Shown: piece by piece, positions 1 to 64,000 of the stretch
Numbering within the stretch: position 1 is the first letter of the stretch
How the letters are laid out: every line of letters begins with the position of its first letter
Source of the DNA: Sabellastarte sp. h YS-2021
Taxonomy: Eukaryota > Annelida > Polychaeta > Sabellida > Sabellidae
Length of the DNA stretch: 64,000 bases
Direction of reading: 5' to 3'
NCBI GenBank assembly: GCA_964017235.1
Contig: OZ024935.1
Coordinates: 31,289,596-31,353,595, forward strand
Translations under genes and position numbers: made by a program
Notes under the pieces: generated by a model
What the model saw: the letters and a program-made list of their open reading frames with translations, nothing else
Told to the model about the DNA's origin: nothing
Database searches by the model: none

Positions 1-1437
1 TCAACGTCTTTCAATATCATTTTGTATTATATTAAATGTGTAAATAGATTGTCAGTACTACTCAATGCTGGATGTTTTAGTGTCTTGACGGTATATCATG
101 TATATTATTGTCTGCCAGTAATTCGTTACACAATGTGCCTCCATTGCTCACATGTACAGTAATTTTATTGTGTCCTTTACGTATCTCATGAATAATATTA
201 TGTGAAATATCATGCACCTCAGGTGCCATGGTCTATGAGCTTTTTTGTTATAATTAGCGGGCCGTAATGCTCGGTCCAAACTAGGGATTCCAAATGCTGA
301 GCTAGACAGATCATGGCATCGATGATCAAAAGCCTTAAGTCTAAGTAGCCATACTAATATTAGGTCATATCATAATGGTAGCCTGGGATTCCATGGATAC
401 CCACAGCACCAGGAACCTAGCCTTTTGGATTTGGATTCTTTTAGCTCGGAATGCCCTTAATGGACAACAGGAGTGAGCCTAACTTTCATTCACATAGGAG
501 GAACCTCCCAGTACTAGGAGCCACTTGGAACATTTCCAGTTCCATTCTACCATCCTCTAAAGGCTGTGTTTTTTTTTCTTAACAATTTTTGATATGTATT
601 CAATTGTTATGTGGCCTCTGTGAATTCCATGGTATGGTAACTTAGCCTTGCGCAAATTATAGCCCACTAACCTATGTTAATTTCATTCTTATCGTACTCT
701 TTTATAATTTGTTTTCCCGGTTGGAGTCACATTATTTCCAGTTCACCGCTTATTTCTTATAGTTTAACTCCAAATTGGTGCTCTCTGGACTGTTACACCA
801 TATCAAGGTCAGGTGAGCCCGAACAATGACTCGGTCTATTAACCTTCAAAACTGGGGGACCTGTTCACGGTCTCCCCCTTTCAGTCAGGTCTCTCTTGAC
901 TTTACCTGTCTTTCAATCTGACGGTTTGACCTTTTTGACCTCTTACCTCAGATTGCTTTCATTTCATGTTCGAGCTCCCCTGGCCCAGAGGCCAAAGGTT
1001 TATAAAGTAGTCACAATCTCACAGTGGGAAATTATGCTGAAGTTTGGATCAGTGAATGTAATCAAATCTTTATGGTTAGTTATCGTAATTATGCCTGTAA
1101 ACAGTCACATTTATTAATCTTGAGTGTGCAGTTTGAAATATCATTATGGTTTACTTTTCTGTTAGTATCATTGTTCTAAGCGTTAAACAAGTTAAAGTAA
1201 TCAATAATGATGTATGTAGCTGAAGTTTGAATTCCCACTCATTTTATCATAACTAGTGCTAATATGATGATTTAGTTCATGTGTTTTAAACAATTGTACT
1301 AATTGTGCTTGCTTTAATGTTAAAGAATAAAATTTTAAATCCCAATCTTCTGTCCTTGGGTTTGGGGGAATGATATGGTTTTGTTTATATGGGTTTTTAA
1401 CGGTCCTTTGAACACTATATAGGTAATACCATGACAA
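1..1437. other. AT-rich non-coding DNA, no gene seen
   Basis: No open frame here reads like a conserved protein and no convincing exon flanked by splice sites was found. The 896-1117 frame begins with TTG and looks random. Some of it may be the upstream region or 5' UTR of the acetyltransferase-like gene that begins near 2359. Confidence 0.4.
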
Positions 1438-1612
1438 GTAGTCTTATGGGTAGAGGAAACCAGTACATACAGGTGGTCAAGGTTCTATACTGTAAACTAC
1501 AGATAATCCGTAAGAAACTACCATCTTTTCCACATACGGTTGAGTTTTTGAATGGCTGAACTCAGAGGTGGGAGTCAAGTGAGTTACCACTGCACCACTG
1601 TGGTCCTTTAAT
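1438..1612 (-). mobile_element. tRNA-derived SINE, decayed
   Basis: Read on the minus strand this stretch matches the SINE at 30502-30739 along most of its length. Shared parts are the A-box-like head, the CCACCTCTGAG block, the GTAGTTTCTTACGG-type middle and the CTGGTTTCCTC block. The B box is degraded and no target duplication was recognised, so this is an old copy. Confidence 0.6.
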
Positions 1613-2358
1613 TTATATAGATTGTAAATAACAACTAGTTCAGCATATTATTAGTGAAAATAATAATAACCCCCAATACTAGTTTGACTTTTGACCCTTG
1701 TGGTTATCTACATGTTGTCCAACTCTAGGGCACGAGGAACTGGAGAAAGTGCAACCAGTGGGAAAAAATACCCCAAAAATCTTAGTAAATGGGAAGTTGT
1801 AACTATTGTGTAAGATGGTCCAATTCAGAAAATTATAAAATAAAACTTACATTTACTTTCTTTTAATTTATTTTATATAATCCATATATTGATGAGCAAT
1901 TACTATTTCTAAATTTTGTCAATCATTTAGAGGTATTTCAAAATGTAAGAATATGTTTCAAAATTTATATATAAATCCCATTGTTGATATTAATTTGGTA
2001 AATTTAGGCAGCATTCTGGGAAGTTTTTTTTGTACCTTGAAAAGAAATGCTGTGAATGAAAAAGAACAAAACAGATGAACCACGTCACCTTTTGACACGA
2101 ACATTGCACTTCACGAAGGATAAAGCACTTATTGTGTTGTTCGATGATTTTGACACTGACCTGAAATTGTCAATAGTAGTGTATACATAGTAATAATACA
2201 CCAGTCTGTTTAGTTCGTTATCAACTGGTGCACTGTACACAAGAAGTGTGATTATCTTACTGATGCACTGCTGAATACTGTACAAAGTCCTTAGACACAT
2301 GTGAGAAATTATACAGCGTATCTTAAACATAGTTTTGCATATTGAAGTAACATCTGAA
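1613..2358. other. Non-coding, probable upstream region of the GNAT gene
   Basis: AT-rich sequence without a convincing exon. The minus-strand frame at 2085-2426 overlaps the first coding exon of the + strand gene and is treated as its shadow. A promoter or 5' UTR exon may lie here, but no core promoter element could be fixed. Confidence 0.35.
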
Positions 2359-4099
2359 ATGGCCATGAAATGTAGAATTGCAGTGGCATCTGATAAAGTG
2401 GATATTGTTAAAGCTTTTCCAGGCATTTATGGAGGTTTTGACTACCTGCAATATGACTATGATTACTATATGGCTTCACCAAGATATATTTGCTATATAG
2501 GAGAAGTTGAGGGACAAATTGTAGGTGCATGTATTTTTTTAACATTGAACATTGATAGGAATCAGAATCAAAAGAGTAGAAAAATAAAACTGTTTTATTT
2601 TATTTTCTAGGCTGTGTGAAGTTAAAGTTGAGGCATTATGTACTTTTTAACTGTTAATATCAGAATAGCTCTTCTGTTCACCCTATACAACATTGGTTTT
2701 ACGTTAAAGATCACATATTCACTATAACAATTATATTTAATGTGTAATCAGATTGTATAAAAAATTATTGTATTATAATACAATGTATTTTATTTTATGT
2801 ATTTTGTTTTTAATCAATACAAACTACTCACTCAATAGCATGACAACTGCCATATTCAATTTGTCTATACAGATGGCCTACATGAGCACCAGATTGCTTG
2901 ATGACAACCAGGCATATATCATTTCCTCCGAAAGGGTGCATGTAGATTACAGAGGAAGAGGCTTCATGAAGCAGCTGGGTGTATATGCAAATGAGTATAT
3001 CAAGGCTTATCTGAGTGGACCCAGAGTATTGAGAAAGTTTTCCTACTATTCAAGTGAAGAGATACTAAAAAAGCTGCAGAGACATCCTGAAAGGAAGATT
3101 ATCCATACAACAGTAAGAACATAATGGTTGATTTTGTATTTGTAGCTAGAAGTACATAAATTAGCTTTTGGAAAATTAATGTAATTCTATTGTTGAAAAT
3201 ACTCAATTACTACAATACATCATCATAACAAGCTTTGTGGATACTCGGATTGGCAGTGCTGTTGAAAAAATAATCCAGGTATTAAAATATCATAACCTAG
3301 GGGACAAATTTGTCATTAAAAAATTAATGATATTATCCACTGTGGCATCATGAGAGTAATGGAATTATTGTGAGTGGCCCAAGTCATATCAAGTTAAAAA
3401 GTATCTAGAGAGTCATTTTTATAATTTCTTGACTTCCTTTCTTCAATCGTAATAATTATGTTACAAATTATTGGTTTATCTTTTTTTCTATTTTTGTCTT
3501 TACAGATGTCATTGGGTTACACCCTGACAATGGAAGAAATAAAGCAGTGCTTGGCTCTGCATACTCAATTTGAAAAAAATCCCCACAAAGCTCTGGACAT
3601 TTTAGAAATGCCTAACTTGACCAGTGCAGAAACAAAAGCAATGAAGACGTATTTTAGTAACTACTGCAAGGCCCATGGAAATTCACTTTGCATTTATTAT
3701 CATCCTTTTGGTGACTTCGACACCAACTGGGATGATATACTAGAATTTACCGATTGGGCAGCCACAAACAGAGAGGCCTTGAATGACAAAGACTGCCTGA
3801 CCAACCTTAAGGATATGATTCTTGTGAAATGGAGAACTTGTGAACTGGGCTTGACCTATGAAGTTGAGATTATATCAAAAGGGGATAATGGAATTGAATT
3901 TACAACTGAGAAGCTGTACACCATTTTGAAAAAAATGTGTTCAGAACAGAGGGACTTTAATGGTAAACTGTCTATTGGTATTGTCAGTGAGGAACCTTAT
4001 GCAGCGGCAGTCAATGTCACTGTAATGTCTCTCCTCGGTGATAAATATTCTGCATCACCTAACAAAATATACCATGTGCATGAAGAACTACTGGTTTGA
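2359..4099 (+). CDS. Histidine N-acetyltransferase-like (HISAT/NAT16 family) GNAT protein, three exons
   Basis: Inferred exons are 2359-2520, 2873-3112 and 3506-4099, giving about 331 residues. All junctions are phase 0, with donors GTAGGT and GTAAGA and acceptors CTATACAG and TCTTTACAG. The ATG at 2359 was chosen because the longer frame opens only at a TTG. Exon 1 carries the family-like block GIYGGFDYL. Joining exons 1 and 2 gives a continuous GNAT core ending in the acetyl-CoA loop segment DYRGRGFMKQL; the usual last small residue of the loop is Met, as I recall for relatives. Exon 3 is a long C-terminal half like that of NAT16-type proteins, which are roughly 350 residues. Such enzymes acetylate histidine or related amino acids in the cytoplasm; the substrate here is unknown. 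The gene looks intact. Family assignment is from pattern recognition. Confidence 0.68.
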
Positions 4100-4104
4100 A
4101 TAAA
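4099..4104 (+). promoter_or_regulatory. Poly(A) signal AATAAA overlapping the stop codon
   Basis: The TGA stop of the acetyltransferase-like gene is at 4097-4099, and its last A is the first base of AATAAA. If used, cleavage would fall within a few tens of bases, giving a very short 3' UTR. Use of the signal is inferred. Confidence 0.5.
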
Positions 4105-4434
4105 ACAACACAACACAGTGTACGTAATTCAGTGATATAATTAATGTAACAATGTCCCATAATTCAGTTATTATTGTAAGCGATGTACAGCCACATTTTA
4201 CCTGACAAAAGGACTGTCATACTTAATTTCACTGAAATATGCAAATTTTATATATTGACTTTGCTGGTTTACTGGCCAGTGAAATCATTACCTAATGATA
4301 AATTGATAAAATTAGAATATTATTTACTTCAAAAATCTGTTGAATTCACATTCAAGATTGAATAATTGAATTAATGTATCTTCATTTTTTGGTTATCGGT
4401 AATAAAATATATACCTTTACACCAACTCTGACCT

Positions 4435-4668
4435 GTGGGATCAGTGATGTAGTGGTTAGAGTGCTCGCTTTCAACTCTGAGGTCGCCGGTTTGAATCTCA
4501 ACCTGGGGACTTCATGTTGGAAAGTTGGTAGTCACTTGCCGATGACCGATGGTTTACAGTGCAGAATCTTGACCAACTAGTATGCACTTGTTCCTCCACC
4601 CATAAACTACCCGTCGCAATATGACCCTGGCTGTTGAACATGACGTAAAACAAAAAATAAACCCAAAT
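4435..4668 (+). mobile_element. tRNA-derived SINE with near-perfect target duplication
   Basis: The A-box-like GTAGTGGTTAGAGTGC and the B-box-like GGTTTGAATCTC are followed by the same body as other SINEs in the window, ending in GACGTAAAAC and an A-rich tail. Flanks CCAACTCTGACCT (4422-4434) and CCAACTATGACCT (4669-4681) differ at one of 13 bases and are probably the target-site duplication. Confidence 0.8.
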
Positions 4669-5043
4669 CCAACTATGACCTTTGACCCTTGGATTTTTTA
4701 TCTTTAAGGAGAAAACTTGGTGGGGCCGAGTTTGCAATAGTGAAAACGAATTTTTGGGTCACAAGTTTTACATTATGTCTCTTGTGAGAGCAAAGAAAAC
4801 AACATTGAAAGTTTAGTAAGTTTTAAGCAAAATTATGTGTTAGATTCAGATACTGAATTATATAACTATATTGAATACGATGTATTTTTTTGTAAGTAAA
4901 GGTGAATTTAAAAAGCCCATATCACCACCCATTACAATCATAATCAACATTCGGAGCCATCTGGAAGGTTCTATTTTGTGGGATATTCATATAATCATGC
5001 TTTTTATTTGTATAAGACTCCATTGTGCTCCATACCTCCAAGC

Positions 5044-6058
5044 TGTTACGGTCACGGGCAAGCACGGTAGCAATTACCGGTTGTCTTTAAGTTGTAACAG
5101 AAAAAAAAGCAAAAAGCTTAACTTAACAAATTTATTTAGCGATTAACAATAATGATTACAGTCAACTGGTATGCCCTTAACTAAGCACACTAATACAATA
5201 ACAAGATCTAGCTGACCTGACCACTGAGATTAAGAATAAGTTTATCCGCCATATCCCGCAATCTGTCTGTAATCCGTCCTGTGGTATATTCTGTGATCTG
5301 TCCAATGTCCTGTGGTCTGTCCCGTGATCTGTCCAGCGTTCACTCGCACACAGATATCTATATCCTGTGACCCGTCCCACACTCAACAACACAAAAGGTG
5401 CTTGTCCTGCTATCCTTTATATATCCAGTCACACAGAAGGTCTGTCTGGAGATTTTTAGAGAGTTAACACAATTGTACTGTCTGCTCCAAGATATGGACA
5501 ATGTCCAAAATGCAGTAAATCCACTCTCTGTTATATAACTGTACAATATCCAAAAATATCCAAAGTGCAATAAATCTGTCCAGACAATGTATCTAGTTCA
5601 CTCCAGTAAAAGTTCACAGCAACACAATTTATATTATATTCCAAAACACAATAGCTCTCCTTATAGCCAGCGAATACAAAGTTCACTTGTGGTCAGATGT
5701 ACATTCCTTATATACATTCACAGATTTCTCTGGAATTGTACAGAACCAACTCAAAAAGGCTTGAGCCATCTAGGCCAAAGGAGGAAGTTCTAGAAACTAC
5801 TGGTAATTGGGTTTCCCCAAATCTAACATAACCACTGAGGGGGGGGATTTCCCCCAGTCTGTGAACAGATCAATAAACACTAAAACACAAAAGTCAATAA
5901 CTCCCTTACTTTAAATGTCAACACACAAAAAGAACCAACAACACAATTATCTTTTATGACAATGTATAAACATAAAGCTTAAATTAAACAATGCACTAAT
6001 ATAGTGCCTAATATATGTAATATACAATGTACTAATATAGTGTCCAATATATGTAACA
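5044..6058 (-). repeat. 3' LTR of the retrotransposon
   Basis: This LTR is 1015 bp with TG..CA ends. By eye it differs from its partner by about two substitutions and a one-base change in a G run near 5880, apart from a SINE insertion in the partner. In element sense it has a TATA-like TATATAAAG at 5415-5423 and AATAAA at 5131-5136, suggesting a long U3, R between them and a short U5. Confidence 0.93.
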
Positions 6059-6069
6059 CCTCCCCCCTT
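6059..6069 (-). promoter_or_regulatory. Polypurine tract
   Basis: On the minus strand AAGGGGGGAGG directly abuts the 3' LTR, the usual place for the primer of plus-strand DNA synthesis in LTR elements. Confidence 0.8.
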
Positions 6070-6360
6070 AAAGAAAAATTTTGGAAGTCAAGGAGTTACA
6101 AAATTTTACAAGAGATTTTTACCAGGTATATATACACAGGTAATAACTTTTTACAAAACATATTTATCTAAATACAAAAGTAAAATTAGTACCATGTATA
6201 ACCTTTATAAACTTGCTAATTACAGGTATATAAATTACAATTTAAATACAGCTTCTGGACAGGGCGTATCCATGCGGACGCCATATGTTACTTTTTCAAA
6301 GTCCTGTTTATACACTGAATTCCTATCTTTAACAGTGTTTTTATTAATAGCCATCATAAG

Positions 6361-9300
6361 CTATGTTATATCTCTTTCAAAATATGGCTTTACCATAGTC
6401 ATTTCACACATGTGGTTTGAATGTCTGTTATCCCAGTTTTTAATGGTCTTTTGGAGAGTTTCTACTCTCCTTGCTACTGGGTATGACCCTAGATCTCTGG
6501 CCTGTAGTTTATTCATTTGGCCAGGTGATGACACTGAAGCCTTGCCTCCAGGATTGAAGACACGATTCTGTAATTTCTTGTCAAAAAGCATCTTCATTTT
6601 TGACTGAGAAGTTTTCAAATTTTGTTGCGCCAGCTCACAAGCCTTCTTTAACTTATTTCTGAACCTTGAGACATAATCTAACAGATTTAGGCTCTCAGTG
6701 TTCTCAGATAACCAGTTTTCCTTCAACAGCTTGAGAGGACCACGGACTGAATGGCCAAAAACCAACTCAAAGGGACTAAAGCCTAAAGACTCTTGAACAG
6801 ACTCTCTAACTGCAAACAATAATAAGCTAATGCCTTCATCCCAGTCTTCTTCATTATCTAAACAAAATGTCCTAATCATATTCTTCAAAGTGGAATGGAA
6901 CCTTTCAAGTGCACCTTGGGATTCTGGGTGATAAGCACTAGATTTGATCTGTTTGGCACCTAACTGAAATACAACCTGTTGAAATAGTCCTGACATGAAA
7001 TTTGACCCTTGATCTGACTGGATTTCTTTTGGTAAGCCAACTAGAGTAAAGAAATTAACCAGAGCTTTTGAGATTTTGGGAGCTGTTATGTTGGTCAAAG
7101 GTATGGCTTCGGGAAATCTGGTTGAAGCACACATAATTGTCAAAAGATATTGGTTTCTGGATTTAGTTTTTGGTAAGGGACCTACACAGTCAATTATCAC
7201 TTTGCTAAATGGTTCCTCAAATGCTGGAATGGGTTTGAGAGGAGCTACAGGAATTTTTTGGTTTGGCTTTCCTACCATTTGACAAATGTGACAAGTCTTG
7301 CAAAATTCTGCCACACAGTGCCGAATTTGAGGCCAATAGAAATGTTTGGTTATCTTGTTGTAAGTTTTGTTGATGCCTAAATGGCCACCCATTGGAGACT
7401 CATGGGCCAATTTCAGTATCTCACTTCGGTACATTTTTGGTACAACAATCTGGTGTACTACTGACCATTCTTCAGATGCAGGGACATTTGGTGGCCTCCA
7501 CTTTCGCATAAGTACACCATTTCTGACATAATAGCCTACAGGGACCTTATCTAGCTCTACTGGTGGCAAGACCAACTTGAATAAAGGAGCTAATTCAAGG
7601 TCATTTTCCTGCTCTGAAATCAATTTTGATTTTGAAAGCGATACATCTTTGCAGTCAATTGGGTCTTGTTTTTTAGAATCTACCCTATCCTTGGGATTAG
7701 TATCACTAAAATTCTGCACATCATGGTCATAGTTGTTCAAGAATGTATCTGACAAATCAACTAAGACATCTGTAGATTGTTTACAATCTTTTGGTTCTTC
7801 TTGGGCCTTTTTGGCCATAGCTCGAGTCACAGCACAGGAGGGAAAAATACCAGGAATAACCTCTTCTAATTTCTCAGTGCTAACCAAAGTGATCGGCTTA
7901 GAAGTAACCTTAGGATCAGCAACTACCTTTCCACCTGCAAGATCATTTCCCAACAACAAAGATACCCCTTTAATGGGTAAAGTGGGCCTGGTACCCACAA
8001 CAACAGAACCAGTAACTAAGTCTGATACTAACTTGACCTTATGCAAGGGAACGTTCACACAGCCTCCTTCAATACCTTGAGCAATGACACTCTCACCAGT
8101 AGATGTGCTTACACTCAATGGCAATACACCTTCTAAAAGTAAGGACTGAGTAGCTCCAGTGTCTCTTAATATCTTAATGGGGACCTGACTGGAACTACTT
8201 TCCAAGGATACAAAACCCTCAGACACAAAAGGTTTGAACTCTTCCCTAATAATCTCAGACTTGTCTAAACCAATACTAGACTCTGCTCTATTGGGATTTG
8301 AACGCCAGTTAGACTTGCTAGACACAAAGGCGTTGGGAGTTGCCTCCTTTTCTCTTCTCTTCTTTAAGAGCCAACAGTCAGACATAACATGTCCAGGTTT
8401 CTTACAATAATGGCACACAGGAGTAAAGGATCTGGGTTTCCTATCCTTACTCATAGTCTGATTTGATGTTTGACCCTTATCTGAACTCTTTTCTGGAGCT
8501 ACATTTTCAGATTTCTTTCCTATTTCTGGATACGACTTTTTAGCAGGGCCAAAGGACTTATTCTTGTTGAAAGTGGACTTGTGAGTTAGCGCATAATCAT
8601 CAGCATAAGCTGCTGCTTTTGCCAAATTTTCAACTTTCTGTTCATCTAGATAGGTTTTAATGTCATCACGAACACACCTTTTGAACTCTTCAATCAAAAT
8701 AACTTGCCTAAGTTTCTCAAAGTCTGTACCTACTTCCCTAGAATTACACCATCTGTCAAAGTACACTTCCTTCTCATGGGCAAATTCAACATGAGTTTGA
8801 CTTTCTTGTTTACGATAATTTCTGAATTTTTGACGATATGCTTCTGGTACCAACTCATATGCTTTCAAAATGGCATTTTTGACAGAGTTATAGTCCACAC
8901 ATTCAGAAATTGGCAAAGCTGTGTATGCCTCCTGGGCCTTTCCCCTCAAAACACTTTGCAGCAATAAAGGCCACTGGTCTATAGGCCATTTCAAATTTTG
9001 AGCTACTCTTTCAAAGTGTTGAAAGTACTTATCAACTTCTGATTCATTGAAAGGTGGTACCAGTCGCACATTTTTACCCAAATTAAATTTGGTAGCAATG
9101 GACTCTTCATGGGCAATTCTACGGGCATTGAGTTCTAAAGCTCTCATTTCTCTTTCATGTTTAAGTGCACGCTCTTCCTTTTGAGCTTCAAGCTCTTCTT
9201 TTCGCTGTTGAGCCTCAAGCTCTTCTTTTCGTTGTTGAGCTTCAAGCTCTTCTTTTCGTTGTTGAGCTTCAAGCTCTTCTTTTCATTGTTGAGCTTCAAG

Positions 9301-9651
9301 CTCTTCTTTTCGCTGTTGAGCTTCAAGCTCTTCTTTTCGTTGTTGAGCTAGAGCTTGAGTTTCAAGCTCTTTAAGTCTTAACTCTCTTTCAATTTCTAAT
9401 CGCCTGATCTCATATTGCCCAGAAGGTTCCATTGGTAGAGGCTTATACACTTCTAAACAACTATCAGGTAAAACATCTTCATCAACTAACTGTTCAACAA
9501 TAAGCCTTTTAAGTTCATGTTTACGTGTTGACCTTTTTACCTCTAACTGTAACTCTTGTGCTATCTGCATTAACATATCTTTTTTAAGAGTTTCTAGAAC
9601 TTCCATAGATGGTGACTGTACAAACTCTTTAGCACTAGCCATTTTGAGCAC
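6361..9651 (-). pseudogene. Gag-protease-integrase polyprotein ORF with one internal stop
   Basis: One reading frame runs from an ATG at 9651 to a stop at 6361 (about 1096 codons), broken only by TGA at 9283-9285. The 122-residue front has a helical region and then 10-residue E/Q/K-rich repeats (EELEAQQRKE type). The 928-residue part, numbered from the ATG at 9147, has a Gag core (about 25-190), a CCHC knuckle (C245, C248, H253, C258), an aspartic protease motif DTGATQS (329-335) with LLLGNDL, an H2C2 finger (H582, H589, C619, C622), a D-D-35-E integrase core (D653, D712, E748) and a GPY/F-like tail ending PYFERDIT. Residues between protease and the finger (about 410-530) are a charged linker, not RT. 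The later ATG at 9147 could start a shorter product. The stop probably disables full-length Gag. Confidence 0.88.
9150..9350 (-). repeat. 30-bp in-frame tandem repeat in gag
   Basis: About six to seven 30-bp units encode a charged helical 10-residue repeat rich in Glu, Gln and Lys, probably a coiled coil. One unit has CGA changed to TGA at 9283-9285, a CpG-type transition. The + strand frames at 9157-9374 are shadows of these repeats. Confidence 0.85.
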
Positions 9652-9737
9652 TGTTGACTGTAACCAATTACTAAATCAAATGGATTTTCAAAATGTTAAT
9701 TGAATGGTTGATCAAATAGTTGTAATCAAATGGTTGG

Positions 9738-9755
9738 ATCCCGGACGAGCCCCCA
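9738..9755 (-). promoter_or_regulatory. Primer binding site complementary to tRNA-Pro
   Basis: On the minus strand TGGGGGCTCGTCCGGGAT lies 7 bases inside the 5' LTR. It is the well-known 18-base site complementary to the 3' end of tRNA-Pro used by some vertebrate retroviruses. Position and TGG start fit a functional site. Confidence 0.9.
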
Positions 9756-9762
9756 ATTTTCC

Positions 9763-10948
9763 TGTTACGGTCACGGGCAAGCACGGTAGCAATTACCGGT
9801 TGTCTTTAAGTTGTAACAGAAAAAAAAGCAAAAAGCTTAACTTAACAAATTTATTTAGCGATTAACAATAATGATTACAGTCAACTGGTATGCCCTTAAC
9901 TAAGCACACTAATACAATAACAAGATCTAGCTGACCTGACCACTGAGATTAAGAATAAGTTTATCCGCCGTATCCCGCAATCTGTCTGTAATCCGTCCTG
10001 TGGTATATTCTGTGATCTGTCCAATGTCCTGTGGTCTGTCCCGTGATCTGTCCAGCGTTCACTCGCACACAGATATCTATATCCTGTGACCCGTCCCACA
10101 CTCAACAACACAAAAGGTGCTTGTCCTGCTATCCTTTATATATCCAGTCACACAGAAGGTCTGTCTGGAGATTTTTAGAGAGTTAACACAATTGTACTGT
10201 CTGCTCCAAGATATGGACAATGTCCAAAATGCAGTAAATCCACTCTCTGTTATATAACTGTACAATATCCAAAAATATCCAAAGTGCAATAAATCTGTCC
10301 AGACAATGTATCTAGTTCACTCCAGTAAAAGTTCACAGCAACACAAGTTATATTATATTCCAAAACACAATAGCTCTCCTTATAGCCAGCGAATACAAAG
10401 TTCACTTGTGGTCAGATGTACATTCCTTATATACATTCACAGATTTCTCTGGAATTGTACAGAACCAACTCAAAAAGGCTTGAGCCATCTAGGCCAAAGG
10501 AGGAAGTTCTAGAAACTACTGGTAATTGGGTTTCCCCAAATCTAACATAACCACTGAGGGGGGGATTTCCCCCAGTCTGTGAACAGATCAATAAACACTA
10601 AAGGTCAAAGGTCAAAGTTGGGGTTTTACGTCCCGTTCAACAGCCAGGGTCATATTGGGACAGGTCCTCAGCATTGCCACTTGTGGGACTCGAACCCACA
10701 GAGGTGACAGCCTATGATTAGATGCCAAACTTGCTAACCACTAGGCCACTGAGGACCTCTCAATAAACACTAAAACACAAAAGTCAATAACTCCCTTACT
10801 TTAAATGTCAACACACAAAAAGAACCAACAACACAATTATCTTTTATGACAATGTATAAACATAAAGCTTAAATTAAACAATGCACTAATATAGTGCCTA
10901 ATATATGTAATATACAATGTACTAATATAGTGTCCAATATATGTAACA
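9763..10948 (-). repeat. 5' LTR of the retrotransposon, interrupted by a SINE
   Basis: Same sequence as 5044-6058 except that a 157-bp SINE and a 15-bp target duplication were added at 10588-10774. Without them the LTR is 1014 bp. The insertion lies in the U3 part, upstream of the TATA-like motif in element sense. Confidence 0.93.
10603..10759 (-). mobile_element. SINE nested in the 5' LTR, 15-bp target duplication
   Basis: TCAATAAACACTAAA is present at 10588-10602 and again at 10760-10774, while the other LTR has a single copy with no insert. On the minus strand the insert has an A-box-like TGGCCTAGTGGTTAG, a B-box GGTTCGAGTCCC, the GACGTAAAACCCCAAC tail block and a short CTTTGAC repeat at the 3' end. 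Confidence 0.95.
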
Positions 10949-10952
10949 AAGC

Positions 10953-13900
10953 TAAGATACAAAATAAATATTTTTTTAAGTCACCTGAGTGTTTAACAAT
11001 TTGTGACTAAATTACTTATTTATCATTTTTGTTGTCATCGGCTCAAACCCAGCTCATTTAAAGATGTCAGTTGCCCAAACTTTGACCTGTTAGTTATCTT
11101 GTCAATTACACGATTACAATATAATTTATAATTGTGAAGGTTTTGTGCATATCTTACATACGTGTATATATGAAGTTGTAATGTGCACATCTTACATACA
11201 TGTATATATTGCTACTAATATGAAAGATACACAATTCTACCTTGTAAAGCTCTATATCCATACATTGTTGACAGAGAGAGCCAAACGAATGTCGTTTTGG
11301 TTTATTTCACATAGCAAGAAGCAAAGGGGACTTAATTATAATTATAACCATTGGGATGAGGGTTGTTAAGAAATTCGTAGATCATTCACAACTTTACTTT
11401 AAATAGAAACAGCTCATTTATAACTTTAAAAGACTATCACAATGCTGAATAATGAACTAATATAAGTGTTTTCAACATTTACATGCATCTGAATCACTAC
11501 CACCCAGTAACATTAAAATGTTTTAAATGCTTTAAACCTTTATAAAACGTTTCAAAAACCTATTTCAACCCTAACTCTTGGGTTACAAAATTCTTCCAAG
11601 TAAATGTTTAAACTGTAGTGTTTAAAAACTTTTTATAAACATTTTCTATACAAACGTGCGTTTTTTGTTGCTGAAAACGATTTTTAAACATAAAATTGCT
11701 GAAGAAATGAAGGTTATGCTGGAAATATTCATTTCCAAGCTCCCCTTTCCCAAGACAATGAAAAATAATATGGGATATATAATTTTATTATCATTAATAC
11801 ATAATATTATTTATTTTATTTTAATACAAGATATAAGGCGGTATTTGTAAGTTTGACCATAAGGTCTGTTACCAACAAACAGACAAAAATATGTACACAT
11901 AACATCCCTCCGCAAAAACACTTAAACCCCAATTTCCAAAAGTTACCAAAGCCTGAATCGGGTGAACAAAATTTGCTAACCCGAAAGGCCAAAATTTTAG
12001 AACCTAGGATTTTTGATTGTAAGAAAAGGTGACAGCAAGGCCATAAACCTAGCAACAATAACAGTATGACCAATGTGTATGAGCACACTATGAATACGTG
12101 CACATAAATATGTAATTTTGTAACCCTGTCACTCAAGTAGGAAACAGACACCTTGTAAACATAAACCTTCTCCCAAAATATAAATAATTTACAACCCCGA
12201 GTTTTCCTTATAACCCAGCAACTGTCGGGTGCACAAATGACTTTGCTAACCCGAAGCAAGTCACAAAAATATTTTTTTAAGAATTTTAAAAACTTCCCAA
12301 TTAATAGGTGACAGAGAAGCCATGCACAGTATTAGTAGTTTACTTGAACTTTCAAAGCAAAAACACGTGGCTTAGTATGAAAATGAGTTGTATTGTATAC
12401 TTTGCAGAATGAAAAATGCAAAATATGCAAAATATAATCCGCCAATAATAAAACACATAAAATAATTAAAACACGTGACTCGCTAAAAATACACAAATAC
12501 TACATCAAAGATTGCTGATGAAATGAAGTTTATGCTGGAAATATTATTCAAACAGTCGTCATGAAATGTTTGACAAACAGTACACATAAAACGTTTAAAC
12601 AACATTTGTTGACAATGTTTTGTAAATGTCTGCTGTGAACATGTTTTTCAAACATTTAATAGCAACTGGTTTTCTTACCCACCAATTTAAAACTTTTCTA
12701 TCAAGTTTTGAAACATTCTATCACAAACATTTTTCTGTACCCATACTTTCATAATTTTTATCAAACGTTTACCTTCAAACATTTGTTAAGATGGCGCTGA
12801 GCAATAATAGGGGATTATAGAGGACTTTGTCAAAAATAACCCACATGTAACCTGTAAAAGTAAGAATTGAATGGGGGCACAGTTTATAAGTCACTATCTT
12901 ACAATTTAGGCATCAAAGTAATATTTTCATTGGTGATCAACTCAAAAAAACATATTGAATTTGACTTCTGACCCCAATTAAGATTAATATTGCTAAGCAA
13001 TGCCAATGTAATATCTCTCAGACATTATTATGTTCATTTTAAATGTTTTTCTAACATTTGTTATTAAACATTTAATAAACAGTATACATAAAACATTTTA
13101 AAAACATTCTATTACAAATCGTTTTTGTACCCATCATTTTTCAACCTTAGCCAAATGTTCCCTTTTACATGTTTGGAAAACTCAAAAATGTTTACTTGGC
13201 AAAATCAAACCATCAGTTCCTTGTACTATTGTGGTCATTACCTGATATTTTAATCAAAACCTGTCCAAAACTTTCTGAGTGATTCTGCAGACAAATTTAC
13301 AAACAAACACCTGTCAGATTTAATTTATCACCAGCCGTGAAATGGGGAGCACTCTTTTTAAAGTAAAAAGTTTTACTTATTCTTGATGGCTGAAATTTGA
13401 GATGGTAACTTTCTGTGGTTCCAATCAGTGTTTGAGTGGTTGGATTTTGCTTTTGTACAATTGTAATTAAATTTACTTTTGAATAAATTATCCAGTTATA
13501 GATATAATCTGTAGGTTTCCTTCAACATACTGGAAAGTGAATCAAACATAAGCCAAAGCTACCGTTTTACAACATCAAGTGAAATATTTATAGAGATAAC
13601 ATCAAATATTAATAATAATATATAACAACATCAAATGTTTATAGAGATAACATTAAAATCATAAAGTACTGGAATGTCTTTACAACACACTTTTAGTAAA
13701 AAGTGATTCATGCGTTAGATCAGTGTGTGGATTTGAGTTGAGTGATTTAAGGGACCTAAGTGATCGGACGTGATCTTTTCTATTCGGGTTACATTACACC
13801 AAGTGATCCTACAGAGAAACACAATCACTTCGGTCATTCCTAGGTTGGGGTTTGGGGCTCTCATCTTTAAATTCTAAATCTTTTCTATTTTCTGTATCAT

Positions 13901-14806
13901 TCTCATTTGTAACTAAATCTCACACAAAATTTTAAAAAATTCATCACTCATCTGACAAATGTCAAGTCTACTCCCATAAAAATCAAGTTTAAGGCCACCT
14001 TAAACTCTCCAAAGTTATTCCAAATTTCAGTTTTACATTTTTTACATTTTGACCTTAACTCAATGTAAGCCTGGAGCTAAGGCCACCCTAAACATTTTAT
14101 ACACATTGGACTCTTAACACATCATCTTCCATAAGGTGGCCTTAAGCTTTTGCATAGATATGCTCTGTGAATCATGAATATGTAAATTTCATGAATATCA
14201 TATCATGTAAAGTTGAGTTAATGCATTATAGTGACTTATGTTACGTATATGTACTAAAATGTATATAAAATTTAGAATATTAGTTGTTATATATAATAAC
14301 AAATTAATTTCCCCACATGGGGTTTTTTATTGGCTTGTATCCAACTGGAGGCAATGAGAGAAACACAATCACTTCGGTCTTGATTTAAGTGACCGAAGTG
14401 ACTGTGACTGTTTCCCTACTGTAGCCCTACTGTAGCGCATTTAACATAACTTTCAGTTACAAGCTTTAGTACCAAGTTAAGTAATATTTAGCTGGAATTA
14501 AAAGGAGTGTTTTTACATGTCATCAAATATAAAGGAAATAATATTTTATGTTACATGAATACAAATTGCTTACATGGTTCCCTCCTGTGACAATTATTTC
14601 ATCTACAACAATATGAAATAACACTGACGAAATTTTAAACATCTATAAATAGCCCACATATAAGTTTTGTTGCAATACGGATCCAAACCTGAAGTGGGGA
14701 GTTAGAGTGTACTTAATGAGCCAATTGGAGCAATGTCACAATGGCTGCTAATAAAACTGTTCCTTCGAGTTCCCGTTCATTTGCTGCAATATGAAATCAC
14801 TAAACA
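10953..14806. other. AT-rich intergenic DNA with degenerate repeats
   Basis: No gene supported. 11930-12330 holds two diverged copies of a unit of about 245 bp, both with TTTGCTAACCCGAA. 11480-11720 and 12530-13210 hold AAACATTT/AAACGTTT-rich repeats, each near a shared ATGCTGGAAATATT block. 13720-14420 carries GAGAAACACAATCACTTCGG twice and short inverted AAGGCCACC blocks. Confidence 0.4.
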
Positions 14807-15222
14807 CTAACAACAATTACATGAAAACATTCCACACAAACAACCTTTTTCTTCCTCATTTTTTGTATTCTTAAAAAAGCAGCATTGTACAATTGCCGCA
14901 ACGATAGTAAGCATACCCAGTAAGACAAAAAAGAAAACTGAAAGATCTGTCAACAAACATATTTCTGTCAAAACCAACAAAGTTACCCAGGAACAAAACA
15001 AAAATATGACTGGATTCGGACAAACCCAACTAGGTTCCTTTTGTTGGCAGATCAGAATTAGGTGACTGACCCAATATAAAAACCCAGTGAATGCAAATAT
15101 CATGGATGCAAAATTGCCAAATACCAAATCCACTGTCAAATCAAGGATGATGGTGAGGAAAAGGTCATACACCAATTTGCACTTGTCAAAACCACAGCAC
15201 TTCTGTTCAGACATGACTGCCG
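14807..15222 (-). CDS. Four-helix membrane protein with Cys-rich C terminus, paralogue A
   Basis: On the minus strand a 3' splice site (ATTTTCAG) precedes the exon at 15222. The first ATG is at 15214 and the frame runs to TAG at 14807, giving 135 residues in one coding exon; a 5' UTR exon is expected upstream. The protein has a short Cys-rich N terminus (MSEQKCCGF), four strongly hydrophobic segments and a tail with clustered cysteines (GCLCGMFSCNCC) that could be acylated. Length, helix number, tail and splice structure match the gene at 24500-24957, and blocks such as LxxDLxxxxxLDL align by eye, so the two are probably paralogues. I do not recognise the family. It may be an integral membrane adaptor or a MARVEL-like or tetraspan-type protein; no function is claimed. 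Confidence 0.55.
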
Positions 15223-15469
15223 CTGAAAATACAATGTATTTACCTGGGAAATAAACAGAAGGTATATGGTTCATGCATGTAATTTGTATGTAAGTTGTTT
15301 CATTACAACTTAAAAAGTCATGCGTGGAAATATTGTCATTTCTTTGGAAAGAAGAGAATATTTTCTAAATGCCTTTCAAAAGTTCCTAAAATATATGTCA
15401 TCAGGAATTTAATCTAGTTATGATTGCAGGCATATATTAAGGAACTCTGGACTGCTAAAGTTTTTTTAA

Positions 15470-15935
15470 GTTGACTAATCTGAATGTACCAGTAAGTTAA
15501 ATTGAATGTACAAATTAATAATTTGAACATACCAGTTAGCTAACTTGAATGTCCAAGTTAGATCACTTGAATATACACGTTAGCTAACTGAAATATACCA
15601 GTTAGTAACTGGAGGTTAACCTACTTGAATGTACCAGTTACCTAACTTGAATATATGAGTTCACCAATTTGAAAATATAATTTAGTAACTGGAATACACG
15701 AGTTAGTAACTTGTAACCAGTTAACTCACTTGAAAATACATGACAACTAGCTTCAATATACGAGTTAGTATCTGGAATATACCAGTTAGTAGCTTGAATA
15801 TTCAGGTTAGTAAATTATATATTTCAGTTAGTAACTTTAATATTCCGCTTACTAACTTGTATATTCAGGTATGCTAACTCACACGTTCAGTTACTAACCG
15901 GTAGTTACTCAAATATTCAAGTTAGTAAAATAAAA
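15470..15935. repeat. Irregular minisatellite built on GTTAGTAACTTGAATATACC
   Basis: A degenerate array with units of about 20-30 bp. AGTTAGTAACT-like and GAATATACC-like words alternate throughout, and many units contain a short inverted repeat (AGTTA..TAACT). Non-coding. Confidence 0.75.
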
Positions 15936-16009
15936 CAAAACTTTCAGCCCTTCCATTGTATATAAAATGAGAAGCAGAATTTTGTTGTATTGTATTTATA
16001 ATCAGCGCA

Positions 16010-16300
16010 ATATCTCCATGTACTACAGGACTCAAGGGGCTATAAGACCCATTTAACTGCACAAGTACAGCCCAACTTTCAAGTTACTGACATGCCCCAA
16101 ACTGAAAACAGAGCGAGCCTCAAGAATGACCATTTATCAACGTTCTTGAAGTTCTTAAGCCTGCCATTGGGGATAGGACCCAATGACATTTTAAGTGGTC
16201 ATCTGAACCACTATGTATCTGCTTGTACCTGGGTTTGAACCTATTTCCTCTGTGCTCCTAGGCGAGTGTGTTAAACACTAGGCCAGAGTGGCAGGTAAAT
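16010..16300 (-). mobile_element. Possible decayed SINE
   Basis: The minus strand begins TGCCACTCTGGCCTAGTG and has a B-box-like AGGTTCAAACCC about 50 bases on, like the A/B-box layout of the other SINEs. The body beyond is different or badly diverged, so it may be another SINE family. Confidence 0.4.
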
Positions 16301-16309
16301 GGACTATTT

Positions 16310-17329
16310 TATTATGATATACGTATATCAAGAAATATATAAATACAAAACAAAAACACCAAATACCAATATATTTTTGAGAAATAGCAGTGAATTGCAA
16401 TACTTTCAAATAAAATATGTAAAAAACATCAATTGATTAAATTAACAGAAAGATATTTCACCAATGAACCACTTTGAAGAAGGTTAACATTCCCATATAA
16501 TCCACGTGACATACTTCACTGGCTATGCAGTTTCACTTTTAACGATGTAAAATAATTTTTATTGATTGTTAATCCTTAATTATGTTGCCATATTTCACCA
16601 AACTATACTAACTACTTGTAACTACTTGTAAGAATATATTATCGCTTAGCAATAAAATACCTTTAATTAATCCAAAGGTTGTAGAAAATCCTGCAAGTAA
16701 AATGACTTCTCAACATATGACCAGTACTAATGACGGGAAGACGTGAAATGCAGAAAAGTACTTGCTACTGATCCTTCATTGACATACTACACAAAGGAAT
16801 CATTACAGCCAATAGGAATGTGACTTGTGTTGTATCCATGTGGTTATAAGCCTTGGACCAAATAAAAGGAAATGAGTCATTCCCTTGGCAATTTAAAATT
16901 TTCACATCTATAAATACTTCTGTCACATTTTTTATCCAAACATTTTTGGTATCATAGAGTTCCTGGCAACACAATAAACTAATAATCATAGTTTAGAAGT
17001 ATGACATAAATATTGTTGAGATTAAATGACTTTCACAGAATGGTACCTTTTTGTTGTTATTGTTACGGTTTGCCACAACACCATTACAACTGATAACTTG
17101 GTCATAATAAACTTACCGTAAAAACTTAAAAAATTGTAAGTAACTCCCAACCCTCCTACCAGCTTTCAATAACAATAGAATAACCAAATATATGATACAG
17201 GTTTTAGCTTTACTGATGTAACTTTTTACGTCATTTTTTTACTTTACCTCTCAATCTTGAGTGGGATAGAATTGTAATAAAAATTTAAGTCTATCACCTA
17301 AAATGATCTGGAAAAGTCTTAAAATACTT
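16310..17329. other. Non-coding, nothing recognised
   Basis: AT-rich sequence. The minus-strand frame at 16765-16989 has no family features and no clear splice borders. Confidence 0.35.
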
Positions 17330-17334
17330 GTCAC

Positions 17335-18246
17335 TGTTACATATATAGGCACTGTGTCTGTGCATTGTTTGATCTAAACTTTACATATATGTATTAACAT
17401 TTAAAGTAAGGGAGTTATTGATTTTGTGTTATGTAGTACTGGTGTTTATTGATCTATTTATAGACTGGGGGGAATCCCTCTAGGCTAACCCCAGTGATGC
17501 TATTAATAGATTTGGGGAAACCCTATATGCTACCTGTAGGTTCTAGAACTTCCTCACTGCCTCTGGTGACAGCTGTTATGCTCTATAAGATTCTAGAATT
17601 TCTGTAAGTATATGTAAGGACTGTACATCTGACCACAAATTAACTTAGTATTCGCTGGCTATAAGGAATGCTATTGTGTCTTAGAATTAACATTCAAGTG
17701 GATATAAACTACTTGTGTTGTTGTTAACTTTTACTGGGGTGAACTGGATACAGTCTCTGGATAGTTTTGTTGTACTTTGGATATTGTGCATTGATATACC
17801 AGGGAGTGGATTTACTGCATTTTGGACACTGTCCATATCTTGGAGCAGACAGTACAGTTATGCAAACTCTCTGAATACCTCTATACAGACATTTTGTGAA
17901 ATTGGATATCAAAAGGATGACAGGATAAAGACATTTTGTGTTATCGAACATTGGACAGATCACAGGATACAGATATCTGTGTGTTAATGCACATTGGACG
18001 GATCACAGGACAGATCACAGGACAGATTGCTGGATACAGTGGATAAATTTAACTGTCAGTTAGAGTGGTCAGGTCAGACAGGTTTCATTATTGTATCATT
18101 GTATGTACTATTGAGAGCATACCAGTTGACTGTAATCATTATTTTTAATTGTTAAATAAATTTGTTAAGTTAAACTTTTTGTCTTTTCCTGTTGCAACTT
18201 AAAAGCAACTGATAATTGCTACCGTGCTTGCCCCATGACCGTAACA
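17335..18246 (+). mobile_element. Solo LTR of the same retrotransposon family
   Basis: Begins TGTTACATATATAGGC and ends GACCGTAACA, and aligns along its length with the minus-strand reading of the 5044-10948 LTRs. Shared blocks include TTTAAAGTAAGGGAGTTATT, CACTGTCCATATCTTGGAGC and GCTACCGTGCTTGCCC. GTCAC flanks both sides (17330-17334 and 18247-18251), a perfect 5-bp target duplication. No internal region is present, as expected after LTR-LTR recombination. It is clearly diverged, so older. The ORFs inside are not genes. Confidence 0.9.
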
Positions 18247-18251
18247 GTCAC

Positions 18252-20239
18252 CTAATTATTAAATTCAATTCTATTTCACTATAGCGCATAACCTATTGGC
18301 AGTAAATTAAAAAGCTTGCATATTGTTATGATTTTATAACACTTTAGGCTTTAGTAACTTGATCTGCTTCACTTCATTAATTATAGAAGTTGATACATAC
18401 ATGTATAACACATATTTTGTGATCAATACTTCTTTGGCAAACAATGCTTCTATTTGCTTGCCACAACAAAACAAACAATCATTATAATACCGAATTGATT
18501 ACTGGAGAAAAACATGAATATGTGTATTAATTCATGTAACATGTCTACATATATAGCTGTACCAAACCTGCTTAATTTGGTGTTCTTGAAGTTTTAAATT
18601 CATGCTATCAAAATAGCATTTATTTGCAAGTCGTCAATCAAAACTATGAGAGCTAAATTTTGACAGAACTAATAAAAGTTTTAAATTAACATGGATAAAT
18701 TTCATTGGAAAAAATAGAAAATGTAAGAAGAAAAAAGTACAGCAACTGTTAAAAATGGACGCATCAACAATCACAGTCAGTAAGTAAATATACCCAGACA
18801 ACACCTATCCAAGCTGGAGTCACAAGCTTCATGTCTTTGTAGGACGTCTTCTGCAGGACATATCTGACACAACATGGAACATGATTTGTGTCAGGGATGT
18901 TTTTTAATATTTGAAAACCTCCCACTAGTCTTCTCAAGCCAGAATAAAATGTACACATTGGTGGGTAAAGAAGGGGCAGGATGGATAAATGGGGAGGGCT
19001 CATTCTTCAACATGCACTCGTCAGACACGAGGCATCTGCTTAAACCATAAGGTATCATCAACTGAAAAGCAAACATGTACAGAAAATGACTACCCGGTAA
19101 GTGTGATCTTGGCATTACCTGAAACCTCTGAACAAAATATGATCACATTTGTTTTTCTGCATATTGTACTCTAACATGAAATGCCAGCGGAATTGTCCAG
19201 CAACTAGTAACTAAGCTTACTTAACTGACATATTTAAAGTACCAGATAATTATATCTCTGGTATAAGATTTGAGTATGAGTAATGCCGTGTGAGTTTGGG
19301 GTCATGTGGCAAGACTTGTTTTTACTAAAGGTGATATCTTATGGTGCTTTCACATTATCACTTTTATAGTTTTACATATTTTCTTCAAGAAAGACATATA
19401 CAAACATTGCATTCATAGGTCATAAAAATGTGACTTTTAAGCAATTACTACAATTGCATATATATTTTTACTTAGTAGAAGGCACATTTTTTTAAATGCT
19501 GCCATAATACATAACATATATATTCAATGTTTGCTTTTTAACTTCATCATTCAATGTTGGTATATTGTCATAATATTTGTATAGTGTAACACAGCTCATA
19601 GATGAAAAGGATGAAACACGCAGGGTGAAAAGAAACCATTCTTTTACCAGAGATTGAAAGATATTTTTGCATATGGAATATGTTCAGATAAAGTTGCTTT
19701 GAAGTACCAATAAATGTGAAACCTAATCACTAGAAGAATAACATTTATGGCTCAAAAGTATTTTGTTGTTCGTTTCTAGATATATTTAGTTCAAATCTTG
19801 AGCCACCGTTTTACATTATTTTATAATTCTAAAGCTTTATAACATTAGGAAGATGACTGGCTTATACTTTCTTGAGAGTTTCACATAACTGCCATGCTTT
19901 AAAATTTTGAATTTTAAACTTGTTCAGATAATAATTAGTGATAAGATAACAACTATTGAAAGCAAATTTTACGTCCAGACATCTAGGTGCCGGGTAGTTC
20001 AGCCCTAAGGGACCCTATTTTTGGTTTGTTAAAATATTAGTATAACCCTGTCTTAATTATCTATTGGCTAGTGTCTGGTCACCTTGGGGCTTGACCATAC
20101 ATTCGGCCATTTCTAACTTAGACGTGACAGGGCTGACATTGGAATTTCTAGAAGCCAGATTTTACTTCTGATGATATTTAGCTGCAACATCCACTTGTCA
20201 GTATAATTTGCGTTCTGTTGGCCAGGAAATAGTACAGTT
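18252..20239. other. Non-coding; unexplained protein-like minus frames at 18764-19115
   Basis: Mostly AT-rich. Between 18764 and 19115 two minus-strand frames with a pyrimidine-rich AG look partly coding (for example KLVTPAWI) but stay open only by switching frame. This may be a relic exon or transposon piece. Confidence 0.3.
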
Positions 20240-20244
20240 ACCTG

Positions 20245-21520
20245 TGGAGCTGCATATGGCGGACTACAGTACCTTTATGAAAGATCTGCTGGCATCACAG
20301 AAACCTTCAGTATCCGGGCAAGTGTCAGATAATGAATCTTCTATCACCAATTCTGATTGTGAGGTATTAATCATGATCATGAACATGATTCCTGTAATGA
20401 AGGTATAAGGCATGAAAAATCCATCAAAAGTTCGGATCCGACAATGTCGGACACACATAGTATTTCACAGCAAGCTACTAACATGCAAATCCTTGCACAG
20501 TTGCAATCAAAGTTTTGTGAAAAAAGCACTGATACCTATAAAATTAAGAACAAAAGTGTCAAACCAAGGTTAGCTCACAACCAGCGCTCACACCTACCCC
20601 TGTTCACCAAAGTAGTTGTATCAATGACCTACAAAGCTTGAGGCAAGATGTTACTTTACAAATGCAAGTTGAGAAACGTCTTCAGGAACTGGCTTCCTTA
20701 AATGAGACAGGTACAAAAGTTAAATCTTTAGGGGGGCTGTTGAGGTTTTAATTACCAACCGTGTCAAGTGGCCACATGAGTACATTCTCTCTGGTAATTC
20801 AAAAGAAAGAATCTCCTATGATCAGTTATCTATCATTCAATGGGTGGCTGGTTTTGGTCGCACCATGAAGGAAGAAAAAGTCCAGAAATTAAGATTCTAT
20901 GCTTGACTATTTGGTTTCTTTGTTTGGTTTCTTGTTTGATGGAAATGACTTTTCCTAGGATGCGGCCAAGGCCAGCCACGCTGTCCTCCTATGTAGGATG
21001 GAACAGGGAGAAATAAAGAGTTATACTAAAGTTGAGAAAACTGATAGAATTAGGTGGGCCAATGCTCAGAGGCACAGTTACCCTGCTCTAAATACACAAA
21101 ATTCAAAGAAAGTGAGTAAAAAACAATGCCCTGCATTTATTATAATTAAGGTACATTTAACCAGCCCAGAACTCATGAGACCAAAGGCATTGTATACAGA
21201 CACATCTGTTCTACCTGTTTTGCCAATGGGAAAGCTTTCAAGCACAGTGAAGCGGATTGCAAAAACAAACTAAAAAAATTGTCAAAAACGAATAATCTTG
21301 GGTGCTACCCAGAGCACTCACACTTATTCTTTAAAATTGTTTTTAATTCAAACATCCTTAAAGTTACGTCAGAGAGCTATGTGCACAAGGACAAAGCATT
21401 CAATTGGTACAACAAATGGGCTAGTTTCAGGAATACAACACCTGATCTCCAAAACCCAAATTTGTGCATTACGAACGGAAAACAATGCCCTTGCATAACA
21501 TAAAGAATGTACCCGTCTCA
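20245..21520 (+). pseudogene. Decayed gag-like ORF1 of a DIRS-type retroelement
   Basis: Fragments in shifting frames read as one protein. A low-complexity N-terminal part begins MADYSTFMKDLL (about 20254). A conserved-looking core WPHEYILSG..YDQLS..QWVAGF follows at 20748-20905, then DAAKASHAVLLCRMEQGE at about 20960-21010. A Cys/His block, CSTC then HSEADC, lies at 21207-21260. At least three frameshifts and stops break it. The core and Cys/His module resemble ORF1 (gag) of tyrosine-recombinase retroelements in marine invertebrates, as far as I recall. No RT follows within 2 kb. The copy is dead; DIRS attribution is an inference. Confidence 0.5.
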
Positions 21521-22239
21521 CTCAACAATAGTACAATAATGTGATTTTGTAGGGCATTGTAGGTTTTTATAGGTACTTCATGCATCATTATTGCTCTCGG
21601 GCCGTTAGGCTAAGGCATATCAGGAGGTGGATCCAGACAAGCTAGGATGTTCTGCCATATAGGTCTAACCAACCCGTCATTTTCCTGATCTACAGTTGCC
21701 ATGCCTTGCCTTCCCTCAGGTTCGGTTGTGGCCAGCTCCAGTGGACGACCCCCACAGAAATTAACAGCTGAGAGGGAAAACACACTGACTGTGCAAACAG
21801 AGACTGTGACTGTGCTGACAAGATGTTAAAAAGACTTACTTCGGATTGGATCAAATATAGAGCATAGTGGTGTGCAGTAAAATAACATTAGATTAAAAGC
21901 AAACCATGAAAAAAAACACAAAAAAATTACAAATAGTTCAATATCATTGTTTCTACTACCCAGACTGGTACTTCAACTCCTTCAACATCTCAGTAGTAGG
22001 TCCGCGTAGTGCCAAGTATTAAACCCGTAACCTGTTTAAAGGCGCAGTTCTATTACTAAAATATAAAGGGGTGATGGGTAAGAACTCGATACTTTAAAAT
22101 CCAAGATTCTAATGAGATAGCAATTAAAATGGGGCGAAAAAAACAGTATTTAGGCAGAACACTACTGAGAGGTACAAGTGGCAGACGTCACAAGGGACAT
22201 GTTGTGCAAAAACACATAGCAATAAGTTCAAAGTTGCTC
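21521..22239. other. Non-coding, nothing recognised
   Basis: No gene seen. The short + strand frames up to 21503 belong to the decayed gag-like region or are shadows. Confidence 0.35.
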
Positions 22240-22350
22240 TTTCAAGTCCAGGTTCATAGGCCTCTGCATTATCACTTGTGGGGGTCGAAAAGACAACACA
22301 GAGTTGACAATCTGTGATCAGATGCCAAGCCTACTAACCACTGAGTCCGC
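22240..22350 (-). mobile_element. SINE fragment
   Basis: The minus strand matches the head of the SINE at 10603-10759, from the A-box-like TCAGTGGTTAGTAGGCTTGG through GCATCTGATCACAG to a degraded B box near 22285. The 3' body is missing or unrecognisable. Confidence 0.6.
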
Positions 22351-24499
22351 ATAACAATAAGCAACATGGTTAAAAGCTTCTATTGGAACGTGGTAACAAG
22401 CCTCAACAAGTAAATATGTTATTCTGACTTTTGCTGTAAACTGCTATTGTCAAAACAATGTGGATACTATTGAAAGGTTTCTTTATACACCCAAATAACA
22501 TTATTGCTCTAAAATATTGTTTTTCCCCAAATAATGTGGATACATAAGGTTTCGCTGTATGGATCTGAATGGTGAACTTGTAAAAGATGTTGCACAAAAT
22601 TGTGAAGCCACATTTCATTACCTGTAAGTACTGTAACTTAATCCCTATATTTAGACATTTTATTATTTGATATAAGAAAATACAGTTAATGATAAATGGA
22701 AGAAACGCATATATTTTGTGCCTGATTAAAAGTGATTTTGAGTATTTATACTTTCTATTGTGTTGGATATAGTTTCGTCATGCATGATGTACATGGATGT
22801 GCAATTGATGTTCATAATTAATTAATTAATCAATAATTTTGTTATTTGTCTAAACATTATTACTGTTTTGTGAATGTTTATGCATGACAATTTTCTCGCC
22901 GAACCGAAAATATTAGATTCAAGACTAAGCCTGAGATGAGACTAAGACATTTCATACTTGCCTCATCTGGATTATATAATGGTGAAAATGTTACACCCAA
23001 TCTATGAAATTTCCCTTTAAGTGATACATGCAAGCCACAAAGGAATAAATTTCCCATTGTCTAACTTCAATTCTAAATTATTGTTCTCAAATTTACAAAC
23101 ATTTTGACAATTGGAAATATATAAATTCAACCGCCATAATTTGAAACTTTATTAATATTTGAATCCAAACATTTATTATATAAAACATATATTTAATCAA
23201 ATTTGCCTTTTATTCATAAAAGTGTACTTATATCTGGAAGTTTAAGTGTAAATAATTGAAATAAAAGGAAATGAATTATCAAGGAAGCAGTTATATGTTG
23301 TGTGGATTGTGATTGTGTGAAAGGAAAATACATTAGACTGGATTATGAACAATCAAAGAACTACTACTCAATCATGTTGTCCAATGCCCACGCTATTGTC
23401 GGATAAGGCAACTAAATGCCACACCTCTTGTATTCTTACGAGGAACAATTATTAGCAAAGCAAGACTCTAACAAAGTTAAAAGTGACATAACACAAATTC
23501 AAATGGAAGATTATGTTGTCTGTTGAAATTCATAGTGTAGAGATAACACAGTTGCACCATTCAAAATGGCTTATGTGTGGGAAAGTTAACATTGGACAAT
23601 AAGACAGCATTGTGTGGTTCATAATAGTGACATTTTTGAAAAACATCCTGGTCCTGTCACTTCAACTTACCACATTATGCGATGTTAACCACCACCAACC
23701 TAACTCCTCCCCCAACCACTCGTCCTCCAAAACCACAATTTCCAACACACGTTGTATATATTGGTATATTTGGAGAAGTGGTTGACCTCGCAGTGTAATG
23801 AAGATTAAAACAAGTTAAACTAGTTAAATAATTTACATTCCCTGTTATTTTATTGCTGATCTCGTTTCATAGACAATACACAGTCTGTACTATATATTCA
23901 GCAGTGTGCGACAGAAAAAAAGTATTATAATAAATAAAATACATTTGCATAAGTACAAAACAAACAGATCAATAGCTTTCGGAAAGATTTCAATTTGTTC
24001 TCCTTTAACAATCATGTTTAAGTGAGCAATAACAACACAAAGGTCCCAAACTGACACATTCCATAACACATTTTGCACAAATTTCCAATATTTTATCAAC
24101 TTAAAATCTGTGACTGTAGCTCACAGTTTTTTACTGTAATATCATATCCCGAAAAATCAATTTCCTTTGTATAATTATAGACTATCACATACTTTCCTGC
24201 ATTTGTAATTTACTTATCCTACCCACAAAATAAATAGATTTAAACTGAATTAGAATCATAACAAAGGTATAGGTTTTACAAAATTTTAATTTTTACACAC
24301 AGCTTAGTCATGCAATAGTTCAAAACCAATTTATTTCTATTTATACTATAAACATGCTCACAACAAATTCTGGCAGTTGTTTGACCAAGTCTTAACAATA
24401 ATATCTCTACTGGGGTTGTTTCGAAGATTTGGGACTATTTGTGAATCCAGTTATGACAATCAGTGACAGTGATATTTTGTTAAAGGTTTTCCCAAACTG
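22351..24499. other. AT-rich intergenic DNA
   Basis: No supported gene. The minus-strand frame at 23890-24099 is hydrophobic but has no splice context. AATAAA in minus sense near 24327-24332 could serve the gene at 24500-24957. Confidence 0.35.
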
Positions 24500-24957
24500 T
24501 TAACAACAGCAGCATCTTTCTTCCTTATAATCTTTCTTCTGTATACAACATTCTATACACTCTGGGATAAAAGAAAGAAGGATAAACACACCATTATAAA
24601 TGATAATCCCTGTGTTGGACTTTAGACATTCGCTCGGCTTTCCAAGGAACAAACAACTCAGCAAACCCAAAAATGACCAAACAGAAAATGATCTTGGACG
24701 TAGAAACATGCAAGAGAAATCCTTTGTGCAGCAAATGACACAAATGTGCAAAACCAAGCATAAAGTATCAAATACAGCATTTGTCCAAGCTGTAGCTGGA
24801 CAGGATGAGCAGCCAAAAGCGTAGATCTCTATTAAACTGAATGCTAAATCCAGTACGAAGGCAATCAGCACATCCAATAGCAACCAGTGGATGTCTGGAA
24901 ATGGATATTTCCGCTGATCCATATCCTCCTGATACAAACACTGACATGTAGTCATCA
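24500..24957 (-). CDS. Four-helix membrane protein with poly-Cys C terminus, paralogue B
   Basis: A minus-strand 3' splice site (CTTTTTCAG) precedes the exon at 24957. The ATG at 24955 is two bases inside it and the frame closes at TAA 24500-24502, giving 151 residues. The longer frame reaching 25045 is intron read-through. Four hydrophobic segments start after WLLLDVLIAFVLDL. The last loop has many cysteines and the protein ends ERCCCC, a likely acylation or metal-binding tail. Same strand, start-after-splice layout and tail style as the gene at 14807-15222, about 9.3 kb away, point to a diverged tandem duplicate. Family not recognised. The exact start is inferred from the splice signal. Confidence 0.55.
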
Positions 24958-25793
24958 CTGAAAAAGTGATACACAGAACTTTACCTCGGTAAGAATAATT
25001 AAATAAGTTAAATGAATAAATTTTACACATTGCTTCAACAGACAATATTGTAACTCCGATATTGAATTTAGAAAAAAAATGTTTATCTTAAATATTAATA
25101 CATTTTAAATAAGTACTTCAGTTTCCCATATTCACTGGATGTATTACACTTTATTACTGTTAAGGAAATGTATAGATAATCCAGTCATTGTAAATTTTAA
25201 AGCATATGAATACTCTTTTTTGTCAAAATGTAAATATATCAATATTTGCAAATAATTGCAGATGGTAAGATATGAACGTTTTCTGTACCATTGATATATC
25301 TGTCCATTGTCCCCAGCACTCAAAACAAATTTCAATTTACTTGTATACCAAGTTTAAATTTAAAAAGGTATGCAATGAGATACATATTAAATTACCTTGC
25401 TTAGTCCAAATATGAAAAATAATAATTCGAAATAGCCAACAATTTTTAATCCAAAATGTGAGATCAAAATGCACAGTACTTGAAATGAAATAATAAACTG
25501 GAATCAATCAGATCTTGAATCACGGAGTTTCTTGAATCCATGCAATTTTGTGCCAAAGAGAAATTTCAAGGTTGTTATTTATAGCATCTGAGTCACCTTA
25601 TTTGAATGCCAAAAATTGTTTATCCAAAAAGGATTTCTGTCCAGTTTTTAGACTTGGTGAATCTTCTGTGGCTGTGAGTCATTGACAAGTAAACAAAAAA
25701 CTGCATCAAATAAAATGGCTCAATAAGCGTTATAAAAAGGATTTAAGATATGTTACTCTGGAAGCCCTTGCAGAATGTCATGATATATTAACA
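24958..25793. other. Probable upstream intron or 5' region of the 24500-24957 gene
   Basis: AT-rich. A 5' UTR exon may lie on the minus strand here but could not be placed. Confidence 0.3.
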
Positions 25794-27036
25794 GGGCCCG
25801 TATTCACTAACATTCTTATACTTAGAAAAATAATTTTTCTTAGAATTAGAAAATTTTCTTAGAATTAGAAAAAAATTGTATTCACAAAGCAATTCTTAGT
25901 TAAGAATTATTTCTAAGAATAAGAATTTTCTTAGTTAAGAATAGTACACAGAAACATGTGCATGCTTATAGTTTTTGATGTCACATGATCAGTCATGTGA
26001 TATATTTACACCTTTATTGTTTAAAATGGAGTCAGAATTAGGTGCCGGATTCACAAAAGGTCTTAATCTTAGCCTTTTCTTAGGCGTAGCCCAGTCTTAA
26101 ATACAAGATTTTTTTTCAGCTAGGAATTTTCATAAATAGGTATTCATAAAGCAGGTTTCAGCTTGAACAAAAGTCATCAACTTAGGACCAAGACTGATTT
26201 TTTTCATGTAACCAAATTTATCGAACATAAATCAGAAGGCAGTGTACATATTAACTATAAAATAAGTATATCCCACACAGGTAAAAGTATCACTATTAAC
26301 TGGTTAACTCATCTCCTGAGTCCTGACAGCTATAAAATGAATGCATTAACCTATCCATTTCCATCACTCTTATATAAATACTTCTTAAATTCATACAATT
26401 TCAGAATAAGACATTTCAAATCAGATTTACACTTCAAAAGGAAAACAAAATTACAGTGTTGCAGTAACTATAAGCACTGATGTACACTGTAAAACTTGTC
26501 CACTTACTGTTGACACTTGGATCAGAAAGGGATAAGTTTTGCAGTTGAGAACCTTCTAACCTCTTAAAAACATACAAAAAACTAATAGAGGGGTGTGTAA
26601 GTATTTTTAACTTAATTCTAGCCATTTGAAATTTTGAAGTGGGGAAAGTATACATGGCAGCCATATTTAAAACCAGTCAACAAGATAGCATAAATCATTC
26701 ACTTCAGTCTTTATCTGTAAATATAAAGTTCTTGTAAATAATTAATGCAGATCAGAAAAAAAAAACAAACACTGGATATGTCTGGTCATAGAAAAAAATG
26801 TCTATTTGCATGCAATTGATAAAAAATATGAAATATGTCACCTTTTTCTTAACTTAAGTAAGGTCTTGATCATTCTTAGATTTGAGCATCATTCTTAGAA
26901 AAAATTCTAAGAATAAGAAAAAATTCTAAGAATAAGAATTTAGTGAATACCAAAAATACTTATTCTTAGAATTTTCTAAGAAAAATTCAAAGAAAATTCT
27001 TATTCTAAGTATAAGAATGTTAGTGAATATGGGCCC
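25794..27036. mobile_element. 1.24-kb inverted-repeat (MITE-like) element with GGGCCC ends
   Basis: The left end GGGCCCGTATTCACTAAC and following ATTCTTATACTTAGAA are matched, inverted, by the right end at about 27000-27036. Inside, CTTAGAATTAGAAAATT-type words continue the inverted symmetry for a few hundred bases on each side. A second start, GGATTCACAAAAGGTCTTAA (about 26048), suggests a related element nested inside. No target duplication was found and no transposase frame is present. Confidence 0.7.
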
Positions 27037-27348
27037 AGGTATGCATTTTCCCGCCAGCTGAACTCCTAAATGCACATTTTCTAGAATATTATACAAGAAA
27101 CCTGTTGTTTAATATACTGAGACAATGTCCAAATGTCCCACTCCGTTTAACTTATTCTGTTAGTTTGATGCACTACAATCACCAAGTATTTTAATAAATG
27201 ACAAAATCCAATATTGGAACAGTTAATAAATGCCATCAACATACTCAAACAATTAATACATCTTCGAGTGGACTAAATACGAAAGAGTATTAGCGCTACC
27301 ATAGTGTTTCAAAAACCATCATATTATTTTTGTTGCAAACTTTCTACT

Positions 27349-27745
27349 CTATAACTTCGCCAACAACAATGAAAACTTCGCTAACAACAATGAGAACTTC
27401 GCCAACAACAATAAGAACTTCACCAACAACAATGAGAAATTCACCAATAACAATGTAATCTTCACCAACAATGAAAACTTCACCAACAATGAAAACTCCA
27501 CCAACAATGAAAACTTCACCAATAATAATGAAAAATTCGGCAACAACAATGTAAACTTCACCAACAATAATGAGAACTTCACTAACAGTAATGAAAACTT
27601 CACCAACAACAATGAGAACTTCACCAACAATGAAAACTCCACCAACAATGAAAACTTCGCCAACAATAATGAAAACTTCACCAACAACAATGTAAACTTC
27701 ACCAACAACAATAAAAACTTCACCAATAATAAGAACTTCAATTTC
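27349..27745. repeat. 18/21-bp minisatellite, left terminal array
   Basis: Units of the AACTTCACCAACAATGAA (18 bp) and AACTTCACCAACAACAATGAA-like (21 bp) type. Both lengths are multiples of three, so long false reading frames arise. Confidence 0.95.
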
Positions 27746-28936
27746 TAATTTTGGGAGCACTGTAGGCCAAACTAAGGCAATTATGCCTTTTAGATTGGAT
27801 GGTACAAATGGGGAGATTTCATGCATTACACCTTTAGACTGGCTTTCATGGGTATTGTAGGCTGGTGGTCTGATTTTAAGGCAAGGATAGAAATATTTTG
27901 GGCAACCAGTTTACAGATTTTACATACCAGTAGTGCCATTTTAAAAACACAGCATTACTGAATGGGTAACCAGTGCATGGCCTTTCTTTTGGGTTAATAT
28001 GAGATACTTTGTGGCTTTACAGTCAATTGTAGCAAGACTATTCTGAATCTACTGTAACTTGTGTAGACCAGCAGCAGAGAAACTCTTGATCAAAGATTTA
28101 CAGTAGTCAAGCGTACTTCCTATACAAGCATTGGCAGCCATTAGAACAGCATCATGTGTTAGGTACTATCAAATTCATCTGAGATTCCTCATTTGAATAA
28201 AGCACAAATTACAGATATTTTACAGAAAATAGCCCCACCAACCAGTTTAACACCCATACAAGCCTTGAAGAAAATAAACCAGTTTTGCTACTTTTGCCAA
28301 ACTGTCCACTAGTTTTGAACAGATTTTTTCCCAACTGATCGGGAGCCCTCTAGGACAAGCCCTCAAGTTAACCAACAAGCCATAACTTTCACTGACACAC
28401 CCTAAACGAAAGCTGGCGAGACTGTAGAAAATGACTGGAGTGGCAGCTAGAAGAGCCAGTTTGTGCAGCAATGCAACAAATTCTCATAACTCTGGCAAGA
28501 CTATTCTCAATTCACTGCTAGTTCCAGAGGTATGATCTTAAAAGTCTCTTAAAGAGGCAATAGTCGAGTCTGCTGCTGACCAAAGCATTTGCAGCTATGA
28601 TAGTAGAATCCTGTAGAAAGTGTTTTAATGCATGCCTAAAACCTGTACCCTTTATCATTTAATTCAATTCAACTTTTATAGTGCTTAATCTCCATCTCAG
28701 GACAGACTCTATGGTACTTCGTAGTCCATTATCTTTTTGTCAGATATCTTTTAAACTGACAATCTTAAGTTTGGTTAGCCCTAGTTGGGTTAGACCTATA
28801 ACCTTTATCATCATTTAAATTTACAATCTTAAGTTGTGGGAGCCCAACATAAATTGGCTACCAACTTAGTATCCTAACTTAAACTATAGCCATTCATAAG
28901 ATGAACTGTCTCTAAAATTGGACACATAATGATTCA
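27746..28936 (-). mobile_element. Decayed LINE 3' segments, copy A
   Basis: The minus strand has relics of the C-terminal part of a CR1/L2-like LINE protein followed by its 3' end (AGTGCTATAAAAGTTGAATT-like, near 28680). Two head-to-tail pieces seem present (about 27950-28160 and 28410-28600). The segment aligns directly with 30865-31965. It ends at the TTGGACACATAATGATTCA boundary where an array begins. Confidence 0.65.
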
Positions 28937-30300
28937 GTGTAAACTTCGGCAACAACAATGTAAACTTAATCAATAATGAAAACTTCGCCAATAATGAAAA
29001 CTCCATCAACAACAATGAAAGCTTCACCGATAACAATGTAAACTTTACCAATAATGTAAATTTCACCAATAACGAAAACTTCAACAACAATGAAAACTTC
29101 ACCAACAATGATGTAAACTTCGCCAACAACAATGTAAACTTCATCAACAACAATGAAAACGTCGCCAACAACAATGAAAACTTCACCAATAATGAAAACT
29201 TCACCAATAATGAAAATTTCGCCAACAACAATGTAAACTTCATCAACAACAATGAAAACTTCGCCAATAATGAAAACTTCGCCAACAACAATGAAAACTT
29301 CACCAACAACAATGAAAACTTCACCAATAATGAAAACTTCACCAACAATGAAAACTTCACCAATAGTGAAAACTTCACCAACAATGAAAACTTCACCAAT
29401 AATAAAAACTTCACCAATAATGAAAACTTCGCCAACAACAATGTAAACTTAATCAATAATGAAAACTTCGCCAAAAATGAAAACTCCATCAACAACAATG
29501 AAAGCTTCACCGATAACAATGTAAACTTTACCAATAATGTAAATTTCACCAATAATGAAAACTTCAACAACAATGAAAACTTCACCAACAATGATGTAAA
29601 CTTCGCCAACAACAATGTAAACTTCATCAACAACAATGAAAACGTCGCCAACAACAATGAAAACTTCACCAATAATGAAAACTTCACCAATAATGAAAAT
29701 TTTGCCAATAATGAAAACTTCAACAACAATGAAAACTTCACCAACAATGATGTAAACTTCGCCAACAACAATGTAAACTTCATCAACAACAATGAAAACG
29801 TCGCCAACAACAATGAAAACTTCACCAATAATGAAAACTTCACCAATAATGAAAATTTCGCCAACAACAATGTAAACTTCATCAACAACAATGAAAACTT
29901 CGCCAATAATAAAAACTTCGCCAACAACAATGAAAACTCTACCAACAACAATGAAAACTTCGCCAACAATACTGTAAACTTCACCAATAATGAAATATTT
30001 ACCAACAACAATAAGAAGTTTGCCAACAATGCTATAAACTTTGCCAATAATGAAAACTTCACCAACAATGAAAACTTCACCAATAATGAAAACTTCGCCA
30101 ACAACAATGCAAACTTCGCCAACAACAATGAAAACTCTACCAACAATGAAAACTCCACCAACAAAGAAAACTTTACCAACAACAATGAGAACTTCACCAA
30201 CACTAATGAAAACTTCGCCAACAACAATGTAAACTTCACCAACAACAATGAAAACTTCGCCAATAATGATAAAAATTTTGCCAAAAATAATAAAAACTAA
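28937..30300. repeat. 18/21-bp minisatellite, main array
   Basis: About 1.36 kb of AACTTC(A/G)CCAA(C/T)AATGAA-type units. Higher-order blocks of about 150-480 bp are repeated nearly exactly (compare 28947-29270 with 29440-29720). The minus-strand 466-residue frame with endless (V/A)KFSLL(L) is an artefact of unit lengths divisible by three. Confidence 0.95.
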
Positions 30301-30501
30301 TCAGTAATGGGGGTGTTCCACTGGTCCCAATCAACTCTGTCTTTGAGTGTGTTTCCAAACTTGGGGGTCAGGACCATTTTTTTGAATGAAAGATTTCTGT
30401 TACTTAAAAGCCAGGTTGATTCCAATTCCAATTTTACTTTTATAGCGCTTAATCTCTGTCATAATGACATATTCTAAGGTGCAGCATCCAACATGGTAAC
30501 A

Positions 30502-30739
30502 CGGGGCCACGGTGGCAGAGTGGTAACACTCTCGCCTCCCACCTCTGAGGCCGGGGTTCGATCCCCGGCACGGCCTCAAGTGGGAAAGCTGGTAGTTACT
30601 TGCCATTGGTCGGCAGTTTAGAGGTACAGAACCCTAACAAGCTCTATGTACTGGTTTCCTCTGCCCTTCCAACTACCCGTCGTGATATGACCTTACAGTG
30701 TTGAAAGCGACGTAAAACCCCAAATAAATAAATAAATAA
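30502..30739 (+). mobile_element. tRNA-derived SINE, well preserved, 14-bp target duplication
   Basis: CCAACATGGTAACA occurs at 30488-30501 and 30740-30753. The insert has an A-box-like GGTGGCAGAGTGGTAAC, a clear B box GGTTCGATCCC (about 30556-30566), the family middle, GACGTAAAACCCC and an (AAAT)n tail. This is the best SINE copy in the window and serves as the reference for the others. Confidence 0.95.
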
Positions 30740-30864
30740 CCAACATGGTAACAGCCAAAATCATAAACCTAAACCGTAGCAAGTTTCAGCATCAGAGAGG
30801 TAGGATTTCAACCTCTTTCTAAAAGAGGAAAGTGGAAGCAGAAGCCCTAACATCACCAGGCAAT

Positions 30865-31965
30865 TAATTCCTAATTTTGGGAGCATTGTAGGCCAAAGTA
30901 AGGCCATGATGCCTCTTAGACTGGATAGTATAAACTGGGTAATTTCACACATTACACCTATAGACTGGCTTCCATTGGTATTGTTGGCTGATGGTCTTAT
31001 TTTAAGGTATGGATAGAAATATTTTGGGCAGCCATTTTTAAGAATTTATACACCAGTAGTGCCTTTTTAAAAACAGCATTGCTGAATGGGCAACCAGTGC
31101 ATGGTCTTTCTTATGGGGGTAACATGAAGATACTTTGTGGCTTCACAGACAATTGTAGCCCGGCTGTTCTGAATGTACTGTAACTTGCGTAGACTAGCAG
31201 AGAAACTCCCTGATAAAGCATTACAGTAGTCAAACCTACTTCCTATGAAAGCATTGGCAGCCATTAGATGAGCATCATGTGTAAGGTACTATCAAATTCA
31301 TCTGTCCACAGGTTTGGAAAGAATTTGTTCCCAACTTGCCAGGAACCCTCTATCACAAACCCTAAAGTTAACCAACAAGCCATAACTTTTACCGACACAC
31401 CCTAAACAAAAGCTGGCCAGACTTTAGAAAATGACTGGAGTGGCAGCTAGAAGAACCAACAAATTTGCAACAAATTGTCAGAACCCTGGCAAGAATATTC
31501 TCAAATCACTGCTAGTTCCAGAGGTATGCTCTTAAAAGTCTCTTAAAGACAGCATTGCAATAGTCGAGTCTGCTGCTGACCAAAGCATTTGCAGCCATGA
31601 TAGAAGAATCCTGTAAAAATGTTTTTAAGCCTGTGTAAGACCTATAACCTTTATCATTTAATTAAATTTAACTTTTATAGCACTTAATCTGCATCTCAGG
31701 ACAGACTAAAAGGCAGTTCAATTTTGCCATATTCAATCTTGTAGTGCATTAGATTTTTTGCCAGATATCATTTAAATTGACAATCATAAGTTTAGTTAGC
31801 CCTAGTTGTGTTAGACCTATAACCTTTATCAGCATTAAAATTTACAATCTTAAGTTGAGTTAGGCCTGCCTAAATTTTTCAACCAACTTAGTATCCTAAC
31901 TTGAACTATAGCTATTCATAAGATGAACTGTCTCTAAAATTGGACACATAATGATTCAGTGCAAA
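30865..31965 (-). mobile_element. Decayed LINE 3' segments, copy B
   Basis: Aligns along its length with copy A. The minus frame at 31067-31264 contains SRFDYCNAL and MHWLPIQQ, the region after the RT palm in CR1/L2-like proteins. It ends at the same TTGGACACATAATGATTCA border. Confidence 0.7.
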
Positions 31966-31989
31966 CTTTCACAACAACAATGCTCTTAA

Positions 31990-32600
31990 AAGCAATATTA
32001 TTTATAATATGGCAAATATTTCATTATTGGTGAAGTTTAAAGTATTGTTGGCGAAGTTTTCATTGTTGGCGAAGTTCTTATTATTGGTGAAGTTTTCATT
32101 GTTGTTGGTGAAGTTTTCATTGTTGTTGGTGAAGTTTTCATTATTGGTAAAGTTTTCATTATTGGTTAAGTTTACATTGTTGTTGGTGAAGTTTACATTG
32201 TTGTTGGTGAAGTTTACATTGTTGTTGGTGAAGTTTACATTGTTGTTGGCGAAGTTTTCATTATTGGTGAAGTTTTCATTGTTGTTGGTGAAGTTTTCAT
32301 TATTGGTGAAGTTTTCATTGTTGTTGGCGAAGTTTTCATTGTTGTTGGTGAAGTTTACATTGTTGGTGAATTTTTCATTGTTGTTGGTGAAGTTTACATT
32401 GTTGTTGGCGAAGATTACATTGTTGTTGGCGAAATTTTCATTATTGATGAAGTTTTCATTGTTGGTAAAGTTTTCATTGTTGTTGGCGAAGTTTTCATTG
32501 TTGTTGGTGAAGCTTGCATTGTTGCTGGCGAAATTTTTATTATTGTTGAAGTTTTCATTGTTGTTTGCGAAGTTTACAATGAATCATAATGTGCCCAGTT
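31990..32600. repeat. 18/21-bp minisatellite, inverted array
   Basis: Same unit as the array at 28937-30300 but on the other strand (TTCATTGTTGTTGGTGAAG). The + strand 207-residue frame is an artefact. It lies between copy B and the inverted copy C, so 31700-33000 is a large imperfect palindrome with the array in its loop. Confidence 0.93.
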
Positions 32601-33060
32601 TTAGAGTCAGGTCATTTCATGAATGGCTATAGTTTAAGTTAGGAATACTAAGTAGGTAGGCAATTTTATGCTGGGCTAACTCAACTTAAAATTGTAAATT
32701 TAAGTGATGATAAAGGTTATAGGTCTAACCCAACTAGGGCTATCCAAACTTAAGATTGTCAATTTAAATGATATCTGACAAAAAGATATTGGACTACGAG
32801 ATTGAATATGACAATAATGAAGTACCTTAGAGTCTGTCTTGATATTGAGACTAAGCACTATAAAAGTTTAACCGAATAAAATGATAAAGGTTATAGGTCT
32901 TAGGCAGGCTTGAAAACACTTTTTACAGGATTCTGCTATAATGGCTGCAAATGCTTTGGTCCGCAGCAGACTCGACTATTGCAATGCTCAAACCATTGAA
33001 ACTTACAGTGCATCAAGAATAGTCTTGCCAGGGTTATAAAAATAGTACCAAGTTTGTGCA
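32601..33060 (+). mobile_element. Decayed LINE 3' segment, inverted copy C
   Basis: Reverse-complement match to 28490-28936 and 31500-31965. Includes GCAGACTCGACTATTGCAAT (SRLDYCN in LINE proteins) near 32970 and the AGCACTATAAAAGTT 3' end at about 32854. Confidence 0.7.
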
Positions 33061-33239
33061 TTGCTGCATTAAAACTAGTGAAATAACAAATAAATGTTAT
33101 TGATTGGTGCTACAGAATCATTATGCCCTCACACTAGTCCCAGATTTTAATTTTTTATTGTAAGTATGTAAGTATGGAAAGATAAAGTATTAAAACAAGA
33201 CAATTCAACAGCAATTGTCATAAGAGAAAGCTGTAACCA

Positions 33240-33895
33240 ATGCCCCTACTAAGTAACAACTTCGGATGCCTTACGGTGTCCGAGATATAGCCTGGACAAT
33301 ATTTTATAGGTCAAGGTCACTATGGAAAGGTCAAAGATCAAATAAAGGTCACACCATGATGTTGCACACCTACAACCCAAAACCATTGTCCCTACCAAGT
33401 ATCAACTTCCTACACCTTACGGTTTCCCAGATATAGCCCGGACAAGATTTTGTAGGTCAAGGTCACTATGCCAAGGCTAAAGGTCATATCAAGGTCACAC
33501 CATGATGCTGCACACCTGCAACCCCCAAACAATGTCCCTACCAAGAATCAACTTCCTATACCTTACGGCTTCTGAGATATTAGCTGGGACAAGATTTTAT
33601 AGGTCAAGGTCACTATGGCAAGGTCAAAGGTCAAATTAAGGTCACACCATGACATTGCACACCTACACCCCCAACTAATGTCCCTACCAAGTATCAACTT
33701 CCTACACCCTATGGTTTCTGAGATATAGCCTGGACAAGATTTTAAAGGTCAAGGTCACTATGGTAAGGTCAAAGGTCAAATCAAGGTCACACCATGACGT
33801 TGCACACTTACACCCCCCAACCAATGATCCTACCAAGTATCAACTTCCTACACCTTATAGTTTCTGAGAAACATCCCGGACAAACTTTTCCCTTT
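33240..33895 (+). repeat. Tandem repeat of about 145 bp, roughly 4.5 copies
   Basis: Each unit runs through TTCTGAGATATAGCC(C/T)GGACAAG, GGTCAAGGTCACTATGG, GGTCACACCATGA and AATGTCCCTACCAAGTATCA. Unit starts near 33270, 33415, 33558, 33705 and 33850. It ends at TTTGACCACCCACCCACCC. Non-coding. Confidence 0.9.
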
Positions 33896-34164
33896 GACCA
33901 CCCACCCACCCGCCCATCAGGACACCATGGGTGAAAACAATACCCCGACAGCCATTAAGGGCTGTGGGTTAAACAATTGCTACATAAAGGAAATAAATCA
34001 GGGTTCATTCCATGTTTTTTTAATGTACCGCCTTTTACTGTTCCCCCCATTCATAAAATCAGAGTCCATTCCATGTTTTAAAATGTACCGCTTGTTAATG
34101 TTACACCCACATTTCCATTCCATGTTTTATAATGTACCGCTTGATACTATTTTTAGAAACACTT

Positions 34165-34340
34165 TTCATCATTGTTGGCAAAGTTTTCATTATTGGCGAA
34201 GTTTATGTATTGTTGTTGAAGTTTGCATTATTGGCGAAGTTTACATATTGTTGTTGAAGTTTGCATTATTGGCGAAGTTTCCAGTATTGGTGAAGTTTAC
34301 ATATTGTTGTTGAAGTTTGCATTATTGGTGAAGTTTGCTG
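34165..34340. repeat. Short 18/21-bp-type array, right terminal
   Basis: GAAGTTTGCATTATTGGC-type units, inverted relative to the left terminal array. Contains a local 42-bp-like period (GTTGTTGAAGTTTGCATTATT repeated three times). Confidence 0.85.
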
Positions 34341-34414
34341 TTTCCATTCACGGAAAATAATATGATTAAACAAACATAACACTATGGTGGCGCCAATACT
34401 CTTTCGTAACTAAA

Positions 34415-34989
34415 TAAACAAATGTAAATATGTTTTAAAGCATTCAACCAATATAAATATTTCATCAATTCTAAATTAGTCAAACTAAAATATTGTTCAT
34501 CAACTTACATCAACACTGAAACCCCGAAGATTCAATTTATCCCCATGTTATAAATGATTGCTGCACATAATAGCAGTATTTCAGTTAAGTATTCTGCTCT
34601 GGCAGAGCATTTTTATAATTAATTACAGGCACAAACAATTCTTACAAAAATATGGATTACCAATACTTTTTTATATAAGATAATGGGAACTCAGGGCAAA
34701 TCACCTTTACACATCAGTAATTTTCAAATAAGACATGAACGACTATTTGTAATATCCCATTCAGATTACAGGTATCACCCACGGTAACCCGTGTTTGGTG
34801 AAACTTCCCTGTCCTTGGATCGCTGTCTGAAGTCTGTATGCGACCTTGCAAGTCAATGGCAAACCATCCATTACCTTTCGAGTCCCACAGTTGTTTCCAA
34901 AAATTTTTAATTTTCCCCTGATTTTGGTGCTGCGAGCATGTGCAGACGATTTCGCGCGAGTGTATGAATTTAAAACTACAGTAACCAAA
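34415..34989. other. Non-coding flank of the foldback-like element
   Basis: No gene supported. Two competing minus frames overlap at 34714-35010; neither is recognised. Confidence 0.3.
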
Positions 34990-35770
34990 GGTGTGGTCCA
35001 CGGTGTACATAAGGTTGTAATTTGGTTGTCTTTCAGGGTAATGTTACAGTAGATATTGTCAAGTTTCCCACTTTAGACAATATTAGGGCAGTTGCGCATA
35101 TCCGACAAGGTGTGGAAGAGATATTAAAGAATTGCAGCAGTAGAATAATTAGGTACGGACACACATGGCTTGTATTGCACAAATGGAGATGAATTTGGCT
35201 ACAGTCATCTTACCAGTCTTAAAATATACAGTGGCCCAGAAATTTACTGTCAACATATCCCAGATATTACAGAGGCTTAAAAGATTATATGACATACCCG
35301 GGTGCCAAATTTTTTTAAAGGCAAGAATACCTGTAGCTACACATCTTAAGCAAAATAGGTGGCAATTATTGCATTTTGGGGATAAACAATTGCCGGATCT
35401 CATTAGATTTGGCTAGAAAACACAAATTAGAGTCCACATATAATAACCATACTTCGGCAATACAATATGCTAATGACTGAAATCAGTACATTGAGGAAGA
35501 GTTACATTATGGGGCCTTATATGGTCCTTTTCAAGAGTTGTCATTCCCCCCTGCCCATATTTCGCCACCTATGGCTTGACAGAAACAGAACTCTAATAAT
35601 AATAACAATACATAAGAATAATGGACCTCAGTTGGCCCAAAGGGGCCTCATTTAATAATGTTTTCCTAATCATAATGCTAAATTTATATATCTGGATACA
35701 TATTTAACATTTCAGTATCCCTCTATAGATCATACAATTTAAGGACAGAAATAAAGTCACACGCTGAGAT
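34990..35770 (+). pseudogene. DIRS-like reverse transcriptase fragment, frameshifted
   Basis: Reading across frames gives NVTVDIVKFPTLDNI (from about 35038), then LARKHKLESTYNNHTSA, YIEEELHYGALYGPFQEL (about 35490-35540) and MDLSWPKGASFNN (35622-35660). The last two blocks match the start of the RT domain in DIRS-type elements of marine invertebrates as I remember it. Several stops and shifts are present and the catalytic YxDD region is not seen. It may be part of the same family as the gag-like relic at 20.2-21.5 kb. Confidence 0.42.
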
Positions 35771-36129
35771 CAACCCCAGATGTAAAACATGAATGGCAAA
35801 AAGGCTAGAATTAAGTTAACATTTGCAAAATACCTCCAAAGTATTTATAATATTCTGGCTTATCCTTAAACTTGTCAATTATCAAATAAAACATTTTTAC
35901 ACTCAAATATTGAGAATCCATTCAGAAATAAAAGACCTAGATCTCTAATTCCCTCTTTTTATGTCACCTATTCAACAGTAGATGTTCTTGGACTGTGACA
36001 TGAAATTAGTTTCTTTGGTCGATTATTATGCAAAATTTATAATAATTGTCTTGTAAATTATAAATTGGAGATTCTTTTCTAATATCTAATACAAAATTGG
36101 ACATTATTGCACACAAGTTTGTCAATGTT
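35771..36129. other. Non-coding, nothing recognised
   Basis: AT-rich sequence with no gene or clear repeat. Confidence 0.3.
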
Positions 36130-36228
36130 GTAGTTTTACATTACGTTCAACAGTCAAACCCACAGGGAGGTGACAACCTGTGATTAGATGCCATACTTCC
36201 TAACCCACTAGGCCACGAAGGATCCCCT
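36130..36228 (-). mobile_element. SINE fragment
   Basis: Minus-strand match to the 10603-10759 SINE: TGGCCTAGTGGGTTAG, GGCATCTAATCACAGGTTGT, then a jump to the GTTGAACGTAATGTAAAAC tail. The middle of the element is deleted. Confidence 0.6.
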
Positions 36229-39200
36229 GTCATGCCATTATTTAAAAAAAAAAATGGAAATGTGGTTTACAGCCTTAACTGATGTATAATTTTTTTCTAC
36301 ACTAAAAAACTTTGAATGGTGTACTTGTAGATGTATTTCTATCCTTCTATTGGTTATGCATGGTTGTCAGAGCACAAAGGCTTGGTCATTTGAATAATTT
36401 AACTTGTGGCTCTTATTGGATTTATGCGTTGACTAATCATGGTACAAACATTAATGCCCTATTCACACTACAGGTGGTAAAACCGACACCAGGTTGCCCC
36501 ATTTCATCCAAGTTGTTCACACTACAGGCTAATGGCCACTGGTTGCACATGTTTGTTTAACCATCAATAATAGTGGGAAGACAGTACTACAAACGTTAGT
36601 CACTGAGAAGCAACCTTCATTTTAACCTTAACCCACCTTTGGTAGCCATCAGACGAACATGTGGCGAAATGACCAATACCTTAAGTCATCTCATGTTCCC
36701 ACATTACACTAGGTACTAGGTTTGGGTTCTTGATAAAGTTTTGGGGAAAACTATTAAATTATCACCCTCTGGTGCTTTGTTAACGATGGCACTGCAATCT
36801 AGTTTACTTTAAGAAGAGAACAGTTGAGAACTTTGCTGAGCCATAGCCAAAGTGTTTTTTCCCAGCAAGTTCAAATTCGCTATCTAACAACTGTAGTTGT
36901 ACGGGTACTTGTATACCCTCACTCTTTGCAGAGCGTAAGTCGTACTTATTTTTCCCCATGTACAATGAATTGTTGTTATAAAATCCCTTAATATAATACA
37001 GATAAAACATAATCAGTGTAATTGTACAAAACGATATTTTTTTTGCAATTTTTGATGTTACCCTTTCCAAGATTGAAATACAAATGGAAGAAGAGTTAAA
37101 TGTCTTGAACCCTTGAAAACTTCCCAGCCAATAAAATTGAATATTACATCCAGCATGGCCGAGTATACTAAAGTTAATATTAAGGTTCCTATAAAGAAAT
37201 GACCTAACTGGCACTCACAGGGTACCATCCTGTAAAGCACAAGCGTGGTTTGTCTTGGTGGTTTCAAAACATGTTTCAGGTTTTTTACTTGATAAAATTG
37301 AAAGTTAATCATATCACTGGTTGTTTTGATCTCTTATCCAGCAGTAATCTGTTTCTAAACATAATAATTTTATATAACAGATTATCTGACTTTTTAAGCC
37401 CCTTGTTTTTAAATGGGGATACTTGAGGAGCCCTTGTCAGTAAAGTGTGAAAACAGTATAAGTCACATAAAACGTTGCTGTTAATTTAATATATATGGTG
37501 TGAATGTACTGGTGGCAAGACAATATTCAACGTTGAACAAGTGGAAGATTTGCTAAGTTATATATGCATATAAAATTAATAAATTATATCTGTGTAATTG
37601 TAGTTTTATGTGCACATATAGTTATAGGTTTTATATTCTGGTAAACATTGTTTACTGAGAGGATACAATTGTGACAGCCCCAGTACGAATACATTGAAAT
37701 AATTATGGCATGTCTATTTTAAGGGATTGATTTCAACTCCATCGGGTTATGCAATCATTCATGTGGCTCTTCAAAACAGAAGCTTACGAAAAAGAGAGAA
37801 AAAAATTATTGGCCAGTGTGTTTAATGTTATAGTTTCTGTTCACAAATTGTAAACATGATGTAATAATTGGCCATCAGAGACATCAATGACACATTGAAT
37901 GGGCCCTTGGTAACCTTCCAAGTGTCTTTTTATAAGTGCTGGGGAAAACCCAAGGTATTGCACAATGCTGTGAAACACCTTATACAAGCTAATAATGAAA
38001 TAAGTAAATAATACATTTAGTCTATTATTCAGAAGCATAGACTTTTGACATTTAAATATAGTTATTTCTATATTATTCAATGAGATAGAAAGTCAAATAA
38101 AAATTACATGTTCATTAATTAGATTTTACGGTCCGAACCACTGAAAACAAAGCATAATTCAGGCAACAAGTTTGAATCCTCGAAAACTGCATTTCTTGTT
38201 TTAAAGATAAAAATATTTTCGTTAAATTGAAAAAATGTAAAAAATTATCAGCTATATCTACATTTATATCTGCAGATAACTTATATAGAAATCATGGCAA
38301 GCTGTGTAACTTAAACTCATGTACTTAAGCTCACCTTAACTTCTTGAACATGTTGGTTATGATTGCATCTGACTACATCATTAAACCTATTGTCGGACTT
38401 TGGCCTTGACTGCATATGTTTGCAATAATCAAAGATCAAGTTTAAGAGTCTTACATCCAGTTGAACTTCTAGGGACATTTTGTGACTGGCCCTCAGCATT
38501 GCCATTTGTGGGAGTCGAATCCAAGCAGATGTGACAAACTGTGATTAAATGCCACACTTACTCACCCATGTTTGTGCATAAATTTCCTAATTAATTATCT
38601 AGAAGTAAAACTTATTATTTGTTATAATAATATAGCTATTTTTGTTCATGTGATCAACCGAAGTATCTTCAGTTAAAAATCTAGAAAGAAAGGTGTATAT
38701 ATTGTCAACGTTCTGTCTTATCAACCCATTTTTTCAATTTTGATTTTCTTTCCAAAGAAAAGAGGCATTGGCTGTTGGTCACATGGTTGGCAGGTTTTGT
38801 CAACGTTGGCCCAACGTTGGCTATTGGTCACATCATCAGCAGATTTTGCCAACGTCTATTTTTGTTTCAGTTATGAATACACAATACAATCATAAATAAC
38901 ATGTGGTTCTGAGATGAATATATGCATCTTCTATTTCATATGCAGTAATTCTTCCAACATAAATTATGATAAAATTAAAACTTAAAAAGATATGTGCATC
39001 ACACTGTTTCTGGTGCCCTCTCCAAGTCTAGTCAAAAATTGTGGATAGCATGGCCCTGTGTGGTGATTGATGTGTCAGTTGCATACATTGAACGTCTGGT
39101 GTTATTGCTTACAAATTATTGTGTATTGACCTCTGACAAACCAGAAGATAATTTGGACAAGCCTCACAGATCTCTAAGATGCAAACCCCTCTGAACCTGG

Positions 39201-39899
39201 TAATCCTGGAATATGCTACAGAATTTTGAACTTCAAGGGTGTTTAATTTTTTATTGTTTTTAGTATTGTATATCAGTGATTTGAGTTGATTGCTATATCT
39301 TAAGAAAGTAAGAAGATGCCTAGTAATAGAAGAAAGAAGGTGACTGTTTCTGTGAGGGCTCACATCTCCACACATAAGTTTCGTAAATAAATCAGAGCCC
39401 TCCAATCTTGCTATTATGGCCATGCTGAAGGAACTGCCAGATGCAAACATATTACTGGCCTAAAGAATCTCAAATCACTAGGGCATGCACCTTTATAACT
39501 TAACTCAGAGTCCAGCTATCAGGCATGGGCCACCAGCCAACAACTAACACATCAGGCATTGTCATCCCATCCTCTGACTAGATAATATAATCAGGCAGAT
39601 CCTTCTGTGCATGTGTCACGTGGGCCAGCACACTAACTAGCCAGTACTCACTATACAGTTCCTCAATCAGAACCAATTACTCATCAGAAGCAGCAAGAAA
39701 CTAGCAGTTATCAGACAATACACCGACAGACTGACTCCCAGTGAGACGTCATTTTGTCTGACTTAAACATTCTGCGAAATTTACCTAACATAATTGAGTT
39801 GGTAGCAGGAATATAGAACTGCATCAACTAAGGGAAGCCACCCATACCAAGAAAGTCTGTACATTATAACACTGTTAACAGCCCAACCGAAAATCAGTT
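36229..39899. other. Intergenic DNA with one SINE fragment (38487-38575, minus)
   Basis: No gene supported over 3.6 kb. 38487-38575 matches the SINE head (GGATTCGACTCCC B box on minus). 38760-38860 has repeated CAACGTTGGC words like those at 53.1 and 58.6 kb. The minus frame at 39109-39450 is unrecognised. Confidence 0.4.
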
Positions 39900-40079
39900 A
39901 TGGGGGCAATGGCAAAAAACGCCATGCTCATGATGAGCTTACATTACCACAATGGATGGCTTGACAGCTTCACGACATCTATGATCGGGCACTCGCCTGT
40001 CAAGCTTTGGTCCAAGTCATTTACCCCATATGGGATGACACATCATTACTGTTTCCTCCTTCTTTCAGACAGGCAAGTT

Positions 40080-40965
40080 GTTGCCTTTTTGTGAAAAATA
40101 TTCCTACTACTGCCAAGTTCATCTCTGTTTTTCTTTCATTGTGTGAGGACATTCCCCTAAACCCAGACCCTGTCTCCTTTGGTGTGATCAACTGTCAATC
40201 TGACAGAAATAAAGGTCTCACTATTGCCAATATTGTCTCTTCTCGGTCACTGGACCTACTTGTACTTACAGAAATGCACATACGACCCACTTACATTGAG
40301 AGTTTGCTTCACTTAATAACTCCACGTAGGTATAAATTGTGTCACAGACCTTGTGCTCATAGTCTTGGTGGGGGTAGTAAACAAGAATAAATCAAATTAT
40401 TAAAGAAATCTTGTCTGTAAAAATGCTCAGGATTCAAAGAAATGATTGTAGGTCTTACGTTCTGCATTGCCTTCCGATCCTAAAAGTGTACTCCTTTCTG
40501 GAATGTCTTACCAACCGCTTTGTGACTTTTTTCTTAGACAAAATTACCAAGATCAGGGACTCATTTTCCAGCACGGACTTTTTCACACAACCTGCTCCTT
40601 CATACCTACCTAAAGTTGACTTCTTTAAAACAGTTTCTGTTGAAGACATTTGGAAACAATCATAAAATCACCAAAAAATCTTGTTGGTTGCATCCGTGGC
40701 CCACCTTTTGGGTTAAGGAGTGCTTGGATGTTATTCTGCCCTCAGTCACTAAACTTGTTAATTGTTTCCCTGTCTGAAGGTGTTGTTCCCACTGATTTCA
40801 ACACAGCTGTTGATATTCCATTGATCAATAATGCCTCACTACCACTTGATAATTTAAAGAGCTACCGACTTGTGTCAGGCTTGTACTTTATCTCCAAATT
40901 TGTCGAGCAAATGGTTGCAAAAAAATTTTCATATTTGTGTTCCTGTCGCAAAATTTTCAACCATT
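40080..40965 (+). mobile_element. LINE relic, copy 1, internally deleted
   Basis: Begins with an endonuclease start (EDIPLNPDPVSFGVINCQS, LTEMHIRP) at about 40140-40370. It then jumps to the pre-RT region (DKITKIRDSF, about 40540) and the first RT block (LPLDNLKSYRLVSGLYFISK, about 40845-40900). Most of the endonuclease is missing and the copy stops where copy 2 begins. Confidence 0.75.
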
Positions 40966-43900
40966 GTTAATAGAAGAGGGCTTATGTTGTTACTGCTACT
41001 AGGAGAAGATGTGTCCCTCAACCCTGGTCTGCTCACACTCAGTGTTTTGAATGCCAGATCCGTAAGGAATAAGGGTCCACCCCTAGCTTTTATGGTTGCT
41101 TCAAATGAACTTGACTTTGTATGTCTCACAGAAATTCATATTCGTCCCTTTGATTCAGGCAGCTCTTTACTGTCTATAACTCCTCCTGATTTGATTTCTC
41201 CTCACAAGCCTCATCCCTCAGGTATTGGTGGTGGTGTTGGTTTTTCATTAGATCCTCCTACAGACCCCATATAATAGGATCTCCTTTTTATCTGTCATTT
41301 GAGAACATGGTGGTGTCAATCGGGCTTTTATAGCCGTTCATTGTTGCTTGCCTGCATCTACCGCCCTCCAGGATCATGCAGCTGTAACTTTCTGGAAGAA
41401 TTCATGTCATTTGTTGGTTACCTCTCATCTATTAATTCTACATATTATATTTGTGGCAATTTCACCATTCATGTTGATGTTCCAGTTGGCGGTTATAAAT
41501 TCATTACCTTTCTTGATTTGTGTGATCTGAAACAGTTATTCAATAAACCTACTCATCTGTGTGGTCACATATTGGACCTCATTCTATCCTCCAGTGATCA
41601 AGATACTATTGTTGATGTCAAAAATTTGGAATTTTGAATCTGATCATTCATTAGTCAAATGCACAATTGCCTTCCATCAGACTCCAAATATAGTTCAATA
41701 TAGAAGGTACCACCATATCAACCTGTTTGACTTCTGGTCAGATATCAAAAATGCTTCATTTGTCAAGTCTCCAGCTGATGCTGTAGTTGATCTTTATGAA
41801 CAATATGTACGTGATTTGAGTAATGTTCTTGATAGGCATGCACCTCTCATATCTAGACTGACAAATAAAGATTCTGCAGATTGGATGTCTGATGGTTATC
41901 AATGTGCAAAGTCCCTTAGTCGCCAATTTGAGAGAACCTGGAATAGGACTAAAAATCCACTGAACAGAGGTCGGCTTTGATTCTTAGTGCAATGCACTTG
42001 TAAACAAGGATAAGTCAGACTATAACAAACTGATTTCAGACAATAGTCATGATTCTCAAAATCTATGGTGTGAGCTGCATTAAACCCTGAATATGGTTTC
42101 TGATTTTCTGAAACTTCCATCCCACAAGTCTGAAAAGTCATTGGGTGACCAGTTTGCCTCCTTTTTTTCAAACAAAATTACGAAAGTTAGAGATACTTTT
42201 GCTCCATCTGGCACTGAATACGAGGTTCACCCTCCTTCAGATCCTCCAAAAATTACTGTCTTTAGGAAAGTTTCTGAAGATGCTGTTGATAAAATAATTA
42301 AAACCTCACCATCAAAATCATGCCTGTTAGATCCTTGGCCGATATTCCTTATGAAGGATTATATTGACATACTGCTACCATCGCCTACAAAGCTGGTTAA
42401 CTGCTCACTCATGAATGGATGCATCCCTGATGCTGTCAAATCTGCTGTGGTCACTCCTCTTATTAAAAAGTCAAATCTTCCTTCAGATGACCTAAAGAAT
42501 TATTGCCCTGTATCTGGCATCAGTTTTGTATTAAAACTGGTAGAACATGTGGTTGCTAAGCAGCTGTTAGAACATATTCATGTCAATATTCATGTCAACA
42601 ACCCGTACCAGTCGGCATATAAATCTAGTCACTCAACTGAGACAGCTCTTCTCTCCATAAAAAATGAAGTTCACTTACCATTGTCAAAAGGTGAACCCAC
42701 TACCTTAGTATTGCTCGAATTGTCTGCAGCCTTCGATACCATAGATCATTCCACTCTTCTCATTTGCCTCAGTATTTGGTTTGGAGTGAGTGGCTCTGTT
42801 CTGAAATGGTTCACTTAATACCTAATAGACCATTATCAGTCAATGAACATTGGTTCTACGTTGTCAGATGTTTGTAAACTCCTATTTGGCATCCCCCAAG
42901 GTTCTGTCCTGGGCCCATTGTTGTTCTCATTGTACATAAACCCCCATCAGTTTGATTACCAGTAAACACAAAGGAATAAAGTTTCATTTTTATGCAGATG
43001 ACAGTCAAGTTTATGTGCATCTGCTGCCTTTGAAAAGTTAAACAGGTGCCTAGATGATGTTAAAGAGTGGATGTTAACTAGTAAGCTCAAATTGAATCCT
43101 GACATGACCGAGTTTATTATCTTTGGTTTGAAGAGACAGAGGGACAAATTGAAAGCATGTTTTTCAATTAATATCTTGGGCAGTCCACTCTGCCCTGTTG
43201 ACTCAGTCAAAAATTTGGGTGTGTGGTTTGATTCAGATTTTTTCTTGTCCAAGGATGTTCAGGATATCTGCAAAAGTTGTTTTGTTAAACTCTGTGATTT
43301 CAGACATGTCAGGTGGTTTCTTACTCATGATGTTTCTGTGCTTGCGGCTAATGCTCTTGTTAGTAGTCAGTTGGATTACTGCAACTCACTTTACAGGAGC
43401 CTCTCCTAATTCAATCTATGCAGATTACAGTGCATCCAAAACAGTTTAGTCAGAATTGTATCAAACACCAGTCGATACACCAGTATAACTCCTATGCTTA
43501 AGAAATTGCATTGGCTTCCTGTTGAACAGCGCACAGTGTTCAAGACAGCCACACTTGTTTGTAAGTTTCTTCACACAAGTATTTTGTTCCATATCGTTCT
43601 TCCTACAGCAGTTCATATAGTACTAGGCGCAGTCAAAGTGGTGGCAATTTCCTTGTCATTCCAAAGTTCTACCCTTCTGGTCATAAATCTGTCAAGCAGT
43701 TTGGTAATAGTTTTGCTCTAACTGTGTGGAATGCTCTTCAAGATGAGATTTGTGCCTCTCCCTCCCTGGCCTCTTTCAGAAAGCTGCTTAAAACCTACTT
43801 GTACACCAAAGCATACCCACCTTAGCCTGGATTATAACCTGGCGTTCTCCATGGTGCTTGACCCCTCTTATGTCTCTGGATACTGAAATTTTGTCAACTC

Positions 43901-43982
43901 CTTTTTTGGGTTTTGTTGCGCCATAGAGTCCTCTTGTATGGGGAGATTAAGTGCTATAAAAGTCCAATTAGAATTAGAATTG
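40950..43982 (+). mobile_element. CR1/L2-like LINE, copy 2, nearly full length but broken
   Basis: Successive frames give the APE-type endonuclease (EDVSLNPGLLTLSVLNARS; CIYRPPGS; YYICGNFTIHVD; SDHSLVKCT), a linker, and RT from about 42130. RT blocks include LPSDDLKNYCPVSGISFV, TETALLSIKNEV, LLELSAAFDTIDH and YADD at 42991-43002. The C-terminal SSQLDYCNSLYRSL and LKKLHWLPVEQR follow. Motif A has Glu where the catalytic Asp normally sits. At least five frameshifts or stops break it. The 3' end is GATTAAGTGCTATAAAAGT followed by a few AATTAG units, typical of this LINE group. No promoter was located. Confidence 0.85.
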
Positions 43983-44029
43983 CTTCCTAACTAAATGACT
44001 ATGTCAGTTCTTATGGATTCAAAAGAATG

Positions 44030-44425
44030 GCAAACAATTGGCTTATAAATTAGGTTACTCAACCAAAACTGCACTGTTGTCAATAAAGAATGACATCCAT
44101 CTTGCTCTGGCTAGAGGTAAGGCCACCACTGTTTTGTTGTTTGACCAATCAGCAGCATTTGGCACGATTGACCACGGCACATTGCTAGATTGTCTAAGTT
44201 CTTGGTTTGGCACTGGTGGCTAGTTTTGGAGTGGTTCAGGTCCTACCTCTCTGATTGTTTATAGTGTGTCAAGATTGGCTCTATTCTATCTGATGCAAAG
44301 AAGATTTTGTTTGGCATGCCTTAGGGCTCTGTCCTTGGTCCGATACTCTTTTCCTTATATACTACTCCCCTCAGCAAAGTCATTCAAAATCATCCCGGCA
44401 TATGTTTTCACTTCTATGCAGGTTT
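44030..44425 (+). mobile_element. LINE RT fragment, copy 3
   Basis: 5'-truncated piece: STKTALLSIKNDIHLALARG, LLFDQSAAFGTIDH (second motif-A Asp changed to Gly), then GSVLGP and SLYTTPLS in another frame, cut off just before the YADD box at TTCTATGCAG (44411-44420). Confidence 0.75.
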
Positions 44426-44528
44426 GTGGTTTGTGGCTGTTTGCACTCCTATGATGGCCCAGCATCGGGTGGCCTGAAAATTTTGGCTCCACATGGGGGC
44501 TTGACAGCATATTGCAGAAGAAAGATAC

Positions 44529-44726
44529 CTCACAGTGTGGGTGTAAAGGGAGCAAAAGTTCTATTTTAGACACATCTGTCTGGATTTCTTGCATGTCAGC
44601 TTCCCGTATTATAGTCCTTTGGCTTTGCAGCCAATGTTTGCAGGCAGCCTCGTCCATGACATTATCTGCACAGGACTTATTAAACAGCACTTTAAGCTTG
44701 TTTGGGTCATCGTAGTCCATTACCAT
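44529..44726 (-). CDS. Possible first coding exon of an unknown gene
   Basis: The minus frame starts at ATG 44726, MVMDYDDPNKLKVLF, is charged and helix-like, and meets a good donor (GAG|GTATCT) at 44529 after about 66 residues. Beyond the donor the frame continues but loses coding character. No partner exon was found on the minus strand downstream, where LINE relics lie. It may belong to the same old insertion as 45270-47690. Unknown function; low confidence. Confidence 0.25.
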
Positions 44727-45269
44727 GTTTGTTATATATCATAAGAAATATAACATATATACATATGATTTTGACACATCATAATCAACGAGATAGTTAT
44801 TACAAAATGAAATAATATTACAGACATAGGTGTAGGTTATCACTACTATTTTAAAAAAGAAAAAATTCCTGATGAGATCATTTTAATCCCATCCCCATCC
44901 GGAAGCCATTGTAAACCTAACACCAAACCATCTTTTTAAACATATCCTAGCTTTTCCATCACAAACCCACATCACATCATATACTTTTATTGTGTTAAGG
45001 GAGGCAATCCAATTGGCTATCTCCAAATGTTGCCAACAATGAGAAAATGTTTTCTAACAGGTACACAACCAAAAAGAGGGGTTTAAGATTGACATACGAT
45101 CCAAAATATGAGTTACAATTCATACAGTAGGTTTGCGAGTATACATCTAAGTATGCAACATGGTTTATGAATGCAAGATCAGATAATAATCAGAAAAAGT
45201 TAGCAATAATTTCAAACAGATTGAAATTACCAGGATGATAGATAATAGCTACCCAATAGCTTTATAACC
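44727..45269. other. Non-coding, nothing recognised
   Basis: AT-rich sequence between the possible exon and the PIN-like pseudogene. Confidence 0.3.
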
Positions 45270-47690
45270 CTTCCGAATGTCCGGATCAAGGTTTGCAATG
45301 AAAAGATCAAGTTCCCAAATGATAAATATATGTGTCATTCATCCAACGAGCCATTGAAAGATTCAGGGAGGTTGGTAGAGATAGGTCTAAAACATTTGCA
45401 TTTTGGGATGACTTCTTGCTTGGAGAAGATATACTTCTGTGTTTGTTACCACCCAAACGTGATTCTAACTTTGATCTTCACTTGAATACAGTTTGTGAAG
45501 TCATTCCATGGATGCATGTTGCTGGAAGACACACATATGCAAAGTTTCTTCCAATGTATATTGCTGATATGAGAGCATTGGAACAAAAGCAAACAGACAG
45601 TTACCAACACTTGCAGAGTGGTGGGCTTGTTGTATGGAGGACAGACAACCATAGATTCAATTGTGTAGCAACTGATCAAGCCTTAGAACAGACTGTAAAC
45701 AGAGATGGTAAAAGCAAAGGTTTAGTAGTTGGGCCCACTCTGCATAAAAGTGCACTGTCCCGCGTACACAACACATCACTGCTGAATATAGGAAGCATTA
45801 AAGTCACTAACTCATTCTGAAACTGGACCGAATCAGCAGCATCAAGACCTTGGGAAATCAAGGCTAATTAAAGATGAGCATGATGTTTAACACATCATGG
45901 ATGTTGCAACACACTGTTAAAACCCATTTGACGTAAACACAGTCCCACCAGAGCTTATCAACATTGCTTCTGGACATGTAGCTTCTGAGGTTGTGAGCAA
46001 TAGTTTATGCTCATTCCTAGAGAGAGGGACAAAGAAAAGTCAGGATTTCATGAGTGAACGTATTGTGAAAAATACCAAATCTAAGAGTTTCTGGGACCCA
46101 GTGCCTCGTACCAAAATACTCACATTTTCTGATATGAGGAAACCATTGCTGAGCAAGACCAAAGACAAGCTTGCTGTAGACTCTGAAGTACTCTTTCACA
46201 GAATGCTGTTTGTGTCAACATTTCACGATGTCAACCTTGAAACAGTACTACAACATGAGTTGACCACTGTATTGCCATCCCTGTTCCATGATGATGGCCT
46301 GATGAGGAAAACTGTCAAGTCTGACCCGGCTAAAAAGCTTGAAGAAACTTGTACAGTACTACAGAGATTGCCCCCAGCAGTTACCACTGCATACATCATT
46401 GATAGTATGTCACTTCTACAGAGTCTGAGAGAGACTTCATTCACATCATTTAAAAACTTGGCCAATCAGGTTCTGCAGTCAAGTCTTTGTTGATGAATGA
46501 TCTTGTAATATCATGCATCACTCTCATATTTGATCGATATTACAATACACAATCATTAACACAGTCAGAGCATTTGCGGTGTGGAGCAGAGACAGGTCCC
46601 TCCTATGTGATTAAAGGTAGTCACACAGTGGTTAACTATCAAAAATTCTTGCTCAATGTTAAGAACAAGGCTGCTTTAGCTGCATTTGTCTCTGATTACT
46701 TTGTATCAATGGGTCCTTCTATTCTTGATGAACAGTACATAGTTCTTGCTGGTGGTTTTAATGAAGGTTCCATGGTCAAAAATGTCACCAAAGACAGTGT
46801 AACAAGCTTGCCAGAGCTTTTCAGTGCTCAAGAAGAGGCTGACACCCGTATGTTACTCCATGCTATATATCTGTCTTCAAACTATGAATGTATAATTGTC
46901 AGGAGTGATGACACTAATGTGCTTGTCCTGTTGCTCTACTATGCAAGTAAAGAAAAGCTTGGGTCATCTGTCTACATGCATGCTGGACCCATATCACAGT
47001 TCAGAGACCGGAGAAGATACATACCAATATGTACAATTGTTAACGAAGTGGGCAAAGACATCTGCCAGAACTTACCTGCAGCACATGCCCTTACAGGATC
47101 AGATACAACTAGTGCCTTCTTCCAGATTGGGAAATGCACAGCTTATTCAAAGTTGGTGGAAGTGGTCAAGACTCAACCAAATATTCTGAAGGCATTTGGA
47201 CTATCTGATAACATCACTGATGATTTCTCTGGGGCCCAAACCTATATTCTCAGTCTGTATTTGAGCAAGAAGATTCAGTGTGTGAGCTTGGATAAGCTAA
47301 GATTCATGCCTCCACCACAGATAAATAGGCAGCAAAACTTCCACCAACTGAAGACACATTCATGGAACATGTCAAAAGGGCCCGGTACCAAGTCTCAATC
47401 TGGTGTCAGAGTCATATCCAAAGGCCTGCTTTATGGAATCCAGAGGGAAATGGATGGAAGTCTTCGGAAAATGGTCTGGTTCCAGTCATGTTCACCAAAT
47501 TTGTTGCTCCCATTCAAGTCCGAGATCTCACACACATGTACTGTACAGATAGTAGCTGCAGTGATAACAGAAAGTGTCAATGCCTTCAGTCAGGTTTTTA
47601 ACATACTGAAATGTGTTTGTGTCACTGTGATGATTGTTAAAACTGTATAATGCCATCAGATTCAGAAAGCAATGATGACGAGTCTGATAA
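45270..47690 (+). pseudogene. Decayed multicopy gene with PIN/FEN1-like nuclease domain
   Basis: Four pieces in shifting frames read as one protein of about 800 residues. 45332-45820 is the front (KTFAFWDDFLLGEDILL, RHTYAKFLPMYIADMRALEQ). 45950-46490 holds NSLCSFLERGTK and VLQHELTTVLPSLF. 46487-47330 holds the core EEADTRMLLHAIYLSS, VRSDDTNVLVLLLYY and AHALTGSDTTSAFFQIGK. 47362-47690 is a Cys-rich tail (CTDSSCSDNRKCQC) ending in an acidic run. The EEADTR, D-TDV and LTG-DTTSAF blocks resemble the metal-binding acidic sites of PIN/FEN1-like nucleases. Similar proteins are, as I recall, very numerous in cnidarian and mollusc genomes and may travel with transposons. No ITR or target duplication was found. 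Three or more frameshifts make it a pseudogene. Confidence 0.6.
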
Positions 47691-48319
47691 CTAGTCCAAA
47701 TGTAACCTCGTATCTTTAGAGGTTTTTGAAAACATGTCGTAACCTCTCTCAAATTGTCAAATTGGACATGTTTTGTATTCATTTTTGCAATTTGTACCAA
47801 CAGAGGTTAGGAGATAAAGAAATAGTTTTATTTGTAGTGGTTTCATAATTTATTCACAATGGTTTCCATAAATTAAGAGAAAAATATTGTTTTTTCCCTA
47901 AAATTAAAGATTATTTCCAACTTTTTCTCATGTAATATTGTAAAACAGAGTGGTGTATACTGGTTAATTGAATATCTTGAGCTGATAAACATTAGTATAG
48001 ACATTAAAATTAGAATTTCAGTTATTATAAAATCCATGTTCTTGCTAAAAATGAGTTTTTCAGCATTGTGTGTGAAGAAAGAGGTTACCATGGAAACACA
48101 TCATTTTTTATATGTTTTAACAATACTTTTTTCCACATCCATATTTTCCCAATTCCTGACACACCAAAGAATAAAACAAAATAGGATGTGACTTGCTCTA
48201 CTGCCGGTTGGGGTCTGCCCTTGAAATACCGATGTGGTCTAGTGGTTGTTACTTGATCAGGCAGGACAATTGCAATAGTGAAACAGCCTTATTGGCGACA
48301 CAAAAGTGTACCAATAATG
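47691..48319. other. Non-coding; A-box-like SINE scrap at 48222-48262
   Basis: AT-rich DNA after the pseudogene. GTGGTCTAGTGGTTGTTAC near 48232 resembles a SINE head, but no B box follows. Confidence 0.3.
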
Positions 48320-49175
48320 CATAGGCGTAGGAATTGGGGGGCAGCGGGGATGGCCGCCCCCCCAACCATAAAGTTGGGGACAGGGATATCTTTTTGCAAC
48401 CCAACTTTGTGCAATAGAACTAAACACCAATTTTGTTGAAGTTTATGTAAATTTTTACAGGTAACTCAATAATGTGTGGTCAAATTACACTTTTACCTTG
48501 TTCACTGCTTACATGTACCATTGTTTATGCTACCATTTGAACTATAAAATATTTATTTTTATGATTTGTAAAAGGAACATTTTCAGTTAACCTGTCATGG
48601 AATTTGTAAAATTCTGTGAAACCTTTCACTTATGCAGACCAAAATCATACATATAGTGATATTCTACATTTAATTTACTGTGTTGCTAATTATTAGAACT
48701 TAGACATGTAGTTTCAAATTCACACAGAGCAATGGCTTAGCACAGCATTTTGTCAGCTGATAAGATTTTTTCCCAGAAATCTCTTCTTTCTTTACTGTGT
48801 GTTTATTGGACCTAGCCAGTCCAAAGATTATACATCCCCCTCAATTTGGGGATTAACCTGGCTAAAATAGATCTTGTATCAGCTCGGCACTTGAAGGAAA
48901 GGTCACAGGTTCTGGAAACATGTAGTCAAGATTTTAGAAATACCGGAGATGACTATATGTATTTCTATACCCATACAAGGTCGGGAAAACTTAGGATTGA
49001 TGTCGTCACAAAGATTTCCTTTGGTAAAGGAACTTTAAAATATTTTAATTGGACCATTTGAATATAACTTATATGGAATACATTCTGTAAAATTAACCGA
49101 AATTGTTGGTGTTGAGTCGTGTCAGTGCAATCTAGTTCCTCGTCCCCCCAACCAAAAATTGCTTCCTACGGCCTG
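48320..49175. mobile_element. Probable 0.86-kb MITE
   Basis: The left end CATAGGCGTAGGAATTGGGG is roughly matched, inverted, by the right end (CAGGCCGTAGGAAGC.. with GGTTGGGGGG). TAATG lies on both sides (48315-48319 and 49176-49180). No transposase frame. Element class not decided. Confidence 0.45.
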
Positions 49176-49534
49176 TAATGAATTTAAAAAATCCAGTATC
49201 TTGGGGTTCACCTTTTCTTCTTGGTGAGTTGAAGTTAAGCTTGAATTTAAATTCACCCTAACTTCATATCTGATTTAAATTTGTTTCTTGGTGATAAATT
49301 TTACAGTGAAATCAAGTTTAACTTTACCTATTGGTGCAAAATATGTTAGATGATTTATGTTTAATTTATCTTCATTTTAAACATTTCTAAAATTAATTTT
49401 AATTGATGTTAACTATAACTGCTCTCAGATTTAAAAGGGAAAAATCAGAGTGTCCCTTTTAGGCATAAAAATTCAGCATTTTGATACTTTTGCTGCATAA
49501 GGCTTAAATATTTCCTACATATACCCTAGTTTGG

Positions 49535-50500
49535 TGCATAAGAATGCACAGAAACTGCAAAACTTCAATTTTGTGAAAAGGACGCTTCCTTAAAACTGCA
49601 AATTTTCGCTTTCTAAAAAGGACGCGTCCTTTTCACAGAAACTGCAAATCTTCACTTCTCTGAAAAGGACGCGTCCTTTTCACAGAAACTGCAAATCTTC
49701 ACTTTTCTGAAAAGGATGCGTCCTTTTCACAGAAACTGCAAATCCTCATTTTTCTGAAAAGTATGCATCCTTTTCACAGAAATGGCAAATCTTTACTTTT
49801 TTTAAAAGGACATGTCCTTTTCACAGAAACTGCAAATCTTCACTTTTCTGAAAAGGACGTTAATTTCCCTTTCACAGAAACTTCAAATCTTCACTTCTCT
49901 GAAAAGAACGCTTCCTTTTCACAGAAATGGCAAATCCTCACTTTTCTGAAAAGGAGGCATCCTTTTCACAGAAACTGCAAATCTTTACTTCTCTGAAAAG
50001 GATGTGTCCTTTTCACAGAAACTGCAAATCTTCACTTCTCTGAAAAGGACACGTCCTTTTCACAGAAATGGCAAATCTTTACTTTTCTGAAAAGGACGCA
50101 TCCTTTTCACAGAAACTGCAAATCTTTACTTCTCTGAAAAGGACGCGTCCTTTTCACAGAAACTGCAAATCTTCACTTTTCTGAAAAGGACACATCCTTT
50201 TCACAAAAACTACAAATCTCCACTTTTCTGAAAAGGACGCTTCCTTTTCACAGAAACTACAAATCTCCACTTTTCTGAAAAGGACGTGTCCTTTTCACAG
50301 AAATGGCAAATCCTCACTTTTCTCAAAAGGATGCGTCCTTTTCATAGAAATTGCAAATCCTCACTTTTGAAACAAGGACGCGTCCTTTTCACAGAAATGG
50401 CATATCTTCATTTTTTTTGAAAAGGAGGTGTCATTTTTACTGGGCCTGTAAAACTTCACTTTTCTGAAAAGGACCCGTCACTTTCAAAGAAACTGCAAGT
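49535..50500. repeat. 47-bp minisatellite, about 20 copies, palindrome in each unit
   Basis: Unit: TCCTTTTCACAGAAACTGCA, then AATCTTCACTTTTCTGAAAA, then GGACGCG. The junction of neighbouring units makes the perfect 18-bp palindrome AAAAGGACGCGTCCTTTT, intact in several units and varied in others. Non-coding; the short frame at 49763-49996 is an artefact. Confidence 0.95.
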
Positions 50501-50699
50501 CATTACTTTTCTAAAAATCCTTTTTTTCTAAAAGGTAATATACTTTATTTAGATAATGTTTCCTCTGTTAACAATTAACTAATATTGTTAATTTAACTAG
50601 AGTTATGCCGCTCGCTTTATTGCTACCCGGCAGTGTATCCCCGAACATAGCAAACCTGTAGAAGCAATAATAAAAGACATAGAGGCTGAAGATTCCTGA

Positions 50700-51740
50700 A
50701 GTTATAAGCACTTTTTGCCTGACCTCACTTGACCTTGAAGGAGGGGCACAAGGTCAAATTTAACCACATCAGAAGATTCCAAGCCCATGATTTCCTATAA
50801 GTTGGTTTCACATTGCAAACTTCTAGGACCAATAATAAGCGAGTTAGAAGTACTTTTAAGTTTGGCTATACTCTTTTGACCTTGAAGGAGAGACTCAAAG
50901 TCAAATCTGACCACACCAGAAGATTCCCAGCTCATAATTTCCTACAGGTTGGTTTCACACTTCAAACCTCTAGGACCAATAATAAGCGAGTTATAAGCAC
51001 TTTTAAGTTTGGCTATGTTCTTTTGACCTTGAAGGAGAGACTCAAGGTCAAATCTGACCACACCAGAAGATTCCCAGCTCATAATTTCCTACAGGTTGGT
51101 TTCACATTTCAAACCTCTAGGACCAATAATAAGCGAGTTATAAGCACTTTTAAGTTTGGCTATGCTATTTTGACTTTGAAGGAGAGGCACAAGGTGAAAT
51201 CTGACCACACCAGAAAATTCCCAGGCAATTATTTCCTTTTGTTTGTTTTCACATTGCAAACCTCTATGACCAATAATAAGCGAGTTATAAGCAATTTAAA
51301 GTTTGTGTATTGTCATTTGACTTTGAAGGAAGGGCCCAATGTCAAATTTGACCACATCAGAAAATTCCTAGGCGACTTTTTCCTTTTGGTTGTTTTCACA
51401 TTGCAAAACTCTAGGACCAGTAATAAGCGAATTATAAGCAATTTTAAATTTGCCTATCCTCGTTTGACCTTGAAGGAGGGGCCCAAGGTCAAATCTGACC
51501 ACATCAGAAGATTCCTAGCCCATCATTTCCTTTTGGTTGTTTTGCACATTGTAAACCTCTAGGACCAATAAAAAGCGAGTTTTAAGCACCTTTTAATTTG
51601 GCTATCCTTGTTTAACTTTGAAGGAGGGGGCCCAAGGTGAAATCTGACAGCACCAAAAGATTCCTAGCTCATGATTTCCAATAGATTGGTTTCACATTTC
51701 AAACCCCTAGGACCAATAATAAGTGAGTTATAAGCACTTT
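50700..51740 (+). repeat. 147-bp satellite array, about seven copies
   Basis: GACCAATAATAAGCGAGTTA recurs at 50827, 50973, 51121, 51268, 51415, 51563 and 51711, giving units of 146-148 bp. Each unit has TTTGACCTTGAAGGAGRGGC and AGAAGATTCC. Because 147 is divisible by three, a false 249-residue frame spans 50813-51562. Confidence 0.95.
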
Positions 51741-52500
51741 TGCAATAGTTTTCAAGATACAACTGATTTACTCAAGTGAGAATCTCAAAGTAGCTATTAC
51801 TCGGCTATGCAATGAGCTACAGGTCTGCAATTTTACTATGTTATAGCTTACCCAAACGTAGATGAATAACATATTCTAAATAAAATTTTCTAAATGCAAT
51901 AGTTTTCAAGTTACAGCTGATGTAATCAACAGAGACAACCTCAAAGTGGTTATTGCTCAGCTATGCAATGACCTACAGGTCTGCAACTTTACTACGTTAT
52001 AGCTGACCCAAAAGCTAAGGTTAGCAACATATTTAACGAAAATACTCTAAATGCAGTAGTTTTCCAGTTACAACTGATTTTCTCAACAGTGAGAGCCTGA
52101 ATGTAGCTATTGCTCGGCTATGCCATGAATTACAGGTCTGCAATTTCACTATGTTACAGCTGACCCAAAAGTAGGTGAACAACATATTAAAACAAAATAC
52201 TCTAAATGCAATACTTTTCAAGTTACAACTGATTTACTCAACAGTGAGAACCAGAGATTAGCTGTTACACAGCTATACAATGAGCTACAGGTCTGCAATT
52301 TTACTATGTTATAGCTGACCCAAAAGTACATGAAAAACATATTTAACAAAATACTCTAATGCAACAGTTTTGAAGATAGAAGCAATTTACTCAACAGTGA
52401 TAACCTCAAGGTAGCTATTACTCGACTATGCAGTGAGCTAAAAATAGCTGAATAACATATTTATTCAAAATTCTCTAAATGCAATAGTTTTTGAGTTACA
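51741..52500 (+). repeat. 155-bp satellite array, about five copies
   Basis: Units with GCAATAGTTTTCAAGTTACA, TGATTTACTCAACAGTGAGA, GAGCTACAGGTCTGCAATTT and TATAGCTGACCCAAAAGTA. Starts near 51741, 51896, 52053, 52208, 52361 and a short one at 52480. Directly follows the 147-bp array. Confidence 0.93.
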
Positions 52501-53049
52501 TTTTTCTTCCTCGATAGATAAGGTATCTTTTAAAAAACAGCATGTCTCTAGGCCTTTGTAGTTTTGGAAAAGTTGTTCATGCAAACCCATATGCGGACGC
52601 AGACACCGCAGAGTGATGTCATACTGTCAGCTGACTGAGAAGTCAGCTGACATAAAAAGGTTAAGTTAATGTATATAATAAAAATGACCAACATAATGAC
52701 ATATGCCAGAAATGTTTTTTCAGAATTATCCATGTGCTACAATTATTTGTGGTAGCTCCCTTCCCCTGGGCAATAGAGAAAAATAAAGTAGGGGATGGCA
52801 AATAAAGTGAGAACTGACAATAATGTGAGACACATAAACATTTAACATGCCTAATAGTACTCAATAATTTACAATTTAACATTCCTTGTGTTAAAGCCCT
52901 ACCAAAATAACAAATTCAGAATGATACTTTTGGAATCTTGTGGAACAAGAGGGGTTTAGACATGTTTTACATTTTGCAGGAAAATGTGAATGAAGCTACC
53001 ACAGATGATTGTATATATACAATAACCAGAATATAGAATGTCTAATTAT
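52501..53049. other. Non-coding, nothing recognised
   Basis: Contains TCAGCTGAC as two nearby inverted copies (52627-52650), otherwise featureless. Confidence 0.3.
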
Positions 53050-53300
53050 CCCAGCAGGCAAAATAACATTGATCCAACGTTGAAGCAATGTCATACACTG
53101 ATGTTGCGCCAACGTTGAATTCTGCACATTGGGTTGACGTCATATTCAGAATGTTGTTTCAACGTCTCATATCTGACGTTGTGTTAACGTCAATATTTTT
53201 ACATCAAACCAATGTGCAGATTTCAACGTTGTTTCAATGTTAGTATTTATATACTTCAGTGTGGAAATTTCAACGTTGTGTTCTAGTCAAATATTGTGAC
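53050..53300. repeat. AACGTTG-rich dispersed repeat with CCCAGCAGG end
   Basis: Starts CCCAGCAGGCAAAATAAC and continues with many CAACGTTG, AACGTC and GACGTT words spaced about 20-30 bp. The same words occur at 38.8 and 58.6-59.5 kb, where TGTCTGCTGGG at 59474-59484 looks like an opposite end. Confidence 0.6.
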
Positions 53301-53565
53301 TAGGGCTGCCACGAGTAGTAATTTTACTACTCGAGTACTCTTTAACCATTACTCTACTCTTGAACGAGTACTCTTTTTTACAGTGAAATCAAGAAAATTA
53401 ACCAATTCACTGTATAATTTGATATATTGCACATCATTTCTGACAAAAATATAGTGGAAAATTCAAAATTTTAATGCAGACGAGTACTCTTTTCCTGATT
53501 TTGTACTCTAAATAATCCAGTACTCTACTCTTTGACGAGTACTCTACTACTCTGTGGCAGCCCTA
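53301..53565. mobile_element. hAT-type MITE, 265 bp, perfect 8-bp target duplication
   Basis: Ends TAGGGCTGCCACGAGTAG and, inverted, TAGGGCTGCCACAGAGTAG, with GAGTACTC words inside. ATTGTGAC flanks it on both sides (53293-53300 and 53566-53573). Non-autonomous. Confidence 0.92.
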
Positions 53566-54493
53566 ATTGTGACCATCAGTCCAAAGAAGGCCAAGGTAAA
53601 GAAAGTCATAAAACAAGTTTGCATTTTTTATTTATCTGATTTTTACAGTATGCACTTTCTATGTCTTCTATGTTGTAAAGACTACATGTGGTTTTTAAAC
53701 TTTATAGAAACATTATGTTTGATAGACTTAAGAAGTAAAAGCAAGATACAACATAGTCTACCTGTTTATTCTGCCATTGCACAAAATAACTGAAAAGCAT
53801 TAGCTCAACATGTATTCCCAGTAAACATTTGAAACATTTTAAAATGGGATAAACATTTGCAAAATGTTTTAAAACCTATTCAAACTTATCTTACGGTTTT
53901 CTAAATATTTAAAGAAAAAGAAAGAGAATGTCAGAAGTAAACACCCTGAATGTAAATTTAGCAATCAATGTAGCAAATCACAGGTTTTAGAAAAGTTAAA
54001 AAAAATCACACAAATTGTTGCTTCATTTTTAAAAAAGAAATATTTTAAGATAATGCAATTATAAAATGGTTCAAAATCATCCCTTTTGTAGATACTACCA
54101 ACACAGAATAAAGATCATATAAAATTTTAAAAAATCCCATTTATATGAAAAGGAAAAGTCTGACTAAATGTCATGTTTGGGTCAAGTTATGAAGTAGGTT
54201 GATTTGAATTTTCATAATTATATATTACAAACTTGTATAATTAAACTAATGTAAATGACTTTCAGTATAAAGTTACATGTACGGCAAAATAGTAATTTTG
54301 GTGGTCTTACATTATGTTAAATTTAATCATTTAAATACATATTCTGAAATTTTTGAGTTGACGTTTCAGCAGGAAATTTCCTTGCTGCAAAGGCATTATA
54401 GTGTATTCACAAATTAATTTTACTTTTCATTAATGTATTTACTTGCAAATGTGAACATAGTAATCTAATTATTCAAACAGGAGCACTGCTTTG
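53566..54493. other. Non-coding, includes AAACATTT repeats
   Basis: 53815-53900 has CCCAGTAAACATTTGAAACA-like words similar to those at 11.5 and 12.6 kb. No gene is supported. Confidence 0.35.
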
Positions 54494-54629
54494 CTATAGT
54501 TTTTTTTTAATTTCAGATGTCCTTTTTTCGTCCCTGTACCCCCTTCCTGCCAGGGGCATATTTTAAGTGGCTGCTCCTCATCTATGATTATTCCAGTGTC
54601 TTTGACATCATCATTCCTTTGAAGAGCAT
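54494..54629 (-). CDS. Possible second exon of an unknown minus-strand gene
   Basis: The minus strand has TTATTTCATTTCAG before 54629 and then reads DALQRNDDVKDTGIIIDEEQ and onward to a stop at 54469. Joined in phase 1 to the 58109-58328 exon it would continue FPVVKVKFIS-DALQRNDDVKDT, a plausible continuous protein. The 3' border is uncertain. The intron (54630-58108) contains a satellite array and two MITEs. Confidence 0.4.
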
Positions 54630-55386
54630 CTGAAATGAAATAACAATAAGTGTATAGTAAATTCAATTTTGTTGAAGTGTGGTGTATTTTCTTACAATAT
54701 GTAAGAATACATAGATTATTCTGCAATAATTTAATGTCTTATGCCAGTAAGTTAATAACCTAAAACTGCATGCATTAAAATTGCAAGATCTTGTAAAAAG
54801 TAGGCACTAAAGTTGGAGCACATCACCAATACAAGTCAGCTTACTGAACAGATTTACAATGACCTAAATTTTCGGGCCATATTCATAAAAACATCTTAAG
54901 TTTGAGACAAAAATAGTCTCAGCTTTGAGATTTGGTCTCGGCTCATCCTTTTATATGTTCTTGTGACGCAGAACACAAGATTTCTCCCCTTTTCCCTCAT
55001 GTTCATATTTGACATCATGTCATTGGTCAAAACTCTGTAAAAATTTATTATTATTGGGTGTTAATTTTATTTCTAATTATCTTAAATATACCAGATACAG
55101 TGAACAATTCGAGCTTAACAACATTCTGTGTTAAACTTACATCAGTTTGCATTAATATAATAAAATATATCTGCCTTACCAGGCCATTTATTAGGTCACT
55201 GAAATTAAACTAATTAACTCTCTATTCAGCAAATCCAGCTCAGTAAAATAGCCTTGATACAGTAACACCAGTAATACTGTCTCATCCCCAGCATAAACTG
55301 TGGCTGCTGGCTACTTCTGTGTGTTACATTTCTCTATGGAAACTAGGTATATCACTCATGCATTCATAACTTTTTTTTCCCTGCAT
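54630..55386. other. Intronic or intergenic DNA
   Basis: GGGCCATATTCATAAAAACA at about 54875 resembles one end of the 25.8-27.0 kb element. The rest is unrecognised. Confidence 0.3.
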
Positions 55387-55387
55387 A

Positions 55388-55614
55388 CTGTAAAACGAGA
55401 AATGTTTGCAGCTATAAAAGTTTGTGGTTTTCCCTTTAAAATGAAATTGGCACTATTAAAGTTCGTCAGACAATTCCCATTTTTTTGAGCGATAATTCCC
55501 TTATATGGGTGTATACTAGTACCAAACTAAATTTCGGGCGATTTATTTTCGTGCTTTTCCCGCGATCGCGAAATTCGCCAAATAAATCGTCAGCAAACAT
55601 TTATCGTTTTACAG
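55388..55614. mobile_element. TA-flanked MITE, 227 bp
   Basis: CTGTAAAACGAGAAATGTTTGC is matched inverted at the right end (GCAAACATTTATCGTTTTAC), with TA on both sides (55386-55387 and 55615-55616). It fits a Tc1/mariner-type non-autonomous element. Confidence 0.85.
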
Positions 55615-55739
55615 TACCTATTGGACACTACAAATTATAGAAGTGACAGTGAAGTTATGTTATAGTACACTGTCATGCTGATTCATAATCCACCGAAAGT
55701 ACTGTCCTTTTATAGAACTCATAAAGGACTCACCCTAAG

Positions 55740-56870
55740 AAAGTTAAAATACTTTAAATGCAATAGTTACAACTGATTTACTCAACAGTGAAAATCTCAA
55801 AGTAGCTATAGCTCATCTATGAAATGAGTTAAAGGGCTACAATTTTACTATGGTATAGCTGATCCAAAAGTAGGTGAACAACATATTTAAACAAATTACT
55901 GTAAATGCAATAGTTTCAAGTTACAACTGATTTACTCAACTGTGAGAACTTGAAAGTAGCTGTTGGTCTGCTATGCCATGACCTACAGCTCTGCAATTTA
56001 ACTTCCAAGTGATTTACTGAACAGTGGGAACCTGAAAGTAGCTATTTCTCAACTATGCTATGAGCTACAGGTCTACAACTTCACTGTTAAAGGTAGGGCT
56101 GTGACAGGTGCAAAAAAACGGCATCGAGTACTTGCCCTCTCACAGCCGGCTGGAATTCGAGTAACCGCGAGATTTAGTTCCCATCATCAAAAGTCTTCTG
56201 TAAACAAATAGTCGATTCCGGAAACAAAACTTTTGAAGAAAAATCGTCTCATATTTAACCAGATACTATAGATTATGGGGTAAATTATAGCAATTCAAGC
56301 GAAAACAACAACTTTAATTGATGTTATGTGACAGAAATACTGAAATGCAGCATATTTTACACAAACGTTTCATTACATGGGCAATAATACATTACCTCGC
56401 GAGTACTAGTCAAGATTGACTCGTCTACCGAGGCTCAAATACTCGTTCGCAGCCCTCGTTATAGGTGACCCATAAGTAGGTGAATAACATATTCAAACTA
56501 AATTCTCTAAATGCAATCATTTTCAAGCTACAACTGATTTACTCAACAGTGAGAACCTGAAAATAGCTATTGCTCTGCTATGCCATGAGCTACAGGTCTG
56601 CTGTTTCACTATCTTAATTATAGCTGATTCATAAGTACAGGAATAGCATATATAAACAAAATTCTCTAAATGCAATAGTTTTCAAGTTACAAGCAATTTA
56701 CTCAACGGTGAAAATTTAAAAGTAGCTTTAGCTCAGCTATGCAATGAGTTACAGGTCTGCAATTTTACTATGTTATAGCTGACCCAAAAGTAGCTGAATA
56801 AGAAATTTACACAAAATTTTCTATATGCAATACTTTTCAAGTTATAAGTGATTTAGTGTATGATTTCATG
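55740..56870 (+). repeat. 155-bp satellite array, second locus
   Basis: About six to seven diverged units of the same 155-bp repeat as at 51741-52500, same strand, interrupted by a MITE at 56094-56457. Confidence 0.9.
56094..56457. mobile_element. hAT-type MITE, 364 bp, in the 155-bp array
   Basis: Ends (T)AGGGCTGTGACAGG and, inverted, (G)AGGGCTGCGAACGAGTA. GTTAAAGG (56086-56093) and GTTATAGG (56458-56465) make an 8-bp target duplication with one mismatch. It inserted into the GTTATAGCTGACCC block of a satellite unit. Confidence 0.85.
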
Positions 56871-57149
56871 TATATTAAAGCATTAAAAATTATTATAAAA
56901 ATTCATAAAAAACTAGACAAAAGTTTTTGTACACAAAAACAAAGCGTCCCTACAGCTTTTAAGTTTTATATGAAATGCTAAAGGACCAATGTTAAGAGGT
57001 AAATGTTATTGGTGAAGAGAAATTCTCCAGAAAGGACAATGTTAGGGTCACAAGAGTGACCTTAAAACGAAAAAGCAATAAGTGCCTGTGAAAGGGTTCT
57101 GTATCAGCTGACTGTGTGTTTTCAGCTGCAAGGTAGAAGAAGCACGTTT

Positions 57150-57590
57150 AGGTTTGGCTATGCTGGTTTGTATAATAACCAATAATACAACCAATAATAA
57201 GTGAGTTATAAACACTTTTAAGTTTGGCTATACTCGTTTGACCTTGAAGGAGGGGCCCAAAGTCATAATAAGCGAGTTATAAGCACTTTTAAGTTTGACT
57301 ATACTCGTTTGACTTTGAAGGAGAGGGCCAAGATCAAATCTGACCACACCAGAAGATTCCCCGCCCATGATTTCCTACATGTTGGTTTACCATCCCAAAC
57401 CTCTAGGACCAATAATGAGCGAGTTATAAGCATTTTTCAGTTTGGCTATCCTCGTTTGACCTTGAAGGAGAGGTCCAAGGTCAAATCTGACCACACCAAA
57501 AGATTTCCAGCCCATGGTTTCCATGTTGGTATACCATCCCAAACCTCTAGGACCAATAATAAGCGAGTTCAAGGCTTCATCTTAGCAAAA
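57150..57590 (+). repeat. 147-bp satellite, about three copies
   Basis: Same unit as 50700-51740, with GACCAATAATRAGCGAGTTA and GACCTTGAAGGAGAGG. The first copies near 57170-57300 are shortened. The 96-residue frame at 57309-57599 is an artefact. Confidence 0.9.
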
Positions 57591-58108
57591 TTTTTATGAA
57601 CTTATAATGAATCGCCCGTCAATAGGTCAGTTATGGCCCGATTAATTCCAATAATGACTGGTGCCTAGATTCTTCCGTCAGGAATGTGCATACCAAATTT
57701 GGTTGACCCACACCCAGTACTTTCTGAGGAAATCTAGTAAAAATAAGTAAATTTTTTTTAAATTTATTGATAATGTGACCTTGATAAAGGTCAAAGGTCA
57801 AATTTATGCCTGTCAAAAATTTTTCCCACGCCTATAGAAGAACACTGCCAAATATCATTTGGATAGGCCTAATAACAAGGGAGATATTCAAGGGAGACGA
57901 TAATGCGGCGGTGGCGGCTGACTGAAAACCAGGGGTGAAACCAATAAGCGTCCCATTTTCAAGAGACGCTTAATAATTAAGAAATATCCAGGCCCTATTT
58001 ATTGCATATGTTATTATTTTTATTACCATCCAGGAAACCTCAGGTTATGGTAAGTGGTCACAATATTTAATAATTCATACTGTTACAAAAATACTCAACA
58101 GATCTTAC
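57591..58108. other. Unique-looking non-coding DNA beside the satellite
   Basis: 57640-57960 reads like the flank of a molluscan repeat (GACCTTGATAAAGGTCAAAG, GGGAGATATTCAAGGGAGAC), but no array is formed. Confidence 0.35.
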
Positions 58109-58328
58109 CTGAAATAAACTTTACTTTTACTACTGGAAACTATCTCCATTTGCTATCTGGCTGTCTTCTACTCTGCAGGGTCTTCTGAGGAATTTTGTAA
58201 AATGGTGGCCGATACAGTCTCTTTTCTTCTATGTTTACCCACATCGATGGTACAGTTCCGTCATCCTCAGTGCCACCCTCAGTCCACACTGCACAGGACC
58301 AGTTAAAATTCTGGCTCATATCTGAAGT
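58109..58328 (-). pseudogene. Exon with conserved-looking N-terminal domain and an in-frame TAG
   Basis: On the minus strand an acceptor (ACTTCAG) precedes ATG 58319. The frame gives 59 residues (MSQNFNWSCAVWTEGG .. VPSMWV .. RRQPDSKWR) to TAG at 58140-58142. It then stays open as FPVVKVKFIS up to a strong donor CAG|GTAAGA at 58109. Exon borders, and coding sense on both sides of the TAG, suggest one exon with a nonsense codon, a sequencing error or an allele. The pattern (short domain with VP..W, a P-rich turn and PDS-W at its end) resembles the N-terminal module of multicopy DUF4806-type proteins. That likeness is weak and from memory. Confidence 0.4.
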
Positions 58329-59971
58329 TCAGTTTTAATTGTTAAATTATTAACATGAACCTAATGGTACAAAGACTTTAGAAATCATGCAAGTTATTAT
58401 TGATGATACATACATTGTTAAAGCAATGATCAGATGGTTTCTAAGAACTGGGATCAGTAGTGAAAAACCATCCCATTTGACTAATGCATGATCAGATATA
58501 AAATCACAAATTTCGACATCAATAATAGTATCCTGATCACTGGGGATAGAACGAGTGACTTATGTGACCATGCAAAAATAAAGGTTTAGCTACCGTCAGT
58601 ACTGCAATGTTGTTGCAACGTTAAAACAACAACATTGTAACAACGTTAAAATATCAATGTTGGATCAACGTTAGTACTGCATTGTATTAGTGTACATTAA
58701 TAAGCTGTCCAAAATGTCTACTTCATAAATTTTATACACCAGACAAAAATCACCAGAAACTAATCAAAGCTAAAAATAAATATTTAAACAACAGTACAGG
58801 CTTGCTGCATTGACTGACTGGATGGCACTATACTTGTAATAAGTACATATTAAAAATGCTTGCAAATTTTAACTTATAAAGATTGGGCAGTAGAGCAATG
58901 TTGTTTCAACGTTAAAACAACAACATTGTAGCAATGTTATAATATGAACGTTGGATCAACGTAATTTTTGCGTTGCACGAACATAAATATTTCAAAATAA
59001 CCTTTTCTTTGAACAAAATAGACAAAATTTAAATATTGAATGTGAAATAGTCATTTATAGTCATCATAGATCATAAAAACACTGATATAAAATTATGCAC
59101 AAGGTTAACATTGAAATTTCATTCTGTTCCACTGCACCAGATTGGTACAAAATAATAGTTGGGAAACATCAGTCCAAGTTTTAGAAGAATAATCAAACAT
59201 GTGCACCAATAAATTACTCTAAAATATGCTATATATGTCTGATACATAGAAAACTATACTAATATACACCGATTGAGAACATACAGAGTGATATTTTAAG
59301 ATACATATTCAAACTAACCTTAACTGATTTCCATCCAAAATGGCCACAGGAAGTAAACGTCACCATGTGACACATGCTATTCTGATCCCCAACAGTTGTG
59401 ATAAGGTTGTTTCATAGTTGACAATGTCGGCGACGTATTTACAACTATAAAACAACGTCAGACGAACGTTGTGTGTCTGCTGGGATGATATTCAGAAATA
59501 AACTAAAAATAACTAAAGTGATAACACAAGTGATTGAAACACTTCAGTATAAATACACCAGCTTTTCCATCAGAAAAATAACACAGGACATTACAAAATA
59601 AAATAAATTTTTTGAATATTTTTAATTACAATATCTAAAATTTCAGCTGCAGAATAACTAATTGTATATTCCTTGAGTTCCAAACAATAGCATTTGACAC
59701 ATTCAAAATTATAAAAAATTATCTAACCTCTGTAGTTGCCTTTTGTTGTTTATATTAAATACATTTTTTTATATTTCTCAACTCCTTTTTTTGTTCATTT
59801 GTTTCTCCCATTAATAAACACACAAGGAACAGACATGATTTAAACTGCAATCTGATAACCCAGAAAATACTGGATACTGAAAAGAGCTTTACTTGAGTAG
59901 GAATAAGTCCCAAGTACTTGTGGTGCTGCCTGGTTAACAGTTAACAACTCATATGTGGGATGGCCTTTATA
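58329..59971. other. Non-coding with AACGTTG repeats
   Basis: 58600-58690 and 58885-58975 each hold a CAATGTTGTTGCAACGTTAA / AACAACATTGTA inverted cluster. 59425-59484 holds AACGTCAGACGAACGTTGTG followed by TGTCTGCTGGG. No gene. Confidence 0.4.
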
Positions 59972-60580
59972 AGGCTGTTCCATTATGGTGATCCAATCAT
60001 AATCCTGCCTCCTGAATGGAAAAAAAGTTATTTACAATCCATACATGTAATTTGAGATAGGTTTAAGATAGGTAAAGATAGGTTTAAGATCTCTTCCTGA
60101 CAACTTTATGAGTAATGTTGAGGTTACCACATAGGTTCCCAAAAAGTTTGATAAGTTATGATAGTTTGTGATAGCTTTATAAACATTAAAGACGGATTTA
60201 AGGTGGGAAAAGATAAGCTAAAGATCACTGTAACATGGAAAAGATAGCTTTGTGACTGTTAAGATATTTTTAAGATCACTGTCAGGTCAAAAAGGTGATT
60301 TTACGAGTGAAAGCTAGGTTTAAGATGGGTTTAAGGTGATATAGATTTGATAAGGAGCAGTTTGCAATAATTTCAAACAGTTTAATATTGTTGTACACTG
60401 TTCCCGATGGACTTATGAATGCATCCAATTGGACAGACTTTGGAAGTTCCGTAGCTTCCTACACGATGGCTTTATGATGGCTTTAAGATTATTACAAATT
60501 GAAAAGCTCCACCTTCCAAACTGGCAATTTACATGGTTGTAAGCCTATCGTAAAACATTACCGCCAAGGTGGAACAGCCC
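59972..60580. mobile_element. TA-flanked MITE, about 609 bp
   Basis: The left end AGGCTGTTCCATTATGG is matched inverted by the right end (GGGCTGTTCCACCTTGG), with TA on both sides (59970-59971 and 60581-60582). The interior has repeated AAGATAGGTTTAAGAT words. No coding frame. Tc1/mariner-like. Confidence 0.7.
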
Positions 60581-62849
60581 TATTAGAAACTTCAACCATC
60601 TAGTTTACCACATGCACACACTACCATACAAACTCTGATATTCAAGTTTGAAGATAATTCACTTTATATATCATAATCTTTGTTGTGATAGTGTAGAGTA
60701 ATGTTATTGCAAGGAGCTGTGCATCTTAGTCCTTCAGTCACGGGGTGAACTCACCCCCTTTCTTATCACACCTCATGTACATAAATCACTGGCTAAAGAT
60801 AGCAACTTCATTGTTTATCTTACATACCCATGTACCATATCATGCAAAACATCTGGGAAGAGCTTTTATTCCAAATCACAAATTGATGGAAAATGCACTC
60901 TCTTTTTCACTTATAAAACTTTCACTTATGCATGTATTGTTGTAAACAAATATCCAAAATGGCAAGTAATGCACAAATGAATAAATTACTTCAACCAAAA
61001 GTCATTCTATTCCTCTGATTAAATTTTATTAATTCTGATACTATCCCAATATATGTTAATACATACTTTGTCACAGTGTTACTGTCCTATAGTACCAATT
61101 TAAAAACTTCAAAACATTAACTTTTAAAATGATTCTAAAAGTATCATTCATAAAAATGCTACAGTTTTTGGTAAATCAAAACAAGCCAAAATGGTGGGGA
61201 GTCAAAAATAGTTTTGTAATTAATATCAATTTTGTATGCAGTGGAAGCGTTTGAATGAAAAACAACCATTAACTAAAAATAAATGTTTAATGGTGATGAA
61301 ATATATACACATAGGTTTTATTTAGATAAATATTCCCAACAGATATTAATGTCATTGTTTGGAATGTCACATTTTAATCATGTACTGTTTTTAACTGCTA
61401 TCAACATTTTCAATTATACTGTTAACAATGTTACTATTCTATATTTTAACTTATAAGTTGAAGTATTATGCAAACTATCACTGTATACTATTCAAAATCA
61501 CAATAACTAAATTTTCCTGTCCTTAAATATTTATACTTTCTATTCAAGACAATAATCTGACTGTTCCTATGTATATCCAGTCTATGGAACAAGTGACTTG
61601 GGGAACCTTTAAATGCTTTCTTGGATCCCCCACAACTGGTAATTTATAGCCATAAACCTTTCACCACCTGTCAGGCTTGTTTAATTTTAACTGCACAGAT
61701 AGTTATTTCAACTGTAACTTTTACAAAATTTGCTGCAGATGACAAAAATAAGCTTATTTGTAAATTCATTTTTCTGCTTTAAGTAAATCACTAGGACCAA
61801 ATTAGATTAGAATAGTAGTAAATAAGTTAAATTTCTACTATATTTTTTACTTCTGTCTTTTTTATAACTATAAAATATATAAGTAAGTAATTTACTGTAT
61901 AGTAATATAGTAATTTACTGTATACCTTTTCTAAGCTACACTACAAAACAATAGATACTGCAGGGGTGTAATTACATACACATACATGAAGAACAGGCAT
62001 CAGTGAATTTGATTTACAAATCCTCCTTCCTCTGGTTTAACCAAATTTTCACAACTAAGATCCCCATCCATGAAGGTCTAATAGTTTTTCACAATTTTGC
62101 TTTATTTTGAAATAAAGTGTATATTTAATATATTTTAGTTATAGATTAATAGAATATGATAAATTGTACTGCTTTTATTAGTGAATCATTTGTGGGGGCA
62201 TTGTGTGTAACCAACCCGCAAATTAGATATGTGTGTGATGTCCACCCATCTGTCTGTCTGTCTGTCAATATTTTGGTTTCTGTACTCTAATTCAAAGATG
62301 CCTCTGCTGATAGATTTAAAATTTGACTGGGTGTTATGACACCACCTGAGCTAGGTTGCTTTTGAAAATGGTACAGTTTATGGGATTATTCCACTGGAGC
62401 CAACCCTAGGGTCAGTTGCAAAAGTTGGGAGTCGGGGCGCAAATCCAAAAAAAAGCACGCAAAAATGTTGGGTCTGTTTCACTTCCCCAACAGGATGTAG
62501 TACATCCCGGATTGTCTGGATCTACCTCCTGAGCTAACTTGGATCGGAATGATTTTCTCCACGACAGGATGGGGAAAGACCAGCACAAGCCGTATCAAGC
62601 CCCGACAAATCGTAATAACAAACCAACAGAACTGGAGCATTTTCCCAACTCACCCCGACTGGACTGATTAACTCCTGGAGACAGAATTGATTGTCAGGAT
62701 CAAACTGAAACTATATAAATCACCTCTGGCTCTCATAATTGTATCCCTGAAAAACGGGGATACTATGAATCATGCACGTGCATCGTCCGCAGAGATTTTT
62801 TTGTGTTCAACCTACAAGTCACATTTCTTTTGGGATTTCTTTTAAACTT
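60581..62849. other. Intergenic AT-rich DNA
   Basis: No gene supported. 62250-62290 carries a short (TCTG)n run and an older unit of the 156-bp repeat that follows. Confidence 0.4.
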
Positions 62850-63450
62850 TGCAAGTGGCCACATTTTCGTTTCCGGACTTTCCAAATTCAAACTTGACAG
62901 AGAAAGAGATCACCATCATAGCTAGGTTCCTTTCGAAATTGGTGTAATTCTGTCTGTTTGTTTGTCCGTTTTTTGGTCAGTTTGTCTGTCCATCAACGTT
63001 TCCTTTTCCGGACTCTAATTCGAAAAAGCTTTGTCCGATCAAATTCAAACTTGACAGGGAAAGAGATCACCATCATAGCTAGGTTCCTTTCGAAATTGGT
63101 GTAATTCCTTTTGTTCGTTTGTCCGTTTTTTGTCCATTTGTCTGTCCATCAATATTTTTGTTTCCAAATTCTAACTCAAAAATACTTTGTCTGATCGAAT
63201 TCAAACTTGACAGGGAGATAGATCACCATCATAGCTAGGATCGTTTCAAAATTGGTGTAATTCTGTCCATTTGTTTGTCTGTTTTTTGTTCGTTTGTCTG
63301 TCTGGTCAACATTTTTGTTTCCGGACTCTAACTAAAAAATGCTTTGTCCAAATGAATTCAAACTTGACAGGGAGATAGATCACCATCATAGCTAGGTTCC
63401 ATTTGAAATTGGTGTAATTTCATCTGCTCATTTGTCCGTTTATAGAATAG
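62850..63450 (+). repeat. 156-bp tandem repeat, about four copies
   Basis: GATCACCATCATAGCTAGG recurs near 62910, 63066, 63222 and 63380, each preceded by TTCAAACTTGACAG and followed by a T-rich GTCCGTTTTTTG stretch. Non-coding. Confidence 0.88.
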
Positions 63451-63619
63451 ATTCAATTATGTAACCTAGATTACAAGTTTTACATTTCTTAGCATGTCCA
63501 ACATATTTACCTTAACTGGGTGACCTAACATTTCTTTCCTTGTTTCTAAATTTAACTAGACCTACGCATAAGAGAACCGATGCAAATTTGTATCCACCGG
63601 AAAGACAACTCACCAAAGC

Positions 63620-64000
63620 CAGTAAATCATCGATTGACCTTGAAGGAGGGGCCCAAGGTCAAAGCTAACATCAGAAGATTCCCAGCCCAAGATTTCGTAT
63701 GAGTTGGTTTTGTACTGTAAACCCCTAGGATCAATAATAAGCAAGTTATAAGCACTTTTAAGTTTGGCTATCCTCGTTTGACCTTGAAGGAGGGGCCCAA
63801 GGTCAAATCTGACCACACCAAAACATTCCCAGCTCATGATTTCCTATAGGTTGGTTTGCCATCCCAAACCTCTAGGACCAATAATAAGCGAGCTATAAAC
63901 AATTTTAAGTTTGGTTATCCTTGTATGACCTTGAAGGAGGGGCCCAAGGTCAAATCCGACCACACCAGAAGATTCCCAGCCCATGATTTCCTGTATGTTG
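63620..64000 (+). repeat. 147-bp satellite, third locus, runs off the window
   Basis: Same unit as at 50.7 and 57.2 kb (TTGACCTTGAAGGAGGGGCC, CAATAATAAGC). About two and a half units are visible and the array continues past 64000. Confidence 0.92.

Follow-up and report, generated by a model that had tools for sequence, protein, structure and literature searches.

The window, that is the whole 64-kb stretch of DNA analyzed here, raises the question of whether the 7.1 kb from position 27278 to 34408 form a single transposable unit and, if so, which transposition system moves it. A first description made from the letters (here referred to as the sequence-only reading) had claimed matching inverted ends, a 6-bp ACTAAA duplication and opposite-facing arrays of 18/21-bp units inside both ends. 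All three features were confirmed. The left terminal inverted repeat of 31 bp (27278-27308, plus strand), carrying the family start TACGAAAGAGTATTRGCGCYACCA, agrees with the reverse complement of the right one (34378-34408, minus strand) at 29 of 31 positions, and the 64-kb window contained no third copy of this end at up to 7 mismatches. The direct duplication ACTAAA, 6 bp in length, flanks the element on the left (27272-27277) and on the right (34409-34414). Inside the ends, two forward arrays of 18/21-bp units (outer left, 27353-27740; inner left, 28941-30298) face two reverse arrays (inner right, 32019-32575; outer right, 34169-34338).

This 7.1-kb element belongs to a mobile-DNA family whose copies are dispersed through the genome. 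At up to 3 mismatches the end pattern was found at 189 places in the 1.79-Gb genome, of which 71 are exact matches to the end of a second family, which differs from the pattern by 3; a reversed-pattern control gave 0 and the viral contigs contained none. Among the matches listed, 93 family ends had at most 2 mismatches (six listed places with 3 mismatches and the second-family place C5:30123141, L038, were left out). Sixty of these 93 can be grouped into 30 inward-facing pairs on 13 contigs, with spacings of 2.0-18.6 kb. Outward-facing pairs were absent among the 93 listed ends, and same-direction neighbours were limited to two ends at one place on C14.

Across copies the family ends read TACGAAAGAGTATT, and the TA..TA termini TACGAAAG..CTTTCGTA are found in both families. 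The exact first 20 bases, TACGAAAGAGTATTRGCGCC, are followed by C, G or T at 0 places in the genome. The ends of some copies carry point changes; in L031 and L028 these affect the terminal bases of one end, and the right end of L028 has 9 mismatches of 31. Thirteen complete copies were available, namely the window copy and 12 of 20 fetched loci. In the other eight fetched loci no right end lay within range: five of them (L016, L022, L023, L025 and L027) pair by coordinates with a right end further out, and for L011, L018 and L026 no right end was present among the matches listed.

A 6-bp duplication was perfect in 15 of the 23 tabulated elements and matched at 5/6 positions in four more. These 23 include three of the second family and exclude L042, which was read later; for the window's family alone the values were 12/20 and 4/20, respectively. 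Mispaired flanks used as a control gave 0/506 perfect matches and 7/506 with at most one mismatch. In the 13 elements so tested only a length of 6 matched, and lengths of 3-5 and 7-10 never did. The right end of L031 was set 3 bases beyond the pattern match, and L010, L029, L034 and L037 were without a duplication.

The evidence from empty sites comes from another copy. L017 occupies one unit of a tandem duplication, and the second unit is an empty site with a single GTGTGC. When the flanks of the window copy were joined, they matched nothing beyond the element's own two sides, and therefore no empty site is present in this one assembly, which has no second haplotype. The sequence-only reading had proposed to check for empty sites in other haplotypes; an empty site was seen for another copy, L017. 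Its further proposal, to search the genome for paired ends with 6-bp duplications, was answered by the 30 inward pairs and the perfect duplications, and together with the L017 site these bear out its claim of one transposable unit with foldback architecture.

A second family begins its ends with the same 24 bp as the window's family, likewise makes a 6-bp duplication and has a 21-bp unit related to that of the first. When followed by A or C, this 24-bp start was found at 2 places in the genome. All four second-family copies read carried perfect 6-bp duplications, and three of the four had opposed outer arrays. The 21-bp units of the two families agree at 15-17 of 21 positions, which was reached by 2-67 of 20,000 shuffles; this comparison used selected 21-bp consensus rows of a repeat finder (one from the window, two from L034 and two from L042). 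Five other window units, one of them trimmed from 22 to 21 bases, served as controls and agreed at 9-11 positions. An earlier comparison with hand-picked seeds had given 14/21 (81 of 20,000 shuffles).

Reading the ORFs above a length cut-off revealed no recognisable transposase frame in the fetched copies of the two families. A Pfam search with 10 ORFs of interrupted copies returned four reverse transcriptases, one NADAR domain and five ORFs without a match. The reverse-transcriptase matches belong to L011, L016, L022 and L025; several long copies that lack a nearby right end contain other mobile elements, for which we use the putative label DIRS-like. The integrase-family search had 5,540 candidates, of which 66 were scored; in the 24 of these 66 that were compared, on 7 contigs, none lay near a listed end of either family. 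The integrase-family loci L039-L041 were considered as autonomous partners and dropped, as no such ends were present within the 7.2-7.5 kb read. The autonomous copy with a transposase that the sequence-only reading had proposed to seek was hence not encountered in the fetched copies or in the part of the genome covered.

Taken together, the element belongs to a real, non-autonomous and recently active foldback DNA transposon family, which we consider most likely to be driven by IS3EU. Both the TA..TA termini and the 6-bp duplication were found, and this combination fits the IS3EU/GingerRoot superfamily. In the available passages on IS3EU, duplications are usually of 6 bp and TA..TA ends are constant in complete families, and in rust fungi the ends exceed 30 bp and read TAYGG (PMC10045372, PMC12730594). 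The window's family shares the TAY start and inverted ends of more than 30 bp, whereas its ends read TACGA instead of TAYGG. It further differs in that no transposase was found here, and the same passages describe IS3EU/GingerRoot without foldback arms of 18/21-bp arrays and LINE/satellite modules (PMC10045372, PMC12730594). The assignment is drawn from end letters and duplication length rather than from a protein.

Two other superfamilies could in principle have supplied the transposase, and we regard each of them as unlikely. Tetris and, with exceptions, most foldbacks seem to belong to Mutator according to the passages available (PMC4079207), and another of the passages available states a range of 4-10 bp for the duplications of IS256 and MuDR together, so that the window's family could be a Mutator foldback with an unusually short duplication of 6 bp. 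However, every perfect duplication was of 6 bp, the lengths 7-10 did not occur in the elements so tested, the 8-10 bp given for Tetris as a Mutator (MULE) were not observed, and the TA..TA termini with ends of more than 30 bp fit IS3EU as described. A hAT foldback with 6-bp duplications (hAT6), or a member of a superfamily not yet described, is about equally improbable. Families of hAT with duplications of 5, 6 and 7 bp are mentioned in the sources available, and no transposase turned up in the present copies that would settle the matter; against this reading stands the constancy of TA..TA ends stated for complete IS3EU families. The family start TACGA also seems unlike the usual hAT start.

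Far less probable are two explanations by other processes. Low-complexity arrays and palindromic arms make a region able to rearrange, and the local amplification in L027 illustrates this, so a minisatellite-rich palindrome could have arisen when a local stretch was inverted and duplicated, the matching ends and the 6-bp duplication being due to chance. Paired ends at other places, flanked by duplications that differ from one another, already refute this reading: the inward pairs are spread over 13 contigs, the perfect duplications stand against 0/506 in the control, an empty site exists for L017, and the flanks of the window site match only the element's two sides. We give no more credit to a Helitron or Helentron (pearl-like), a type of element that has been reported to carry short satellite arrays in oysters. 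The carriage of a satellite of about 146 bp resembles the tandem repeats in oyster Helentrons, as far as the available source describes them. Inverted ends and 6-bp duplications are nevertheless present here, and Helitrons are not known to make a target duplication, which already refutes this origin.

Among known foldbacks, Tetris of Drosophila virilis comes close in organisation, as judged from the passages available: it is non-autonomous, its inverted arms hold internal tandem repeats, its transposase was not found, its ends are common with the smaller element DAIBAM, and its arm repeats amplify into satellite-like arrays (PMC4079207). It differs in its 220-bp repeats, its 8-10-bp duplications and its placement in Mutator, compared with repeats of 18/21 bp and duplications of 6 bp here (PMC4079207). 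Galileo of Drosophila likewise has long inverted arms with internal repeats, structural dynamism between copies and, in the partial account available, extra transposase-binding sites reported in its arms; in contrast to the present family it belongs to the P superfamily and its P-type transposase is known. The sequence-only reading had pointed to the FB elements of Drosophila. These share arms of short tandem repeats, a variable loop and foldback behaviour. FB elements have, however, their own repeat units and 9-bp duplications, and kinship with FB itself gained no support, the duplication here being exactly 6 bp and the ends TA..TA. The 7 or 8 bp of the P superfamily were not observed either. 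Polinton/Maverick elements make a 6-bp duplication and have AG..CT ends, in contrast to the TA..TA ends found here.

The arms themselves show the features of the foldback structural class, namely opposed repeat arms, dispersed duplication-flanked copies, and arm length and repeat number that vary between copies. Array direction was scored with six seeds in the first family and three in the second, at up to 4 mismatches; module matches do not show direction. In all 20 window-family elements that were read at both ends, the arrays began with a forward block and closed with a reverse one. The order differed between the families, being ++-- in most first-family copies and +--+- in L042 of the second, and among 21 copies the left outer array ranged from approximately 220 to 1,350 bp. 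The 303-bp L033 carried array units in one direction only. L030 has two right arms, whose identity over 1.1 kb was 97-100% in each 100 columns, and it is flanked by a perfect CCAATC duplication; the right-right type is seen again in L029 and the left-left type in L031 and L034, and L027 showed a local tandem amplification of the arm.

As a mechanism, a transposase of the IS3EU/GingerRoot superfamily would be supplied in trans, recognise the TACGAAAG ends, probably bind the 21-bp units as additional sites, and move the element by cut and paste. Derivation of the array unit from the terminal repeat was considered and rejected, since the similarity of the best match was not significant (p 0.09); binding of both by the same protein is consequently something we only infer. 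Unequal exchange, template switching or gene conversion may lengthen or shorten the arrays and arms and put one in the place of another; this would also account for the variable centre and for the tandemly amplified arm of L027.

Chromosome inversions and the origin of satellite DNA have both been linked to foldbacks, whose transposase is often not known. The 6-bp duplications and TA..TA ends suggest a renewed origin of the foldback architecture, on a system of the IS3EU type. More tentatively, and with the balance of arguments tipping slightly to the other side, an IS3EU-type transposase may support foldbacks in this genome that are organised as follows: the 21-bp units would be iterated binding sites kept in two otherwise different families, the arms interchangeable modules (left-right, right-right and left-left), and LINE-derived and satellite DNA would be packed and spread, seeding new tandem arrays. 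If true, Mutator and P would be joined by one more transposase superfamily known to support foldbacks. Two families with common ends and a related 21-bp unit make the role of arm repeats as binding sites directly testable, and the swapped-arm copies are a record of how foldback arms are made.

Between the arrays lies a composite interior. Module A type 1 (27741-28940) consists of two degenerate partial LINE reverse transcriptase pieces with minus coding sense. Module A type 2 with its leader (30299-31982, minus strand) is in direct orientation to type 1 and is split by a SINE-like insertion (30477-30742, plus strand). The right arm carries a partial module A in inverted orientation (32583-33057, plus strand), segment x1 (33058-33234; matched in 10/13 complete copies), a 146-bp satellite of approximately 4.4 units (33235-33889; 11/13) and segment x2 (33890-34162; at least partly in 13/13). 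RNA or tRNA features were absent from the element at the thresholds used. The arrays were also considered as genes and dropped; long open frames cross several frames and both strands, as expected from unit lengths that are multiples of three.

The sequence-only reading had taken the interior to have gathered LINE, SINE and satellite DNA. This applies to the SINE. The LINE-derived module was present in 13/13 complete copies and the module order was kept across copies; since most complete copies share the LINE and satellite modules, these belong to the family and the composite is moved as one piece. Divergence in module A was 1-2% for L013, L017 and L027 and 3% for the window copy, L009 and L010, and such differences of 1-3% between the closest copies indicate that the family moved recently. 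The SINE was found in 0/8 compared copies and its site was uninterrupted in six of these eight, including the closest one (L024). The window's SINE arrived later, in the lineage of this copy.

The element at 27278..34408 of the window is bounded by inverted ends of 31 bp (27278-27308 and 34378-34408) that are identical at 29 of 31 positions, and it is immediately flanked by ACTAAA on both sides. Arrays of 18/21-bp units run forward at 27353-27740 and 28941-30298 and in reverse at 32019-32575 and 34169-34338. The inverted ends, the ACTAAA duplication and the opposite-facing arrays claimed in the sequence-only reading were thus confirmed, with two arrays opposing two. Self-comparison of the window indicated that the arms extend beyond the arrays, since part of module A, a LINE-derived block starting after the outer left array, recurs inverted in the right arm (32583-33057). 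AT-rich TTCTTAGAAT-type repeats lie to the left of the element (25813-25877 and 26897-26938), and a portion of the element's left flank recurs inverted at 25794-25847 (91%).

The window corresponds to C11:31289596-31353595 of the 1.786-Gb assembly. Genome searches with the left 123 and the right 109 bases of the element gave 40 scored copies out of 205 candidates and 40 out of 77, respectively. A 28-base end pattern occurred at 189 places with up to three mismatches, compared to 0 for the reversed control. Of 93 ends of this first family with at most two mismatches, 60 formed 30 inward pairs on 13 contigs, spaced 1,964-18,552 bp apart. No outward-facing pairs were present among the 93, and two pairs of same-direction neighbours were found on C14. 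Twenty loci were retrieved at 10 kb each; 12 of these contain a right end, which is diverged in one.

Target duplications were tabulated for 23 elements, namely the window element, these 12 loci, seven further first-family elements (L029, L030, L031, L034, L035, L036 and L037) and three copies of a second family (L032, L033 and L038). Perfect 6-bp duplications flanked 15 of the 23; four had a duplication with one mismatch (L015, L028, L031, L035) and four lacked a duplication (L010, L029, L034, L037). Mispaired flanks gave 0/506 perfect matches and 7/506 with at most one mismatch. For the first set (13 elements), lengths of 3-5 and 7-10 bp yielded no match. Other insertions with these ends and 6-bp duplications, which the earlier reading had proposed to look for, are therefore present, and both insertion and end pairing of the family are shown.

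An empty site was found for L017, which sits within a short tandem duplication. In the neighbouring unit the same flanks are joined with a single GTGTGC; relative to L017 they show a two-base difference within a stretch of GT and several at individual positions. No empty version of the window site was found in this assembly; the joined flanks matched, at 100%, the left and right sides of the element and nothing else, and the site is thus single-copy in the genome search.

Wherever both ends of a first-family element were read (20 elements), its arrays began with a forward block and ended with a reverse one. The arms themselves varied. L030 is a right-right copy flanked by a perfect CCAATC duplication, its arms being 97-100% identical per 100 columns across 1.1 kb; L029 is of the same type, more diverged and without duplication. 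Left ends on both sides were found in L031 (duplication 5/6) and L034 (no duplication). Within L027 (element positions 3518-9655) a right-arm block of ~2.0 kb is tandemly repeated with 99% identity, possibly a satellite in the making. Based on these arm types and the amplified block, the foldback arms look exchangeable and expandable.

Interior content was scored by mapping the 13 complete copies to parts of the window element. All 13 have module A as well as some or all of segment x2 (33890..34162); the 146-bp satellite (33235..33889) was present in 11 and segment x1 (33058..33234) in 10. Module A contains two degenerate LINE reverse transcriptase pieces on the minus strand, whose longer protein matches, to LINEs of the window and of L023, are 34-48% identical. 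Two types, 14-18% apart, were distinguished. Both are carried by the window element and L024, and 13 other copies were assigned to a type by one module per copy; L019 and L023 contain, besides the typed module, another stretch in direct orientation. The shorter forms could have arisen from the two-module form by internal deletion. Differences within a type were 1 to 8%; L013, L017 and L027 are only 1-2% apart, which indicates recent movement. The SINE of the window element interrupts a segment left intact in six of eight copies compared (L009, L010, L013, L016, L017, L024); L014 and L015 match this site on one side only. Of the 13 complete copies, 8 contain a SINE match at some position, facing either way.

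The second family shares the 24-bp start of its ends with the first. Its end, TACGAAAGAGTATTAGCGCCACCAGTGG, occurred at 71 genome places. After the 24-bp start, A or C came next at two places; the first 20 bases were followed by C, G or T at none. The four copies read are L032, L033 (303 bp), L038 and L042; the three besides L033 measure 1,732, 1,865 and 3,476 bp. Each of the four is flanked by a perfect 6-bp duplication, including GATATC on either side of L042, which was read later than the 23-element table. Opposed outer 21-bp arrays were present in three; in the 303-bp copy all units face the same way. The block order is +--+- in L042, compared to ++-- in most first-family copies. Consensus units of both families, as derived by a repeat finder, agree at 15-17 of 21 positions, which 2-67 of 20,000 shuffles reached, whereas five unrelated window units of similar period reached 9-11/21. 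In the simplest reading of these sequences, the arrays of both families would descend from a common ancestor already carrying arrays, and would have been kept because a single transposase makes use of them. The similarity of array unit and terminal repeat did not reach significance.

The first-family ends (TACGA..TCGTA, 31 bp, 6-bp duplication) are IS3EU-like. According to PMC10045372 (2023), every complete IS3EU family ends in TA..TA, as a rule with 6-bp duplications, and GingerRoot has 6-bp duplications and mostly TA..TA ends. Rust-fungus IS3EU, as described in PMC12730594 (2025), has TAYGG, ends >30 bp and 6-bp duplications; the first family differs from it only at the fifth base. Most foldbacks, though not all, appear to belong to Mutator according to the Tetris paper (PMC4079207), in which Tetris duplications are 8-10 bp, in contrast to 6 bp here. 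Satellites labelled IS3EU are listed for the Pacific oyster in PMC8268682. Among the titles and abstract openings listed from the open full-text literature, no IS3EU-type foldback or any mollusc foldback was found; subscription journals and Repbase are outside this scope and absence is unproven.

We infer rather than demonstrate an IS3EU/GingerRoot placement, because the ORFs of the fetched copies (read above 150, 90, 110, 130 and 60 residues in turn) included no recognisable transposase frame, and none of the compared integrase-family matches (24 of 66 scored) was near family ends, all being >40 kb from the listed end places of both families. Pfam analysis of 10 ORFs from five interrupted copies and L018 yielded no transposase, with four reverse transcriptase matches, one NADAR domain and five without match. 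The NADAR-domain match is a 277-aa open frame (L018:3896-4726) downstream of a first-family left end, with no right end among the places listed. The three best integrase-family loci (L039-L041) represent a repeated element without first-family ends in the stretch read; they are ~98-99% identical and encode an integrase-like protein followed by a putative OTU-type domain.

As to the enzyme, its binding and the repair steps, we infer that a transposase encoded elsewhere in the genome would bind the element ends and probably also the 21-bp units as putative additional sites. The element would then be cut out and inserted at a break staggered by 6 bp. Because opposed arrays can pair within one strand and between arms, slippage during replication, template switching and gene conversion would lengthen or shorten arrays, exchange arms and multiply blocks.

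The window contains further repeats. A young LTR element (5043-10948) has the repeat pairs 5043-5897/9762-10615 (99.2%) and 5870-6058/10760-10948 (100%), with ORFs on the minus strand between them. Its 973-aa frame matched SCAN, H2C2 and integrase core in Pfam and not reverse transcriptase; it therefore looks like a gag-integrase element lacking RT. A 27-bp tandem repeat within the reading frame (9181-9349) encodes the repeated peptide EELEAQQRK. A 47-bp array of ~21 copies (49547-50517) lies beside a 147-bp satellite (50729-51741), and units with a consensus like that of the 49547-51741 repeats were found at 57265-57569 and 63626-64000.
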